NCBI GenBank assembly: GCA_028293625.1
Contig: JAQGOL010000030.1
Location: 1 to 64,000 of the forward strand
Reading direction: 5' to 3'
Origin: Chthoniobacteraceae bacterium
GTDB taxonomy: Bacteria > Verrucomicrobiota > Verrucomicrobiia > Chthoniobacterales > Chthoniobacteraceae
DNA length: 64,000 nt
Positions 1-64,000 of the stretch are shown here, one piece after another (the first letter of the stretch is position 1; each line of letters begins with the position of its first letter). The position numbers and the translations under genes were made by a program. Below the pieces are notes generated by a model. That model was given only the letters and a program-made list of their open reading frames with translations. It had not been told where the DNA came from and searched no databases.

Positions 1-349
1 GCACCTCGACAGTCACGGTCTGGAACCCTTTCTCCTTATAAGCCTGCTCGAGTGCGGCGCGTGCCTGCTCTACATCGATTGAAGTGCGGCCCGGTCCAAG
101 AAACGGGTAGACCGCTTCTTCGACCGCAATTTTCGGCAGATGCAGCACGCCCGCCACCCGGTATTCCTTAATATAAATAGGCCGCTCGACAGGCGCTGCG
201 GAGGGAGGCGCAATGCCGGAAACAGCGTCTTTTTTAACTGGTTCGGCTGCGGGCGAGGTAAACGCCGCGACGGGCAGAACGAGCGTTGAGGCGACCAGCT
301 GCAAGCAAATCAGGCGCGGCCTGGCAAAAAATGAAGGACGGGTATGCAA
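1..349 (-). CDS. ShlB/FhaC-type POTRA protein, N-terminal part (truncated by window edge)
   Basis: Reading the minus strand gives an open frame that runs off the left edge. It begins with a signal-peptide-like stretch (Arg-rich start, then a hydrophobic core around LVASTLVLPVAAF). A Pro/Ala linker and the start of a POTRA-like segment follow, reading YIKEYRVAGVLHLP, then a conserved pattern of a two-helix, one-strand fold ending KGFQTVTVEVP. This resembles the POTRA domain of two-partner-secretion transporters (ShlB/FhaC/HecB), outer-membrane barrels that export large proteins. No ATG occurs in frame near the signal sequence, so I propose a TTG at 349-347; the true start is uncertain. The barrel lies outside the window, so a BamA-like protein remains possible. 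It diverges from surA. Confidence 0.5.
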   Translation of the reverse strand, partial: MHTRPSFFARPRLICLQLVASTLVLPVAAFTSPAAEPVKKDAVSGIAPPSAAPVERPIYIKEYRVAGVLHLPKIAVEEAVYPFLGPGRTSIDVEQARAALEQAYKEKGFQTVTVEV

Positions 350-557
350 TGGAAGCGGAGCGTGATGGATAGAGAAAAAAGCCCTCGCCAGGGAGGAACG
401 CGCGGAAGGAAAAGTGGAACTGGGCGCAGAGGTATCACCGCTAACATGGCGCTCTCCAGCGGCTTATTGTTACAATCCTGTTCCAGCCCAAAGTGCACCG
501 GCCGCGGCTGTGAACCGCTTTCCTGTTTTCCGGCTCCGAGGCGAACGCTTTCACCGC

Positions 558-585
558 TTGACTAAAAAGGACCGGCCCCTAATTT
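558..585 (+). promoter_or_regulatory. Possible sigma-70-type promoter of surA-pdxA
   Basis: TTGACT at 558-563 and TAATTT at 580-585 are separated by 16 bases, 34 bases before the surA start. The -10 match is weak, so this is only a candidate. Confidence 0.3.
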
Positions 586-619
586 TTCGGCCCGAGTCCT
601 GCCGCCTACTCGCACTGTA

Positions 620-1594
620 ATGTCCCGCTCTTCAATTGCCCGCCTCCTCTTTATTTGCACCGCTCTCCTGAGTGGTCTCCAACCGTTGCCTGTTCACGCC
701 CAGGAGGTGCTCGATGGAATGGCCGCTGTCGTGAACGACGAGGTGATTACATTCTCCCAGGTGCGCGATCTTGTCGGCCCGAAGGAAAAGGCGATCCGCG
801 ACACCGCCAAGGGGAACGAACTGATTGAAAAAGTCAAAGCAGTCCGGCTCCAGGCGATCAACGACTTGATTGACCGCCAGTTGATTCTCCAGGAATTTAA
901 GAAGAACAAATTCCAGATTCCCGAGCACTTTATTGAAGACCGGATCAGCACGATTACGCGCGAGGAATTTGGCGGGGATCGGGCCGCATTTAACCGGACG
1001 CTCCTGGCGCAGGGTTTCACACTCGATCGCTTCAAGCAGATGGAGACCGAGAAAATGATCGTGCAGGCCATGCGCGGCCAGATGGTGAAAGGCGATGTTG
1101 TGGTCCCGGCGACTAAAATCGAAGCGTATTACAACGAGCATCTCGCCGAATACACGACCGAGGAACAGGTCAAGTTGCGCATGATCACGATCCGCAAGGG
1201 CGACAACGCAACGGGCCGCCGCAAGATGCTGGAGGAAATCCGGCAAAAGATCATTGCCGGCGCGCAATTTAAAGAGATGGCCAAGGCGTATTCCGAAGAC
1301 AGCAACCAGGAAGCCGACGGCGGTGGTGACTGGGGCTGGATCACGCGCCATACCCTGAATGAGAAGCTCGCCAAAACGGCGTTCACGCTCAAACCCGGCA
1401 AGGTGAGCGAGATTGTCGATTTTGAGACCAGCTATTATTTGATGTTTGTTGAGGCAAGGAAAAACACGGCGACCAAGCCGCTCAGCGAGTTGCGCGACGA
1501 GATTGAAAAGAAGCTCATTCAGGAAGAGCGTCAGAAGAAGCAACAGGAGTGGATCGCCAAGTTGCGCAAGAAGGCTTACATCAAGCTTTATTAA
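620..1594 (+). CDS. surA: Periplasmic chaperone / peptidyl-prolyl isomerase, SurA-like
   Basis: The 324-residue protein has a Sec signal peptide (about 1-27, cleavage after VHA). A SurA N-terminal chaperone domain (about 30-165) contains AAVVNDEVITFSQV, and a single parvulin rotamase domain (about 178-277) contains the GGGDWGWI signature. SurA escorts unfolded outer-membrane proteins across the periplasm to the Bam complex. E. coli SurA is longer (about 428 residues) with two parvulin domains; this one has a single domain, as in many non-proteobacterial homologues. It is followed 21 bases later by pdxA, the same neighbour order as in proteobacteria (surA-pdxA), so co-transcription is likely. 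No Shine-Dalgarno motif precedes the ATG. The family call is firm; the assignment as SurA rather than another PpiC/PrsA-type foldase rests on the N-terminal domain and the synteny. Confidence 0.85.
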   Translation: MSRSSIARLLFICTALLSGLQPLPVHAQEVLDGMAAVVNDEVITFSQVRDLVGPKEKAIRDTAKGNELIEKVKAVRLQAINDLIDRQLILQEFKKNKFQIPEHFIEDRISTITREEFGGDRAAFNRTLLAQGFTLDRFKQMETEKMIVQAMRGQMVKGDVVVPATKIEAYYNEHLAEYTTEEQVKLRMITIRKGDNATGRRKMLEEIRQKIIAGAQFKEMAKAYSEDSNQEADGGGDWGWITRHTLNEKLAKTAFTLKPGKVSEIVDFETSYYLMFVEARKNTATKPLSELRDEIEKKLIQEERQKKQQEWIAKLRKKAYIKLY

Positions 1595-1615
1595 AAGGGC
1601 GCGCCCTGCTGTCCG

Positions 1616-2518
1616 ATGGCTTTTTTTTCCAATCCCGCAGGGCGTGTCATCGGCATCACGCTGGGTGATACCGCGGGGATAGGCCCCGAAGTCATTGCCG
1701 GCGCGCTGGCGTCCGGCAAGCTCGACGATCGTTTTACCTACCGCCTGATTGGCAAACCGCGGGAGGCACCCCTCGGCAAGCCCGATACGCAATCAGCCAT
1801 TGGGGCGCGCGAGGCTCTCGAAGAAGCCGCGCGATTGGCTCGCGACGGCGAAATTGCCGCGGTTGTAACGGGTCCGGTTAGCAAGGCTCGCATGCAGGCT
1901 GTCGGATTTCATTTTCCCGGCCAGACGGAATTCTTCGCGGCGCGTTGCGGGGTGGAAAACTTCGCGATGTTGCTGACCGGCGGCACATTGACGGTGGCGC
2001 TGGTGACGGCGCATATCCCCTTGCGCGACGTGGCCGATTCACTGCGCAGTGAGGAGATTGTTCGCGTTGGCAGCCTGCTCGTCGATTTCCTGCGGTTGCG
2101 TTATAAAAATCGGCCGGCGCGCATTGCCGTGGCGGGATTAAATCCGCATGCGGGCGAATCCGGAGCCCTTGGCAGCGAGGAAATCGAGATCATCGCACCG
2201 GCGATTGATCAATTAAAAGCGGCCCGGGGCGATCAAGCGACGTTTACCGGGCCGATTTCGCCTGACACGGTTTTTCACCGGGCGGCAGGCGGGGAATTTG
2301 ATGCGGTGCTCTGCATGTATCACGACCAGGGGCTTATCCCGCTTAAGCTTCATGCGTTTGACGAGGGGGTAAACGTGACCATTGGACTCCCCTACCCCCG
2401 GACCAGCCCGGATCACGGGACAGCATTTGAGATTGCGGGAAAAGCGATTGCGCGTCCTGAAAGCACGATTGCCGCGATCCGGCTCGCGTGTGAACTGGTC
2501 GAAAAACGGGCGGAATAA
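1616..2518 (+). CDS. pdxA: 4-hydroxythreonine-4-phosphate dehydrogenase
   Basis: PdxA oxidises 4-phosphohydroxy-L-threonine in the DXP-dependent vitamin B6 pathway in the cytoplasm. Family motifs are clear: GDTAGIGPEV (17-26), TGPVSKA (about 85), the metal-binding histidines in TAHIPLRD, NPHAGE and MYHDQGL, and RTSPDHGTA near 262. At 300 residues it is shorter than the usual 320-335, with a compact segment after the first beta-strand. An oddity is the sequence FPGQTEFF, where most PdxA proteins have GHTEF; the histidine expected to touch the substrate phosphate is glutamine here. Metal ligands are intact, so I still expect enzyme activity. It lies 21 bases after surA and no terminator separates them. 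Confidence 0.93.
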   Translation: MAFFSNPAGRVIGITLGDTAGIGPEVIAGALASGKLDDRFTYRLIGKPREAPLGKPDTQSAIGAREALEEAARLARDGEIAAVVTGPVSKARMQAVGFHFPGQTEFFAARCGVENFAMLLTGGTLTVALVTAHIPLRDVADSLRSEEIVRVGSLLVDFLRLRYKNRPARIAVAGLNPHAGESGALGSEEIEIIAPAIDQLKAARGDQATFTGPISPDTVFHRAAGGEFDAVLCMYHDQGLIPLKLHAFDEGVNVTIGLPYPRTSPDHGTAFEIAGKAIARPESTIAAIRLACELVEKRAE

Positions 2519-3104
2519 GAAAGCGCAAAATAAGGGCCGTTTCCGGCCACACCTCAAACCGCCTCGTAGTAGCTCCGAAATCGCCGCTGATAACGATTTG
2601 ATGGCGGTGCACGGCCTCGATCATCAACGCGGCCCGGCGAGCCTCTTAACTTTCATCCTGCCAAATAGGTAATTGCCCTATCCGCAAATCCAGTGATACC
2701 CCGGTTCCCAAGGGTGTTGAAATTGCTAAAAAACGTGAATGTCCCAGCAGCAACGTATTTCCTCTTACGAGGCGGAGACTTCCAATTATCACGGCATCAA
2801 CATTTATCCGCTTGTTGGGGCAATAATCTGCCTCGGCTCTATTTTTGCTTCGACCATGCTTCTGGTTTGGCTTTGGAACACAGCCGCATCTTCATAAATT
2901 GCCAGGAGACCCGTGTGATAAGTTTTTCTGCACGCGCCATATCACACACTAACGCTCCGTTACCATCGAAGGCATCGTGAGCTTTCATCAAACCCGCGGC
3001 TTGTATCCGCGGAAACCTGCCGGACTGAGCTGCGGGACTGCTGCCGGATGATCGGCTGACAATGCCCCGCGGAGCGGGAAGCGCTCCGTCGCGCCCTTGC
3101 CGGC
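2519..3104. other. Intergenic region between pdxA and the Hcp gene
   Basis: 586 bases, AT-richer than the flanks. Apart from the small membrane-protein frame at 2739-2897 I see no gene, tRNA or convincing terminator. The remaining open frames have no recognisable protein character. Confidence 0.5.
2739..2897 (+). CDS. Putative small single-span membrane protein (52 aa)
   Basis: An ATG-to-TAA frame encodes 52 residues. The first 20 or so are polar (start MSQQQRISSYEAE). A single strongly hydrophobic stretch of about 22 residues follows (YPLVGAIICLGSIFASTML onward, ending VWLW), then a short polar tail. This one-span layout and the codon choice look like a genuine small membrane protein, not random sequence. 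No homologue is recognised and no Shine-Dalgarno motif is present, although most genes here lack one too. It stands alone between pdxA and a convergent Hcp-like gene. Expression is unproven; the alternative is chance coding in spacer DNA. Confidence 0.4.
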   Translation: MSQQQRISSYEAETSNYHGINIYPLVGAIICLGSIFASTMLLVWLWNTAASS

Positions 3105-3659
3105 CTAGAGCGCCTTGTTGGCGATAATATCGAACTTCCGCTCGATCGGGGTTCCCGCACTGCCGTCGGGTTTTTGGGGAACGAACCGATACGTAATCGT
3201 TCTGAAGCTGAGAGAGACACTCTCAGTAGGTTGGTCACCATCAGTTGAACCTGCAAATTCATACTTGGAGATGTAAACATCGCTCAGCGTGATCGTGATG
3301 AAATCAAAGTGACCGCCGGCTCCTGCTTTTCTGAAGGTCAACACTGCCTTCGGAGTTTTTGTCCCAAGCAGATTGTTAATGAAGAGCAACGGTGAAGCCG
3401 AGTCGGCTCTCTTGGTCAGAACGATCGGCGTGATATTCGCCTTGGCGGCTGTGGCCACGCCCCCCGCCCAATTCATCCCGGATTGATCGACCAGGAAGCT
3501 GCACCCCATCAATTCGATTTCTTTGGCGTGAACGGCGTCGATGGATTCCCCGGGCACCCCGTCAAGTTTCAAAAAAACGTCGATCTGCGCATGGGCGCGG
3601 CTGCCAAGTGCGGCGGTGAAGAGAAGGATGGCGAGGAGCTTGATAATGTGGCGTTTCAT
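3105..3659 (-). CDS. Hcp-family protein with a Sec signal peptide
   Basis: The 184-residue protein starts with a clear signal peptide (about 1-24, cleavage after AHA). The mature 160 residues follow the Hcp plan: VFLKLDGVPGES near the N-terminus, a KEIEL strand, KRADSASPLL in the middle, and FDFITITLSDVYISKYEF followed by ESVSLSFRTITYRFV. Hcp normally forms hexameric rings that stack into the type VI secretion tube and is made without a signal peptide. Here export through Sec is predicted, and no other type VI gene is visible in the window. The fold is well supported. The function is inferred only: an exported ring-forming or surface protein is plausible. It is isolated, convergent with pdxA and divergent from the RCC1 gene. 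Confidence 0.75.
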   Translation of the reverse strand: MKRHIIKLLAILLFTAALGSRAHAQIDVFLKLDGVPGESIDAVHAKEIELMGCSFLVDQSGMNWAGGVATAAKANITPIVLTKRADSASPLLFINNLLGTKTPKAVLTFRKAGAGGHFDFITITLSDVYISKYEFAGSTDGDQPTESVSLSFRTITYRFVPQKPDGSAGTPIERKFDIIANKAL

Positions 3660-4069
3660 GATTTTGGAGATAACTGATTGGGTAATAAAATTTGTCGATT
3701 TAAAGCCTCTGTCTTAAAAAGCAAAGGCATGAGCTTTATCCTGGTCTGTTTTATGCCGGTGAACGCCATAAGAGTGACGGTTTGACGATAGATTCACAAC
3801 AAGCTGATCATACTATCTTTATGGACTGCCGGCAGCGGGCTTCGGGGTGGAGTCCAAAAAACGCACGGCATTCAACCGGTAACGCCCTGAGGCATAATGA
3901 TCAGCAATCGCACGGCGAGGAGATTGTTAAACGAGGTTTTTTGAACCGTTGTCCGGGCGCCTCCGGGAATTTGGCCGGCTTGGGGAACGCGCACTGCGAT
4001 CATCCGCAGAGCGTATAAAATACTTGTTTGGCAAGTGCATTGCATCTGCAAACGTGACGCTGATTTTCA
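3660..4069. other. Divergent intergenic region between the Hcp and RCC1 genes
   Basis: 410 bases with no gene seen. On the plus strand a TATAAA at 4014-4019 lies 50 bases before the RCC1 start and is followed by a small inverted repeat (ACTTG at 4022-4026 with CAAGT at 4032-4036). CTGCG/CGCAG form another short hairpin just upstream. No good -35 was found. Confidence 0.35.
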
Positions 4070-7000
4070 ATGAGACCCGTTTTTCTCTTCCTTCTTCTCC
4101 TGGTGCTGTCCTTCGCCGGTGTGCACCCCTGCCAGGCGGCTCTCGCTGTTACCTATAACTCGACATCGGATGTGCCTGTGACGGCGAATGGTTTTTCCGC
4201 CCAGGGAGAAACGTTTAGCGCCACGCTCAATTTCGCCCCGCCGGCGGGCACAACCCTGACGGTGATCAGGAACACGGGCCTCGGTTTTATCAACGGCACC
4301 TTTGTCAACCTCGCTCAGGGAGAGACGGTAATGCTTACTCATGCCGGGATCAATTATCGGTTCGTTGCGAATTATTATGGCGGCACGGGCAATGATCTGG
4401 TGCTCGTTTGGGCACAGACAAGGCCGGTTTCATGGGGATACAACCGCGATGGTCAACTCGGCGACAACAGCACCACGGACCGTTCGGTGCCGGTCAATAT
4501 TTTCTCAACAGGGCTGTTTGCCGGCAGGACGATTGTTGCGATGGCCGCCGGTGGTTCCCATAGCCTTGCGTTATGCGCCGATGGAACACTCGCGGCCTGG
4601 GGCGCTGGGTCATCCGGTCAGTTGGGCGTCACAAGCACGGGTTCCCGCATTCTGCCCTCAGCGGTCAATGATTCCGGTGTGCTCGCGGGCAGGCAGGTTA
4701 TTTCCATTGCAGCCGGCGGGTTTCAAAGCTTGGCGCTCTGTTCAGATGGAAAGGTGGCGGCCTGGGGAAGAGATCTGGGCAATGGGAGCCAGGAAAGCAG
4801 CGACATTCCGGTCGCGGTGGACACGACAGGAGTGCTTGCCGGGAAGACGGTCGTCGCAGTCGCTGCAGGGTATGTAAACAGCGCGGTCCTCTGCTCCGAT
4901 GGGACCCTTGCAGCATGGGGATTTAACAGTGATGGCAGGTTGGGCGACGGGACCACGACCACGCACTTATCCCCAGTGGCGCTGAATACGGGAGCCCTCG
5001 GTGGCAAAACAGTTACCGCGGTATCCCTTGGCAACGCTCATGGTGTGGCGCTCTGCGCTGACGGCACGGTCGTTTGCTGGGGAAGTAACGACGCGGGTCA
5101 GCTTGGCAATAATGGCCCATCTGATATCTCGTTGCCGGTAGCCGTGAATATGACCGGCGTGCTTGCAGGTAAAACCGTTGTCGCGGTCTCGGCGGGCAGC
5201 GGCCATAATCTGGCGCTTTGCTCAGACGGGACGGTGGCTGCCTGGGGATACAATCTGGGCGGCCAATTAGGCAACAACAGCATAGTTAATAGCCAGGTGC
5301 CGGTGGCTGTCGATAAGACCGGAGTGCTTGCAGGCAAAACCGTCATCGCAATCAGTGCAGGTGCCTCTCACAGCCTGGCGCTCTGCGCGGATGGCACGCT
5401 GGCGGCCTGGGGATACGGTATAGCAGGCAGCCTTGGCAACGGCAGTTGGGGCGGCAGCCTGGTCCCAGTCGCTGTAAGCCGCCCTTTGCTGGCCGGTGAC
5501 GCGCGCTATACAGCAGCGTTTAGTGCTTCCCAGGCCTACCACAATCTGGCTCTCGCAGCCACGCAACCGCTTCCGGTGGTTGCAAATGCCGCGGCGACAA
5601 ACCTCGCCCGTAACAGCGCGACCTTGAATGGCACGGTCAATCCCAGTGGCAACAGCACGACGGCGCAATTTGAATTTGGCCTGACCAAGAGTTACGGCAG
5701 CAAGCGTAGTGTGACACTTTCCCCGGGCGACGGCCTCACTCCCCAGCTGGTAAGCGCCAATCTGGGCGGCCTCACACCGGGGACCATTTACCATTACCGG
5801 CTTACCGCCACCAACGCTTTTGGCATTGCCGTGGGCACGGACGGCACCTTCGCCACCTCGATCAGTGTTGCCGCAACATACCTTTCCGCCTCCACAATCC
5901 CTGTCACCGCCGGCAGCTTTTCCGCCGCGGGCGAGATCTTCAGCGCCACGCTCAATTTCGCACCGGCGACCGGCACCAACCTGACCGTGGTAAAGAAGAC
6001 CGGGGCGGGGTTTATCAATGGCACATTTGGCAACCTGGCGCAGGGACAGCTGATTGCCCTCAGCTATAATGGAATTAGTTACCCGTTTATCGCGAATTAC
6101 TACGGCGGCACCGGCAACGACCTTGTGCTTCAATGGGCAAGGAACAGGGTGGCCGGATGGGGTTCCAACCAAACGCGACAGGTCGGCGACAATTCATTCA
6201 CAAATCGCCTGGTGCCGGTCGATGTGCTCGCCACCGGCGTGCTGGCCGGAAAAACCGTCGTTTCGAGCGCTGCGGGACACAGTCATAGTGTAGCCCTTTG
6301 TTCGGACGGAACCGTGGCGATCTGGGGAAACACAAACCCGGTTCCAGTGGCGCTGAGCCCAATCGGTGCGCTCGCCGGCAAGACCGTCGTTGCCATTGCT
6401 GCCGGGGAGACTCACAGCCTTGCGTTATGCTCGGATGGGACAGTGGCGGCTTGGGGAAGCAATATCTTTGGCGAGCTGGGGAATCAGAGCACGGTCGAGA
6501 GTACGGTGCCGGTGGCCGTGAATACGGCCGGGGTGTTATCAGGCAAAACGGCCGTCGCGATTGCGGCCGGACGCGGTTATAGCCTGGCATTGTGCTCCGA
6601 CGGCACAATTGTGGGTTGGGGCGCCAACTTCTTCGGGCAGTTGGGAACTGACAGCACGATCGGGAGTACGGTGCCACTGGCGGTATACACCGGCTCAGTG
6701 TTGGCGGGCAAAACGGTCGTGGCGCTGGCCGCAGGCTATGATCACACTTTGGCGCTTTGCTCGGATGGCACAGTGGCGGCGTGGGGAAAAAATGATTCAG
6801 GCCAATTGGGCAATAACAACCTGTATGACACACCGGTGCCGGTGGAGGTGCAAGCAACCGGCGCGCTTTCTGGAAAGACGGTTATAGCCGTATCTGCCGG
6901 TCGTTTTCATAGTCTGGCACTTTGCCAGGGCGGCACAGTGGTGGCTTGGGGCGCCAACTACTATGGAGAGTTGGGCAACAACAGCACTACCTTCAGTTGG

Positions 7001-9946
7001 ATGCCGGTGGCGGTAAACACCGCGGGAGTGCTTTCCGGCAAAACGGTTGTCGGCGTGGCTGCGGGCGAGGAGCACAGTGTCGCTCAATGTTCAGACGGCA
7101 CGGTGGCGGCATGGGGAGCCAATGGAACCGGACAACTTGGCACCAATAACATACTAAACAGCAGCGTGCCTGTGGCGGTTGGCAGTAGTCTCCTTGTCGA
7201 CGGAGAACGCTACGGCGCGATATTCAGCGGCGGGATTGCCGATCACAATTTTGCCCTTATTACTTCACCGCTCACCCCGGTGGTACAGGGCCTGCCGCCC
7301 ACCAATCTGACCAGCGCTGGCGTGACCTTGAATGGAACCGTCAATCCTTACGGCAGCGCCACCACGGTATCCTTTGATTACGGCCCCAACACCAGCTACG
7401 GCAGCAGCCGCAGCGTGACGCTTTCGCCCAACAACAGCCTGGCCGTGCTGAATGTGAGTTCGAGCATTACCGGGCTCTCGTCCGGCGCCACCTATCATTA
7501 CCGGCTCACTGCCACCAATGCCTTTGAGACCAGAAGCACCGCCGATGACACTTTCACAATTGGCACCGATATCGACGCGACATTTTCTTCCGCCGCCGAT
7601 GTGTCGCTCACGGCTGGCAGTTTTTCAGCCCCGGGAGGCAGATTAAGCATCGCGCTGGCTTTTGCGCCGCCAAACGGCACGAACCTGATGGTGGTTAAGA
7701 ACACCGGCAGGGAGTTCATCAAAGGTAATTTCGACACCCTTGCGCACGGCGATGTCGTAACCCTGGCTTACAAGGGAATCAATTACCGGTTCATCGCCAA
7801 CTACTTTGGAGGTAACGGTAATGACTTCGTGCTTCAATGGGCCAACACCAAAGTTTTGGCATGGGGAGCCAACCTTTACGGGCAGATAGGGAACAACAAT
7901 ATGGTAAGGCAGGCTGCACCCGTCAGCGTCATGTCGACTGGCGCGCTCTCGGGCAGGTTGGTGGTTTCCGGGTCGACAGGCCTGAACCACAGCCTCGCAG
8001 CGTGTTCGGACGGGACACTGCTGGCGTGGGGCGAAAATCTTAGCGGCCAGCTGGGAATCAAATCCAACGTCATTAAGAGCATTGTACCTACGGAAGCATT
8101 TGCCACGGGCGCACTCTTGGGAAGGAAGGTCATCGCCGTGGCCGCCGGGGAACGGCACAGCCTCGCACTCTGTTCGGACGGCACCGTGGCAGCTTTTGGA
8201 TACAACGGATCCGGCCAGTTGGGCAGCGGCACCCAGAACAGCAGCTCTGCACCAGTAGCGGTATCAACCGCGGGCGTGCTCGCTGGCAAGACGGTCATCA
8301 CCGTGGCGGCCGGCACTTCCCATAGTCTGGCACTCTGCTCGGACGGCACCGTCGCGGCTTGGGGCCTTAACGGTTCAGGCCAGTTGGGCAACGGCCTCAC
8401 CAGCAACAGCAATATACCGGTGGCAGTAAGCGTCGCAGGCGTGCTAACTGGCAAGATCGTGATTGCCGTGGCGGCAGGCACTTCCCATAGCCTGGCACTC
8501 TGCTCGGACGGCACCGTTGCGGCTTGGGGCCTTAACAGTTCAGGCCAGTTGGGCAATGGACTTACAAGCAACAGCAATATACCGGTGAGAATCTCCACCG
8601 CCGGTGTTCTCTCCGGCAAGACGGCCACCGCCATGGCGGCGGGTACTGCTCACAGTTTGGCACTCTGCTCGGACGGCACAGTTGCCGCTTGGGGCCTTAA
8701 TAACTTGGGGCAGCTGGGCAACGGCCTCACCGGCAACAGCAATATACCGGTGAGAGTCTCCACCGCCGGCATTCTCTCCGGCAAGACGGTCACCGCCATG
8801 GCGGCGGGTACCGCTCACAGTCTGGCACTCTGCTCAGATGGCACCCTCGCCGCCTGGGGTCTTAATAGCTCAGGGCAGCTGGGTGACAACACCACGGTGC
8901 AAAGCCTGGTGCCGATAGCTGCGAAGGCCCCCTCCTCCGTCGACGAACGTTATATCGCGCTCTTTAGCGGCCCCCTCGCAATCCACAATCTTGCGGTCAG
9001 TGCCATACCGCCCAGTCCCGTGAGCATCACCCTTCCAGTAACAAATCTGACCGGCGGCAGCGTGAGCTTAAACGGCACAGCCAATGCCGCGAGCGGCAGC
9101 GCCACGGTCTCCTTTGACTATGGCTTGACCACCGCGTACGGCGGCACTATCGCGGCGCTCCCCTCCCCCGTGACCGGCTCCACCGAAACCACGGTAAGCG
9201 CCGACCTGCCCGGCCTTCCGGCAAACACGACTTTTCACTACCGCCTGAGTGTTACTACTGCCGGCGGCACCAGCAATGGCATGGATATGACCTTCACCAC
9301 CTCCGGGCTCAACGCCCCCATCGGCGGAACGGTGACGCTGACACCCGCTATAAACGCGGGCGGAACGCTCTCAGTGGTCTTTGCCAACTGGACAAGCCCG
9401 GACATGCCACTCACCTTCTCATTACTGATTGATGATGTCGTTGCCTCTGCCACAGGAGAATCCGCTTCACGCGAAATCATTGCCCCGGTGAGTGCGGGCA
9501 CACACATTTTGAAAGCCCGTATTTACGCGGCACACGGTGTCTTTACCGAAGTGACAAAAAATTTCACAGTAGACACAGCGCAGGAGAGCTGGCGGGCGTT
9601 TCACTTTGGGTCCACCCAGAACGCGGGTAACGCCGCGGATCTGGCCGATCCCGATGGGGATGGAATAAGCAACCTCGTGGAGTATGTCGCGGGCTTGGTC
9701 CCGACAAGCGCGGCCTCACGCTTCAATGTGCGAGTGGAGAGAGTCAATGGACAGCCGGCCATTATCTTCGGCCCGGTAATCCCGGGACGCACCTACAGAG
9801 TCAAATATAAGGCGGCTCTCGCCGACGCAACATGGACGCCTCTGACCACGAGTTCAGCAAGCGACAATGGAACCGAGCGCACCATCATTGATGTTTCCCC
9901 CGGAGGCGGAGCACGCTTTTACACCATCGAGATTACCCTACCTTAA
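4070..9946 (+). CDS. Giant secreted protein with three seven-repeat RCC1 propellers
   Basis: The 1958-residue protein has a signal peptide (about 1-24). It contains three modules, each made of a beta-rich domain of about 90 residues ending in a YYGGTGNDLVL-type motif (YFGGNGNDFVL in the third) and seven RCC1 repeats of about 55 residues (core LALCSDGTVAAWG ... GQLG). An Fn3-like domain with a FHYRL/YHYRL motif follows each module. Propellers sit at about 115-500, 690-1065 and 1255-1640. A further Ig-like region spans about 1740-1835, and the C-terminus carries DPDGDGISNLVEYVAG, a calcium-binding-like repeat common at the ends of verrucomicrobial secreted proteins. Seven repeats per module predicts three complete seven-bladed beta-propellers. 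Such proteins are probably surface or extracellular binding scaffolds; no catalytic motif is seen. It heads a co-oriented run of exported proteins. Confidence 0.88.
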   Translation: MRPVFLFLLLLVLSFAGVHPCQAALAVTYNSTSDVPVTANGFSAQGETFSATLNFAPPAGTTLTVIRNTGLGFINGTFVNLAQGETVMLTHAGINYRFVANYYGGTGNDLVLVWAQTRPVSWGYNRDGQLGDNSTTDRSVPVNIFSTGLFAGRTIVAMAAGGSHSLALCADGTLAAWGAGSSGQLGVTSTGSRILPSAVNDSGVLAGRQVISIAAGGFQSLALCSDGKVAAWGRDLGNGSQESSDIPVAVDTTGVLAGKTVVAVAAGYVNSAVLCSDGTLAAWGFNSDGRLGDGTTTTHLSPVALNTGALGGKTVTAVSLGNAHGVALCADGTVVCWGSNDAGQLGNNGPSDISLPVAVNMTGVLAGKTVVAVSAGSGHNLALCSDGTVAAWGYNLGGQLGNNSIVNSQVPVAVDKTGVLAGKTVIAISAGASHSLALCADGTLAAWGYGIAGSLGNGSWGGSLVPVAVSRPLLAGDARYTAAFSASQAYHNLALAATQPLPVVANAAATNLARNSATLNGTVNPSGNSTTAQFEFGLTKSYGSKRSVTLSPGDGLTPQLVSANLGGLTPGTIYHYRLTATNAFGIAVGTDGTFATSISVAATYLSASTIPVTAGSFSAAGEIFSATLNFAPATGTNLTVVKKTGAGFINGTFGNLAQGQLIALSYNGISYPFIANYYGGTGNDLVLQWARNRVAGWGSNQTRQVGDNSFTNRLVPVDVLATGVLAGKTVVSSAAGHSHSVALCSDGTVAIWGNTNPVPVALSPIGALAGKTVVAIAAGETHSLALCSDGTVAAWGSNIFGELGNQSTVESTVPVAVNTAGVLSGKTAVAIAAGRGYSLALCSDGTIVGWGANFFGQLGTDSTIGSTVPLAVYTGSVLAGKTVVALAAGYDHTLALCSDGTVAAWGKNDSGQLGNNNLYDTPVPVEVQATGALSGKTVIAVSAGRFHSLALCQGGTVVAWGANYYGELGNNSTTFSWMPVAVNTAGVLSGKTVVGVAAGEEHSVAQCSDGTVAAWGANGTGQLGTNNILNSSVPVAVGSSLLVDGERYGAIFSGGIADHNFALITSPLTPVVQGLPPTNLTSAGVTLNGTVNPYGSATTVSFDYGPNTSYGSSRSVTLSPNNSLAVLNVSSSITGLSSGATYHYRLTATNAFETRSTADDTFTIGTDIDATFSSAADVSLTAGSFSAPGGRLSIALAFAPPNGTNLMVVKNTGREFIKGNFDTLAHGDVVTLAYKGINYRFIANYFGGNGNDFVLQWANTKVLAWGANLYGQIGNNNMVRQAAPVSVMSTGALSGRLVVSGSTGLNHSLAACSDGTLLAWGENLSGQLGIKSNVIKSIVPTEAFATGALLGRKVIAVAAGERHSLALCSDGTVAAFGYNGSGQLGSGTQNSSSAPVAVSTAGVLAGKTVITVAAGTSHSLALCSDGTVAAWGLNGSGQLGNGLTSNSNIPVAVSVAGVLTGKIVIAVAAGTSHSLALCSDGTVAAWGLNSSGQLGNGLTSNSNIPVRISTAGVLSGKTATAMAAGTAHSLALCSDGTVAAWGLNNLGQLGNGLTGNSNIPVRVSTAGILSGKTVTAMAAGTAHSLALCSDGTLAAWGLNSSGQLGDNTTVQSLVPIAAKAPSSVDERYIALFSGPLAIHNLAVSAIPPSPVSITLPVTNLTGGSVSLNGTANAASGSATVSFDYGLTTAYGGTIAALPSPVTGSTETTVSADLPGLPANTTFHYRLSVTTAGGTSNGMDMTFTTSGLNAPIGGTVTLTPAINAGGTLSVVFANWTSPDMPLTFSLLIDDVVASATGESASREIIAPVSAGTHILKARIYAAHGVFTEVTKNFTVDTAQESWRAFHFGSTQNAGNAADLADPDGDGISNLVEYVAGLVPTSAASRFNVRVERVNGQPAIIFGPVIPGRTYRVKYKAALADATWTPLTTSSASDNGTERTIIDVSPGGGARFYTIEITLP
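8284..8890 (+). repeat. Near-identical 165-base tandem units inside the RCC1 gene
   Basis: The motif CTCTGCTC recurs at 8333, 8498, 8663 and 8828, exactly 165 bases (55 codons, one RCC1 repeat) apart, within highly similar flanking DNA. The similarity at base level is higher than between other repeats of the gene, which points to recent duplication or gene conversion. Confidence 0.8.
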
Positions 9947-10029
9947 TTCGGCCATCTTCAGGCGGTCTTTTAAAGTATTTAGAATACGAGTGAGCTCATC
10001 TACCTGCAACGCAACTGATTCCCAATTCG

Positions 10030-10761
10030 ATGCTTATTCCCGTACGCGACTTCTTCCGCCAATTGGCAACGGCGGCGGCAATATTTTGCGCCGCGGCGTC
10101 TGTTTCCGCAAAAGAGCTTAATACCGATTACGTGACGCCGCCGTTTACGCGATCGCCCAACGGGCGCTATGGAGTCAAGGTTCCGGTCTTCCACATGGAG
10201 TCTGAGGACGATGATAAGCGCAAAAACCAAGTGGTCGAATTAGCCACCGGGCATGTCGTAGCAGTGATTCCCGGCGTGCCTGGATATGATCGCCGCTTAA
10301 ACTACCACACCGTGGCACCGGCGCGCTGGTCGCAGGATGGATCGGTTCTACTTTGGAAAATAGAAGGCAAGTGGAGCCCGGACACGCTTGTCCTAATCAA
10401 AATCGAGAAGAACCGTGCCGCATGGCAGATCGACATCCTGAACAGAGCGCAACAGGCGGTCCTTACCCGGACTCGAAAAGCGGCACCGAAAAAATATATT
10501 GCCGCAAAGAAGTCCAATGCGGGAAATGGCTCGGCATATCCCGACGGATTTACCATCGACGTAACCACTGATGGAGAAGCCGGTAAAACGCTGATATTGC
10601 CGCTGGCGATTCACGCGGACCTGAGTGCCAACCCAAAGGGGATTGAAGACTTTCCAGCCAACTTAAACGCGTACCTCGATGCCGTGGTGAATTCGGACGG
10701 CACGTTTATCGTGAAAGATTTCCAGCTTGGAATCCGCAAACAGAGACTCGTGGAGGAATGA
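10030..10761 (+). CDS. Exported protein of unknown function
   Basis: The 243-residue protein has an N-terminal signal peptide (about 1-27, ending VSAKE). The mature part contains the segments TRSPNGRYGVKVPV, ARWSQDGSVLLWKIEGKWSPD and DAVVNSDGTFIVKDF. Phrases of the form 'S-P-N-G-R-Y' and 'W-S-Q-D-G-S-V-L' are typical of beta-propeller or WD-like blades, so a small beta-sheet protein is likely. I do not recognise a family. It lies 83 bases after the RCC1 gene and 209 bases before the CotH gene on the same strand, among other exported proteins. Confidence 0.7.
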   Translation: MLIPVRDFFRQLATAAAIFCAAASVSAKELNTDYVTPPFTRSPNGRYGVKVPVFHMESEDDDKRKNQVVELATGHVVAVIPGVPGYDRRLNYHTVAPARWSQDGSVLLWKIEGKWSPDTLVLIKIEKNRAAWQIDILNRAQQAVLTRTRKAAPKKYIAAKKSNAGNGSAYPDGFTIDVTTDGEAGKTLILPLAIHADLSANPKGIEDFPANLNAYLDAVVNSDGTFIVKDFQLGIRKQRLVEE

Positions 10762-10970
10762 GAAACGACCGTCCGAGAATCCCCGGCCAGCTCACTTCCC
10801 TCCGCGTGGACTTTTTTCCCCGATGCGCTGCCGGGAATGTCGATGCGCGCCAGCTTTCTTAAGTCCCGGAAATCCCGGACCGCGGCGACATCGGTCGAAA
10901 TCGCCACGCGAAGCGGCAAATCACAGATTGTTATTGACGCGTTATAGTTTAGCGAGAGAACCGTATTCCC

Positions 10971-12986
10971 ATGGCGAGTTCCTTGCTTCCGCGAAGCCTT
11001 CTCTTTCTTTTCCTCGTATTGAGCCGGCCGGCCGGCGCCGCGCCCGGAATCAAGGTCAGTCACGCTCCAAAACAACCGAAGTCGGGTGAAACCGTGAGCG
11101 TCACCATCGATATGCCGGCCTTCATCGGCGAACCGCTGTTGCAATTCCAGGTGGTCGAGCCCGGCGAATATATCGCCCTGGACGATCCGGCTTATTCAAA
11201 CTGGTCGCAGATCAGGTTGAAGACGGCTCCCGGCGCTCAGGATCGTTCTGTGTTCAAGGCGGAGTTACCGGCGGAGTTGCAAAAAAATCGCCGGCTTATT
11301 CGTTACCGTCTGCTTTCGGGTAAAACCGTTATCGCTCCGGACGAGGATGATTCGGCGCATAACTTCGCGTATTTTGTATATGACGGCATTCCCGAATGGC
11401 GGGCCGCGATCAATCCAAAGGGGACGGGCAAGGAGCGGGAGGCTATTACTTTTAGTTCGGCGGTGATGAGCAGCGTGCAGGCGTACCATCTTATAAGCAA
11501 ACAGGCCTCAGTTGAAAAAGTAACCTGGCGTGAACGCGTCAATTACATGCAGCCTGCGGCCAGTCAGTATAAATACACAGGCACGCTGGTGGCTGACGGT
11601 ATTGTCTACGATCACATCCACTTCCGAGCCCGGGGCGGCGCCTGGCGTTACGCCATGGGCAAAAACATGTGGAAGATTGACTTTAATAAGGGGCATCATC
11701 TGGAGGCGCGCGACAACCGGGGCGAAAAATACCGGAGCAAATGGGGCAAGCTCAATCTGGGTGCCTGCATCCAACAAGGCGACTATGGCATGCGCGGCGA
11801 ACACGGCATGCTTGAAGCCGCCACCTTTCGGCTCTTCAACCTGGCAGGCGTCGACGCGCCTCATACCCATTGGATCCAATTGCGCATCGTTGATGAAGCG
11901 GAGGAAAATCCCGCGAGCCAATATCGAGGCGATTTCTGGGGACTCTATCTGGCCGTGGAAAATCTCGACGACGATTTTCTTAAGGAACACCGTTTGCCCG
12001 ATGGAAATCTCTACAAGATGGATGTCACGGGGCCGGAGCCGGAGAACATCGCTAAAAGCGGACCCAAAGATCGTTCCGATGTGCTCGAGTTCATGCGCGA
12101 ACTACAAAAGAGGCGCGACGAAAAATGGTGGCGTTCCAATGTAAGCCTTTCACGTTACTACAGCTATCGTGCCATCGTCGAGTGCGTCCACCATTACGAT
12201 ATTGGTTCGGGGAAGAACTATTTTTACTTCAATAATCCCGACACCAAACAATGGCAGGTCATTCCCTGGGATGTCGATCTGACTTGGGCCGACCGGATGT
12301 ATGGCGACGGCGACGAACCCTTTTTCAGCAGCGGCCTCTTGCAGCGTGAGCCGTTCAGGAGCGAATACATGACACGCCTCGCCGAGCTTCGCGACCTCCT
12401 CTTCAACCCCGAACAGGCAGGCGCGCTCATCGACGAACTCGCCGACTCGATCTGGGACCCCAAAGGCACCCTTTCCATGGCCGACGCCGATCGGGCTAAA
12501 TGGGATTACCACCCCGTCATGTCCTCCAACCTGACCCAGCGCGGCAAATCCGATCCCGGACTCTTTTACAAAAGCGCACCTACCCGCGATTTTCGCGGCA
12601 TGCTCCGGATCATGAAAAATTACGTGGAGGAACGCGGACGCTGGATCGATCGCACCCTCCTGACCGATCCGAGATTGCCCGCCACTCCGACACTTGCCTC
12701 TCCGGAGATCTCCCCGCAGAAAATCAGCATTCAACTAAAAACACCCGCTTCAGTACCACGCGTCCGATGGCGCCTGGCCGAAATCAGCGATCCTAAAAAA
12801 CCGCGCACTTCCGAACCGCGGAAGTATGAAATCGATGCGCTCTGGGAAAAAGAAGGTGCTGCGATCATGGAATTCCCGACCCAGGATCTCAAAAGCGGCC
12901 GTCTTTATCGGATCCGTTCCCGCGCCCAGGGTACTGGCGGAGAATGGAGTCACTGGTCTGCTCCGGTACAGTTTACAGTTCCATAG
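10971..12986 (+). CDS. Secreted CotH kinase-like protein
   Basis: The 671-residue protein has a signal peptide (about 1-24). An N-terminal Ig-like domain (about 25-115) precedes a CotH domain (about 190-560), with a GDFWGLYLAVENLDDDFL segment and the acidic motif PWDVDLTW near residue 433 that matches the metal-binding Asp-x-Asp of the family. The C-terminal Ig/Fn3-like domain (about 575-671) contains YRIRSRAQGTGGEWSHWS. CotH of Bacillus phosphorylates spore coat proteins; verrucomicrobial and planctomycetal CotH-like proteins are secreted and their targets are unknown. Kinase activity is therefore an inference from family. The gene is co-oriented with the other giant exported proteins, one of which (13781-20986) holds a second CotH domain. 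Confidence 0.85.
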   Translation: MASSLLPRSLLFLFLVLSRPAGAAPGIKVSHAPKQPKSGETVSVTIDMPAFIGEPLLQFQVVEPGEYIALDDPAYSNWSQIRLKTAPGAQDRSVFKAELPAELQKNRRLIRYRLLSGKTVIAPDEDDSAHNFAYFVYDGIPEWRAAINPKGTGKEREAITFSSAVMSSVQAYHLISKQASVEKVTWRERVNYMQPAASQYKYTGTLVADGIVYDHIHFRARGGAWRYAMGKNMWKIDFNKGHHLEARDNRGEKYRSKWGKLNLGACIQQGDYGMRGEHGMLEAATFRLFNLAGVDAPHTHWIQLRIVDEAEENPASQYRGDFWGLYLAVENLDDDFLKEHRLPDGNLYKMDVTGPEPENIAKSGPKDRSDVLEFMRELQKRRDEKWWRSNVSLSRYYSYRAIVECVHHYDIGSGKNYFYFNNPDTKQWQVIPWDVDLTWADRMYGDGDEPFFSSGLLQREPFRSEYMTRLAELRDLLFNPEQAGALIDELADSIWDPKGTLSMADADRAKWDYHPVMSSNLTQRGKSDPGLFYKSAPTRDFRGMLRIMKNYVEERGRWIDRTLLTDPRLPATPTLASPEISPQKISIQLKTPASVPRVRWRLAEISDPKKPRTSEPRKYEIDALWEKEGAAIMEFPTQDLKSGRLYRIRSRAQGTGGEWSHWSAPVQFTVP

Positions 12987-13780
12987 AAGCCGAATATTAA
13001 CTTCTCCTCTTTAACGGGCCGCCGAAGATAAATCTCTGCAGGTTCACTCCGGAAGTTCATATAGGCTCCGTTTTGCTTGTCGGTTTTTTCGGGTCGCCTA
13101 TCCGCACGCTCCTGCGCACCTGCTCCTGAAGACGCCGTACCACCGAGAAAAGCCGCTCGGCTGTGATTGGCGAAAGGGTCCCATTCAGGATGGCATCGTC
13201 ACGATCTGAAGCAGGTCGTTGCAAATCTGTCCCACCGCGCGTTTGCTTGGGATATGATCCGCCGAGCGCTCATTCAACTCACCAAACCATGACTCCAGCA
13301 GCTCGGGGCGATGCCAGTTGGTAGCTTATTCATAGAGCGCGAAGCGATGTTGCTTCACGATCAGTCGGTTGAAGCCCGGTTATTCCACGGCATTCTGGCT
13401 AACAGCAGCCCCATGCCGCACCAGTCGGTGGCCGCGGCCTTTGATTCAGACCGGCTAAAGGCGCCTGGCCTGTCGTCACGAATCCCCGGATTGCGCCGTG
13501 AAAACGGGATTTTCCCAGAAAATCGCGCGGCACCCATGCAAACGCGGGCATTTTCGGTCCGGCAGGGGAAAAAACGGCGCTCTGAGGGGCAAACCAAGGG
13601 AAAAGGTTTCCGCCGATTTCCGGCCGGCCATCATCAAATGTCCGTTTTTTTCTTTGCCTCTACGGATTTAAGCGATTCTTCAACTAGCGCTACCGGCCAG
13701 TAATGCATTTAGATGCCAATGGTTTTCAGCTCAGTTGATCGAGACGCATGTTTCGACATGATGTCATTCCCCCCCAACCT
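12987..13780. other. Intergenic region before the LamG/CotH gene
   Basis: 794 bases. The left half holds the apparent gene relic at 13057-13380. The right half (about 13500-13660) is rich in short A/T runs alternating with GC cores, for example the palindrome GGGATTTTCCC, in the same style as the cluster at 22391-22592. No intact gene is supported. Confidence 0.45.
13057..13380 (-). pseudogene. Relic of an unidentified gene with a stop and a frameshift
   Basis: On the minus strand one frame reads VKQHRFALYE, then a TAA at 13328-13326, then continues ATNWHRPELLESWFGELNER ... AVGQICNDLLQIV. At about 13199-13201 a one-base loss moves the reading to a second frame giving DDAILNGTLSPITAERLFSV and VRRLQEQVRR, closing at a TGA at 13059-13057. 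Both halves have coding character and join naturally across the shift. I cannot name the family. It may instead be chance; confidence is modest. Confidence 0.35.
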
Positions 13781-16700
13781 ATGATTCGCACATTTTTGTC
13801 AGCCCTCCTGCTCTGCTTCGCGCCGGTCGCTTTCGCTGGCACAGCCGCCTACAATAATACCGTCCTCGCTGATTCACCGATTGCTTTCTGGCCGTTTGAC
13901 GAAACAACCGGCACAACGGCAGTGGATATATCCGGTATATCGCAAAACGGTGTGTATGAAAGCTGCACGCTGGGAGTGGCGAGCGGTTATGCAAATCTTG
14001 GGACCTGCGTGCAGTTCTCCGGCATCCCCTCCCGGGTGCGGATCCCCTTTGATGCCGCGTTCAACCTGGGGACAGGCGATTTTGCCGTCGAGCTTTGGTA
14101 TCGCACCGCCTCGATGACGCGTGGGGATCTTTTTAGTTACAGGGCAAACGGCGTCGATTTTGGGATCATGTCCAATCGGACGGGAGCGGCGGTTGTGAAT
14201 GGCAACCACACCGTTGCACTGCCGTCGGCTTCCGCCGCCGTCAATACCTGGCACCATGTCGTTTATACAAGGTCGGCGGGCGTCATTTCGTTGTACGTGG
14301 ATGGAGTCTTTGCTGCTTCAGCGGCGGATACGGCCTCCATGTCGGCCAGCACGGCAATCTATGTCGGCGCGAATATCAACACGCGCTATTTCGTCGGTCT
14401 GATTGATGAGGTGGCCTACTACGGCACGGCATTGAGCGCGGCGCGGGTTTCCGCCCATTATCAAGCCGCCCAGACAAACCCCAATGCGCCGGTCGCCACG
14501 GCGGACGGCCCCTACAACGGCACGGAGGAGACCACGCTTACGGTCAATGCGCCCGGGCTGCTGGCCAATGACACGGACCCGCAGGGACAGGCGATCACGG
14601 CAAGCCTTGTTACACAGTCTACCAACGGCGTTGCGACGGTGAATGCCAACGGTTCGTTCTCGTTTGTTCCGGCAGCGAATTTTGCGGGCACGACAACCTT
14701 CACCTACCGGGTCAGCGATGGCACGAACGCCTCCCCGCCCGCGACGGTGACGCTGACTTTCGCCAATGCACCGGACAATCCCGTGGCCGCGAGCGACACC
14801 TATACGGCAGTGCGAAACACGCCGCTTGTCATCTCGGCCGTGGCGAGCGGCACGGCGACGGAAGATCTCCTGCCACTCTCTACGACCGGTTGGCATTACT
14901 ACAACTCGCTGCTGCTGGCCGATCGTAATCTCGGCACCGCATGGAGGCAGCCGGGCTATGCGGAATCAGCCGACTGGGCGATTGGCAGCACCGAACTCGG
15001 TTATGGCGATGGGGACGAGGCGGACGGGGTGAGTATTGCCGATAATCCAACAGTGGGTTACGACGCATCAGCTTCTGACCGGTTCGCCACGTACTATTTT
15101 CGCCGTGAGTTTCAGGTTCCCGACCTCGCCACGGTCACCGATGCGGAAGTAACACTGCTCTATGACGATGCCGGCGTTGTGTTCCTCAATGGCGCGGAAG
15201 TCGCCCGTACCAGCAATCTGCCCACTTCGGATGTGACGCCGGATTTGCCGTGGGACTACTTTCAGGCCAGTGGCACCTCTGAAAATACGACTGCCACGTT
15301 TGCCATCCCGGTGTCGAACCTTGTTTCCGGCTCGAATCTCGTCGCTTCGGAGATTCATCAGGCCACCGCCACTTCCACCGACGTTAGCTTCAACCTGCGG
15401 ATTCGGATCACGCGCGCGATACAAGGGGGGGTTCTTTTCAACGATACCGACCCTGACCTCGGCAGCACACTCACCGTGGCGAGCCATGGACAGCCTGCGC
15501 ATGGCGCGGTGACGGTGAATGCCAACGGCACATTCACCTACACCCCGGCCAATGGCTATGTTGGCACTGATTCCTTTAGTTATCTTGTAAAGGATGAAAC
15601 CGGGCGCACCGCCACGGGCACGGCGAACATCACCGTCGGCACCGGGCCTGATGTCGCGCCCGTGGCGAACGCCGACAGTTACAATGCCACGGAGGACCAG
15701 ATCCTGACTGTCCCGGCGGCAACGGGTGTGCTGGCAAATGACACCGATGCGGAGTCGGATCCTTTCACGGCAGTGATCGCCACGAATCCTTCGAAAGGGA
15801 CCGTGAACCTGGCCAGCAACGGCTCGTTCATCTATACGCCGAATGCGGATGTCAACGGCACGGATTCATTTACCTACACAGCCTACGACGCCAAAAATTC
15901 GCCTCCGGCCACGGTCACAATAAACATCGCCGCGGTAAACGACGCACCGGTCGCGGCGGCGGACGCTTATGTGGCAAATCCAGGGCAGACGATCACGATC
16001 AGCGCGCCGGGAATTTTGGCAAATGACGCTGATGTCGACACATCCGCCGCAAACCTCACGGCGGTGCTGAACACCGCGGTTACTGGCGGATCGCTCACGC
16101 TGAACGCCAATGGCGGTTTTAATTACACGGCTCCCGCCGCGCGCGGCACCTACACATTTTCCTATCGGGCAAACGATGGAGCGCTGAACTCCGTGCCGGC
16201 CACCGTGACGATCGTAGTCAATGGCGCGCCGACTGCGGGCGCGGATTCTTATACGCTGGTCGAGGAGAACACCCTGACCGTGAATGCCCCCGGTCTGCTC
16301 GGCAACGACAGCGATCCCGAGAGCCAGCCATTGACTGCGCAACTTGTCAGTCAGCCCGCGTCCGGATCAGTGGCTTTGAATGCCAACGGTTCCTTTACTT
16401 ATACGCCGGCGGCTAACTTCGCAGGCCCGGTCTCTTTTACTTACAAGGCACTGGATGGCGTGCGTGAATCGGCCCCGGCAACGGTCACGATCACCGTCTC
16501 CAATGTGAATGATGCTCCCGTTGCGTCCAACAACAGCTATAACGTGCTCATTGACTCCCCGCTTGCCGTCCCTGCGCCCGGGGTGCTTGGCAATGATTCG
16601 GACGCCGACGCCGGGACGACTCTGACGGCGGCGATGGTTTCCGGCGTTGCCCACGGCGTGCTGAGCCTGAGTGCAAACGGAGCGTTCACCTATACGCCGG

Positions 16701-19700
16701 CGCCTGGCTACACGGGCCCTGATGGTTTCACTTACCGGGTTTCCGATGGCCAGCTCTTCTCGAATACCGCCACGGTGACTATCCTCGTAAGTCAACCAGT
16801 GCGGGACGTGAAGATTTCCGAAATCATGTTCCGTCCGGCGCCCGCTTTCCCCGAGCCGGAATCGGAAGAGTGGATTGAACTCCAAAATACCGAGCCAGTC
16901 TTTGCTGATCTTGGCGGCTGGTCGCTGACTGACGGCATCAGTTTTACCTTCCCTGCCGGCACCACCATTCCCGCCAACGGACGCCTGGTCGTCGTGGCAA
17001 ACGTGGCGGCTTTCAAGGCGAAATATCCCGGCGTGACAAATGTCGCCGGCCCGTGGACCGGGACCCTCGCCAACAATGGCGAGAAAATCACGCTCAGCGA
17101 TGCGGCCGGCGGCACGGTCGACTCCATCGAATACGCCAGCCAGGGCGACTGGGGTGAGCGCTACATCGAGACGACATTCAACGGCTGGGACTGGCGCAGT
17201 CTGGCCGATGGCGGCGGACGATCGCTGGAACTGCGCAACTTCTCCGTCGACAGCGATAACGGGCAGAACTGGGGTCCATCCAGCGTTGCCAACGGAACCC
17301 CGGGTGCGGCGAACTCCATCGCTCTCTCGCAGTCGGCCCCGCTCATTTCCAAGGTGCGGCACACTCCTGCAATCCCCACGTCCGCGGACTCGATCACGAT
17401 CTCCTGCGAACTGAAAGACGAGTCCGCCGCCGTCTATCTGGCGGCCACGCTCTTCTGGCGTGATGCCACGACCACCACGCCCGGCGCGTGGAATTCGCTA
17501 CCAATGACCGGCGATGGGCAGGGTCATTTTTTCGCCCGCATCGCGCCGCGTGCCGATAAGAGCATCGCCGAGTTCTACATCTCCGCAACGGACGGCTCCC
17601 TCACCCGCACCTGGCCCGCGCCCGGCATTCTCGCCAACGACACGCCCTCGCAGACGGCGAACTGCCAGTTCCAGGTCGACAATGAAGCCCGCACCGGGAC
17701 CGACACCTATTACCGCCTCACGCTTACCGCGGCGGAAAACAACGCGTTTAATACCGTCAGCTCCGGCAGTGACCGGGAATTTAACCAGACGCTGATCGTC
17801 ACCCGCGGCACCGAGACTGAAATCCACTACCGCGCCGGGATGCGCATCCGCGGCAACAGCAGCCGGAGCTATCAATTCCGTCCGTTGCGCATCACGGCGC
17901 CGAACGACGATCCGCTTTCCGACGGCTCCGTGAAGTTTAATCTCAATCCCAAGGCGGCGCCGCTGCAGTATCTGGGCCAGCGCACCATGCAGGTCATGGG
18001 GCTTGCCGCCAGCGATGCGATTCCGGTGGAAGTGCGGCGCAACGGCGTGGAATTTACCACCTCGACCGGCAGTACGCCGGACTATGGCAAATGGACTCGC
18101 GTTGAGGCGGAAGACGGAGCGTTTGTCAGCAATCACTTCAGCAGCAGCGATGGCGGGAATCTCTATAAGAAAATCGATAACGGTCTTCAGACAAACTACT
18201 ACTGGCGTAGCGCGGGATACATCGAGCCGACCACTCCTGACAGTTCGCTGGATGGCTGGTCAAAATCCAATAACAGCTCCGCGAACGACTGGAGCGACCT
18301 GACCCATTTCTTTAGCGTTTGGCAGACGGCGGCCGCTCCCCACTTCCCGGCGGCTCCCGCCACCGATGTCTCCCAGAGCACAGGCGGAAGGCTAACCGGC
18401 AGCGGGGCATGGAACAGCACCGCTTTCGGCGCGGCAGAGATGGACTCGATCTCCACCGTCGTCGATCTCGATTACTGGGCCCGCTGGTTTGCCGTCATGA
18501 CGATCCTTCAGTCGATTGAAACCAATCTCTCCAACGGAGTGGATGACGATTACTCCGCTTACTTCCTGCCCGGCACCGATGGCCTGCGCCGGATGATTCC
18601 CGTCGCTCACGATCTGGATACTATATTGGGCCTTGGGGATTCTGCGGCGGCCGCGAATGGGCGCGGTCTCTACGATATGTGCGATAACGGCGAGACCTTT
18701 CGCTCGCTGCTGCCGCTCTTTGGCAACAACACCAGTGCCGGCAACGCCGCCTTCAGGACGCTTTACCATCAGAAGCTGCGCGAGGCATACGGCGGCTCGT
18801 TGAATGCCAGCACCACGGATAATCCCAACCCGCCCTTCTACCAGTTTGTGGACAAGCACCTCGCCGGCTGGGTGCCCGCCACGGTGATAAACAACATTAA
18901 ATCCTTTGCCACTCAGCGCCAAGCCTACCTGCTGGGTCTGATTGGCAGCGGAGCCATCACCCCGCCCGCGGCCACTTCCGCGGCTGCGCTCAACACCGCG
19001 CACGGCAGCGTCATGATCTCCGAGATTATCGCAAACAATGTCGCCGCGGTAAATGTCGGCGGCACATTCCCGGACATCATTGAACTGTATAACTCGGGCG
19101 CCACCGCCGCCGATATCAGCGGGCGCAGCATCACTGACGACCCCGCGCAGCCCTTGAAGTTCGTCTTCCCAGCCGGCACGACCATTGCCGCCGGCGGCTA
19201 TCTTGTGCTCTATGCCGACGGCCTCACGACACCAGGACACCTGCCGTTTTCTCTGAATAACTCCGGCGAGAACGTCACGCTTTACAATTCCATTTCCAAT
19301 GGCGGCGGAGTGCTCGATTCCATCAGCTTTGGCCTGCAAATTCCCAACCTCTCCATCGGACGCACGGGAGCCACGCTGCAAACATGGACCCTCACGACGC
19401 CCACTTTTGGCGCCGCCAATGCAGCCGTCACTTCGTTCAGCCCTCCCGGCGGCCTCTTCATCAACGAGTGGCTCGCCAACACTGATTTCCGCGTCTCAAG
19501 CGATTTCGCGGAAATTTACAACCCGGGCACCAATCCAGTCGCCATCGGAGGCATGAGTTTTTCCGATGATGTGCTCAATGCGCCGGCCCGTTTTGTTCTC
19601 CCGCCATTAAGCTTCCTGCCCGCAAGTTCCTTCACGCGCTTTGATTTCATCGGCACGGATGCCACACCCGGCAACGCGACGGAAGTCTCGTTCCGGCTCG

Positions 19701-20986
19701 GCGCGACGTTTGGCAATCTCGCGCTCATCGGCCAAAACAGCACCGTGGTCGATATCGTGGACCTCGTTTCCCAGCCGCCCGACGCCTCCAGCGGCCGCAG
19801 CACCGACGGCGGTTCCACCATCGTGACATTCGCGCCACCCGCCTCGCTGGCAACACCCGGGGCATCAAATACCACGCCGCCCGCCAATATCCTCAACCTC
19901 ATCAACAGCCTGCGGATCACCGAAATCCATTTCAATCCCCCCAGCGGCAACGCGTATGAATTCATAGAACTCACGAACAACGGCGCAACCGCGCTTGACC
20001 TGCTCGGGGTGCGTTTTGTTGAAGGGATTGATTTTGTCTTTCCCGCCTATTCACTGGCACCGGGAGCTTACGTCATCGTCGCACGCGATCCGTCAAAGTA
20101 TCCCACGTTGCCCGTCGTCGGTCCTTACTCCGGCGCTCTCGACAATTCCGGGGAAACCATCGGACTCATGCTTCCGGCCCCGCGGGATACTTACATCCAA
20201 CGCTTCACCTACAAGGATAGTTGGGAAGCAGCCGCGGACGGCGGCGGCAGCTCGCTGCAATTCTTCCAGACTTCAACCTACGCCGGAAACTGGAATGATG
20301 GCGCGTATTGGCAATCCGCAGCTCCAACAGCCGGCGCCGGAATTCCGTTTTCCCTTAGCGCCGGACTGGATCAGACCGTGTTATTGCCCGGTTACGCGCC
20401 GTTCAATGGAACCCTTTCCCCTGGCTCCGCGAGCAATATCGCGCTGACATGGAGCAAGTTCAGCGGTCCCGGCACAGTTACCTTCACCAACACCACCGAG
20501 GCCGACTCCAGTGCCAACTTCAGCCAGGCAGGCATCTACACCCTGCGGCTAACTTCAACCAGCAGTGCGGGCACCGCCACGGATGACGTCGAGGTAATCG
20601 TGCAGGATACTTACAGCACCTGGTCCAGCCGTCTACTCACCGGCCAAAGCGCCGCCAATCAAATCCCGGCCGCTGATCCCGACAAGGATGGCGTCTCCAA
20701 TGCCATTGAGTTCGTTCTCGGCACAAATCCGCTCGCGTTCTCGACCTTGGGTCAGATTACCACGGCCAACGGCCACTTTGGGCTCAGCTGCACTTTCAGC
20801 AAACTGATCGACCCGGCCGTAAAAGTATTTGGCGAACTCTCCAGTGACCTGACCAATTGGATTGGCAATGCCGATCTCCTTCTAAGTGGCGAAACCGAAA
20901 CCTCCTCCCAGTGGCTCATACAGGACCCCGAACTCCCAGGCACTCATTCCACGCGCTTTTTGCGGCTAAAGGTCGTTTTTCCTTAG
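13781..20986 (+). CDS. Giant secreted LamG / cadherin-like / lamin-tail / CotH protein
   Basis: The start at 13781 gives a clean signal peptide (MIRTFLSALLLCF...AFAG); an upstream ATG at 13748 would add 11 residues with no signal character. Counting from 13748, domains are: LamG (about 30-245); tandem cadherin/VCBS-like repeats with GLLANDTDP/GVLANDTD motifs (about 246-1014); lamin-tail domain (about 1019-1180); CotH kinase-like domain (about 1318-1718) with IPVAHDLDTILGLG; three more lamin-tail domains (about 1753-1887, 1898-2037, 2053-2194); PKD-like domain (about 2198-2285); and a C-terminus with DPDKDGVSNAIEFVLG. A beta-sandwich domain of about 185 residues interrupts the second cadherin-like repeat. 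It is likely an adhesin or cell-surface protein with an embedded CotH domain; substrate unknown. No Shine-Dalgarno motif is present. Confidence 0.88.
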   Translation: MIRTFLSALLLCFAPVAFAGTAAYNNTVLADSPIAFWPFDETTGTTAVDISGISQNGVYESCTLGVASGYANLGTCVQFSGIPSRVRIPFDAAFNLGTGDFAVELWYRTASMTRGDLFSYRANGVDFGIMSNRTGAAVVNGNHTVALPSASAAVNTWHHVVYTRSAGVISLYVDGVFAASAADTASMSASTAIYVGANINTRYFVGLIDEVAYYGTALSAARVSAHYQAAQTNPNAPVATADGPYNGTEETTLTVNAPGLLANDTDPQGQAITASLVTQSTNGVATVNANGSFSFVPAANFAGTTTFTYRVSDGTNASPPATVTLTFANAPDNPVAASDTYTAVRNTPLVISAVASGTATEDLLPLSTTGWHYYNSLLLADRNLGTAWRQPGYAESADWAIGSTELGYGDGDEADGVSIADNPTVGYDASASDRFATYYFRREFQVPDLATVTDAEVTLLYDDAGVVFLNGAEVARTSNLPTSDVTPDLPWDYFQASGTSENTTATFAIPVSNLVSGSNLVASEIHQATATSTDVSFNLRIRITRAIQGGVLFNDTDPDLGSTLTVASHGQPAHGAVTVNANGTFTYTPANGYVGTDSFSYLVKDETGRTATGTANITVGTGPDVAPVANADSYNATEDQILTVPAATGVLANDTDAESDPFTAVIATNPSKGTVNLASNGSFIYTPNADVNGTDSFTYTAYDAKNSPPATVTINIAAVNDAPVAAADAYVANPGQTITISAPGILANDADVDTSAANLTAVLNTAVTGGSLTLNANGGFNYTAPAARGTYTFSYRANDGALNSVPATVTIVVNGAPTAGADSYTLVEENTLTVNAPGLLGNDSDPESQPLTAQLVSQPASGSVALNANGSFTYTPAANFAGPVSFTYKALDGVRESAPATVTITVSNVNDAPVASNNSYNVLIDSPLAVPAPGVLGNDSDADAGTTLTAAMVSGVAHGVLSLSANGAFTYTPAPGYTGPDGFTYRVSDGQLFSNTATVTILVSQPVRDVKISEIMFRPAPAFPEPESEEWIELQNTEPVFADLGGWSLTDGISFTFPAGTTIPANGRLVVVANVAAFKAKYPGVTNVAGPWTGTLANNGEKITLSDAAGGTVDSIEYASQGDWGERYIETTFNGWDWRSLADGGGRSLELRNFSVDSDNGQNWGPSSVANGTPGAANSIALSQSAPLISKVRHTPAIPTSADSITISCELKDESAAVYLAATLFWRDATTTTPGAWNSLPMTGDGQGHFFARIAPRADKSIAEFYISATDGSLTRTWPAPGILANDTPSQTANCQFQVDNEARTGTDTYYRLTLTAAENNAFNTVSSGSDREFNQTLIVTRGTETEIHYRAGMRIRGNSSRSYQFRPLRITAPNDDPLSDGSVKFNLNPKAAPLQYLGQRTMQVMGLAASDAIPVEVRRNGVEFTTSTGSTPDYGKWTRVEAEDGAFVSNHFSSSDGGNLYKKIDNGLQTNYYWRSAGYIEPTTPDSSLDGWSKSNNSSANDWSDLTHFFSVWQTAAAPHFPAAPATDVSQSTGGRLTGSGAWNSTAFGAAEMDSISTVVDLDYWARWFAVMTILQSIETNLSNGVDDDYSAYFLPGTDGLRRMIPVAHDLDTILGLGDSAAAANGRGLYDMCDNGETFRSLLPLFGNNTSAGNAAFRTLYHQKLREAYGGSLNASTTDNPNPPFYQFVDKHLAGWVPATVINNIKSFATQRQAYLLGLIGSGAITPPAATSAAALNTAHGSVMISEIIANNVAAVNVGGTFPDIIELYNSGATAADISGRSITDDPAQPLKFVFPAGTTIAAGGYLVLYADGLTTPGHLPFSLNNSGENVTLYNSISNGGGVLDSISFGLQIPNLSIGRTGATLQTWTLTTPTFGAANAAVTSFSPPGGLFINEWLANTDFRVSSDFAEIYNPGTNPVAIGGMSFSDDVLNAPARFVLPPLSFLPASSFTRFDFIGTDATPGNATEVSFRLGATFGNLALIGQNSTVVDIVDLVSQPPDASSGRSTDGGSTIVTFAPPASLATPGASNTTPPANILNLINSLRITEIHFNPPSGNAYEFIELTNNGATALDLLGVRFVEGIDFVFPAYSLAPGAYVIVARDPSKYPTLPVVGPYSGALDNSGETIGLMLPAPRDTYIQRFTYKDSWEAAADGGGSSLQFFQTSTYAGNWNDGAYWQSAAPTAGAGIPFSLSAGLDQTVLLPGYAPFNGTLSPGSASNIALTWSKFSGPGTVTFTNTTEADSSANFSQAGIYTLRLTSTSSAGTATDDVEVIVQDTYSTWSSRLLTGQSAANQIPAADPDKDGVSNAIEFVLGTNPLAFSTLGQITTANGHFGLSCTFSKLIDPAVKVFGELSSDLTNWIGNADLLLSGETETSSQWLIQDPELPGTHSTRFLRLKVVFP

Positions 20987-21060
20987 CTTGTAAAGTTCCA
21001 GATGAATTTAGCTCTCGTCGGGGAAGAAGCATTTTTGAAAAGCGCGAGCCTGCCAGTATC

Positions 21061-22241
21061 ATGAAACTTAGCCTTGCGGTTGCTCTGCTTTGCTTTGTTA
21101 GGGCGGCATCCGCGGCGACTTATACTGTTACCAACAACGCCGACAGCGGCGCGGGTTCGTTGCGGCAGACGCTGGCCGATGCCGCCGATCAAGCCGGTGC
21201 CGATACTCTCATGTTCGTTCCCGGAATGTCCGGCCAGACTATGACGCTTGCTAGCGAGATCATCGTGGATGACCAGGGCGGCGTGAGCATTGACGCCAGC
21301 AGCCTTCCTGCCGGAGTGACAATCTCCGGAAACCATGCCACCAGCATTTTCAGTCAGCCCTCTGCTTCAAGCACTCTTACCCTGCGCGGCCTGACTTTAA
21401 TGAATGGCTACGACAAGGATGGCGGCGGCGCGATTGGCAACAGCGGCACGCTCACCTTGGTTCAGTGCATGCTCTCCGGGAATTCCGCGCCCATGCCGGC
21501 GCGATCAAGCACTCCGGAGGCACATTGACGCTGACGCAGTGCGTCCTCTCCGGCAATTCAGCCAACAGTTACGGCGGAGCCATTTACAACTTTAACGCGT
21601 CAACGCTGATGCAATGCACTTTCTCCGGCAATTTTTCCCATGGCGAAGGCGGCGCGATTTACACCGCAGCCGGGAACGTTGCGCTCACCCAATGCACTCT
21701 TTATGGAAACTCCGCAGGCAATGCGTACAGCGGCGGTGCGCTATACAATGGCAACTCCACCATGCGACTTACGCACTGCACCCTTTCCGGAAATAGCTCA
21801 AGCACGGGCGGCGCGATCTTTAACAGGGCTGTGTTGATACTTGCCAACAGCATCGTGGCTGGAAACAGCGCCGGCACGGGACCCGATCTTGTGCATGCCG
21901 GCAGTTCCCTCACCTCCGTGGGAGTCAACTTCATCGGCAAAAACTACACAGTGACCTCTGAGTTCCCCGTCGGTACGCCAAACGTCAATGGCAGCTATGT
22001 GGGCACCAACAACTCGCCTTTGAATGCGCGACTGGCTCCGCTTGGCAACCATGGCAGCCCTGTGCAAACAATGGCCCTGCTCCCAGGCAGCCTCGCCCGC
22101 GACCATGCGTCCATCCTTTCCCCCGCCATTACCCGCGACCAGCGCGGCTTTCCTATTATCGACGCGCCGGACATCGGTGCGTATGAAGCCGGTACAACGA
22201 ACACCTTCGCCATTGCACTTTGCGGGAAGACGGCACTGTAA
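21061..22241 (+). pseudogene. Frameshifted beta-helix protein with choice-of-anchor Q domain
   Basis: The 5' part starts with a signal peptide (MKLSLAVALLCFVRAASA) and reads a parallel beta-helix protein with repeats of the type TLTLVQCMLSGNSA. At about 21490-21492 the frame is lost by one base and continues in another frame as HAGAIKHSGGTLTLTQC. The second part has at least four more repeats (LTQCTLYGNSAG, LTHCTLSGNSSS) and ends with RGFPIIDAPDIGAYEAG, the hallmark of choice-of-anchor Q proteins. The upstream frame would stop at 21528. Without the shift the product would be about 390 residues. This family resembles polymorphic outer-membrane proteins. Either the gene is broken, phase-variable or the read has an indel. 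It lies 74 bases after the LamG/CotH gene. Confidence 0.8.
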
Positions 22242-22857
22242 AAATTTAGCACATCAGCGCAAATAGGCGCAACCGCATTATGCTAAACATTTAGCATCCC
22301 CTTGGAGCCTACTGAAGAAATGGAATTCAAACGCTTCGCACGTTTGTTCATGTAAAAGACTTTTGTTATCTTTCGAACGGCGCACCCATGAAAAACAAGC
22401 CTGTAATGGTATGCGCAGGCTTGCACTGGAAAAAACACGCCTGTTTTTGATTTCACACCGGCGGCTTTTTTAAAAACCTGCGTGCGTTTTTCCAGGCAAA
22501 CACGCGATTGGAAAAACACGGCTGTTTTTATGGAGACGCACGTGCATTCAAAAATAGGCGCGTGCGATTTGAACAAACCGGCCGGCTTGTTCAGAAACCA
22601 GTCTGTTTTTTGTTTTGCTCACGCGCATTTGGAAACGGAGACGCGCGTTTTCAAAAGGAGGTTGCTGGGGCCGACGTGCAGGCGAGTTGCCTGCCGTGCA
22701 CGCTGCTCCCCCGCCCCTGCCGATGGATCAGGGCTGCCGGGAAGCTGGCAATGCGATTTTGGGGTGCCTAGAAGCGGTGCGAGGCGGATAAGCGGTGCGG
22801 TCGCACGGCGAAACATTTCCGCCAACTGATTGAAAAATTCACGCCACGTCTAAAATT
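22242..22857. other. Intergenic region with unusual repeat-rich DNA
   Basis: 616 bases with no supported gene. Open frames exist on both strands because stop codons are scarce in the repeat, but their translations are periodic and low in protein character. See the repeat entry for 22391-22592. Confidence 0.5.
22391..22592. repeat. Cluster of short degenerate inverted repeats
   Basis: Four units are clear. CAAGCCTG (22396-22403) pairs with CAGGCTTG (22416-22423). AAAAACA (22431-22437) pairs with TGTTTTT (22442-22448) around CGCC. The same arms recur at 22512-22518 and 22523-22529 around CGGC. GAACAA..TTGTTC (22571-22592) flanks CCGGCCGG. Units alternate A/T runs with GC cores and recur roughly every 40-80 bases. 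Nothing here matches a known repeat family that I can name. Confidence 0.7.
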
Positions 22858-23484
22858 ATGTCGAAAATTAAACTGAACCTGCGCGGACTTTTGGAAGGGG
22901 AAAAAATCCAGTTCGCAATCAAAGTGGAGAACGGGCTCATCGATAACGAAGGGATGCCCGGCATGGGGCCGCTGGCCAAACGCCTCAAAGAGCGGCGCAT
23001 CGCTTTTCAGGATGCCATCACGGCGTCGGTGGATGCGGAGCAGACCGCGGCCGTCCTCGGCAATGCCACCAACCTTGCCGAGGACGGGCTTGATGAAATT
23101 CTTACCATTGCCGGCAACGAGGTGGAGAGCGCAGCCAAGGGCGATCCGGACAAAATCATGAGCGCCGGTTTTGAATTGCGCAAACAGAGCCGTCCGATCG
23201 GCCAGGTGGAGGTGCCGCGCGATCCGGAGCTGGAGATGGGCGACATGGATGGCGAGCTCCATTTTTCGTGGAGATCAGTGCGCGGCGCCAGGAGTTATGA
23301 AGCGCAGATCTGCGAGGAGCCGGTCACGCCCGAAGGCTGGAAAAGCGCGCGGCCGGTGACCCGTCCCGAGGTGACCTTCACCGGGCTCACCAGCGGCAAA
23401 CGGTATCGTGCGCGCACCTGCGCCATCGGCTCAGCCGGACCCGGGGCGTGGAGCGGGGAGATCGGCCCAAAGACAGCGCCATAA
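22858..23484 (+). CDS. Fibronectin type III domain protein, cytoplasmic-looking
   Basis: The 208-residue protein has no signal peptide. Residues 1-115 are charged and mostly helical, with a conspicuous segment of short acidic and Ala-rich helices. Residues 125-208 form one Fn3 domain (LHFSWRSVRGARSYEAQI, then TFTGLTSGKRYRARTCAIG and a GAWSGEI end). Fn3 proteins with this helical N-terminus are frequent in Verrucomicrobia, but their role is unknown to me. It stands alone, 58 bases before the convergent end of the YceH gene and just after the repeat-rich spacer. Fn3 identity is firm; function is not. Confidence 0.75.
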   Translation: MSKIKLNLRGLLEGEKIQFAIKVENGLIDNEGMPGMGPLAKRLKERRIAFQDAITASVDAEQTAAVLGNATNLAEDGLDEILTIAGNEVESAAKGDPDKIMSAGFELRKQSRPIGQVEVPRDPELEMGDMDGELHFSWRSVRGARSYEAQICEEPVTPEGWKSARPVTRPEVTFTGLTSGKRYRARTCAIGSAGPGAWSGEIGPKTAP

Positions 23485-23542
23485 GGATGCGCCCACTCTG
23501 TTCCGACCGATGTTCCCCCTATGTTCGCCCTATGTCCCCCCC

Positions 23543-24202
23543 CTACTCGAATTGTTTTCTGAAGGCGGCGAATTCCTCGCGCAGCTGGGCCAGTTCGGTT
23601 TTGAGCGTGGCGACTTCGCCTTTTAACGATTCGAGGGCGCTTGGGCCGCGTTCGGTCTCTTCGCGGCGGGCGTAAATCGGTTCCGAGGCCTGGGCGATGA
23701 CCAATTCATCCGAAAGGAGCTGCACATAGCGGCGCTCTTTCTGGCCGGGCTGGGGCGCGAGCACCCGCACAAGCGGCGATTCCATGGCAGCGAGTCCTTC
23801 AAGGCGATGCTCGATTTCTTCGATCGTCGCCAGGCCGCTCAGGCGCTCGGTGCGGGCGCGCAGTTCGCCGGGGGTTTGCGCGCCACGCAACAAAAGCACA
23901 CAGAGGAGCGCCAGTTCGCGCGGTTGCAGGGAGAAATATTCCAGAAAGTTATGCCGATATTTCTGCACCCGCGAACCGGCCTGGGAAGTGACGGTAACGA
24001 GCTTTTTTTGCCGAAGCGAAAAGAGCGCTTCCTCCACGGTTTTATCGTCAAACGAGACAACCGGCTCGCGATTGGTGGACTGATTGCAGGCGGTCACCAG
24101 GCTGTTAAGCGAGAGCGGGTAAGTCTCCGGGGTGGTGCGCTCCTTCTCAAACAGGCACCCAAGGATCCGCGTTTCCACTGCGTCCAGATTATAAGACCTC
24201 AT
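23543..24202 (-). CDS. yceH: YceH family (UPF0502/DUF480) winged-helix protein
   Basis: The 219-residue protein matches DUF480/YceH along its length. The first winged helix carries LDAVETRILGCLFEKE, TTPETYPLSLNSLVTACNQ and a TNREPVVSFDDKTV segment. The second winged-helix half carries RELALLCVLLLRGAQTPGEL and RTERLSGLATIEEIE. A C-terminal coiled coil (about 190-219, VATLKTELAQLREEFAAF) is present. YceH proteins are small paired winged-helix proteins of unsettled function, possibly DNA-binding. It is convergent with the Fn3 gene and divergent from ridA. Confidence 0.92.
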   Translation of the reverse strand: MRSYNLDAVETRILGCLFEKERTTPETYPLSLNSLVTACNQSTNREPVVSFDDKTVEEALFSLRQKKLVTVTSQAGSRVQKYRHNFLEYFSLQPRELALLCVLLLRGAQTPGELRARTERLSGLATIEEIEHRLEGLAAMESPLVRVLAPQPGQKERRYVQLLSDELVIAQASEPIYARREETERGPSALESLKGEVATLKTELAQLREEFAAFRKQFE

Positions 24203-24309
24203 AGGGCTTCATAAAGCCGATGGAAGGCGGCCGGCGCAATCAGGATCAAATAACGTGCACGGCAAAAACGGTTGAAAGCGACGGATCGCTTGCAACCCGT
24301 CCGCGCGCG

Positions 24310-24337
24310 TTGACAGGGAAGGGTCGGCTGGTAGTTT
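24310..24337 (+). promoter_or_regulatory. Possible promoter of ridA
   Basis: TTGACA at 24310-24315 and TAGTTT at 24332-24337 are 16 bases apart. The -10 ends 13 bases before the ATG, so the transcript would have little or no leader, consistent with the absence of a Shine-Dalgarno motif. Confidence 0.4.
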
Positions 24338-24350
24338 CGCGATTCATTTT

Positions 24351-24728
24351 ATGAAAAAAGCCATCGCCACCACTGATGCTCCCGCCGCCGTGGGCCCGTA
24401 TTCCCAGGCCATCGTGATCGGCAACACCCTCTACAGCGCCGGGCAGATCCCGCTTGATCCGGCCACCGGCGAACTGGTCAGTGGCGACATCTCGGCGCAG
24501 ACCACGCGGGTGATGGAGAATCTTCTGGCGGTTTTGAAGGTCAACTCGATGACGTTCGCGCACGTGGCCAAGACCACGGTCTTTCTCACCAACCTGGGGG
24601 ATTTCGCGGCGATGAACGCGGTTTACGCCCATTACTTTCCCGAACCTTTCCCGGCGCGCTCCACGGTGCAGGTCTCGGCGCTGCCGAGGGGCGCCCAGGT
24701 GGAAATCGAAGTCGTTGCGGTGCGATAA
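24351..24728 (+). CDS. ridA: RidA family enamine/imine deaminase
   Basis: The 125-residue protein is the usual RidA length. It contains GPYSQAIVIGNTLYSAGQIPLDP at the N-terminus, the conserved arginine in PARSTVQVSALP (about residue 102) and VEIEVVAV at the end, in the arrangement expected for an active deaminase. RidA hydrolyses reactive 2-aminoacrylate and related imines formed by PLP enzymes, releasing ammonium. It functions as a trimer in the cytoplasm. It lies 81 bases before pyrE on the same strand; they may or may not share a transcript. Confidence 0.93.
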   Translation: MKKAIATTDAPAAVGPYSQAIVIGNTLYSAGQIPLDPATGELVSGDISAQTTRVMENLLAVLKVNSMTFAHVAKTTVFLTNLGDFAAMNAVYAHYFPEPFPARSTVQVSALPRGAQVEIEVVAVR

Positions 24729-24809
24729 AGTTCCCGCTTAAAAAAGTGCATCCAGCCGGGCACAAATTGATCCGCCGCCGCCGTGCCTCATCCGTGATTT
24801 TAGAATTCC

Positions 24810-25379
24810 ATGTCCAACGAAATCCTCGATCTTTTCCGTCAAACCAACGCGCTGTTGGAAGGCCATTTCCTGCTTCGATCCGGCCTGCACAGCCGCCAGT
24901 TTTTCCAGTGCGCGCTACTGCTTGAGCACACCCCCATCGCGGTGCGGGTCTGCGCGATGCTTACCGATAAATTGCGTCACATTGATGCCACCCGTGTGAT
25001 TTCCCCGGCCCTGGGCGGCATCCTGGTCGGCCATGAAGTGGCGCGCGGCCTTAATCTGCCCCATATTTTCGTCGAAAAAGATGACGCCGGCAAACTCGTG
25101 CTCCGGCGCGGATTCAAGATCGCGCCGGGCGACCGCTTCATCGTGGCCGAGGATGTGGTGACCCGCGGCGGCCGGGTGCAGGAAACCCTCGACATTGTGC
25201 GCGCCCATGGTGGCACCGTCGTGGCAGTCGCGGCGTTGGTCGACCGGAGCGGCGGGAATCTGCCCGATTTCGGCGCCCCGTTCATCGCGCTTGCGCAGCT
25301 CAACGCGGAAACTTTCGATGCGGACCATGTGCCGCCGGATTTGGCCGGCACACCCGCAGTTAAACCCGGCAGCAAGTAA
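24810..25379 (+). CDS. pyrE: Orotate phosphoribosyltransferase
   Basis: The 189-residue protein converts orotate and PRPP to orotidine 5'-phosphate in pyrimidine synthesis. It has the type I phosphoribosyltransferase fold: GHFLLRSGLHSRQFFQC near the N-terminus, PALGGILVGHEVAR around residue 70, FVEKDDAGKLVLRRGF, and the PRPP-binding motif VAEDVVTRGGRV (about 112-123). The usual loop has Thr-Thr-Gly-Gly; here it is Thr-Arg-Gly-Gly. Length fits the family (about 180-215). No Shine-Dalgarno motif; TAGAAT sits only three bases before the ATG. Confidence 0.9.
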   Translation: MSNEILDLFRQTNALLEGHFLLRSGLHSRQFFQCALLLEHTPIAVRVCAMLTDKLRHIDATRVISPALGGILVGHEVARGLNLPHIFVEKDDAGKLVLRRGFKIAPGDRFIVAEDVVTRGGRVQETLDIVRAHGGTVVAVAALVDRSGGNLPDFGAPFIALAQLNAETFDADHVPPDLAGTPAVKPGSK

Positions 25380-25495
25380 AACCGGAGGTTAAACCCGGGG
25401 AAAAGCTCCGTGTTTTTAGTAAACCGCTTTGCAAGGGCGGCTTGCACCCATCCGCATCCCACCTTATTTAGTTACCCCCTTATCCGCCCGTCCAC

Positions 25496-28447
25496 ATGAT
25501 TAATTGGCTCATAAAGAAGGTCATCGGCTCGAAAAATGCCCGCATGGTCAAAACCCTCCGGCCGCTGGTCGAGCGTATCAACAAGTTCGAAATCGAGTTC
25601 CAGCAATTAAGCGATGATTCGCTGCGCTCGAAGACCTTCCAATGGAAGGCCGAACTTGCCGCGCTGGACGAGAACGAGCAGGAGCGCCGGCTTGAAGAAA
25701 TCCTGCCCGAAGCGTTTGCAGCGGTCAAAAACGCGGCGCGCCGCCTGACTGAGCGCCAGCATACTTTCACGGTCTGTGATCAGCCGGCAGCGTGGAACAT
25801 GGTGCATTTTGACGTGCAGCTGATTGGCGGCATCTGTCTGCATCGCGGCATGATTTCCGAAATGGCCACCGGTGAAGGCAAGACGCTCGTTGCGACCCTT
25901 CCGCTTTATCTGAATGCCCTTTCCGGACGCGGCGCGCATCTGGTGACCACCAACGATTACCTGGCCCGGCGCGATGCCGAATGGATGAGCCAGATCTACG
26001 GTTTCCTTGGCCTGACAACCGGCATTTTGCAGCACGATCAGACTCCGGATACCCGCCGGCATGAGTATGCGTGCGACATTACTTATGGAATGAACTCGGA
26101 GTTCGGGTTCGATTACCTGCGCGACAACGGCATGGCGACCTCGAAAGAGCAGCAGGTCCAGCGCGGCTACCATTTCGCCATTGTCGATGAAGTCGATTCG
26201 ATCCTTATCGATGAAGCGCGCACGCCGCTGATCATCAGCGGTCCGGCCACCGTTTCCACCCATCAGTACGACAAGTTCCGGCCATTGGTGAATGAGCTTG
26301 TCAATATGCAGACCCGGCTCTGCAACCGGCTGGTGAGCGATGCCGAAGAACTTTGGAAAGCCGGCAAGACCGAGGAATTCGGCAAGATGATGACCAAGGT
26401 GAAGTTCGGGCAGCCGCGCAACAAAGGGTTTATGCGCGCCCAGGAAGATCCGGAACGGCGCCGTGCCATTGATAAATCCGAGCTTTCTTTTTACACCGAC
26501 TCGCGCAAGGAAGAACTCTTCGCGCTCAAGGAAGAGCTCTACTTCGTCATCGACGAGCGCGCGCACGAAGCCGATCTGAGTGAACAGGGCCGCGCTTATA
26601 TGAATCCGGATGATCCGGACGCGTTTGTGCTGCCTGATCTGCTTTCCCAATTTGCGGAGATCGACAACAACCGCGAGCTGAGCGACGCGCAAAAGGCGGA
26701 CGAGAAATCAAAACGCCAGTCGTACATGGATCATCAGTCCGAGCGGATCCATAACATCTCGCAATTGCTGCGTGCCTATTGCCTCTTTGATAAAGACGTC
26801 CAGTACGTCGTCGAGGAAGGAAAGGTCGTCATCGTTGATGAATTCACCGGCCGCAAAATGAGCGGGCGCCGCTGGAGCGATGGCCTGCATCAGGCCGTTG
26901 AAGCAAAGGAAGGCGTTGTCATTGATCGCGAAACGCAGACCCTGGCCACGATCACCATTCAGAACTATTTCCGGCTCTATTTCAAACTGGCCGGCATGAC
27001 CGGGACCGCTGAAACCGAGGCGAACGAATTCCACGACATCTACAAGCTCGATGTGGCGGTGATCCCGACCAACCGCCCGATTATCCGCAAGGATTTCAAC
27101 GATTTCATCTACAAGACACGGCGCGAGAAGTTCAACGCGGTGGTGAAAGAGATCGGCGCCGCGCATGCCAAAGGCCAGCCGGTACTTGTCGGCACGGTAA
27201 GCGTCGAGGCGTCCGAGGTGCTTAGCCGGATGCTTAAACGCGAGAAGATCCCGCATGCGGTTCTTAACGCGAAGTATCATCTCCAGGAAGCGGAAATCGT
27301 GGCGCGTGCCGGACAGCCCGGCTCTGTGACGATCTCCACCAACATGGCCGGACGCGGCACCGACATTAAATTGGGAGCCGGGGTATCCGACGTAGGCGGC
27401 CTTTATGTGATCGGCACCGAGCGCCATGAATCGCGCCGGATTGACCGGCAGCTGCGCGGCCGTTGCGCGCGCCAGGGCGATCCCGGCATGTCGCGTTTTT
27501 ATGTCAGTTTTGAAGACGATCTGATGCGCAACTTCGGCGCGGCAGACCGGATGACAAAAATGATGGAACGCTTCGGTCTTGAAGAAGGCCAGGAGCTCGA
27601 ACATCCATGGCTGAACAAATCGGTTGAGACGGCGCAGAAACGGGTCGAGCAGCGCAATTACATGATCCGGAAACGGACGCTCGATTTCGATGACGTCATG
27701 AATAAACAGCGCGAGGTCGTTTACGGCTTCCGCAACGAGGCGATCAATGCCGAGGATCCGCGGCCGCTCATTTACGAGACAATCGACGAGGCGATTCCCG
27801 AGAAAGTCATTGGGTACCTGCCGCCGGACGATGAAAAAAATCCGCAGGCGCTGCTCAACTGGGTGAACACGACGTTCCCGCTTGGCCTGACCATGGAGGT
27901 GGCCGGTTTTGATAAAAAAGGCGCCGATGAGGTGAGCAATTTCCTCATTGAAAAGGTGAAAGCGAGTTACGAGCTCAAGTGCCGCCATGAGGACATGGAG
28001 GCTGTGCGCCAGCTGGAGCGTTACATCGTTCTCAACGCGGTTGATCGCCTCTGGCAGGAGCACCTTTACGCGATGGATTCATTGCGGGAAGCCGTTTACC
28101 TGCGTGCTTACGGACAAAAAGATCCGCTGGTTGAATACAAGACGGAAGCGTACGAGATGTTCACCGAGCTGATGTCCAATATCAAAGGCGAGGTCCTCCA
28201 TAATCTCTTCCGTTCTACCTCGAACCTCATGGCGTTCGAGCAATTCCTCTCCAGCCTCCCCACGCATCTGCTCGGCGCCGATCTTTCCGAAGAACAAGCC
28301 CCGATGGCCCAGGTCCGTTCCGAGTATGTCGAGCCGGAATCGATCGCGCTCCCCGCCCCGAGGGAAGTGCCGAAGATCGGACGAAATGATGCGTGTCCGT
28401 GCGGCAGCGGTAAGAAGTTTAAAAACTGCTGCGGCAAAGACGCATAA
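25496..28447 (+). CDS. secA: Protein translocase ATPase SecA
   Basis: The 983-residue protein is a full-length SecA, somewhat longer than the E. coli protein (901). It shows Walker A TGEGKTLVATL (about 122-133), the DEAD-type VDEVDSILIDEARTPLIIS near 231, MAGRGTDIKLG near 616 and RCARQGDPGMSRF, and ends in a zinc-binding SEC-C motif (CPCGSGKKFKNCC, about 966-978). SecA powers translocation of preproteins through SecYEG. Several large exported proteins in the window presumably depend on it. A non-coding stretch separates it from the following gene. Confidence 0.98.
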   Translation: MINWLIKKVIGSKNARMVKTLRPLVERINKFEIEFQQLSDDSLRSKTFQWKAELAALDENEQERRLEEILPEAFAAVKNAARRLTERQHTFTVCDQPAAWNMVHFDVQLIGGICLHRGMISEMATGEGKTLVATLPLYLNALSGRGAHLVTTNDYLARRDAEWMSQIYGFLGLTTGILQHDQTPDTRRHEYACDITYGMNSEFGFDYLRDNGMATSKEQQVQRGYHFAIVDEVDSILIDEARTPLIISGPATVSTHQYDKFRPLVNELVNMQTRLCNRLVSDAEELWKAGKTEEFGKMMTKVKFGQPRNKGFMRAQEDPERRRAIDKSELSFYTDSRKEELFALKEELYFVIDERAHEADLSEQGRAYMNPDDPDAFVLPDLLSQFAEIDNNRELSDAQKADEKSKRQSYMDHQSERIHNISQLLRAYCLFDKDVQYVVEEGKVVIVDEFTGRKMSGRRWSDGLHQAVEAKEGVVIDRETQTLATITIQNYFRLYFKLAGMTGTAETEANEFHDIYKLDVAVIPTNRPIIRKDFNDFIYKTRREKFNAVVKEIGAAHAKGQPVLVGTVSVEASEVLSRMLKREKIPHAVLNAKYHLQEAEIVARAGQPGSVTISTNMAGRGTDIKLGAGVSDVGGLYVIGTERHESRRIDRQLRGRCARQGDPGMSRFYVSFEDDLMRNFGAADRMTKMMERFGLEEGQELEHPWLNKSVETAQKRVEQRNYMIRKRTLDFDDVMNKQREVVYGFRNEAINAEDPRPLIYETIDEAIPEKVIGYLPPDDEKNPQALLNWVNTTFPLGLTMEVAGFDKKGADEVSNFLIEKVKASYELKCRHEDMEAVRQLERYIVLNAVDRLWQEHLYAMDSLREAVYLRAYGQKDPLVEYKTEAYEMFTELMSNIKGEVLHNLFRSTSNLMAFEQFLSSLPTHLLGADLSEEQAPMAQVRSEYVEPESIALPAPREVPKIGRNDACPCGSGKKFKNCCGKDA

Positions 28448-28762
28448 GAACCTGCCGCGGACCGCGTCCGGCGCGGTTGAGAGTTAGTGACAGGCTCTCT
28501 GCGAGCCGCCGAGCCCTTGGACGCCGCGCCAACCACTGCGCGGTGGATCGTTTAGCCTGATGTTCAATATATTGTGCATCGCGGAGGCACTGGCGATTAC
28601 GCCAATCTTTTGGTGATTGGACTGCGCGCTATCGTCACGTTTTGATCGGGGCGGGCGGAGAGGGTCACCTACTAAACGGGTCCGCGAGGGTGGATTGATG
28701 GAAAACGCCTTGCAAAAACCAAGCATGCGAGAGAGGACAGGGGCCCCGCCGCCCCTCGTTCA
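28448..28762. other. Intergenic region after secA
   Basis: 315 bases. It holds several short palindromes (GGCGATTACGCC near 28593, AGGGGC/GCCCCT near 28738-28757) and GC-rich inverted stretches near 28450-28550. No gene or confident structured RNA is identifiable by eye. Confidence 0.4.
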
Positions 28763-29959
28763 ATGATCCTTCAACACAAACCACCGCTTCATCTCACGTA
28801 TTGCCTTAATATTCATCCCGGCGAGACTTGGGCGGAAAACTTTGCCGCCATCTCCACCAAGGTATTGGCGGTTAAAGAATACGTGGCTCCGGATCAGTGG
28901 TTTGGCCTTGGATTGCGGCTCTCCCAGCAGGCCGCCGCTCAGCTTGCCGGGAATCAGGCGCTCATTCACGAGGCTCGCGATTTTTTTGCCGAGCATCAGC
29001 TTTATCCGTTTTCAATCAACGGTTTTCCATACGGCCAGTTTCACGCAGGTCCGGTAAAGGAAGCCGTTTATGATCCGGATTGGCGCACGCCGGCACGCCG
29101 CGATTACACCATCCAGCTCGCCGATATTTTCACGCATTTCCTGCCGCCGGAAATCGACGGATCGATCAGCACGGTGCCGTGTTCATTCAAGCCATGGATC
29201 ACGCGGGATGAGGAGAAATATGCGATGGCCACCAATCTGGCGGCTGTCGTGGCGTATCTGGCGGCAATTCGCGATGATACCGGTCAGGAGATCCATCTTG
29301 GGCTGGAGCCCGAGCCGGATTGTTATCTTGAAACGACCTCGGAGATGATCGCTTTTTTCAAGGACGCCTGCCTGACGGTGGGAGTCGATGAAGTGGCGCG
29401 AATCATGGGTTGCTCGCGGACAATGGGGGAAGAGCTGATGCGCAGGCATCTTGGCGTCTGTTTCGACACCTGCCATGTCGCGATGCAGTTTGAAGATCTC
29501 TCGGAGTCTTACCGCCGTTATGTAGCGGAGGGGATCCGGATTTCAAAGGTGCAGCTTAGCGCTGCGCTCAAGGGCGCATCGACCCCGGAAACCTGGGAGG
29601 CATTGCGCGCCTTTGCCGAGCCGACCTACCTGCATCAGGTCAAAGGGATGTGCACTTCGGGCGCCCAGATCGCCTGGTACGATCTTCCCGAGGCACTCGA
29701 TGAATTTAAGGATTTCCCTGATCTCGATGAGTTGCGCGTCCATTTCCACGTCCCGCTTTTCATGCCTTCAGCCGGCGCCCTCGGATCGACGGCCTCGGAG
29801 CTGACGGCCGACTTTTTCCATGAGCTGCGCAGCGGGGCCTGTTCGCACTTGGAAATTGAAACGTATACCTTTGATGTGTTGCCCGCGGAACTCAATCCGG
29901 GCGACGTGGTAAAAAGCATTGCGCGCGAGTATTCCTGGGTGCTGGCGAGGATGGAATAA
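28763..29959 (+). CDS. eboE: EboE-like TIM-barrel protein
   Basis: The 398-residue protein resembles EboE, the xylose-isomerase-like TIM-barrel member of the ebo (eustigmatophyte/bacterial operon) set. It begins HLTYCLNIHPGETWAENF, has GLEPEPDC (about 178) and VCFDTCHVAMQFED (about 232), where Glu, Asp and His residues could form a metal site, and ends with HLEIETYTFDVLP. In ebo clusters the genes A to F take part in trafficking metabolites such as scytonemin precursors to the periplasm. The other ebo genes are absent here, so this may be a lone copy with a different partner or role. The exact reaction is not known. Confidence 0.75.
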   Translation: MILQHKPPLHLTYCLNIHPGETWAENFAAISTKVLAVKEYVAPDQWFGLGLRLSQQAAAQLAGNQALIHEARDFFAEHQLYPFSINGFPYGQFHAGPVKEAVYDPDWRTPARRDYTIQLADIFTHFLPPEIDGSISTVPCSFKPWITRDEEKYAMATNLAAVVAYLAAIRDDTGQEIHLGLEPEPDCYLETTSEMIAFFKDACLTVGVDEVARIMGCSRTMGEELMRRHLGVCFDTCHVAMQFEDLSESYRRYVAEGIRISKVQLSAALKGASTPETWEALRAFAEPTYLHQVKGMCTSGAQIAWYDLPEALDEFKDFPDLDELRVHFHVPLFMPSAGALGSTASELTADFFHELRSGACSHLEIETYTFDVLPAELNPGDVVKSIAREYSWVLARME

Positions 29960-30318
29960 TCGGCGGCAACCAAGCGCACTCGCCCCTTGACAGCCCGAGA
30001 AGCCCCCGCTGTCATAGCGGGTGCCGCGCCTTTTCTGGCGTCGCATCCCCCACCTTTCCATGTCCGAAAATAAAATTGAATTGCCTGACGCCGGATTGCA
30101 TGGCGTTGAGCGATTCGGCGTTATTCCCTGATCACTTAAAGCCGCAATCTTTAAGCGATAAAGCCAAGCCGTCAGTGCTCCCTTGAAGCGTCACCCTGAG
30201 CGCTGCCAAGACGTGCTGGTTTTACATCCTAACAATTCCGTGCCGGAATCGCTTGAACCCACCGGCCACTCTTTTTCCAACGCAGTACAAGTTCCCCACA
30301 ACAAACCAACTAATTAAA
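29960..30318. other. Intergenic region between eboE and the MFS gene
   Basis: 359 bases. TTGACA at 29987-29992 and TGTCAT at 30010-30015 (17 bases apart) form a possible promoter, but it is about 300 bases before the next gene. A hairpin CCCGCT-GTCAT-AGCGGG overlaps it. The 23-codon frame starting at 30060 has no supporting evidence. Confidence 0.35.
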
Positions 30319-31959
30319 ATGCACGATACGATAGAACCACTCGACACCTCCGACCCAGGCATCGCGCCCAATGCGAAGCGCCTGCTTTTGGCCGGATTTA
30401 TGGCCATTCTCGCCGCCGGCGTCGGCTTCGCGATCCGTGGCGGAATTTTCGCCAACTGGGCAGCTGACTTCGGCTTTACCGGGGCGCAACTTGGTGCAAT
30501 CGGCGGCGCCGGTTTTATCGGATTTTGCTTTGGAATCATTATCGGCGGCGTGGTTGTCGATAAGATCGGATATGGAAAGCTGGTTATTGCCGCCTTCCTT
30601 TTCCATGTGCTTTCGGCATTCATCACATTCGGAGCGAACAAAGGCCAGTCCCAGGAGGTTGCTTACAACTTCCTATATTGGGGCACCTTTATTTTCGCAC
30701 TGGCAAACGGCACGCTTGAAGCCGTTGCCAATCCTCTGGTGGCGACTCTTTTCCCGAAAAACCGCACCCATTATTTGAACATCCTCCATGCAAGCTGGCC
30801 GGCCGGCATGGTGCTTGGCGGCGCCGCAGGCTGGGTGCTTGGAAATACATGGAGCTGGAAAATGCAGCTTGGCCTTTTCCTGATCCCAACCGTTGCATAC
30901 GGAGTCATGTTTTTTGGCCAGAGCTTTCCGAAATCGGAAGCGTCCGCCAAAGGTCTTAAGCTCAGCGAAATGTTACACGACGTGGGCCTCCTGGGCGCCG
31001 CGATCGCCTGTTACCTCATTGCCCTCTTTTTCACCGGCGTTCTGACTCCTTTGTTCACACAGAACCCGGATGCGGCCCGATATAGCGGTTATGCGATCGG
31101 CGCCATCATCTGGCTTGCCGTCGGCATCATGACCCGTTTCTCGCTCGGTTCCATCCTGCTTTTTGTCCTCTTCTTCGCCCACATGCTCGTTGGCGCGGTT
31201 GAACTCGGCACGGACGGCTGGATCCAGAACATCACCGGCAACATCCTCACACCTGATCAAGGCAAACAGCTCTTTGTCTTTACCTCGCTGTTGATGTTCA
31301 GCCTCCGGTTCTGCGCGCATTTCATTGAGAAAAACCTCAAGATCTCGCCAATTGGTTTGCTTCTGATCTGCGCGGTCCTCGCCGTGATCGGACTCAATCT
31401 CGTGAGCGGCATCGTGACCTTTGGCGGCGCTCTTCTGGCACTCGCCGTCTACGCATTGGGCAAGACTTTCTTCTGGCCCACCATGCTTGCAGTGGCGTCG
31501 GATCGGTTTCCCCGCACCGGAGCCGTTGCGATCTCCATTATGGGCGGCATCGGCATGATGTCGGCCGGTCTTCTTGGATCGGCCGGCCTCGGTTACGCCA
31601 AGGATGCCTTTTCCGCGGAAGAGCTCCAGAAGTCCAACCCCGGCGCTTATGCCGCTTACAAAGCGGAAAAGCCGAGCACGTTCCTCTTCCTGCCTTCCGT
31701 CAACGGATTGGATGGCACCAAGCTGGCTGAAGTGCAAAAGCTCGACAAGGGCGTGCGCACGCCTGAGCAGCAACAAGTCGCCGAGGCAAGCATCGCCGGC
31801 GATCGCCACACGCTCAAAGCGGACTCGTATATCCCCGCTGTCATGGCGGCGATTTACCTGCTCCTGCTTGGTTACTTCAAGATGATTGGCGGCTACAAGC
31901 CGGTGACCATCGAGACCGAACGAGTGACTGGCGGCGTTGCAGCGCCTTTGGAAGCGTAA
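30319..31959 (+). CDS. Major facilitator superfamily transporter
   Basis: The start at 30319 ([12 protein letters not shown]) begins just before the first transmembrane helix; an earlier ATG at 30253 adds 22 residues without character. The protein has about twelve hydrophobic helices, beginning [27 protein letters not shown], with an MFS loop DKIGYGKL after helix 2 and [17 protein letters not shown] loop of about 90 residues lies between the last two helices ([20 protein letters not shown]...LKADSYIP), which is longer than in textbook MFS carriers. Related MFS proteins are common in Planctomycetes and Verrucomicrobia as sugar-like permeases, but the substrate cannot be told here. A strong terminator follows. 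Confidence 0.85.
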
Positions 31960-31983
31960 CCGCTTCGAAACCCGTTAGTTTGC

Positions 31984-32023
31984 AAGGAGGGACAGGGCTT
32001 TACGCCTTGTCCCTCCTTTTTTT
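31984..32023 (+). terminator. Rho-independent terminator after the MFS gene
   Basis: A stem AAGGAGGGACAGGG pairs with CCTTGTCCCTCCTT (one G-T pair) around a seven-base loop and runs into seven T residues. It lies 25 bases after the MFS stop codon. Confidence 0.9.
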
Positions 32024-32088
32024 ATCCAATGGCCAAGCCATTCCTCTCTTACTCTTACTCGTAATCGCCGAGACACACCGCCGGGAGT

Positions 32089-33159
32089 TTACCCTTTCAC
32101 CGGGAACCACTTCTGGGTCAGGTCATCGAAGAACCCTTCCTCCCGCAACTTAAGGAGCGCCTCGTTGATTTCCTTGCGGAACGGGCTCCCCTCGGGAAGC
32201 GCGAAACCGTAGTCGTGCTTGGCGAAACGTTCGCCGGCCAAATCGAGCCTGGAGCCGGGATGCTCGCTCAGATAGTAGCGCAGGATAGGTTCATCGTAAA
32301 CCACGGCATCCAGATCCCCGGCTTCGAGCTGGGCGCAGGCTTCGTCAATCTGCGTAAAACCGACCGGTTTGATCCCGCGTTCATTGAGAAAATCGGCGGA
32401 TGAACTACCGGTCACGGTGCCTACTTTGCGGCCCGCGAGCTGTTTCCATTCGCGCACATCGCCGGCAATGGCCCTGGCGGTCATGATGGAGGCCATCTTC
32501 GCGGTGACAAATGAGACCAGGCCGATGCCGGCAAGCATCCATACAATTGCAAACAGGCGTCCGGCCACTCCAACGGGCGTTTTGTTTTCACAGCCACCGG
32601 TAATCAGCGTGCAGACACTCCACCACGCCGCCTCCCAGACGCCTCTGACGTAAGCCGCCGGAAACGAATCCGGATTTTTACGGCGCTCAACAAACCAGAG
32701 GAGATGCGCATTGGCCAGTAATGCAAGCAATAGCACGCCGATAACCTTCAGTGCATCCTTTGCCACGTCTTTATAAAGGACAAAATTGAATCCGTTTCCA
32801 TTCCGTGCAACGAGAATTTGCAAGCCGCTTTCATAGATGGGATGGCTGAAATCGATCACCGTTTCCCGCTCTGAAGTCATGCTAAGCGCGCCGACTCCGA
32901 TATCCGCTTGTTTGGATTGAAGGGCTTCAATGACTTCAGGCACTTTTGCCACCGTTTTAAACCGGAAGCGCCACTGCAAGTCCTGGGCGACCCGGTTCCA
33001 AAGATCGACGCTGTAGCCGGTCAGCTTTCCGTCCTTTTCCATGGCAAACGGTTTGGCGGGTTTTACATAGACCGTCAGTTCCTTGGGCAGTTCCTGCGCG
33101 GGCAAGGCGGAGCCGGCAAGGAGAAGGGCAATAGCGGAGAGAAACAAAGGTCGAATCAT
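32089..33159 (-). CDS. GluR0-like ligand-gated channel with an altered selectivity filter
   Basis: Start 33159 gives a signal peptide (MIRPLFLSAIALLLAG, ending PAQ) and 356 residues; a longer frame from 33261 adds 34. Lobe 1 of a periplasmic binding-protein fold (about 25-118, KPFAMEKDGKLTGYSVDLW, ADIGVGALSMTSERE) is followed by a helix, a pore region and a helix (about 140-225), then lobe 2 (AGRKVGTVTGSSSADFL, DAVVYDEPILRYYL). This is the glutamate-receptor layout with the channel inside the binding domain. The position where bacterial homologues carry the K+ filter TVGYGD reads TGGCEN at 187-192 (bases 32601-32584). It could conduct another ion or be a non-conducting sensor. It has no operon partner. 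Confidence 0.8.
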   Translation of the reverse strand: MIRPLFLSAIALLLAGSALPAQELPKELTVYVKPAKPFAMEKDGKLTGYSVDLWNRVAQDLQWRFRFKTVAKVPEVIEALQSKQADIGVGALSMTSERETVIDFSHPIYESGLQILVARNGNGFNFVLYKDVAKDALKVIGVLLLALLANAHLLWFVERRKNPDSFPAAYVRGVWEAAWWSVCTLITGGCENKTPVGVAGRLFAIVWMLAGIGLVSFVTAKMASIMTARAIAGDVREWKQLAGRKVGTVTGSSSADFLNERGIKPVGFTQIDEACAQLEAGDLDAVVYDEPILRYYLSEHPGSRLDLAGERFAKHDYGFALPEGSPFRKEINEALLKLREEGFFDDLTQKWFPVKG

Positions 33160-33349
33160 GATGGGGTGAAGATGACAAGGTGAGGAGAGGAGCAGAATGC
33201 CAAGGCATTTTTGAAGCGTTTTACTCTCCGGCGGGTGGCCTCCTTTCCCGCGCTTTGGCATCCCAATGGCCCTTTACAACAGAGCTTCCCTTTCCTAACT
33301 TCCCGCCGAATTTGCGGTTAACCACAAGAAGCATCGGAAGAACGAAATA

Positions 33350-33838
33350 ATGAGGCAGCTATTTTTACTAATTGTTTTAGGCGCGGCGGGATACCTTGGA
33401 TATTTGGCTTATAAAGGAGAGTTGCCCACCAACTTCCAACCCCCTTGGACGCGCGTCGAAGAACCCGAGCCGGTTCCCGCGCCGGTCGCGACACCGCCGC
33501 CCACGCCCGCGGAGATCAAGGCCAAGGCGGTCGCCACCGCAATTGCTTCGTATAAATCCAAAATTGTCATTCCCGAAGGTGCGCCGGGTGAAAAACATCT
33601 CTCGCCGCCCGGCGTTTTTTACATGGTCGATCGTTTCAGCACGGAGACACCGAGCGGCATTCACGCGGTCGTGCCTGGCGACCAGGTAAAGCTGCTTAAG
33701 CGCATTGGAAACGGCACCCTTAAGCTGACCGACGGCGAAGTGGAGTTTGTGGCCAAGGAAAGCCAGGTTACCAATGATCTCGAAGTGGCAAGAGCCGCCG
33801 AGATGAAGGATCACAGCGTCTACCGCGGCAAGCTCTGA
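33350..33838 (+). CDS. Membrane-anchored protein of unknown function
   Basis: The 162-residue protein starts with a hydrophobic stretch (MRQLFLLIVLGAAGYLGYLAY, a signal anchor) followed by a Pro-rich linker (PVPAPVATPPPTP, about 41-53). The C-terminal part (about 80-162) reads APGEKHLSPPGVFYMVD, SGIHAVVPGDQVKLLKRIG and TLKLTDGEVEFVAKESQV, which suggests a small SH3-like or RuvA-like beta-barrel domain. No family is recognised. It lies 88 bases after the start of the divergent GluR0-like gene (190 bases if the later start is used), and 102 bases before dprA. A weak GAAGA sits before the ATG. Confidence 0.6.
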   Translation: MRQLFLLIVLGAAGYLGYLAYKGELPTNFQPPWTRVEEPEPVPAPVATPPPTPAEIKAKAVATAIASYKSKIVIPEGAPGEKHLSPPGVFYMVDRFSTETPSGIHAVVPGDQVKLLKRIGNGTLKLTDGEVEFVAKESQVTNDLEVARAAEMKDHSVYRGKL

Positions 33839-33844
33839 GGTTCT

Positions 33845-33930
33845 CTCTTCTTAATCGTAATCCCCGTCTCCCCTTCCGCCGTTCTTACGCGCGAACGGAG
33901 GGGAGATTAAGATTATGATTATGATGATGA
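33845..33930. repeat. Imperfect inverted repeat between two genes
   Basis: TAATCGTAATCC...TCTCCCCTTCCG on the left is mirrored, with gaps, by GAACGGAGGGGAGA...ATTATGATTA on the right around CCGTTC/GAACGG. It may be a terminator-like or spacer element for the 162-residue gene; no T-run follows. Confidence 0.4.
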
Positions 33931-33940
33931 GGACGGAACC

Positions 33941-35086
33941 ATGACGGAGACCGAGGCGAGCATCGCCTTGAACATGGTCCCAAATCTTGGGCCCGTGCGA
34001 ATGCGCAAACTGCTTGAGGTTTTTCAAACCCCCGAGCGCATTCTCCTGGCCCGGCGTGCTGAACTGCGCGCCGTGGAAGGGATCGGCGAAGAGCTGGCGA
34101 GCGCAATTTCCAATTGGGAACAGGAAATTGATCTCAACCAGGAACTCGCCCTGATCGAGCAGTTCGGGGCGCATGTGATTACGCGCGCTTCTCCTGTTTA
34201 TCCGCGTGACCTGCTTGAAATCTATAATCCGCCGATTCTCCTTTATGTCTGGGGAACACTGATGGAGCGCGATCAGCGGGCGGTTGGAGTGGTCGGATCG
34301 CGCAAGACGAGCCATTACGGGCTCGAATGCGCCAAGAAACTGAGCTTTCAACTTGCGTATGCCGGGCTGACCGTTGTGAGCGGATTGGCACGCGGCATCG
34401 ATACTGCCGCCCACCAAAGCGCGCTCGCCGCCCAGGGCCGCACCGTGGCCATCCTTGGCTCGGGATTGATGGCGCTTTATCCCACCGAAAACCAGGCGCT
34501 GGCTGAAAAAATCGCCGCCTCGGGAGCGGTGGTGAGCGAGTATCCGATGACGTTCCCGCCAAGCCCGCAGACTTTTCCCTATCGCAACCGCATCGTTGCC
34601 GGCTGGGGCAGCGGGCTCCTTGTGGTCGAGGCGGGACTCAATAGCGGCGCCCTGATCACCGCCAACCAGGCCATTGAAAACGGCCGGCTTGTATACGCCG
34701 TGCCCGGTCAGATCGACAAACCAACCGCCGCGGGCTCCAATCGTCTGATCCAGCAAGGGGCAAAACTCGTCACGGGCGCCGCCGATATTCTGGAGGACCT
34801 CCAGACTTTCTTCCCGCGCCTGGAAAAGAGCCCGGCCCGCTTCCCCGGTTCCCCCGGTTCCCCCAGTTCCGCCGGTCAGAGCGTCTCGGAAACCGGGCCG
34901 CCGCTTTCCAAAACCGAGAGCGTAGTGATTGAATTGCTCGAGGAAGGCGAAATTGATCTGGATGGAATCGTGTCAAAAACCCGTTTGCCAACCTCGCGGG
35001 TTTCCTCCACGTTGCTCGCCCTCGAAATGAAACGGCTTGTCAAAAAGCTGCCGGGCCAGCGATTCGTGAAGTTGAGCCTGTTATGA
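33941..35086 (+). CDS. dprA: DNA-processing protein DprA
   Basis: The 381-residue protein loads RecA on incoming single strands during natural transformation. It has an N-terminal helix-hairpin-helix (about 8-65, GPVRMRKLLEVF, VEGIGEELASAI). A central Rossmann-like DprA domain (about 85-290) contains VGVVGSRKTSHYGLE, VVSGLARGIDTAAHQSA, ILGSGLMALYPTEN, FPYRNRIVAG and EAGLNSGALITANQA. A C-terminal winged helix (about 325-381) follows a Pro/Gly/Ser linker. GAGGA lies about nine bases before the ATG, one of the few Shine-Dalgarno-like sites in the window. It precedes the topoisomerase gene, paralleling the common dprA-topA order. Confidence 0.95.
   Translation: MTETEASIALNMVPNLGPVRMRKLLEVFQTPERILLARRAELRAVEGIGEELASAISNWEQEIDLNQELALIEQFGAHVITRASPVYPRDLLEIYNPPILLYVWGTLMERDQRAVGVVGSRKTSHYGLECAKKLSFQLAYAGLTVVSGLARGIDTAAHQSALAAQGRTVAILGSGLMALYPTENQALAEKIAASGAVVSEYPMTFPPSPQTFPYRNRIVAGWGSGLLVVEAGLNSGALITANQAIENGRLVYAVPGQIDKPTAAGSNRLIQQGAKLVTGAADILEDLQTFFPRLEKSPARFPGSPGSPSSAGQSVSETGPPLSKTESVVIELLEEGEIDLDGIVSKTRLPTSRVSSTLLALEMKRLVKKLPGQRFVKLSLL
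34838..34878 (+). repeat. Short tandem repeat in the DprA linker
   Basis: About three copies of a TTCCCCCGGT-like ten-base unit lie between the DprA domain and its winged helix. They encode the linker FPGSPGSPSSAG, which is expected to be flexible. Confidence 0.7.
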
Positions 35087-35229
35087 AACCCAATCGTTTC
35101 ATTCCGAGCCCATCTCAACAAAATCGAAAACGCCCGCGCGCTTCCCAAGCCGTTTTAAGCACGCTGCCCGTCCACGAGTGAATCCCGCGTCCGGGTTTCA
35201 TTTCAGACGCAAAATTAGTCCCTTTTCTC

Positions 35230-37725
35230 ATGTCGAAAACCTTAGTCATTGCCGAAAAACCGAGCGTCGCCAGCGACCTAGCCAAAGCGCTTGGAGGCTT
35301 CAAAAAAGACGGCGATTTCTTCGAGAACGACCAGTTTGTCATCTCCTCGGCAGTCGGCCATCTTCTTGAATTGGTGCCACCGGCCGGGTTCGAACCCGCC
35401 AAGGGGAAATGGAAGATCGAGAATCTTCCTTCCCTGCCCGAGCATTTTGAACTGGTACCGATTGAAAAAAACGTTGGGCGCCTGAACACGCTTAAGCGCC
35501 TTCTCAAGCGGAAAGACATTATTGAAGTCATCAACGCCTGCGATGCGGGGCGCGAAGGCGAGCTGATTTTTCGCAACCTGGTCAAGGCGAGCGGCGTCAA
35601 AAAGCCGTATAAACGCCTCTGGCTGCAGTCGATGACGCCCGACTCGATCCGCGCCGCATTTACCCGTTTGCGCAGCGACGGCGAAATGCAGCCGCTGGCC
35701 GATGCCGCCACCAGCCGCAGCGAGGCGGATTGGCTTGTTGGAATCAATTCCACGCGCGCCCTGACTGCTTTTAATTCCCAGAGTGGCGGATTTAACAAAA
35801 CCACCAGCGGCCGGGTGCAGACTCCGACCCTGGCGATCCTCGTTGATCGCGAGCAGAAAATCCGGGCATTTAAACCGCGCACCTATTTTGAGGTGCTCTC
35901 CGATTTTGGCGTCACAGCGGGCAGTTACCGCGGCCGCTGGTTTGATCCGACTTTCAAAAAGGGAGCCGAAGAGGAAGCGCGTGCGGAGCGGATCTGGGAC
36001 CGGGCGCAAGCCGAGGCGATCAAGGCGAAATGCGATGGGAAACCGGGGGTCATTGAAGAGGAAAAAAAGCCGACCAGCCAGGCGCCGCCGCTTCTCTACG
36101 ATCTGACCACGCTGCAAAGGGAGGCCAACTCCCGGTTCGGGTTCCCGGCCAAGATGACTTTGCAGATCGCCCAGGCGCTTTACGAAAAGCATAAGGCGCT
36201 CACTTATCCCCGGACGGATTCCCGCTACCTGCCCGAGGATCATCTGCCCACGGCGCGGCACGTCATGGAGGAGTTCGTTGATCCGACCCTCGCGGTGCAC
36301 GCCCAAAAAGCGCTGAACCAGGGCTGGGTCCGGCCCAATAAACGCATTTTCAACAATGCCAAGGTGAGCGATCACTTTGCCATCGTTCCGACCGGCACCG
36401 TCCCGAAGAATCTCTCGGAGACCGAGCAGAAGCTTTTTGACATGGTGGCCCGGCGTTTCATCGCCGTCTTTTTTCCGGCCGCGCAATTTGAGATCACCAC
36501 GCGGATCACAACCGTTGAGAACGAGAAGTTTAAAACGGACGGCAAGATCATCGTTGATCCGGGTTGGCTGGCGGTTTACGGCAAACAAGCCGAGGGCGAA
36601 GGTGAAACCGACAAGGCGATTGTAGCCGTGCGGCCGGGAGAACAGGCGCGCACCGAGGCGATCGAGGTCAAGCAGAGCGAAACCAAGCCGCCCGCGCGTT
36701 ATAATGAAGCGACGCTTTTGAGCGCGATGGAAGGCGCCGGCAAATTTATCGACGACGAGGAGATGAGGGAAGCGATGAGCGAACGCGGCCTGGGCACGCC
36801 TGCCACCCGCGCACAGATCATTGAAGGCCTGATTAACGAAGGCTATATCATCCGCCAGCAGCGCGAACTGATTGTCACCGCAAAGGGGATCTCGCTCATT
36901 ACCCTGCTTCGGGATCTGCATGCCGAAACGCTCACCAAGCCGGAGTTGACCGGCGAATGGGAGAGCAAACTCAAACGCATGGAGCGAGGGGAACTTTCCC
37001 GGGCGGAATTCATGCAGCAGATCCGGCTGCTGACGACCGAGGTGGTTGAAAAAGTGCGGCTCGGCATGGGCAAGGAAGTCCGCGGAGAATTCCATCCATT
37101 GGAAGTTTCGTGCCCGAAATGCGGCAGCGGGCCATTCAAAGAGAGCTTCCGGCTTTACGAGTGCCCCAATCAGGAGTGCAAACTGACGCTCTGGAAATCA
37201 ATGGCCGGACGCGAACTTGAACGCGAGGAAGTCATCAAACTGCTTACCGATCGCAAGGTTGGACCGCTGGAAGGATTTCGCAGCAAGCTTGGCCGCAGTT
37301 TTGCCGCTTCGGTGATGATCGGCGAGGATTGGAAACAGAAGTTCGATTTTGAAAAGAACGAAGGCGGCGAAAATGGCGAACCGATCGTCCCGATCAATCC
37401 CGAGCCGCTGGGTGCCTGCCGGGTCTGCAATACCGGCCAGGTCTACGAAACCGCCTCCGCGTTTATCTGCGAGAATGTGCCGCAGAAAAAATGCACGTTC
37501 CGGATGGGAAAACTGATCCTGCAACGCGAGATTCCCCGCGCCCAGGCCGCCAAGCTGCTTGCCACGGGCAAAACCGATCTCCTCCAAAAGTTCGTTTCCA
37601 CCAAGACCAAGCGCTCTTTCGCCGCTTATCTTAACCTGGGAGAAGGCGGAAAAGTCGGATTTGAATTTGAGCCGCGCGCCCCAAAGAAGCCGGCAAAAAA
37701 AGCGGTGGCCGCCAAGGAGGCCTAG
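35230..37725 (+). CDS. topB: Type IA DNA topoisomerase (TopB-like)
   Basis: The 831-residue enzyme relaxes or decatenates DNA using an active-site tyrosine. Visible motifs are AEKPSVA at 8-14 (toprim start), DAGREGELIF (104-113), SGRVQTPTLA (about 193), and TYPRTDSRYL (about 325-334) with the catalytic Tyr. Two zinc-ribbon-like elements with CPKCGSG...CPNQEC (from about 627) and CRVCNTG follow, as does a topoisomerase C-terminal repeat. The overall plan, with the toprim start KTLVIAEKPS and no long N-terminal extension, fits topoisomerase III, but the position after dprA is that of topA in many bacteria, so it may be the only type IA enzyme in the cell. The ending abuts a convergent gene 6 bases away. 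Confidence 0.88.
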   Translation: MSKTLVIAEKPSVASDLAKALGGFKKDGDFFENDQFVISSAVGHLLELVPPAGFEPAKGKWKIENLPSLPEHFELVPIEKNVGRLNTLKRLLKRKDIIEVINACDAGREGELIFRNLVKASGVKKPYKRLWLQSMTPDSIRAAFTRLRSDGEMQPLADAATSRSEADWLVGINSTRALTAFNSQSGGFNKTTSGRVQTPTLAILVDREQKIRAFKPRTYFEVLSDFGVTAGSYRGRWFDPTFKKGAEEEARAERIWDRAQAEAIKAKCDGKPGVIEEEKKPTSQAPPLLYDLTTLQREANSRFGFPAKMTLQIAQALYEKHKALTYPRTDSRYLPEDHLPTARHVMEEFVDPTLAVHAQKALNQGWVRPNKRIFNNAKVSDHFAIVPTGTVPKNLSETEQKLFDMVARRFIAVFFPAAQFEITTRITTVENEKFKTDGKIIVDPGWLAVYGKQAEGEGETDKAIVAVRPGEQARTEAIEVKQSETKPPARYNEATLLSAMEGAGKFIDDEEMREAMSERGLGTPATRAQIIEGLINEGYIIRQQRELIVTAKGISLITLLRDLHAETLTKPELTGEWESKLKRMERGELSRAEFMQQIRLLTTEVVEKVRLGMGKEVRGEFHPLEVSCPKCGSGPFKESFRLYECPNQECKLTLWKSMAGRELEREEVIKLLTDRKVGPLEGFRSKLGRSFAASVMIGEDWKQKFDFEKNEGGENGEPIVPINPEPLGACRVCNTGQVYETASAFICENVPQKKCTFRMGKLILQREIPRAQAAKLLATGKTDLLQKFVSTKTKRSFAAYLNLGEGGKVGFEFEPRAPKKPAKKAVAAKEA

Positions 37726-37731
37726 CGCCGT

Positions 37732-38628
37732 TTACGGGCGGTTGAAGAAGTAAATCGGCGGGTTTATCCCTTCGCTGATCGTGTAGTAGCCGTGCCCCGA
37801 GGGATCAAACGCGATGGCTTCGCCGTTGGGTTCCTTGGGCCGGCCGATTACCGGAAGACGCGTGGGGAGGCCGCGAAAGGCATCCGCGACGCTGACTCCA
37901 TTTGGCCGGTTCCACATCTGGGCGTAGTCTTCGTTGCGCAAAACGATCTGGTGTCCGTCCCTGGAAATTGCCGCTCCGGAGGCGGAATTCATCCTGATCT
38001 CGCAAACCAATTTGAGGATGACCGGCTCGTCGCTCTCAAGTTGCGCCTTTAAAGCCGTATAGACCCGTGAACGTTTCTTCTCCTTGGTCGCAATAAAAAG
38101 GTCGCCGGTAAGCGGATCAATCAAGAGGCTCTCCGCGTTAAAGCGCTCGTCGGGATACTTTAAGATGATCTTTTTCACCTCGTGAAGTTTTCCCGGGCCG
38201 GATTTTTTGGAGTTCGGACTGGCTTGAAGATTCGGTTCCGGCATCCGGAAAACCGCCACCGAATCGCGTTCGCGCCGATTATCCCCGATATCGGCCAGGT
38301 AAAGATAATCAGTGCCCGCGAGCGGTCCTGGCCCGACGGCCAGATCCTCGAAATTGCCGCCGGCCGCGTCCGGCACCTTGATGCGCGCCACGAGTTCGCC
38401 GGTTTTACGCAACGCGTAAAGATGCGGGCTGGAGTCGTTGTGAGTCCACAGGATTCCCGGATTCCGGCTGCTGACGACGAGCCCGGACGCCTCTTTGATA
38501 GCAGGATCGCTAACGACCCCCACGACGCTTCCTTCCTCGCCATCGGTTCTAAGCGGTGTGCAACCAAATAAAACAACGGCAGCCGCGAGCTGAAAACAGC
38601 GGAGTTGATCAATTGAGAATCTCTTCAT
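37732..38628 (-). CDS. Lipoprotein with probable beta-propeller fold
   Basis: Start 38628 gives a lipoprotein signal (MKRFSIDQLRCFQLAAAVVLFGC); an earlier ATG at 38658 adds 10 residues without a signal. The mature protein contains IKEASGLVVSSRNPGILWTHND, DLAVGPGPLAGTDYLYLADIGDN, FNAESLLIDPLTGDLFIATKE and PNGEAIAFDPSGHGYY, recurring beta-blade motifs. Similar proteins are annotated as esterase-like or SdiA-regulated propellers. I cannot assign a substrate. It ends only six bases from topB, tail to tail. No Shine-Dalgarno motif was seen. Confidence 0.65.
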   Translation of the reverse strand: MKRFSIDQLRCFQLAAAVVLFGCTPLRTDGEEGSVVGVVSDPAIKEASGLVVSSRNPGILWTHNDSSPHLYALRKTGELVARIKVPDAAGGNFEDLAVGPGPLAGTDYLYLADIGDNRRERDSVAVFRMPEPNLQASPNSKKSGPGKLHEVKKIILKYPDERFNAESLLIDPLTGDLFIATKEKKRSRVYTALKAQLESDEPVILKLVCEIRMNSASGAAISRDGHQIVLRNEDYAQMWNRPNGVSVADAFRGLPTRLPVIGRPKEPNGEAIAFDPSGHGYYTISEGINPPIYFFNRP

Positions 38629-38828
38629 AAAGGGGGAACGCCCTGCCGGAATTGGCAACTCGAGCGTGTTGTTCTTTTTACGACGAATTCAGCATGCGCA
38701 CCAAGTATTTCACGCGCTCCCCCCAAGGAGCCGGGCCGAGCTTTTGACCCCTCGAAAAAAGCGGCCATCCCGATCCTCAAGCCCCACCTCGACAACGGCG
38801 CCGATGCTCGCCTAGAGTCGCCGCCCTT

Positions 38829-39644
38829 TTGCAAACCCCAAGCACACTCGCCATCATAGCCGGCAGCGGCGCGTATCCATTGGCCATGGCGCGTTCCGCG
38901 CGAGCCGCCGGCGTACGGCGCATCGTGGCCGCCGCCTTTCAAAACGAGACCAGCCCCGAGCTCGCTTCCCTGGTGGAGGAAATCGAATGGATGCGCGTAG
39001 GCCAGCTCGGACGCATGATCGGTTTTCTCAAAAAATCGGGGGTACGGCACGCGGTGATGTCGGGCCAGATCCACCCGAAAAACCTCTTTGACCTGCGGCC
39101 CGATATCAAGGCGCTGCTGCTCCTTGGCCGGTTGCGGGAACGCAACGCGGAATCTATTTTTGGCGCCATTGCCGATGAAATGGCAAAAGCGGGGGTCGAG
39201 CTGCTGCCGGCCACCAGTTACATGGATGAACACCTCGCGCCGGCCGGCCTCATTGCTGGCCCGAAACTCAGCCGCAGGGAAGAGGAGGATGTCCGTTACG
39301 GCTTCCATATTGCAAAGGAGACCAGCCGTCTTGATATCGGCCAGACCGTGGTGGTCAAAGCGGGCACCATCCTCGCGGTTGAAGCCTTTGAGGGAACCAA
39401 TGCGGCCATGAAGCGCGGCGGCGAGCTTGGCAGGAAAGAGGCGGTCATGGTCAAGGTAGCCAAACCAAACCAGGATTTTCGCTTCGACGTCCCGGTCATC
39501 GGCCCGCTGACGTTGGAGGCGGCGCGTGACGCCAAAATCCGCGTGCTCGGGATCGAGGCGCGCCAGACCTTGATGCTCGAACGCGACAAACTTTTTGCGA
39601 TGGCCGCCGCTGAGCGCATCTCCATTTTCGGTTTCGCCCCTTAA
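38829..39644 (+). CDS. lpxI: UDP-2,3-diacylglucosamine diphosphatase LpxI
   Basis: The 271-residue protein hydrolyses UDP-2,3-diacylglucosamine to lipid X in lipid A synthesis; it is a replacement for LpxH. It starts with TTG at 38829 and reads LAIIAGSGAYPLAMARSARAAG. It has GQLGRMIGFLKKSGV, VMSGQIHPKNLFDLRPD, LPATSYMDEHLAP, VVVKAGTILAVEAFEGT, VMVKVAKPNQDFRFDVPVIG and GIEARQTLMLERD, the LpxI family signatures. It is followed 15 bases later by an oxidoreductase gene and then lpxB. Confidence 0.93.
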   Translation: MQTPSTLAIIAGSGAYPLAMARSARAAGVRRIVAAAFQNETSPELASLVEEIEWMRVGQLGRMIGFLKKSGVRHAVMSGQIHPKNLFDLRPDIKALLLLGRLRERNAESIFGAIADEMAKAGVELLPATSYMDEHLAPAGLIAGPKLSRREEEDVRYGFHIAKETSRLDIGQTVVVKAGTILAVEAFEGTNAAMKRGGELGRKEAVMVKVAKPNQDFRFDVPVIGPLTLEAARDAKIRVLGIEARQTLMLERDKLFAMAAAERISIFGFAP

Positions 39645-39659
39645 AACCTCCCTGCATTT

Positions 39660-40667
39660 ATGAACAAGATCCGCCTCGGAGTTATCGGCACCGGCAGCAT
39701 TGGCAAAAATCACGCGCGCGTGCTCTCGGAATTAAAGGATGTCGAGTTTGCGGCGATTTACGACACGGATACCGCCACGGCGCAGGAAATGGCCAGGCGC
39801 TTTAATTCAAAGGCTGTCGATTCGCTCGAGGAATTCGCCGGGCTCGTCGATGCCGCCACCATCGCAACCCCGACGCCAACCCATTTTAAAATAGCGAGCA
39901 CCCTGCTCCAGCGCGGAATCCACGTCCTGGTTGAAAAGCCAATCACCGAAAACACGGCGGATGCGCGAGCCCTTTCGAAACTGGCGCATGATCAAGGCCT
40001 GGTCCTGCAAGTTGGCCATATCGAACGGTTCAACCCTGTTCTCAGCGCATTGGAGGGCAAACTCAATCGCCCGCGATTCATCGAGTCGCACCGGCTTTCA
40101 CCTTATCCGAGCCGGAGCACGGAAATCGGCGTCGTGCTCGACCTGATGATCCACGATCTGGAGATCATCCTGCATCTCGTCCGCTCTCCATTAAAAAGCG
40201 TCGACGCGGTCGGCGTGCCGGTTCTCAGCCGGGGCGAAGATATTGCCAATGCGCGGCTCCGGTTTGAGAACGGTTGCGTGGCCAACATCACCGTGAGCCG
40301 GATCAGTCCGGAAAAGATGCGGAAGATCCGGGTGTTCCAGGAGGACGGCTATCTCTCGCTCGATTACCAGGCGCAGGAAGGTTTCATGTACCGGCTGGCG
40401 GGCGAGAACGAACCGGAAAGCTCCCTTTTTAAAAAACTGCTGGCCGCCAAAGATCACGCCGTGGTGAGCCAGTTTGCCGGAAAACGGATCGTGCGCGAGC
40501 CGGTGGAAATTCTAAAAGGCGAACCGCTGCATCGTGAACTCTCGGCGTTTGTCGAGTGCGCCCGCGCCGGTTCCACTCCCAAGGTTTCCGGTTATGAAGC
40601 CACGGCTGCTCTGGAACTTGCCCTGGAAATCACGCGGCAAATCGAGGAATCCAACCGCAAAGTTTAA
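39660..40667 (+). CDS. Gfo/Idh/MocA family oxidoreductase
   Basis: The 335-residue protein has an N-terminal NAD(P)-binding Rossmann fold (RLGVIGTGSIGKNHARV, 5-21), VEKPITEN near residue 98, and a C-terminal Gfo/Idh domain with a conserved GVVLDLMIHDLEIIL stretch. Between lpxI and lpxB this gene is a frequent companion in related bacteria, so a role in lipid A or surface sugar chemistry is likely. One known possibility is GnnA, which oxidises UDP-GlcNAc for amino-sugar lipid A; however, no GnnB aminotransferase is present in the window. The substrate remains unknown. Confidence 0.8.
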   Translation: MNKIRLGVIGTGSIGKNHARVLSELKDVEFAAIYDTDTATAQEMARRFNSKAVDSLEEFAGLVDAATIATPTPTHFKIASTLLQRGIHVLVEKPITENTADARALSKLAHDQGLVLQVGHIERFNPVLSALEGKLNRPRFIESHRLSPYPSRSTEIGVVLDLMIHDLEIILHLVRSPLKSVDAVGVPVLSRGEDIANARLRFENGCVANITVSRISPEKMRKIRVFQEDGYLSLDYQAQEGFMYRLAGENEPESSLFKKLLAAKDHAVVSQFAGKRIVREPVEILKGEPLHRELSAFVECARAGSTPKVSGYEATAALELALEITRQIEESNRKV

Positions 40668-40705
40668 CCACGGCGGCCACGCCTCCGGGCAGGCCATCCC
40701 TCCCG

Positions 40706-41830
40706 ATGAAACTCTATCTAGTTGCCGGTGAAGCCAGCGGTGACGCCCGCGGCGCCGAACTCATGCGCGCGTTGCTCGTGCACAAACCCGGCCTTCTATT
40801 CCTGGGCGCGGGCGGACCCGAAATGCAGGCTTTGGCCGGATCCGATTTCCTCGACTGGGCCGATGAAGCCGTCGTCGGCCTGTGGGATGTGCTCAAAAAA
40901 TACGGCTATTTCAAAGCACAGTTCGACCGGATGCTGGCCGATATCGAGATGGCAAAACCCGCGGCGGTGGTTCTTATCGACTATCCCGGATTTAATCTGC
41001 GTCTCGCCAAAGCACTCCATAAACGGGTGCCGTCGTTGAAGATCATTTATTACATCAGCCCGCAGGTTTGGGCCTGGAACCGGGGACGCATTGGCGAGAT
41101 GGCAGGCTATCTCGATCTGATGCTCTGTATTTTCCCGTTTGAAAAACCGCTCTACGAAAAAAGCGGGCTTAAAACGGTCTTTGTCGGCCATCCGATGCTC
41201 GACTCCCTCGCCGCCAAACGCATCGGCGCGGAGCGCGTCCCGCAACTTGTCGGTCTTTTTCCAGGCAGCCGGCAGAAGGAGATCCGCAAGATTTTCCCCA
41301 CCATGATCGCTGCGGCCCGCCTGATGCAAAGTGCGGACCACTCCCTTCGCTTCGAAGCCGCCGCCGCGTCTGAAACGGTGGCCTCGTCGATGCGCGCGCT
41401 GCTGAGCGAAGCCGGGATGGAAGAAAACTGGTGTCCCGTGAGCCTGCGCGGTTCGCACTCTTTGATGCAGCGCGCGGCAGCCGGAATGGTCACCTCGGGA
41501 ACGGCGACATTGGAGGCCGCGTTCTTTGGAATGCCGTTGGTGATTTTGTATAAAGTGGCCTGGTTAACCTTCGTCATTGGAAAACGGCTCATCAAAGTGG
41601 ACTTCCTGGGAATGCCAAACCTGCTGGCCGGCCGGGAGATCGCCCGCGAATTTCTTCAGGATGCCGCGCAACCCGAGCCGATCGCCAAAGAAATGCTGCG
41701 CCTTTTAACCGACACCGCTGCCCGCGATCAGCTCCAGCGGGAACTTGCCAATGTCATTGCCGGGCTCGGCGACACGGGCGCCGGGGTTCGTGCCGCGGAA
41801 GCGATCAGCGGCGAACTCGGTTTTCCTTAA
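40706..41830 (+). CDS. lpxB: Lipid A disaccharide synthase
   Basis: The 374-residue GT19 glycosyltransferase joins UDP-2,3-diacylglucosamine and lipid X. It begins MKLYLVAGEASGDARGAELM and has FLGAGGPEMQALAG, SPQVWAWNRGRIGEMAGYLD, FPFEKPLYEKSGL, VGLFPGSRQKEI, and TSGTATLEAAFFGMPLVILYKV. Length fits the family. It begins 38 bases after the oxidoreductase and precedes a membrane GT39 gene 15 bases later, so lpxI to GT39 looks like an operon. Confidence 0.95.
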   Translation: MKLYLVAGEASGDARGAELMRALLVHKPGLLFLGAGGPEMQALAGSDFLDWADEAVVGLWDVLKKYGYFKAQFDRMLADIEMAKPAAVVLIDYPGFNLRLAKALHKRVPSLKIIYYISPQVWAWNRGRIGEMAGYLDLMLCIFPFEKPLYEKSGLKTVFVGHPMLDSLAAKRIGAERVPQLVGLFPGSRQKEIRKIFPTMIAAARLMQSADHSLRFEAAAASETVASSMRALLSEAGMEENWCPVSLRGSHSLMQRAAAGMVTSGTATLEAAFFGMPLVILYKVAWLTFVIGKRLIKVDFLGMPNLLAGREIAREFLQDAAQPEPIAKEMLRLLTDTAARDQLQRELANVIAGLGDTGAGVRAAEAISGELGFP

Positions 41831-41845
41831 ACTTCCCGCCCGACA

Positions 41846-43315
41846 ATGCCTGAGCCTTTCCCGTCCACGGAGTCTTCCACCAAGTCCTCACTCCATGCGT
41901 GGGCGATGTTGCTCGTCATCCTCGTCCTGTTCGCCTGCCGCAACCTGCCGTGGCACCTCGACGATTTTGACCAGGCAAAACAAGCATTTACCTCGTTTGA
42001 AATGGTCAAGGAAGGCCATTGGTGGTTTCAGCATACGCCCGTTGGCCGGATCGCCACCAAACCACCGCTCGCGGGTTGGATTTCCGCCATCCTCTACTCC
42101 GGGACGGGTTGGTGGGAAGGCGCATGGCGGCTCCCATCGCTCGTTGGCGCCGCGCTGATCCTTGTATTCCTGCGGAAAAAAGGCGACGCGCTCCTTCCGA
42201 ACGGCGGGATGATTGCCATGGCCGCGTTCGGGTTCACGGTTTTCACGCCGCGAATCGCCTCGCTGGTGCGCACCGACATGCTGCTGACGGCCTGCATCTT
42301 TCTTACCGGCTACCTGATCCTGAACAAGGTCCGGAGCGGTGAGCCGTGGACCCGTCGGGAGCGCTGGCAGATATTCGCCACGCTCCTTGCCTCGATGATG
42401 ATCAAAGGCCCTATCGGATACGCGTTCCTCCTCCCGGGAGTGCTCGGATACACTTTTTTCTGCCGGCGCTTTCAAATAAAAAACGCCGTTTGGAGCGGCT
42501 CGTGGAGCTGGTTTGCGCCTCTCCTTTTTTTCGCCGCTTGGGCAGGAATCGGGATCTGGCTGAGCCCGGAGTTTTACGAACAAGTCGTGCAGCGCGAGTT
42601 CCTTGGACGATTCAGCACCGGGGAAAATGCGGTGCATCAGCCGCGAAATCCATTTTTCTACATCGGCCTCATTGCGCTGCGCTGGCAGCCGTGGAGCGTG
42701 ATCCTGATGCTGCTGGCATTAGCCAAACCGGTTCGGGCCGCATTCCGGCGCGACCCGGAATTACTTTGGCTGGCGTGCTGGTCGCTGGGAGGCCTGCTTC
42801 TCATGTCAGCCGTGCCATCCAAACGCTTTGACCGCATCCTGCCGGTCATTCCCCCGCTCTGCCTGCTGCTCGTGGCGATGGTCCGTCACCTGGAACAATC
42901 GGAGTGGCGAGGTTACAGCATTCATAAGCTGGCCTCCTTGGCGGTCGCAGCCGCGTTCGTTATCAGTGTCAGCTATGCCGGCCATGACATGATCCAAAAC
43001 TACAGAACGCATCAGCGGGCGCTTGTCCACTTTGGCGGACAGGTGCGCACCATGGTCGGAAGCAAGCCGCTGGCCGTTGTAAGCGGCAAAGATGAAGGAA
43101 TGCTGCTCTACACCGACCAGACGACATTTACCCGGATTAATGACGCCATCGACAACTGGCAATCCGGGCAACTCAACTGGATTGTCCTTCCGGAAAAGAT
43201 GTTGAAGGAAAAGGATCTTCAGTTTGCCCCTTACCAGCGGCTGATCCAGACCGGCAAGATACCTGACAAATCAAACGCCTATGTCCTTATTGGACGGCTA
43301 ATAAGCGCCAAATAG
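41846..43315 (+). CDS. GT39/ArnT-type membrane glycosyltransferase
   Basis: The 489-residue protein has about eleven transmembrane helices. It contains an acidic loop (LDDFDQAKQAF) after the first helix and a TKPPLAGWISA stretch typical of GT-C enzymes (PMT, ArnT) that move a sugar from a polyprenyl lipid carrier. A soluble C-terminal domain (about 395-489) follows. Being downstream of lpxI, the oxidoreductase and lpxB, it may decorate lipid A, as ArnT does with aminoarabinose; the sugar is unknown. Confidence 0.82.
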   Translation: MPEPFPSTESSTKSSLHAWAMLLVILVLFACRNLPWHLDDFDQAKQAFTSFEMVKEGHWWFQHTPVGRIATKPPLAGWISAILYSGTGWWEGAWRLPSLVGAALILVFLRKKGDALLPNGGMIAMAAFGFTVFTPRIASLVRTDMLLTACIFLTGYLILNKVRSGEPWTRRERWQIFATLLASMMIKGPIGYAFLLPGVLGYTFFCRRFQIKNAVWSGSWSWFAPLLFFAAWAGIGIWLSPEFYEQVVQREFLGRFSTGENAVHQPRNPFFYIGLIALRWQPWSVILMLLALAKPVRAAFRRDPELLWLACWSLGGLLLMSAVPSKRFDRILPVIPPLCLLLVAMVRHLEQSEWRGYSIHKLASLAVAAAFVISVSYAGHDMIQNYRTHQRALVHFGGQVRTMVGSKPLAVVSGKDEGMLLYTDQTTFTRINDAIDNWQSGQLNWIVLPEKMLKEKDLQFAPYQRLIQTGKIPDKSNAYVLIGRLISAK

Positions 43316-43350
43316 ACTCAAGCAAAGACTTCTTTAAGAGCCACTACAAC

Positions 43351-43388
43351 AAAAGCAAAAGGCGGACCGGGTTGCCCCGATCCGCCTT
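43351..43388 (-). terminator. Terminator of the Verru_Chthon cassette
   Basis: AAGGCGGACCGGG (43359-43371) pairs with CCCGATCCGCCTT (43376-43388) around TTGC with one G-T pair; the minus-strand transcript then meets T-rich DNA (rc of 43351-43360). It ends 22 bases from the stop codon of the cassette A gene and could also stop the converging GT39 transcript. Confidence 0.8.
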
Positions 43389-43410
43389 GTTGCTAATGCT
43401 TTAGTTATTC

Positions 43411-46400
43411 CTAGTGAGGAGCGAATTGCTTGCTCGATACCACGCGGTAGCGGTAATAGCCATCCACCCGATCCTTCTTCTCATCGTAGCGGCTCAGGGT
43501 CTCATCGTTTGGATCGATGAACCGCTCGATCACGGATGAACCGCGGTACTCACCGAGCACCTGATCGCGTTTAGGATCGAACTCGTTGTCTTTCGAGCCG
43601 GGCGATTTGCGGATCGCCTGGCAACGCATGTGGACTGTATACACATTCGATTTCGTCGTCAGGCGAGGGTAGATATGCACATACGGCCGCTCGCGCATAT
43701 TGTCGCCGGTCTGGGCGTTGGCCGTCCAGAACGAGTTCCAGCTCGGCACATTGACTCCCTTTGGATAGAGATCCATTTCACAGACTTCCGAAGGCGAACG
43801 GAACAGAGTCGTCTGACGGCTCGATATATTGGTTCCCTGATCGTTGAGACGCGCTTCGAACTCTTCAATCGTCTTGTCGAGATCGAGCGGATACCGGAAA
43901 GTCAGCGAGGCGCTTGGATTATTAAGAGCATCCTCCGAATGACCAGCTTCCGACACCGCGGTTGGCACAGCCATCATGAAGGTCGACTTCAGAACTCCGC
44001 GCAATGCGGAATCCCGCCGCAGATAAGAACGGCCTTTATTGGTGCCTGGCAGGTTGCCCGAATCACCGGCCGCATAACCGAACGGCGCGATAACATAGTT
44101 CATGTTAACCTTGCCCGCCGTGGAGAACGGCTCGCTGATTGCGTAGGGCTCAACGACTGGAAGATGGAACAAATCCAGCATGAGATGATCGGGTGGCCCC
44201 TGTGAACCGGGATGGGTAAATGCGGCCTCGCGATCAGGACGGAAGAGGAGCGTTTGCCATGGCTTGTTCGCTTTCACACCGGTCGGGAGTGAACCGATCA
44301 TTGCAACCGAGGGCATCTGGCGGTTTGGCGTATAAAACGACTGGCCTGTATCCTCGATGTTACGTCCATGGAAGTAAGGCACCCGGTAGGAAGGCGTTCC
44401 GTTGGTTAACTCAAACCGGATATTGCCTTCATCCACCTTGTTGCCCATCGCTCCATCCATATGCTTGGAGATACCGCGATCCCAGTCTCCTGGACCGCCG
44501 TCGGCGCGTTCCACACCGGTGACATCTTTTGGAAGCATCGGCCGCTTGCTGTCACGATTGTTGCCGCCTCTGGCGAACACACCCGCGCCGGTATTGCCAG
44601 CTTGGATATCTCCGTGCGAGGAGGTCAGCCCATGGATAAGCCTGTTGGCACTGAAATAACCGGTCGTGGTGCTTGGGCCATCACGCATTTGATAGTATTC
44701 CGGCCCAATGACTGAACGAGCCATCCCGAGGCGAAGATCGCCACGTTTATTGCCCGCAAGAGGTCCTGTGAATTCAATGCTGCGAACCACATCCTGGGCT
44801 CCCCGCGCGTTGATGATATCGCGCGCTCCATCCAGGCTCCCGTCAAAGCGAAGCCCAAACGAAGCATCCTTGCCACTGGTTGGCAGCGGCATCGGCACCC
44901 TCACATCGGGGGCTGATGGGAAATCAAGGTGCACAGTCTGAACCAATACACTCCGCGTATCGGCAGGGCTTTCGCCGCTATAGATGTTCACCTTGAATGC
45001 AGGGCCGCTAAAGACAAGGTTCGTGTCAGTAGGATCGACCGGGAAAATATCGCTCACATAAGGATAATACTTCACGGTCTGATCCTTCACATACGAGGTG
45101 CTGCTCGCATTCTTATTATCGAATGTCTTGATGCCCACGGTCAGACTAAGATTTCTGGCGGTATCAAGCGCCGGATCCTGGGATAAATCCGTGTTCGTCA
45201 TTCCCTTGTTTTCCAGGAAGTAATGCATCGAAGCATGGAACCCGAGAACCGGCATAAAACCGCGTCCCTGGCTGATCTCGTGCGAAGGGAGATTACAAAT
45301 GTTAATCATCTTCGTTTTGCACATGTTGGCGTCTTTTGATCCCGCTTTCGCAAACTTAATAAGCATCGGCCGTTCTTCGATGACCTCTGTCCAATAGGTC
45401 TCCCGGATTGCCGGGAATCCCGCCATCGGGCTTGCCATCTCAAAGGCGAGAATCGCCTGGAGTCCAGCCGGAGTGGCAGCAACGCCGCCGGGCAGTGCCG
45501 GGCGATGAAAGATTAACGCCGCTTCGGAGATCATAAGAAAACGGCCCATGCCCGCCGTGGATGTATCCACGCCGACCGGTCCGATCTTCAGCGGGGTGAC
45601 CTGTCCCGACCAGTCGACCGAACGCGCAAGGCGCCCGTAGCCTTCCGTATAGCCGGTTTTGTAGAACCGGGGCGTATACGGATAAAACTTGTTGGCAGAC
45701 TTTGTCGCGGTGCCGGTATCCACCAGATTAACGCTGCGGCTGTAGTCGAAGATTTCAGTCAGGATCTGGTCACGATCAGGACCGTATTTTTTCAGGAAAC
45801 TGCCACCGAATCCCGGGACTTCGGCGATGTTGCCGCTGGTCACAGCCTGAAGGTAATCATACATGCTCTTGTTCTGGGGCACGAAATCCTTCACATCGCT
45901 CTTTGCATCCGAGCGGGTGAGGAAGAAGCGCTTGTCCTGAGCCGCGTTATTATCCGGGTTCTTATAGATCGTTGAGGAAAACGCAAACAGATCGTCGTAG
46001 TTGGTCCGTTTTTTGAAGTCCTCCGCGATTGGCCAAAGCGTGACACGCGGCCGGCCAAAGAGGTTGATATCAGGAGCGCGGCTGCTTGCGGTCAGAAAGA
46101 AGCGAACTTTCTCCAATGCCTTGGGCGTGATCTTGGCGCCCCCGGTCACGATTTCATTCTGGAGCGACTTGCCATTAGCTCCGCCCGTGGTGCGCTGCGA
46201 CTTGAAAATCATCTCATCCACATTCGCGTAGAGATGTTTTCTTGTGAGTGAAAGAATCGGCGCCACGTCCGAATTCTTATCCGCATTGAAGGTTCCGCCT
46301 TTGGTTGTTGTATCCTTGTATTTCTTGTCCGGATCGGCCCATGGCGTAAACGGAGTGATCTGATAGATCGCTTCCTTATACTTCACATACGCTGCCACCG

Positions 46401-47517
46401 AGGGATAAATATCGGTTGTCGGCTTGATTCCCCAGAGCCAGCCAAGCACGGGGCTCAATGAAGTGGTAAACGGATGGCCGGAATAACGTTGATACTCACC
46501 ACGGACAGGCTGAGTGGAGGCAAGCCCAAGGCTTTTCGCGCCAAACGTGTATTTGCCTGAACCATCGACATTGCCGCATTCCTGTTCATTGCTGACCGAA
46601 GGCGTATCCCAGAATGTCCCTTCCGAAGCGGTATTGATGTTGAGTTTTGAGCTCTCATCATCTGTCCAGAATGCGGTGCGCCCGACGATCGGGTTGCCCG
46701 CCGTTCCGCGATTGGCGCCGCCGATTGAACCGTCCTTCAGGACGTAGAGCCATTTGACAGGCATCGGAATATAAGGCACGGCCGCACCCGCCCCACCGTT
46801 TTCGTTCAATAACCGGAGCTTCGGATCCGTGCTGATTTTGGCGTCGAACCCGTCCACAATGCCTGGAGATGGCGAGTTGTTTTCGTTTTCCGAATCGGTG
46901 TATTTGGCACGCGGATCAATAATCGGGTAGTGAGGTTCAACAATTGCGCCTCCTTCACTAATGTCGGTCCGCTGGTCGAGGAACGGCTCGTTCATGTCGA
47001 CATATCCGGCAATCGGATTTGTCCTGTCCCACTTATTGATGACTTCCACTTCTGCGGGCAATTCAGACGATGTGTATTCGCCCGTCTTGGTCTTCAGTTT
47101 TTCAGCGGAGTATAGCCGATAAACATAATCCTCGGAGCCTGGATTATAGGGATAATATGAGGCATCCGAAACGGTCGATAACTTCAGGGTTGCTTTGGCA
47201 GTGGCAAGCTTGCCCGAGAAGGTTCGGATCGCGCCAGGTTGCGACGCCCACGTGGTGTTCTCCTGCGCGGGAGTCGTAGCCTCTCGGATCTGGCCGAGGA
47301 CCAGATTGACGGTGCTGTCGGCAATTTGCCGCGTGGTGGCAGAGTCGCTGCTTGCCTGCGTGGCGTTACGCTCGGTGGTCGCCGTCGTCATAAACGCGAC
47401 GAGAAGTCCGGAGAGCAATACAAGCATCGCGAGGACAATCACCAGTGCAATGCCCCGCCTGTTTCGAAGCGCGGATCGAAGTCCGCGAAGTTTCTGAAGG
47501 GGGAGAAACGTTTTCAT
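43411..47517 (-). CDS. Verru_Chthon cassette protein A
   Basis: The 1368-residue protein begins with a prepilin-like or PilX-like hydrophobic start (RGIALVIVLAMLVLLSGLLV, about 21-40) after a basic patch. The long remainder is soluble and lacks catalytic motifs I know. It contains FWTDDESSKLNINTASEG (typical of cassette protein A; similar to helix-hairpin minor-pilin segments), GVDTSTAGMGRFLMISEAA, and RPYVHIYPRLTTKSN towards the end. Family A is described in Verrucomicrobium and Chthoniobacter as part of a multi-gene cassette with proteins B, C and D. The genes B-C-A are consecutive here. Function is unknown; a pseudopilus-like surface apparatus is the usual speculation. No Shine-Dalgarno motif at the start. 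Confidence 0.85.
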   Translation of the reverse strand: MKTFLPLQKLRGLRSALRNRRGIALVIVLAMLVLLSGLLVAFMTTATTERNATQASSDSATTRQIADSTVNLVLGQIREATTPAQENTTWASQPGAIRTFSGKLATAKATLKLSTVSDASYYPYNPGSEDYVYRLYSAEKLKTKTGEYTSSELPAEVEVINKWDRTNPIAGYVDMNEPFLDQRTDISEGGAIVEPHYPIIDPRAKYTDSENENNSPSPGIVDGFDAKISTDPKLRLLNENGGAGAAVPYIPMPVKWLYVLKDGSIGGANRGTAGNPIVGRTAFWTDDESSKLNINTASEGTFWDTPSVSNEQECGNVDGSGKYTFGAKSLGLASTQPVRGEYQRYSGHPFTTSLSPVLGWLWGIKPTTDIYPSVAAYVKYKEAIYQITPFTPWADPDKKYKDTTTKGGTFNADKNSDVAPILSLTRKHLYANVDEMIFKSQRTTGGANGKSLQNEIVTGGAKITPKALEKVRFFLTASSRAPDINLFGRPRVTLWPIAEDFKKRTNYDDLFAFSSTIYKNPDNNAAQDKRFFLTRSDAKSDVKDFVPQNKSMYDYLQAVTSGNIAEVPGFGGSFLKKYGPDRDQILTEIFDYSRSVNLVDTGTATKSANKFYPYTPRFYKTGYTEGYGRLARSVDWSGQVTPLKIGPVGVDTSTAGMGRFLMISEAALIFHRPALPGGVAATPAGLQAILAFEMASPMAGFPAIRETYWTEVIEERPMLIKFAKAGSKDANMCKTKMINICNLPSHEISQGRGFMPVLGFHASMHYFLENKGMTNTDLSQDPALDTARNLSLTVGIKTFDNKNASSTSYVKDQTVKYYPYVSDIFPVDPTDTNLVFSGPAFKVNIYSGESPADTRSVLVQTVHLDFPSAPDVRVPMPLPTSGKDASFGLRFDGSLDGARDIINARGAQDVVRSIEFTGPLAGNKRGDLRLGMARSVIGPEYYQMRDGPSTTTGYFSANRLIHGLTSSHGDIQAGNTGAGVFARGGNNRDSKRPMLPKDVTGVERADGGPGDWDRGISKHMDGAMGNKVDEGNIRFELTNGTPSYRVPYFHGRNIEDTGQSFYTPNRQMPSVAMIGSLPTGVKANKPWQTLLFRPDREAAFTHPGSQGPPDHLMLDLFHLPVVEPYAISEPFSTAGKVNMNYVIAPFGYAAGDSGNLPGTNKGRSYLRRDSALRGVLKSTFMMAVPTAVSEAGHSEDALNNPSASLTFRYPLDLDKTIEEFEARLNDQGTNISSRQTTLFRSPSEVCEMDLYPKGVNVPSWNSFWTANAQTGDNMRERPYVHIYPRLTTKSNVYTVHMRCQAIRKSPGSKDNEFDPKRDQVLGEYRGSSVIERFIDPNDETLSRYDEKKDRVDGYYRYRVVSSKQFAPH

Positions 47518-47529
47518 AGGTTAGTTGAC

Positions 47530-48822
47530 TTAGTTGGCTTTATCTTGCGGATCGCGGCTCCACTTCGAGGCGCGTAATAATACGTCTGTGGAAAAAATGC
47601 GGTAGTTAGGCTTGTTAGGATCATCAAGCAGCTTCTTTTCAAGTTTCCTTACATCATCCATGTAATCGTCGACTGTTTTCACATTCAAAAACAGGCCGTC
47701 CAACCATGAAGGGATATTGGACTCGCTGGCATTTGCTCGCACCATCGATGCTTCATCGACGGCGATCATTGTAACCTGGACAATCGGAGGGAGCAGATTG
47801 TCGCGTGCGGTGTTATCAAGTTTGATTTTAAGATCATACGAGTTGACCGTGCCGCCGCTCAGGATGCGCCAGCTATCGAACTCATACTCAGGCGCAAGCG
47901 CGAGCTGCTTTGAATCGTGCGATTTGGTGCCGGGAATCACGCGGTCTTTTTCAGCCAGCTTCGGCAGGATGATCATCCCCACAATGTTGTCAGCGCGCAC
48001 ATGCGCATACCTGAACCGGTCAATAGGAACCCCGGTCACCTTCTCACGCAGGAAAGCTTCCTCCATCCATAACGGACGGTTCCAATTCGGATTGGACTTC
48101 CGTTTGGAATCGGTCATCCCGACATAATAGTTATTTGACCGGTCAAAGATCCGGGGATCGGCGTATCCGATGTCGTCTTTGTTCTGGGGCCTGTAATAGA
48201 CTTGGAGATGCTCGGTTGGCACGGTCATTTCCATTAGCCGAAACCGGTATTTCAGCGAGGGCGGCGGGCTCATTTTGGCAAGGAACTCAGGCCGATCCGT
48301 TTCGGGTCCGTATTCCACAAAATAGCCGCAAGCAGTCAGAAGACTGTCAAGGTTCCTGAACTTGGGAGCCTGATACTTGTCTGTGTCCGGCTCCTCGGTA
48401 AATCCGATAGGCGCCTGGAAGAACATGGCATGCCCCGGATAGGCCTTGTCGACGGGAGTAGAGAGGTTAATCAACTGAGGAGTCGATCCGAAGAAGCGCC
48501 TTGTCGGCCCGGATATAAATTGAAGCTCCGACTGGCGGCGAAATAGAAAGTCGGATGTTTGAAGATTTGTATCAACCTCATGCGCACGCCAATAAGTATT
48601 GAGCGTCGCCTGGCTCAGGCGCCGGTTCATCGACTCAAACGCGCCGCGGGCAGCCTGGAACTGCGATGTCTTTTCCGTGGTCCGCTTCCAAACCCGCTGG
48701 GTTTGGTCAATCGTGCCAACAAGCAGGAGCATGATAACCGATATCAGTCCTGTCGAAATCATAATCTCCACGAGCGTGAACGCTCGCTCTCGACTTGTAC
48801 AAGGGGGTCTAAAAGTTTTCAT
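47530..48822 (-). CDS. Verru_Chthon cassette protein C
   Basis: The 430-residue protein has a type IV prepilin-like N-terminus: ERAFTLVEIMISTGLISVI, with the typical Phe and Glu at positions 1 and 5 of the mature part. A soluble domain follows with FQAARGAFESMNRRLSQATLNTYWR, typical for minor pilins such as PilW/GspJ. It is the C member of the Verru_Chthon cassette, 12 bases before cassette A. GGAGGA lies twelve bases upstream of the ATG, a rare Shine-Dalgarno-like site in this window. A prepilin peptidase elsewhere would be needed. Confidence 0.85.
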   Translation of the reverse strand: MKTFRPPCTSRERAFTLVEIMISTGLISVIMLLLVGTIDQTQRVWKRTTEKTSQFQAARGAFESMNRRLSQATLNTYWRAHEVDTNLQTSDFLFRRQSELQFISGPTRRFFGSTPQLINLSTPVDKAYPGHAMFFQAPIGFTEEPDTDKYQAPKFRNLDSLLTACGYFVEYGPETDRPEFLAKMSPPPSLKYRFRLMEMTVPTEHLQVYYRPQNKDDIGYADPRIFDRSNNYYVGMTDSKRKSNPNWNRPLWMEEAFLREKVTGVPIDRFRYAHVRADNIVGMIILPKLAEKDRVIPGTKSHDSKQLALAPEYEFDSWRILSGGTVNSYDLKIKLDNTARDNLLPPIVQVTMIAVDEASMVRANASESNIPSWLDGLFLNVKTVDDYMDDVRKLEKKLLDDPNKPNYRIFSTDVLLRASKWSRDPQDKAN

Positions 48823-48846
48823 AAATCTAAAGGTCCTCCGGATTGG

Positions 48847-49458
48847 TTATGTCCCCGCCTTTTCACTATCCATCCGCGCCACAAGAAATGTGCGGATTTT
48901 GACGGCCGTATTCTTCTTCAACATTGAGATACTGTCGGCCGTTGTGATGGAGGCAAAATCGACCATCGCAGGAGGACTCCCCTTGGGGGCGAATACGGCG
49001 ATTACCCGCAACGTATTCAACAGGATATCGGCGCTACCTTCGGAGCTTGAAGCGTTCGGCCTTGAAAAATCGTCAACCACCAGTTTGACCGCATAAAGCC
49101 GCTTAAAAGGGACCGTAGGATCCTGTGAAGGATTCTTTTCCGAGTCAACCAGGCGCCCTTCCTCGTCGTAGTAATAAATCTCGCCGCTATCGGCGAAGTT
49201 GAGTTTCTTTATCTGCGGCCATTCAGTGACCTGCACCATCGTGTTCAGGTCCTGCATGATCCACATTTCATTGGCAGCGTCGACCGAGGTTCGGAAGACA
49301 CTGAGTCCCATCGGCAGCAACCCGAAGAGGGCTACAAATGCAAATGCGATGATGCCAAGGGAGAGCGTGATTTCAATAAGGCTGAAACCGCGCCGCGCCT
49401 GTCGTTTGAGGAGGAAGGCAAGGCGTCGGACGCCTTGAGGGGGATGCGTTCGGTGCAT
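48847..49458 (-). CDS. Verru_Chthon cassette protein B
   Basis: The 203-residue protein carries a prepilin N-terminus RRGFSLIEITLSLGIIAFAF (about 22-41; Gly before Phe, Glu at +5) and then a short soluble domain with LGLLPMGLSVFRTS-like and MWIMQDLNTMVQVTEWP features characteristic of cassette protein B (related to GspI/PilV-like minor pilins). It is first of the three genes, 24 bases ahead of C. A minus-strand TTGACA (rc of 49489-49494) with weak TAACTA lies close to the start, suggesting a near leaderless transcript. Cassette member D, known in other members of the phylum, is missing. Confidence 0.85.
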   Translation of the reverse strand: MHRTHPPQGVRRLAFLLKRQARRGFSLIEITLSLGIIAFAFVALFGLLPMGLSVFRTSVDAANEMWIMQDLNTMVQVTEWPQIKKLNFADSGEIYYYDEEGRLVDSEKNPSQDPTVPFKRLYAVKLVVDDFSRPNASSSEGSADILLNTLRVIAVFAPKGSPPAMVDFASITTADSISMLKKNTAVKIRTFLVARMDSEKAGT

Positions 49459-49655
49459 ACATCGTAGTTACACGCCGCATTTTGCACTGTCAATTGATTT
49501 TCCCTCGCTTATTTCCCCCGCTCACCGGGCAGGCAGGGCGAAATCGTCCGCCGGCAACACCCTGTGCACGGTTGACAAGCGCGTGCGCGAATGTGCCGCA
49601 ATGTCCACACCGCCGATTTATCTTACGCCGGTCCACAGCTCCGGCGCCGGCGCAA

Positions 49656-50657
49656 TCAGAAATCAAACTGATCAATATTTTCTTTGTTAAAGATAAACGG
49701 CTTCCCGAGCAAAATATTGTCCCCGGCAATCTCAACATCGCCCAACCTGCCCGCCTTGTAAGTCGCCGCGCCGGGTTTAAGCGTGCCGCTGCCGAGTGCG
49801 TTTGCCGCGTGGATGGTCAGATAACCAAGATCGATCGTTTTCCAAAGAATCACACTTTGGGTAACGTCTTCCTTCACATACTTACGATTCTCACTCGGCA
49901 ACCCCAATCCGATGACTTTCACCGCGCCGCTCTTGCCGGCCTGCTTGACCGCTTCGGCCGCGCCCGGCACGGCTGGCGTACAAATGGCCATCACCAGCTT
50001 CAGATTCGGATACGCGCTTAAGAGGGAGGTCGTCTCGCTCTGGGCTTTATCCTTGAGATCATCGCATGGCTTGGTGGCAACCAGCTTCATGCGCGGATAT
50101 TTCTCCGCCAGGCGCGCCTCAATATTTTTGCGCCATTCATTCATGTTCGCGGCGGTCAGCGAGGCCGTGATGATGGCGAACTCGCCTTCTTCGCCGGTGA
50201 GCCGCGCGGCTTCATCCATCAGCGTATTCCCGATCCCTTGCGGGGTTGCCTGATTGACAAAAAAGTCGCGCACATCGGTCGTGGAATCGGAATCGTAGGT
50301 CACGACCTTGATCCCTTTCTGGCGTGCCTTGCGCAATGCGGTGGAAATCCCCTCCTTGTTTTCGCAGGCCACTGCGATCACATCGACACCCAGCGTGCTC
50401 CAGTTCTCGATGATTTCGTTTTGCCGAGCCGGATCCGGATCGGTTGGGCCGTCAAAAAGCAGGTCAACGCCAAGCTCCCTGGCCGCTTCATCCGCGCCTT
50501 GTTTACAGGAAATGAAGTATCCGTTGCCCTTGCTCTTTGGCATGAGCGCGATAGTCAGTTTTTTACCCGCGCCCTCTTCATTATGACTCGGTTTCGGGGA
50601 TTTGCTGCAACCCACGGCAAAAGCCAGGACGGCGGAAAGGATCAGTAGACGTTTCAT
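49656..50657 (-). CDS. Sugar/AI-2-type ABC binding lipoprotein
   Basis: Start 50657 gives a lipoprotein signal (MKRLLILSAVLAFAVGC). The rest of 333 residues is a periplasmic binding-protein type 1 fold: IALMPKSKGNGYFISC, KVVTYDSDSTTDVRDFF, TAANMNEWRKNIEARLA, AICTPAVPGAAEAVKQAGK, and the end FIFNKENIDQFDF, strikingly like LsrB and RhaS. From memory of LsrB, the Lys, first Asp, Pro and Ala of the AI-2 pocket are kept but the Asp-Gln pair before the Asn-Gln-Trp is Asn-Met here, so AI-2 is doubtful; a rhamnose-like sugar is likelier. It closes the ABC set, 58 bases after a permease. Confidence 0.85.
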   Translation of the reverse strand: MKRLLILSAVLAFAVGCSKSPKPSHNEEGAGKKLTIALMPKSKGNGYFISCKQGADEAARELGVDLLFDGPTDPDPARQNEIIENWSTLGVDVIAVACENKEGISTALRKARQKGIKVVTYDSDSTTDVRDFFVNQATPQGIGNTLMDEAARLTGEEGEFAIITASLTAANMNEWRKNIEARLAEKYPRMKLVATKPCDDLKDKAQSETTSLLSAYPNLKLVMAICTPAVPGAAEAVKQAGKSGAVKVIGLGLPSENRKYVKEDVTQSVILWKTIDLGYLTIHAANALGSGTLKPGAATYKAGRLGDVEIAGDNILLGKPFIFNKENIDQFDF

Positions 50658-50715
50658 GAAAAAGGGGGAGGGATGGCTCGTCTTTAAAAGAGAAGGCGAA
50701 GCTTTGGAAGAATGA

Positions 50716-51705
50716 TTAGTTCGGATGCCTGGAGCGTGCGCGCAGGAAGGCAACGAGCTTTGGAATAACGCCGCCACACAGCGCCAGCAGCAGAAGAACG
50801 CCTGTCAGCATTCCCGCGACCTCCCTTGGCTGATGGGCGTGCACCAGGCCGTTGCTGAGCACGGCGATGGCTGCCACGCCAAGCAGAGTACCATGCACTG
50901 AACCGCTTCCCCCGAATATCGACGTGCCACCAAGCACCACCGCAGTGATCGCATAAAGCTCGTAACCGGTTCCGGCGTCCGCTTTAGCCTGGCCCAGGCG
51001 CGCGGTGTAGATGACCGCGGCAAGCGCCGATACAAACCCGGCAAGAATATAGGAAAACGCAACACGTCGATCGACGGGCAAACCCGCGTAACGTGCTCCT
51101 TCCGGCGCAAAACCAATGGCGCGAAACGAGCGTCCAAAAGTGGTGCGATGGACCATCAGCCAGACGCCGGCCGCCACGAGGATCAGAGCAAAAGCCTGCA
51201 CCGGGATGCCAAACCGGTTCTCCTGGCCCAGACAAAGAAAGGAAGCGGGGAAGTTCGTGAAAGTATCCGCCCCGTGGGTAATGGCTTCGGCAAGTCCGCG
51301 AAAAAGCGAATAGGTGCCAAGCGTGACAATCAGCGGCGGCAAACGGAGCACGGTAATCAAGCCGCCATTGAGGGCGCCGGCCATGGCGCCAAAAAGAAGG
51401 GTGCAAACAGCGGCTGTCAGCGGCGGCAAGCCACCATCGCGCCACATTTTCCCGAATAAAATCGCGCAAAGCCCAAGAAGCGAGCCGACGGAAAGATCGA
51501 TGCCACCTGTGAGAATAATCGGTGTCATGACCACGGCCAGCAGACCGATCTCAGTCGAGTGCCGGAGGATATCGAAAAGGTTATCGAGCGTCCCGAACCG
51601 GCTTCCCACCGCGTTAAAATAAAGGATCTCACCGGCAAGCACCGCCAGCAGGAGCAACTCATGCCGAAGCCCCTTCCAATTTCTTACTCGGATCGTGGCG
51701 TCCAT
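50716..51705 (-). CDS. ABC transporter permease (RbsC/LsrD/RhaQ type)
   Basis: The 329-residue membrane protein has about nine hydrophobic helices and the monosaccharide permease signature TPIILTGGIDLSVGSLLGLCAI near residue 60-80. It also has TLLFGAMAGALNGGLITVL, RLPPLIVTLGTYSLFRG, and TAVVLGGTSIFGGSGSVHGTLLG. It starts three bases after the preceding permease gene, which implies coupled translation. With its partner it forms the membrane pore of the importer; the pair of unlike permeases is typical of AI-2 and rhamnose systems, whereas ribose systems have one. Confidence 0.9.
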   Translation of the reverse strand: MDATIRVRNWKGLRHELLLLAVLAGEILYFNAVGSRFGTLDNLFDILRHSTEIGLLAVVMTPIILTGGIDLSVGSLLGLCAILFGKMWRDGGLPPLTAAVCTLLFGAMAGALNGGLITVLRLPPLIVTLGTYSLFRGLAEAITHGADTFTNFPASFLCLGQENRFGIPVQAFALILVAAGVWLMVHRTTFGRSFRAIGFAPEGARYAGLPVDRRVAFSYILAGFVSALAAVIYTARLGQAKADAGTGYELYAITAVVLGGTSIFGGSGSVHGTLLGVAAIAVLSNGLVHAHQPREVAGMLTGVLLLLALCGGVIPKLVAFLRARSRHPN

Positions 51706-51708
51706 GGA

Positions 51709-52641
51709 TCAGTGCGGCTGGCGTCGGCTGCGCACGCCATCGGCTATGACCGCGAGCAGGATAATGGCGCCCTGGATCGCCTTTTCCCAATACGGCTCGA
51801 CGTGCAGGTAAGTAAGCGCGGGGTTTATCGTGATGAGCAGCAAGAGCCCGGCGAAGAGACCCCATAAATTGCCGCGTCCGCCGGAGATTGCGACACCTCC
51901 AACGACCGCCGCCGCAATGGCCTTTAATTCCAGACCCGTGCCCGACTTCGGATCGACCTGGGGCGACTGGACGACATTCATCATCGCCGCCAATCCCGTG
52001 AAAGCGCCCAGGAGGACAAATGCCGTGAAAGTAGTGAGTCTGGGGCGAATGCCAGCCAGGCGCGCGGCTTCGGCATCGGAGCCGACGGCGTAAAAAAAGC
52101 GGCCCACGGCGAGATGTTTCATCGCCAGCGCCAGGATAATCAGGAGCAGGGCGGCGATCCAAAGCAGCGTGTATTGCCCCGCGCTCTGGCTCAAACCGAA
52201 CCATTGGAACTGATCGGGCAGATTGATGAACTGTCCCTCCCGGTACCATCGCAAGCCTTCCCTCCAGATGACCATGGTGGCCAGGGTCACAACGATGGAT
52301 GGCAAACCGAGTCCGGCAACCAGCGCCCCGTTGATGGCCCCAAGCGATGTCCCGGCCGCAATCGAACCGACGCATACGACGGCCATCGGCAACTTGGCGG
52401 CTGCCAGCAATCCGGCGCATACGCCGCAGAGCGCGAATTGTGAACCGATGGAAATATCGATCTGCCTGCAAATAATCACGAGGGCGATGCCGCACGCCGC
52501 GACAAGGGTTGGCGCCTCCCTGGCAAGCCGGGAGAGCATCGGTTGGCCGTCAAAAAAAGCGGGCGCCATGATTGCAAGCGCGCCTAACAAAAGAACAAGC
52601 ACGGCCACGACCGACCATTCCCGAAAATAACGGATCCTCAC
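51709..52641 (-). CDS. ABC transporter permease (LsrC/RhaP type)
   Basis: The 310-residue protein has about nine helices, the signature VIICRQIDISIGSQFALCGV around residue 55-75, and AAAVVGGVAISGGRGNLWGLFAG, both typical for sugar permeases. It starts with GTG at 52641, overlapping the ATPase stop by four bases (GTGA). The order ATPase-permease-permease-binding protein matches lsrACDB and rhaTPQS. The partner permease follows after three bases. Confidence 0.9.
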   Translation of the reverse strand: MRIRYFREWSVVAVLVLLLGALAIMAPAFFDGQPMLSRLAREAPTLVAACGIALVIICRQIDISIGSQFALCGVCAGLLAAAKLPMAVVCVGSIAAGTSLGAINGALVAGLGLPSIVVTLATMVIWREGLRWYREGQFINLPDQFQWFGLSQSAGQYTLLWIAALLLIILALAMKHLAVGRFFYAVGSDAEAARLAGIRPRLTTFTAFVLLGAFTGLAAMMNVVQSPQVDPKSGTGLELKAIAAAVVGGVAISGGRGNLWGLFAGLLLLITINPALTYLHVEPYWEKAIQGAIILLAVIADGVRSRRQPH

Positions 52642-54140
52642 GCGGCCTCCTTTTCGTGTCCAAGCGCCGCGCTCATGACTTCATCGGCGGAAGCGCCGCC
52701 GCCCAGCATGGCTGCGATCCGTCCCCCGCGCATCACCGCGATCCGATCGCTCATTCCAAGGATCTCGGGCAGGTCGCTTGAGATCATCAGCACCGCGAGC
52801 CCGTTCTTCGCCAGATGCCGGATGATTTTATGGATCTCGGCTTTTGCCCCGATATCGACTCCCTGGGTAGGTTCATCCAAAATGAGCAGCTTGGGATTGG
52901 TGGCGAGCCAGCGGGCAAGCGCCACCTTTTGCTGATTGCCACCGGAGAGCGAACCGCCCGGCGCCTCGGGGCCCGCCGCCTTGATTCCCAGCTCCCGGAT
53001 ATACTCGAGCGCAAGCCGGCGCTCCGCATCCAAACGCAGCCAGGCGCCGGGAAAAAACACCGGATGAATCGCCATCGTCATATTCGCGGCAATCGGCATT
53101 TCAAGGATCACCCCGTGCCGGCGCCGATCTTCGGGCACATAAGCGATTCCCTGCTCCACCGCTGAGCGTGGGGAGCGCACTTCAACGAACTTTCCGGAAA
53201 GCGAGATTGTCCCGGAATCAGCCGGTGTGATTCCAAAAAGAACGCGCGCCAGTTCGGTGCGACCGGCGCCTACGAGGCCGGCCAAACCGACTACCTCCCC
53301 TTCCCTGATCTCCAGGTTTACTTCAAAAATTCCCGACGCGCCGCAGGTCAGATTGGCAAGCGAAACGACGGGCGCGCCGGGTTCATTCTCTGAAGGTGGA
53401 TAGATTGCCGATACCTCGCGTCCAACCATCATCCGGATCAGCGCCGCCTGGGTAATGGCCGTCACCGCATGGGTGCCGACACTTTCTCCATCGCGTAAAA
53501 CGGTGACGCGATCGGCCATGGCAAAAATTTCCTCAAGCCGGTGGGAGATATAGATGATCCCGACGCCTTGTCCGCGCAGATCGCGGACCACATTTAAAAG
53601 CAATGCCACCTCGCTCTGGGTTAGCGACGCAGTCGGCTCGTCCATGATCAGGATGCGGGCACCGGCGCCGAGCGCTTTTGCGATTTCAACCAGCTGCTGT
53701 TCCGGCATTGAAAGGGAGCGCACTTCACTCTCCGGATCGATCATCGCGCCGACCCGCTTTAGCAGCATCTCAGCGTGCTGGCGCCGTTTTTTCCAATGTA
53801 CACGCCGCCCGATGGACGGCGTTTCCAATCCAAGGGCGATATTCTCGGCGACCGTAAGATCCGGGAAAAGGGTCGGTTGCTGATAGATACAGGCAATTCC
53901 ATGCGCCCTCGCCTGGCGCGGCGTGAGATGGCCGATCGGGTTGCCTGCAATCTCAATCCGGCCGCCATCGCGCTCATGGGCGCCGGCAATCAGCTTGATC
54001 AGAGTCGATTTCCCCGCCCCGTTTTCCCCGAGCAACGCATGCACTTCACCCTGATGCAGAGTAAAAGAAACTCCTTTGAGCGCACGCACCGCGCCAAAGG
54101 ACTTTGTCACATTACTGAGCTGAAGAAGCGGCGGCTGCAT
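52638..54140 (-). CDS. Double-domain sugar ABC ATPase (RbsA type)
   Basis: Start 54140 (MQPPLLQLSNVTKSFGAVRAL) is preferred over 54191, whose extra 17 residues lack character. The first ATP-binding domain has GENGAGKSTLIKLIAG, LSMPEQQLVEIAKALG and ILIMDEPTASLTQSE. The second has LVGAGRTELARVLFG (a degenerate Walker A, as in RbsA-like proteins), SGGNQQKVALARWLA and LLILDEPTQGVDIG. It energises the two permeases for sugar uptake. It lies 56 bases after the flippase-like gene, with no terminator visible, so it may be co-transcribed with that locus. Confidence 0.93.
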   Translation of the reverse strand: MQPPLLQLSNVTKSFGAVRALKGVSFTLHQGEVHALLGENGAGKSTLIKLIAGAHERDGGRIEIAGNPIGHLTPRQARAHGIACIYQQPTLFPDLTVAENIALGLETPSIGRRVHWKKRRQHAEMLLKRVGAMIDPESEVRSLSMPEQQLVEIAKALGAGARILIMDEPTASLTQSEVALLLNVVRDLRGQGVGIIYISHRLEEIFAMADRVTVLRDGESVGTHAVTAITQAALIRMMVGREVSAIYPPSENEPGAPVVSLANLTCGASGIFEVNLEIREGEVVGLAGLVGAGRTELARVLFGITPADSGTISLSGKFVEVRSPRSAVEQGIAYVPEDRRRHGVILEMPIAANMTMAIHPVFFPGAWLRLDAERRLALEYIRELGIKAAGPEAPGGSLSGGNQQKVALARWLATNPKLLILDEPTQGVDIGAKAEIHKIIRHLAKNGLAVLMISSDLPEILGMSDRIAVMRGGRIAAMLGGGASADEVMSAALGHEKEAA

Positions 54141-54196
54141 TCTGGGGCCTGCATCTCTAGCGGAATTTCCGGTCAGTTCAATCCCTGGCACCGCCG

Positions 54197-55177
54197 TTAG
54201 GCAGCCTTCGAGCTCAGGCCGGCTTTATCCATTGATTTCACCACCCCGAAATACTGACCGATAAAAGGCAGGCCGCCGATTGCGGGAAGTAAATAACGGG
54301 CGGTGCAAAGCAACCCGAGAGCAAGGGCAACCGGGGTGGCAAAATAGGGAGCGTAGAGAGCGACCAGCGCGCCGTCCCGGGTGCCGGCTCCGCCAAAGGT
54401 TGGGACGGGAAGCAATCCAGCCAAAATCGCCAAGGGAGAAAGCGCGAGGTTTCTTACAAAAGGGACACTGGCCCGGAGCGCCAGAATGAACATCCAGATC
54501 TGGAGCAGATGAAGGAACCAGATAAATACCGAAGTGGCCGTTACTTTGAAAAGACGCGCCTTGCTGGCCCAGAAGTAGTCGTGCATTTCGCCCCACGAAC
54601 CAGCGAATTGCGCAAGCTTCGCGCCGATCTTTTTCGGAGCAAATCGTCCGGCGGTTTTAAAGAAAAATTGCGCGAACGGTTTGGACCCAAGGAGCAGGCA
54701 GCCGCAAACCAGCATCCCGGCAACCGCGGCGGTCATCAGCCAGAAGACGCCGTCTTTTCGCGGATAAATCGCAAGCCCGAACACGCACCAAAGAAGGAGG
54801 GAAAGCATGTCGCACGATTTTTCGAAGACAACGAGCGAGAGCGCCAGCGAGCCGTTGAGATGTCCGCGGTCCCGAAGAAAGTAAGCCTTTGCGATATCGC
54901 CCATCTTCGACGGGAGGATCAGGTTGAGGACACTCGCGACAAGGATCAGCTTGTTGGCTTCGCCAAATCCGAGCTGGCCGGCTTTGGGCATCAGCTGCTG
55001 CAAACGCCACGAGGTGAAGAGCGTTAATGGGATCACCATGCCTAGGCTGAGCGTCATCCAGAGACGATCGCACTGCGCGAAGATATCCAGGAGTTTGCCC
55101 CGGTTTTCCGGACCGATCTTCCAGTACATGAACCCCAGGATCGCGACGCTAACTATCAACGAAAGGATCTTCTTCAC
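54197..55177 (-). CDS. Flippase-like integral membrane protein (LPG synthase TM family)
   Basis: The 326-residue protein has about eight hydrophobic helices and belongs to the flippase-like (AglD/MprF N-terminal, UPF0104) family. It has SWRLQQLMPKAGQL, VLNLILPSKMGDIAKAYFLRD, SLVVFEKSCDMLSLLL and LLPVPTFGGAGTRDGALV. Related proteins flip or handle polyprenyl- or phospho-glycolipids. Start is GTG (55177-55175), directly after the TAA of the toroid gene with no spacer. Together with the GT2 enzyme this points to a lipid-linked sugar pathway; the substrate is unknown. Confidence 0.8.
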   Translation of the reverse strand: MKKILSLIVSVAILGFMYWKIGPENRGKLLDIFAQCDRLWMTLSLGMVIPLTLFTSWRLQQLMPKAGQLGFGEANKLILVASVLNLILPSKMGDIAKAYFLRDRGHLNGSLALSLVVFEKSCDMLSLLLWCVFGLAIYPRKDGVFWLMTAAVAGMLVCGCLLLGSKPFAQFFFKTAGRFAPKKIGAKLAQFAGSWGEMHDYFWASKARLFKVTATSVFIWFLHLLQIWMFILALRASVPFVRNLALSPLAILAGLLPVPTFGGAGTRDGALVALYAPYFATPVALALGLLCTARYLLPAIGGLPFIGQYFGVVKSMDKAGLSSKAA

Positions 55178-56767
55178 TTAAAAAGTTCGCTCAACGCGCA
55201 ATGGTTCCCCGGCTTTCAGTTTCCGGACCTGGCTGCTTAGATCCAACCACGGCTGAAGTTGCCCGGCCTGATAGGTGCGGCTCATCACCACATAGATCGA
55301 TGTCTGCAATGCGCCAATTCCCACGGCCCGCACCTTCTCCCAGCTTGAAGAGCTCAATTCATCGTCAACCTTCAAGCGGCCGCCCTCCCAGGCAAACCGG
55401 CGGGAGAAACTCAGCGGCGCGGCTTTTTTCCCCGTGATCAACAGCTTCTGAAGTAGCTTGCGAATAAGGTCGGGATGAAACCGGCCCACGGTGAACATTA
55501 ACCCGCGCAGCACCAGCAGGTTAAAAGTAGTCATCCCCTTTGTCTTGGCCCAGCCAAGATTGCCGGTGATGGAGATGGAATCGGGTTTAAGTTCCACCGG
55601 ATAGCTTCCAACCAGATGCGCAACCGCATTGCGGAGCTTGCCATCGTCAATCATTGCCGAGAAATGCGTATCGGACTGAACAAGCTTATTGCCGGCAAAG
55701 TATTTGAATACACCGCCTTTGTTCAGTGCAAGATAGAGCGTCGAATCGCCGCGCCGCTCGATTACGATCCCGGCGTTTTTATAATAGAGCCGGCCCTCGG
55801 GATGCGCCGGCACAACGGGCCGCTCCGCGACAAAATGCTGATACGTCAGCAGGTAACTCCACGTGTGATGCCCGATGATATGATCGTCGGCATAACACGA
55901 GCCGAGTCCCGCGGAAAGCCCTACCAGAAAGCGTTCATTGATAACCAGCGCCTCAGGCAGCCAGCGTCCCGCCACTTCAAATCCGTGCGGGAAAAAGTTG
56001 TAGGTATTGCGGCTGGTATACTCGCCGCCAAACGAGCCGTCCGGATGCACGAAATCCGCCGCGAACGCGATCGCTTTTTTAATCGCCGCCTCAAGCCTGC
56101 CGGAAGGAGTCAGCTCAAAGAGCTGCGCCAGGATCCCGATGGTTAAAGTATGATAGCCCGGGTCGCATCCTTCATACTCCTGAAACCAGCCTTCTTCGTT
56201 CTGCCATTCAAGAACCCGCTCAAGACGCATCGCCTTGAGTTTATCCCAGTGGCCGGTTGATAGAAGGCGGCCGGCTTTCTCCAGACAAAGGACAATGAGC
56301 GCCTGATGATTGGTCAGGCGGCCGCTCTCGTGGTGGTCGGCCAGCCAATCGGCGCGCTTGCGAAAAAAGGCGAGCATCTCCGCGTCCTTCAAGCCGAGCA
56401 ATGTATAGCTTTCCATACACGCCAGGAGCGAGAAAGCCGCGGCGCCGGCCGCTTTTTCAAACGGGAAATAGTCGTCGCACGACCCATCGGGATGCGCGCT
56501 GCGCGCGGCGTATAGAATGCCCGCCTCAACCCATTCTTTGATCGCGGCTTGTTGATAGAAGGCGTTCCCTTCCAGCGGCAGCGAATAAGCAAGCGCGAGC
56601 GGCCAGACAAACTCAGCTGCCATGCCGCTGGGAAAATCGATGATCTTATAGTGCCAGAAATTACGGTCAAAACAGCCGTAGGTTGGCGAATGCGCGTTGC
56701 GATCCTGCAGGGTGAGGATCTTGGGAATCTGGGCTAACGCCTCGCGGGCGAACAACTCTCGGCTCAT
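55178..56767 (-). CDS. Alpha/alpha-toroid protein with C-terminal beta domain (function unknown)
   Basis: The 529-residue protein has no signal peptide. Residues about 1-310 show repeated helical hairpins with Trp/Gly motifs (SPTYGCFDRNFWHYKIIDFPSG, DGSCDDYFPFE, LEWQNEEGWFQEYEGCDPGYHTLT, HPDGSFGGEYTSRNTYNFF), as in alpha/alpha-toroid enzymes. The region after about 310 is beta-rich (GDSTLYLALNKGGVFKYFAG, HFSAMIDDG), like heparinase II/III-type polysaccharide-active proteins. It is cytoplasmic if the frame is right, unlike secreted lyases. It overlaps the GT2 stop by four bases (56764-56767) and joins the flippase gene without spacing. It is a good candidate for a sugar epimerase, lyase or structural factor of the pathway; the actual role is unknown. 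Confidence 0.7.
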   Translation of the reverse strand: MSRELFAREALAQIPKILTLQDRNAHSPTYGCFDRNFWHYKIIDFPSGMAAEFVWPLALAYSLPLEGNAFYQQAAIKEWVEAGILYAARSAHPDGSCDDYFPFEKAAGAAAFSLLACMESYTLLGLKDAEMLAFFRKRADWLADHHESGRLTNHQALIVLCLEKAGRLLSTGHWDKLKAMRLERVLEWQNEEGWFQEYEGCDPGYHTLTIGILAQLFELTPSGRLEAAIKKAIAFAADFVHPDGSFGGEYTSRNTYNFFPHGFEVAGRWLPEALVINERFLVGLSAGLGSCYADDHIIGHHTWSYLLTYQHFVAERPVVPAHPEGRLYYKNAGIVIERRGDSTLYLALNKGGVFKYFAGNKLVQSDTHFSAMIDDGKLRNAVAHLVGSYPVELKPDSISITGNLGWAKTKGMTTFNLLVLRGLMFTVGRFHPDLIRKLLQKLLITGKKAAPLSFSRRFAWEGGRLKVDDELSSSSWEKVRAVGIGALQTSIYVVMSRTYQAGQLQPWLDLSSQVRKLKAGEPLRVERTF

Positions 56768-57789
56768 TTATATTCGATGCGTTTGACTCGAAGCTGGATG
56801 TCTTCAAGCAGCTTGCGATTGACAGCGACCACGTCGGCCACGATCCCGATGATCCAGAGCTGGACTCCAATCAGGATCAAAATCGCCGCGAGGATCAAAC
56901 TGGGAACATGGCTCCGGGCCGGATCTTCCTGGAAAAGGTAAAGCCAGCGCACCCCGATGAGCGCTCCGGCGATGAACGGCACCGATCCGAGCGCGGTGAA
57001 AAAGCGCATCGGTTTATAGGTGATGAAAATGCGGACGATGGTCAGGATCGAGCGCTGGATATAACTGCGCATCGAGCGCATGAGGCGCGACGGGCGAAGA
57101 TAACCATTGGTGCGGATGGGCACCGATTTGACCGACATCCCTTTCTGGCCGGCCTGGATGATGGTCTCCAGCGTGTAGGTGTATTGGGAGAAAACGTTCA
57201 GCTGCATCGCGGCATGGCGGCTAATCGCCCGGAACCCGCTTGGCGCATCCGCTACGTTGGTCCTGCTGGCAAAACGCACCACCCAGCTCCCCATTTTCTG
57301 CAGCGACTTTTTAAGCGGCGAGAAATGTTCGATTTCCGCGATCGGCCGTTCGCCGACCACGATATCCGCCTCGCCGCTTAAGATCGGCGCGACAAGCAGC
57401 GGGATATCGTCGGCGTTATACTGGTTGTCGGCGTCGGTGTTGACGATGATGTCGGCGCCGTTTCGCAGGCAGGCGTCGAGCCCGGCCATGAATCCGCGGG
57501 CGAGCCCTTGATGCGATCCGAGGTCAACCACGTGGTCGACTCCATTGGCGCGCGCCACTTCAATTGTTTTGTCGCTGCTGCCATCGTTGATGATAAGCCA
57601 TTCGACCAGGTCAATGCCGGGCACCTGCCTGGGCAAAGCCTTGAGCGCAATCGCAAGCGTCCCCTCCTCGTTGTAGCAGGGCATCTGAATGATTAACTTT
57701 TTCACGGGGAGCGTAGGTGAGTAGTGAGAACCGGGGATGAAGCAAAGAATTTTGTCGAGGACGCTCCGTTTTAGGCGCGTACCGCTCAC
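56764..57789 (-). CDS. GT2 glycosyltransferase with C-terminal membrane helices
   Basis: The 341-residue protein is a GT-A family 2 enzyme: MPCYNEEGTLAIAL, EWLIINDGSSDKT, HQGLARGFMAGLDACLRNGAD, NTDADNQYNADDI (DXD region) and DIVVGERPI. Two or so C-terminal helices (about 265-325) follow, as in DPM1/Actinobacterial GT2 enzymes that make polyprenyl-phospho-sugars. The listed ATG start adds about 28 residues; an in-frame GTG at 57705 (VKKLIIQMP) begins the GT-A fold and is a strong alternative. It overlaps the toroid gene by ATGA. Confidence 0.88.
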   Translation of the reverse strand: MSGTRLKRSVLDKILCFIPGSHYSPTLPVKKLIIQMPCYNEEGTLAIALKALPRQVPGIDLVEWLIINDGSSDKTIEVARANGVDHVVDLGSHQGLARGFMAGLDACLRNGADIIVNTDADNQYNADDIPLLVAPILSGEADIVVGERPIAEIEHFSPLKKSLQKMGSWVVRFASRTNVADAPSGFRAISRHAAMQLNVFSQYTYTLETIIQAGQKGMSVKSVPIRTNGYLRPSRLMRSMRSYIQRSILTIVRIFITYKPMRFFTALGSVPFIAGALIGVRWLYLFQEDPARSHVPSLILAAILILIGVQLWIIGIVADVVAVNRKLLEDIQLRVKRIEYK

Positions 57790-57823
57790 TTTTTTGACAC
57801 ACGCCTCCCCTCCAGGCGTGAAT

Positions 57824-58666
57824 CTACTTCTCGAACGTGAAGATCCCGTATCGCATCGCCCCGGTGCGATATGCCAGCCAGAGACGCACGATCGTCAACG
57901 CGAACACACGATTCTGGGAATGGCGATTGAGAAGAAACTTCAGATACGCGGGACGCGCCGCCAGTTTTAACAGAAAAAGCCGCACGATCATCGGCCAGGT
58001 CCGCTCCACCTTGGCGCTGACATCCTCAAAACCGACGGATTGAAACCCCGCATCGACCGCGAGCCGCCGGTACTCGGTCTCGGTCCCAAGATGCGGCATG
58101 CGGCCTTCGCGGCAGATCGGTTCAAGCAACCAGCGTTCCTGCATCCGGGAAGGTTTTTCGGAGGAAAGCCAGGCACAGACCACCAGGCGCCCATCGTCCC
58201 GCAACACGCGGTGGGCATTGGAAAAAAAGCGCGCCTTATCGGGCATATGTTCCGAGCTCTCGATGGCGATCGCCGCGTCAAATGAATCGGCCGGCAGCTC
58301 GGCGGTCATCCAATCCGCAAGAAGATAGGAAGGGTTGTCAGTTTGGCCTGCGCGGCTGGAAGCGAACTCGTGCTGCTTGGGGGAGATCGTCAGGGCGGTC
58401 ACCTGCGCGCCGAATTCCTTGACGAAAAGGCGCGCCGTTTCCCCATATCCGCACCCGATATCGCAGACGCGGCTCCCCCGGCCGATTTGCGCTTCGCTTG
58501 CCACCTTCAGTGCAAGCTGTTTGACCGCCATCTCGCGGCTCTCATCGCCCCGGAGCCAGAGTCCGTGGTGGACGTGCTCGCCCCAGACCTCGCGGTAAAA
58601 GCGATCAAGCTCGTCGTAATGCAATGCCACCGCCTCGCCGCGGATTTCCTCCTTGGAAGCAATCAT
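57824..58666 (-). CDS. SAM-dependent methyltransferase
   Basis: The 280-residue protein has a class I methyltransferase fold: HYDELDRFYREVWGEHVHHG, motif I RVCDIGCGYGETARLF (about 67-82), TALTISPKQHEFA, motif IV AAIAIESSEHMPDK, and RVLRDDGRLVVCAWL. It resembles tocopherol or sterol methyltransferase-like enzymes by the HYD...HHGLW pattern. It overlaps the 82-residue upstream gene by four bases (58663-58666). It lies 34 bases before GT2 (118 to the GTG start). Likely substrates are a lipid or sugar nucleotide of the same pathway; not established. Confidence 0.85.
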   Translation of the reverse strand: MIASKEEIRGEAVALHYDELDRFYREVWGEHVHHGLWLRGDESREMAVKQLALKVASEAQIGRGSRVCDIGCGYGETARLFVKEFGAQVTALTISPKQHEFASSRAGQTDNPSYLLADWMTAELPADSFDAAIAIESSEHMPDKARFFSNAHRVLRDDGRLVVCAWLSSEKPSRMQERWLLEPICREGRMPHLGTETEYRRLAVDAGFQSVGFEDVSAKVERTWPMIVRLFLLKLAARPAYLKFLLNRHSQNRVFALTIVRLWLAYRTGAMRYGIFTFEK

Positions 58667-58911
58667 ACGGCCTCGGCCAGGGTGCGGCGCACCCCTTGAT
58701 AAATCGTTTCTTCCGCCAGGAGCTCCGTAGCCTGGATCAACTCGGGATGCTCGCCTGCCGCCCGCATTTGCAACGCGATTTTACGGAAAGCCTCCCCGCG
58801 TTGATGCGGCCCAAGCTCAGCGAGACTTTCAAACCACGCACGCAGATCTTCATCCTCAGCCAGCGCTTCCACAAACTTCGCCAACTCGGCGTGGATCGCA
58901 TCACTGCTCAT
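58663..58911 (-). CDS. Small acidic protein of unknown function (82 aa)
   Basis: The protein is predicted almost all helical and acidic (MSSDAIHAELAKFVEALAED, EDLRAWFESLAELGPHQRG, AGEHPELIQATELLAEETIY). Its start overlaps the OmpA-like gene stop by ATGA, and its stop overlaps the methyltransferase start by ATGA. Both couplings speak for a real gene. No domain is recognised; a small partner or adaptor of the neighbouring proteins is possible. Confidence 0.65.
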   Translation of the reverse strand: MSSDAIHAELAKFVEALAEDEDLRAWFESLAELGPHQRGEAFRKIALQMRAAGEHPELIQATELLAEETIYQGVRRTLAEAV

Positions 58912-59876
58912 TTCTTGCGGGTCTTGATTACGATTTCCACGCGCCGATTCGGACGCTGTTCCTCAACGCTCTTGTCAGCGGAAACAATCGCGTCGGCCGT
59001 TCCGCGGCCCGTAATCTGAATCCGCTCGGCCCCCACGTGCATCGCCGTCACCAGCCAATCCTTGACGGCCTGCGCACGGCGCGTGCTCAAAACCTGGTTG
59101 AACTCCGGGGTGCCGGTCCAGTCGGTATGTCCGCTGATCACAAATGCGGCGTTGGGGTAAAGCAGGATGAGCTCGCCGATTTTTTGCAATGCTTCGAGCG
59201 ATTCGGGCCTCAGATCGGCGCTACCGTGTTCAAAAAGCGCGCCCCCCGGCATGGCGACCGGCTGACTGGCTCCTTGTGAAGTGCCGGCCCTGGCCAGCGC
59301 GTCGTCGATTGATTGCCGGCCGGGAATGCCTTCAGAGCCGCCGATCCCCTCCCCGTCCCGGTTTCCCTGCGGGAGTGTGATGGATGGCTGCTTGGGCGCT
59401 TTGCTGCTGGAGGTAAGGAGCGCAGCCGCGATTGAGCCAAGCTCCTTTTCAGCACGCCCGTTGCTTTCGGCATCACGCTTGGTAATGGCATCCCAGTTGA
59501 TCGGCGACGCATTCGGCTTTTCGGGTGGCAAAATCATCGCCGTCGACTCCGTCGTCTGCGGCTTCAGTTCAAAATCCTTGGTCTGCGGTTTCTCATTGGG
59601 AATCACAATGGGTGAAACCGGCTTTTTCATCTGAGGCGTCGGCCGGATCCGCTCAGGCTCAAGAAGCTTCGGATCAATGGTGACTTTGTTGACCACAAAA
59701 GCCCGCTTCACAATCACCGGCTCGGATGGCGGCGTGAACCCTTCCAGATCGGTTGATTGAAAAAAAAGATAGAGCCCGGCGTGCAGCAGCAGGGAGACAA
59801 CCAGCGCCATCAGCACCCATTTGCGCAGGATCGGCAGCTCGGCGGCGTTGGATCGGTAGGTATCGAGTGGGCCCAT
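58908..59876 (-). CDS. Inner-membrane-anchored OmpA-domain protein with TonB-like N-terminus
   Basis: Start 59876 (MGPLDTYRSN) leads into one transmembrane helix (WVLMALVVSLLLHAGLYLFF); a longer frame from 59996 overlaps the divergent glyS leader. A Pro/Lys/Glu-rich stretch (PPSEPVIVK, PTPQMKKPVSP, PEKPNASP) of about 160 residues follows, as in TonB-type periplasm-spanning linkers. The C-terminal OmpA domain (about 225-322) has HGSADLRPESLEALQKIGEL, SGHTDWTGTPEFNQ and RRVEIVI, which binds peptidoglycan. It heads a run of coupled genes and may couple the envelope to this locus. Divergent from glyS. Confidence 0.8.
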   Translation of the reverse strand: MGPLDTYRSNAAELPILRKWVLMALVVSLLLHAGLYLFFQSTDLEGFTPPSEPVIVKRAFVVNKVTIDPKLLEPERIRPTPQMKKPVSPIVIPNEKPQTKDFELKPQTTESTAMILPPEKPNASPINWDAITKRDAESNGRAEKELGSIAAALLTSSSKAPKQPSITLPQGNRDGEGIGGSEGIPGRQSIDDALARAGTSQGASQPVAMPGGALFEHGSADLRPESLEALQKIGELILLYPNAAFVISGHTDWTGTPEFNQVLSTRRAQAVKDWLVTAMHVGAERIQITGRGTADAIVSADKSVEEQRPNRRVEIVIKTRKK

Positions 59877-60025
59877 GAATTCGCAGACCATACACGGATA
59901 CGCTTCGAACGAAATGCCGAATCCGGGAACGTTGCGAGTGTTTGAAATTCGCTTTCCGGAGAAACGACCGCGCAATGGAGTTTCCTCTTGAGCCAATCTG
60001 CGCGGCCCCCCATTTTGGCCAATCT

Positions 60026-61648
60026 ATGAGTCAGGTCCCAACGAACACGTCGCGCATGGAGAAAGTCGTCAGCCTTTGCAAGAGGCGCGGCTTCATCTTT
60101 CAATCAAGCGAGATTTACGGCGGTCTCAACGGGTTCTGGGACTACGGTCCATTGGGGAGCGAACTCAAGCGCAACGTCAAAGAGCTTTGGTGGCAAGCGA
60201 TGACCCGGTTCAGGGACGACATCGTCGGCCTGGATGCGAGCATCATCATGCATCCTCAGATCTGGAAGGCATCGGGCCACGTCGACACGTTTGCCGATCC
60301 GATGGTCGACTGTCTTTTAACCAAAAAACGTTACCGGGCCGACCAGATCGAACCGCAGAGCGGCGTGATTTATTTTTATACCGGCGCACGCGCGGCGGAC
60401 ACGGAACTTAACGAGCCGTATTCAGTGCTGCTTGCGGCGGGCAAACCGGCCGAAAGCGCCCGCAAAGTGGCCAAACAATACTACGCATTGCGCGGCATCG
60501 CCGATGCCGAGCTGCTGGGCGAGACCACTGAAAAAGCCGAGAACACCACCGCGTATAACCCGGAGAACGGATCGCTTTTCACGCCGCCGCAGATGTTCAA
60601 CCTGATGTTTAAGACGTACATCGGCGCTGCGGAAAGCAGCGAGAACATCGCCTATCTGCGTCCTGAAACCGCGCAGGCCATCTTTGTCCAGTTCAAGAAC
60701 GTGGTCGACACGGCGCGGCAGAAGGTGCCGTTCGGGATCTGCCAGATCGGCAAGGCGTTCCGCAACGAGATCAATCCGCGCAACTACACGTTCCGTTCCC
60801 GCGAGTTCGAGCAGATGGAACTCGAGTTTTTCATCAAGCCGGAGGAGATCGTTGAAAAGCAGCATGGCACTGTCGCCACGCCTGATGGGACACCGGCCGG
60901 CACCGAGCCGCAGCCGAATTGGGGATGGGAAGTCTGGCACAAATATTGGGTGGAGCAGCGGCTCAACTGGTATGAGTCGATCGGGTTGCCGCGCGAATCG
61001 CTTGAACTTTTTTTCCAGCCGAAAGAGGAGCTGGCCCATTACGCCCGGGCATGCGTCGACATCCTTTATAAATTCCCGTTCGGCACCCAGGAACTTGAAG
61101 GAATCGCCGCGCGCGGCAATTTCGACCTGACCCAGCACCAGACTCACAGCGGCAAGTCGATGGAGTATTTCGACCAGGAAGCCGCGGCGAAATATGTGCC
61201 GCACGTTATTGAACCGTCCGCGGGTGTCGACCGGCTCCTACTGGCGCTCCTTTGCAATGCGTTCGACGAGGAGGAGGTCACCGATGAAAAAGGCAAGAGC
61301 GAGACCCGCATTGTCATGCGGTTACATCCGCGCGTGGCGCCGATCAAGGTTGGCATCTTTCCGCTGCTTAAAAACAAGCCCGAGCTGGTCAGTAAAGCGA
61401 TCGAAGTGCGCGACCTGCTCCGCCCGCACATGAACGTCTTTTACGACGAAACAGGCGCGATTGGCCGCCGGTACCGGCGCCAGGACGAAGCGGGCACGCC
61501 TTTTGGCATCACGATCGATTTCGATACGATCGGCGAGAACGGCCCCGAGTTTGAAGGCACCGTCACGCTGCGCCACCGCGATTCGATGAAACAGGAGCGC
61601 GTGAAAATCAGCGAGCTGCTCGCGTTCCTCCTGCCGCAGATCCGGTAG
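60026..61648 (+). CDS. glyS: Glycine--tRNA ligase, homodimeric type
   Basis: The 540-residue class II synthetase charges tRNA-Gly. Start 60026 (MSQVPTNTSRMEKVVSLCKRR) is preferred over 59942. It has FIFQSSEIYGGLNGFWDYGPLG, SENIAYLRPETAQAIFVQFKN, motif 2 FRNEINPRNYTFRSREFEQME and motif 3 AGVDRLLLALLCNAFDEEE, and a C-terminal anticodon domain (PIKVGIFPLLKNKPEL). The alpha2 form is unlike the alpha2beta2 E. coli enzyme and is shared with many non-proteobacterial bacteria. It diverges from the OmpA-like gene. Confidence 0.96.
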   Translation: MSQVPTNTSRMEKVVSLCKRRGFIFQSSEIYGGLNGFWDYGPLGSELKRNVKELWWQAMTRFRDDIVGLDASIIMHPQIWKASGHVDTFADPMVDCLLTKKRYRADQIEPQSGVIYFYTGARAADTELNEPYSVLLAAGKPAESARKVAKQYYALRGIADAELLGETTEKAENTTAYNPENGSLFTPPQMFNLMFKTYIGAAESSENIAYLRPETAQAIFVQFKNVVDTARQKVPFGICQIGKAFRNEINPRNYTFRSREFEQMELEFFIKPEEIVEKQHGTVATPDGTPAGTEPQPNWGWEVWHKYWVEQRLNWYESIGLPRESLELFFQPKEELAHYARACVDILYKFPFGTQELEGIAARGNFDLTQHQTHSGKSMEYFDQEAAAKYVPHVIEPSAGVDRLLLALLCNAFDEEEVTDEKGKSETRIVMRLHPRVAPIKVGIFPLLKNKPELVSKAIEVRDLLRPHMNVFYDETGAIGRRYRRQDEAGTPFGITIDFDTIGENGPEFEGTVTLRHRDSMKQERVKISELLAFLLPQIR

Positions 61649-61656
61649 GCGCCGCC

Positions 61657-62625
61657 ATGGAAACCGAGCCGCCGGAAAGCGCTTCCCTCGAACCGCAGCG
61701 AAAGCTTTCCGCGGGCAAGCGCCTCTTTTTAGGCACGATTGCCGGGGATGCGACCCTCGCGTTGCTTTTTCTGGGGCTCAAGCTGCTCGCGGCCGGAAAT
61801 TTAGTTCCCCAAGATCTGATCGGTGTCCTGACGATTCCGAGCCTTTTGCTGGTTCCGGTCGCAAGCGGTCTGATGGCGGCCTATCTCTGGCGCACCCTCA
61901 CTCCGCGGCTCGGGACGTGTGCCCTGCAATCATTATGGATGACGCTGATCGCCGTCCTCGGCGCTTACGTTTGTCTAGGAGAAGGCGCGGTCTGCCTCGT
62001 CATAGGAAGTCCGGTGATTTACCTGGGAATTTTTGCCGGCACCGCCCTCGGCAGGACCTGGTTCAAAAAAGACGGCTCCAACATGCAGCTTTGCATCGTG
62101 CCGCTGGTGGCAATGCTCGGGGGAAGCGAAATGGCGACGCGCACGGATCAACAGGCGGTCGTGGTGGATGAGATCCTGATTCATGCGTCGCCGGCCAAGG
62201 TATGGCCCCACATCCTTGCCTTTCCCGATATTCCGGCCAAACCGGATTACTGGATCTTTCAGATCGGCCTCCCGTATCCGATGTCGACGACGAATGGTGG
62301 CAACTTTGTGGGCGCGGACCGGCAATGCATTTTCAGCGACGGCATCGTGTTAAAAGAAAAGATCGCTGAACTGGTTCCTGAAAAGAAACTCACCTTCGAC
62401 ATCGTGGAGCAACCGACGCATCCGGAGGCGTATGGGCATATCACATTGCACCGGGGCCGTTTTGAGCTTCGTGATAACGGAGACGGCACCACGACGCTTA
62501 TCGGGTCGAGCTGGTATACGCTCCATGTGCGGCCGCTCTTTTATTTCGATTGGTGGACTCGCGACATGACGCGCGCCGTGCATTTGCGGGTGATGGAACA
62601 CGTGCGCCAGCTCTCGGAGGCGTGA
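61657..62625 (+). CDS. Membrane protein with C-terminal SRPBCC domain
   Basis: The 322-residue protein has about three or four N-terminal transmembrane helices (LFLGTIAGDATLALLFLGLKLL, IPSLLLVPVASGLMAAYL, TLIAVLGAYVCLGEGAVCLVIG). The remainder (about 165-322) is an SRPBCC domain (VDEILIHASPAKVWPHILAFPDI, LTFDIVEQPTH, FELRDNGDGTTTLIGSSWYT), a hydrophobic-ligand cavity fold. Ligand unknown. It starts 8 bases after glyS and overlaps the next gene (GTGA), so the three genes may form an operon. Confidence 0.72.
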   Translation: METEPPESASLEPQRKLSAGKRLFLGTIAGDATLALLFLGLKLLAAGNLVPQDLIGVLTIPSLLLVPVASGLMAAYLWRTLTPRLGTCALQSLWMTLIAVLGAYVCLGEGAVCLVIGSPVIYLGIFAGTALGRTWFKKDGSNMQLCIVPLVAMLGGSEMATRTDQQAVVVDEILIHASPAKVWPHILAFPDIPAKPDYWIFQIGLPYPMSTTNGGNFVGADRQCIFSDGIVLKEKIAELVPEKKLTFDIVEQPTHPEAYGHITLHRGRFELRDNGDGTTTLIGSSWYTLHVRPLFYFDWWTRDMTRAVHLRVMEHVRQLSEA

Positions 62626-63098
62626 CACTTTTTAACCTGGTCGTCCGTCACGCCCACTGGCTGGCCCGGGTGCCGCTCCTGCCCCAGTTCTTTGATGCCG
62701 TGCTTCTTACCTGGACCGCGTTATGGGATCGGGAACGGTTGCGCGCCATGGAGCTGATCGAGGAGGCGGCGCTTGAAATTCCCCGGGTCGCTCTTTGCAT
62801 CCACCGTTTTGGCGGGACCGGCTTCGCCATTAACGGCCGGGAATTCGCGCACATCCACGGCAATGGGCTGCTGGATGTTTTTACCGGCAAAACCATTGCC
62901 CGCAAGCTCGTCGCGCAAGGATTGGCGATACCGCATCACGTCTTCGGCGATTCGGCCTGGGCAAGCTACTGGGTCCGTTCGGCCGCTGACGTGCCCGACG
63001 CCATCGCGTTATTACAAACTGCCAGCGGAAGGGCTAATGATTCGAGGACCTGGGATGGATCAAATCTGGATGCGACACGAGGACTGGATCAAGGCTAA
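62622..63098 (+). CDS. Luciferase-domain (DUF5519-type) small protein
   Basis: Start is GTG 62622, overlapping the SRPBCC stop (GTGA). The 158-residue protein reads LARVPLLPQFFDAVLLTWTALWDRERLRAMEL then EIPRVALCIHRFGGTGFAINGREFAHIHGNGLLDVF and HHVFGDSAWASYWVRSAADVPDAIALLQ, a pattern seen in proteins annotated as luciferase family; no luciferase chemistry should be assumed. The last 25 residues (SGRANDSRTWDG...) look unlike a domain end, while another frame reads MDQIWMRHEDWIKANEKLLHF up to 63120. A late frameshift is therefore possible. Confidence 0.6.
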   Translation: MTLFNLVVRHAHWLARVPLLPQFFDAVLLTWTALWDRERLRAMELIEEAALEIPRVALCIHRFGGTGFAINGREFAHIHGNGLLDVFTGKTIARKLVAQGLAIPHHVFGDSAWASYWVRSAADVPDAIALLQTASGRANDSRTWDGSNLDATRGLDQG

Positions 63099-63124
63099 CG
63101 AGAAGCTGTTGCATTTTTAATGCC

Positions 63125-63940
63125 ATGAAGCGTATTACAGGTTTACTGATCGGGCTCGTTTGGATGGACATCCATTTTGTTAGTGCACAGGATCAACTGT
63201 CTCCAGAAACGCATCGTTTCATCACGGAATTAACGAATGAGCAGCGTTCGCGCGAAGCATCTTCACTAAGCACTGGAGAGAAGCTAAGACGGATTCGCGA
63301 GCTAAGAGCTTGTTCATTGGAAAATCCTTCCGGGAAAAATATATGTCGTTTGATGATGGCTTGGTTGGGCGACGAGGAATCTCTTCTCCAGTTAATTCAG
63401 GAGTTTATACAGAATGATGCGACAGGCCCGGGTGTTTTGGGAATTATGCAGAATCCGCACATAATCGATCTGGTTGCGCCCGCATTCTTTGGCGAAGAAA
63501 AGTGGGAGTCAGGCGAAGGCGATGTATTTTATATACCTCGCTCATATCGTGCGGCTGAATTGGCAGTGGCGGTTCTCGATAACTCGCCAGCGTTCAATGA
63601 CAACGTCACGAACTGGGCGCGCACTCTTCGGCGCCTTACCAGCTCTGAGTTACGCGCAATTATACGACCGTGGTGGAAACAAAATGAAAAGTTTTTCCAC
63701 TCTATGAATTACAAGGCGGTACAACCAGGGTTATCGCCAGCACAAGACTTGGCTAGCACTAAATATTCTGATGCAGCTCCAGTGGCGACGACCGCAGCAA
63801 CCCCCATTTCTACCCCTGCCTCATCCGTTGTATCAGCAGATGAATCTCCTGCGCCTTCCACAAAAATGTTATGGATTGCTGTCGCAGTAGCGATGGCATT
63901 ACTAGCAACTGTGCTGGTTTTCTCAACGCGGCGTACGTAA
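63125..63940 (+). CDS. Exported protein with C-terminal membrane anchor, unknown function
   Basis: The 271-residue protein has an N-terminal signal peptide (about 1-21, MKRITGLLIGLVWMDIHF) and a C-terminal transmembrane helix (about 247-266, MLWIAVAVAMALLATVLVF) with a basic tail. Between them are helices (SPETHRFITELTNEQRSRE, LLQLIQEFIQND, RTLRRLTSSELRAII) and a Ser/Thr/Pro-rich linker (about 215-245). Codon use and base composition are visibly AT-richer than those of its neighbours, which hints at later acquisition or a different expression class. No family is recognised. Start ATG at 63125 lacks a Shine-Dalgarno motif. Confidence 0.7.
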   Translation: MKRITGLLIGLVWMDIHFVSAQDQLSPETHRFITELTNEQRSREASSLSTGEKLRRIRELRACSLENPSGKNICRLMMAWLGDEESLLQLIQEFIQNDATGPGVLGIMQNPHIIDLVAPAFFGEEKWESGEGDVFYIPRSYRAAELAVAVLDNSPAFNDNVTNWARTLRRLTSSELRAIIRPWWKQNEKFFHSMNYKAVQPGLSPAQDLASTKYSDAAPVATTAATPISTPASSVVSADESPAPSTKMLWIAVAVAMALLATVLVFSTRRT

Positions 63941-64000
63941 CTCGGATGAAAACTACAGGCTGCAGCGGCAGGCGCTTTATAGCTACGCGGCTTGATTGCG

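Follow-up and report, generated by a model that had tools for sequence, protein, structure and literature searches.

The minus strand of the window (the whole 64,000-nucleotide stretch analysed here) encodes a 356-residue protein with the layout of the bacterial glutamate receptor GluR0 and, at the selectivity filter of its pore, the sequence TGGCEN. We propose that this protein probably works as a homotetramer: a cation channel of the bacterial glutamate-receptor type that an amino acid opens and whose filter is not K+-selective. Codons 187-192, at positions 32584-32601, read ACC GGT GGC TGT GAA AAC and align opposite TVGYGD of K+-type homologues, so that the K+ signature of Group 1/GluR0 proper is absent at the filter. 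The original prediction had placed TGGCEN here, with the conserved tyrosine and second glycine lost and with flanks like those of K+-selective receptors, and each of these points holds: the two lost residues are Cys190 and Glu191, Trp179-Trp180 precede the filter, and Lys193-Thr-Pro195 follow it.

We considered trivial explanations for this sequence. A proper filter elsewhere in the protein, raised in the original prediction as a point against it, was rejected, as no TVGYGD was found in the 356-residue translation. A sequencing error or frameshift was also rejected, as relatives carry related filters. The two closest relatives, L003 and L004, belong to the same family and are 56% and 53% identical to the window protein; because both read TLGCEN and the frame is open, an error is very unlikely. 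TGGCEN is also not a chance string, because homologous filters occupy the same positions in relatives.

Protein layout and predicted fold

The coding part of the gene spans 32092-33159, with an ATG at 33159 giving the 356-residue product; a longer ORF in the same frame begins at 33261 (Table 1). Pfam matches, all above cut-offs, are SBP_bac_3 (residues 29-353), Lig_chan (143-245, 42.2 bits) and Ion_trans_2 (173-227, 36.7 bits). Together with the predicted model and a fold search, they describe two SBP-type lobes split by a helix-pore-helix unit, the GluR0-like arrangement; the ligand-gated channel layout that had been predicted is thus borne out by both Pfam order and fold. A Pfam search of the 356-residue protein found no output domain other than the pore.

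Table 1. Features of the receptor-like gene (all on the minus strand) and the basis of each assignment.
Feature	Positions	Strand	Basis or remark
Bacterial ionotropic-receptor-like protein gene	32089..33159	-	356 aa plus stop
Signal-peptide-like N terminus, residues 1-22	33094..33159	-	By-eye reading; low pLDDT in residues 1-20
Binding lobe S1, residues 27-118, ligand Arg98	32806..33081	-	Pfam; phmmer to 2pyy; R98 conservation
M1 helix, residues 126-158	32686..32784	-	AlphaFold secondary structure
Pore helix, residues 170-187, contains Trp179-Trp180	32599..32652	-	AlphaFold model; alignment
Filter TGGCEN, residues 187-192	32584..32601	-	Translation; register from L064 and L003 versus GluA receptors
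M2 helix, residues 198-231, motif SFVTAKMAS	32467..32568	-	AlphaFold; L003 alignment
Binding lobe S2, residues 232-353, ligand Asp289	32101..32466	-	Pfam; phmmer; D289 conservation

Within the pore, T187 corresponds to the Q/R/N site of animal receptors and E191 to their acidic site, while N192 replaces Asp. The M2 motif is the counterpart, through alignment of L003, of the SYTANLAA gate motif named for iGluRs in PMC3483616. In the binding lobes, T95, R98 and D289 are each at least 90% conserved across 69 sequences, and the last two, in S1 and S2 respectively, correspond to the ligand residues described for bacterial GluR0-like receptors in PMC2950845. Judging from the signal-peptide-like start, the N terminus would be outside; we derive the membrane orientation from this start together with the GluR0 topology.

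An AlphaFold model of the monomer, built with 69 sequences, has a mean pLDDT of 90.4 and a pTM of 0.76, and shows the three membrane helices of Table 1, with the pore helix ending at T187. Foldseek comparisons with PDB structures gave 1472 matches at E ≤0.001; the best 50 (E 3.1e-25 to 1.7e-23) consist entirely of AMPA receptors, with TM-scores of 0.52-0.63 by query length and rmsd of about 6-12 Å. A fold match of this kind is what any GluR0-type protein should give, and it is silent on selectivity.

Among PDB sequences, the closest match is 2pyy (“Ionotropic glutamate receptor bacterial homologue”), which covers both lobes (E 6.6e-43) and which we take to be NpGluR0 of Nostoc; its 228-residue chain comprises the binding domain only, without a pore to compare. 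Further binding proteins come next, and then receptors of animals and plants, which align over approximately residues 76-356. With AMPA receptors (filter QQGCDI), the window protein shares the fold of the lobes and transmembrane core and, by the L003 and L064 alignments, a Gly and an acid at the same places. It differs from them in lacking an amino-terminal domain and the M4 helix (at 356 residues, its last helices belong to S2), in being one residue longer between filter and Pro, and in having Thr instead of Gln at the Q/R/N site.

GluR0 of Synechocystis (Chen 1999) has a K+ signature and K+ transport activity; its topology, opposite to that of K+ channels, was reported in 2026 in PMC13099474, where GluR0 was also assayed by complementation of K+-uptake-deficient E. 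coli. The window protein resembles GluR0 in its lobes, two transmembrane helices and ligand residues, and we assume the same inverse topology; it differs in that GluR0's Tyr-Gly-Asp is replaced by Cys-Glu-Asn. Bacterial receptors that lack a K+ filter have been on record since 2010: of 22 prokaryotic receptors sorted by Ger et al. (PMC2950845), 12 have such a filter and 10 do not (“Group 2”). The P regions of these 10 resembled no channel of known selectivity, and the authors suggested that Group 2 is nearer to eukaryotic receptors. Like Group 2, the window protein combines an S1-M1-P-M2-S2 topology and conserved ligand Arg and Asp with no recognisable K+ filter, and so fits that group by topology and filter. 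The difference lies in the filter motif G-G-x-[ED]-[NK], which is not mentioned in the available text of PMC2950845. The motif is not described in the available parts of the open-access literature searched, including also PMC6385376, PMC12226733, PMC3483616 and PMC12332018, and thus appears to be new to it; the same literature yielded no paper on NpGluR0, and no functional test of this protein or of any bacterial receptor without a K+ filter.

Filter classes among homologues

We aligned 189 homologous stretches and kept 127 distinct rows, leaving out 46 (shorter than 250 residues, or with fewer than 40 pore letters) and 16 identical copies. By motif, these rows comprise 75 K+-type, 16 GGxE, 11 ATQ-A[DE], 8 GK-[STA] (GKS) and 17 other filters. 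The GGxE label requires Gly-Gly-x-[DE] or LGCEN, so the presence of one of these motifs in all 16 rows is not evidence in itself, and seven of the eight GKS rows are true, with L150 having matched the label outside the filter. The window's phylum, Verrucomicrobiota, contributes 45 rows (30 K+-type, 7 GGxE, 7 GKS and 1 other). Its seven GGxE filters read TGGCEN (the window), TLGCEN (two rows) and VGGADN (four rows); these rows are 36-56% identical to the window protein, and all seven, which group together, have Gly at position 189, Asp or Glu at 191, and Asn at 192.

The other nine GGxE rows carry MGGF[ED][NK] (eight) or NGGFEE (L144). Record titles assign three of the eight to Hyphomicrobiales and one each to Alphaproteobacteria, Hyphomicrobiaceae, Thiotrichaceae, Desulfuromusa and Candidatus Pacebacteria; six of the eight come from records titled as Proteobacteria. 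The ATQ-A[DE] filter was found in 11 rows of the cyanobacterial sample. We also examined five plasmid homologues from 108 matched records: four from Alphaproteobacteria have a GK- or GR-type filter, and the fifth, from a cyanobacterium, has a shortened filter without GYG. In the four alphaproteobacterial cases (L229-L232, on plasmids of Roseibium, Paracoccus, Phyllobacterium and Chelatococcus) the GK/GR filter is followed by basic residues, with neither a K+ signature nor an acid.

We built two trees, both without the filter columns. A quick tree holds 118 of the 127 rows (omitting L148-L151 and L204-L206, which are very divergent, and the K+-type rows L072 and L163), and a second tree holds 59 (omitting 51 of the 75 K+-type rows, 15 of the 17 “other” rows, the GGxE row L144, and L150). 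The quick tree places the seven Verrucomicrobiota GGxE rows together with a support of 83. The original prediction had suggested an alignment to see whether TGGCEN forms a clade, and the window protein indeed forms one group with L003 and L004 in the 59-row tree (support 100/99). The VGGADN rows form another (100/100), and the window trio, VGGADN and GKS rows join in a cluster of 14 (88/90, under the 95 bootstrap mark). Apart from this cluster lie the MGGF[ED][NK] rows (100/99) and the ATQ rows (98/97). Non-K+ filters thus sit at several places on the trees, among whose rows the sequences of Ger et al. are not included, and the quick tree implies seven changes between K+ and non-K+ filters. 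On trees without an established root, each of these changes could be a loss or a gain. For one clade of the 15 GGxE rows in the tree, an AU test gave p 0.41; this fails to reject a single origin of all GG-x-E filters without demonstrating one, and we do not claim such an origin as shown.

Resemblance of the pore to K+ channels and animal receptors

Pore searches gave different pictures for different members of the GGxE class. For the window pore, three designed armadillo proteins came first, followed by KcsA (7.9e-7) and other K+ channels, with no glutamate receptor among the 60 listed of 190 matches; pairwise scores were 117 against KcsA and 79 against GluA3. For the pore of L003 (LGCEN), the 60 listed of 280 matches were all glutamate receptors, with GluA2 best (1.8e-7), and phmmer placed LGCEN opposite the AMPA receptor QGCD, with its Glu on the AMPA Asp. 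The pore of L064 (MGGFEN) matched plant GLR3.4 (3.8e-6) and GluA3 (8.2e-5) first, then Lmo2059 (9.2e-5), presumably a K+ channel, and phmmer aligned its Glu to the GluA3 Asp. AMPA receptors also came first for L034 (VGGADN; 5.7e-6), ahead of Kv1.3 (5.4e-4). The K+-type pore L036, in turn, gave a stronger GLR3.4 match (8.3e-11) than did each of the four GGxE pores tested, and it also matched K+ channels at 1.3e-9 and GluA3 at 6.5e-9.

Across the alignment, the AMPA score (the better of GluA2 and GluA3) exceeded the KcsA score in 14 of 16 GGxE, 10 of 11 ATQ, 7 of 8 GKS, 11 of 17 other and 6 of 75 K+-type rows, and the two GGxE rows with KcsA ahead were the window and L004. We rejected a comparison of Pfam Lig_chan with Ion_trans_2 as a test for an animal-like pore, as K+-type rows reach equal Lig_chan scores (two K+-type relatives score 64.5 and 72.5 bits, versus 42.2 for the window). 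The better alignment of KcsA than of AMPA receptors counts against a special link of the window pore to animal receptors. From the pore searches and pairwise scores, what the non-K+ classes share with animal receptors is therefore mostly the absent K+ signature, along with the Gly and the acid in GGxE; we make no claim that their filters and the animal one share an ancestor. PMC12226733 describes the “+4” acidic residue of animal receptors and gives GluR0 an equivalent Asp. In the window protein that GluR0 Asp would be Asn192, with the acid one place earlier at Glu191; this earlier place is the one that HMMER set opposite the animal acid for L064 and L003.

The K+-channel-like flanks of the window filter, the score of 117 against KcsA, and the retained first Thr and Gly189 would all suit a channel that still conducts mainly K+ through an unorthodox filter. 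K+ selectivity depends on the TVGYG backbone, however, and here the signature Tyr and second Gly are replaced by Cys and Glu, with an acid at the second-Gly position in all seven related Verrucomicrobiota rows. We therefore regard predominant K+ conduction as quite improbable.

Pore conservation, distribution and proposed function

We compared the 11 filter columns (187-197) with the lobes in 11 pairs of sequences. All 11 columns are identical in L003/L004 (lobes 72-79% identical), L034/L035 (69-77%) and L005/L006 (51-55%), and in 8 of the 11 pairs conservation of the filter equals or exceeds that of both lobes. The exceptions are L065/L066 and the window's own pairs with L003 and L004; in these two window pairs, identity over the filter stretch is 55% and does not surpass that of the lobes. 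For three pairs of relatives (the window has diverged too far for such a test), dN/dS of the pore helix and filter is 0.03-0.08, with dS >1 and synonymous sites saturated (dS exceeds 1 in 9 of the 12 cells of the selection table and is infinite in 2 of these). These low values indicate that the pore helix and filter are under purifying selection in the three pairs.

The original prediction had offered two readings: conduction of another ion, or a vestigial pore in a ligand sensor. The first is the better supported. The second, in which the pore is non-conducting and the membrane part a mere anchor for a ligand sensor or scavenger, could accommodate the weak conservation in the window's own pairs, the great diversity of relatives' filters, some of which lack an acid or most Gly residues (GKS, ATQ and unclassed), and the seven changes on the quick tree, as if constraint had shifted several times. 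We consider it unlikely: within subgroups, filter conservation usually matches or exceeds that of the lobes, the ligand-binding Arg and Asp persist, and the pore is the only output domain found; purifying selection in relatives also disfavours it. Neither is a partner in sight, because the window, L004 and L062 (a Chthoniobacter sp. MAG contig to part of which the L003 DNA is identical) do not share the same gene neighbours. For the same reason, we rejected a conserved operon.

Two genomes, G043 and G053, each hold one VGGADN copy and one TVGYGD copy, as might be expected if the non-K+ protein were a modifying subunit that needs a K+-type receptor in order to function. The window's genome (96.4% complete) argues otherwise: it yielded no second full-length match at E ≤0.001, and the sole other match at this threshold covers residues 21-122 only. 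We judge the subunit reading very improbable. A scan of genome contigs with the window protein alone gave 21 stretches, none of them a relative.

A match of some kind occurs in 40 of 57 relatives' genomes (own genome counted); among the matches listed, 15 span at least 280 of the 356 residues, and the others cover one lobe or the pore. Counting receptors of every filter type at E ≤1e-30, we found matches in 30 of 387 genomes of the phylum sample (alignment A1) and, with alignment A2, in 9 of 289 from the class of G437 (L064, record titled Hyphomicrobiales), 42 of 194 from that of G436 (L119, the cyanobacterium Mastigocoleus), 11 of 229 from that of G442 (L070, Thiotrichaceae), 10 of 148 from that of G443 (L068, Acidimicrobiales), and 9 of 148 from the phylum of G441 (L069, Desulfuromusa). 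One genome from the class of G437 has four receptor genes (L147 and L152-L154) in the same orientation within a 6-kb stretch (G581:C64:3960-9769), and GYGD is missing from all four filters. Separately, the K+-type receptors L171, L173 and L221-L226 lie within open frames of ~690-900 residues and are, because of this length, possibly fused to further domains.

Returning to a non-K+-selective cation channel, the reading we prefer, we infer for the window's receptor a tetrameric assembly, a ligand, a gating mode, an ion selectivity and a depolarising or Ca2+ signal. A periplasmic amino acid would close the two-lobed clamshell, with Arg98 gripping its carboxylate and Asp289 its amino group, and closure would pull on M1/M2 so that the M2 bundle opens. 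Na+, K+ and possibly Ca2+ would then pass a filter that keeps Gly189 and has Cys190 for Tyr, Glu191 for the second Gly and Asn192 for Asp. Four Glu191 side chains would form an acidic ring at the filter like that of the animal “+4” Asp, a site that we take to lie near the cytoplasmic mouth.

The question that this bears on is how the K+ filter proposed for a bacterial ancestor became the Na+/Ca2+-passing filter of animals and plants. With its Gly-Cys-Glu, a small two-helix bacterial receptor would allow this transition to be tested on a simple protein; it would also point to the use of amino-acid-evoked depolarisation or Ca2+ entry by some bacteria. More speculatively, and as a doubtful proposition at present, excitatory amino-acid receptors may exist in bacteria as an ancient class, tetrameric, Na+/Ca2+-passing and depolarising, whose G-G-x-[ED]-[NK] filters would be living intermediates between the GluR0 K+ type and the GCD filters of animal AMPA receptors.

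Scans of the window for tRNAs and Rfam families found none. Elsewhere in the window, a 1368-residue ORF on the minus strand (43411-47517) has no Pfam match at E ≤0.001. On the plus strand, a hairpin followed by a T run (31984-32023) lies directly after an MFS gene, and we read it by eye as an intrinsic terminator between two convergent genes. Two large proteins are also encoded: one of 1958 residues (4070-9946) with 17 RCC1 stretches by Pfam, and one of 2412 residues (13748-20986) in which Pfam identifies bacterial Ig/cadherin-like domains, three lamin-tail stretches and a weak CotH match.
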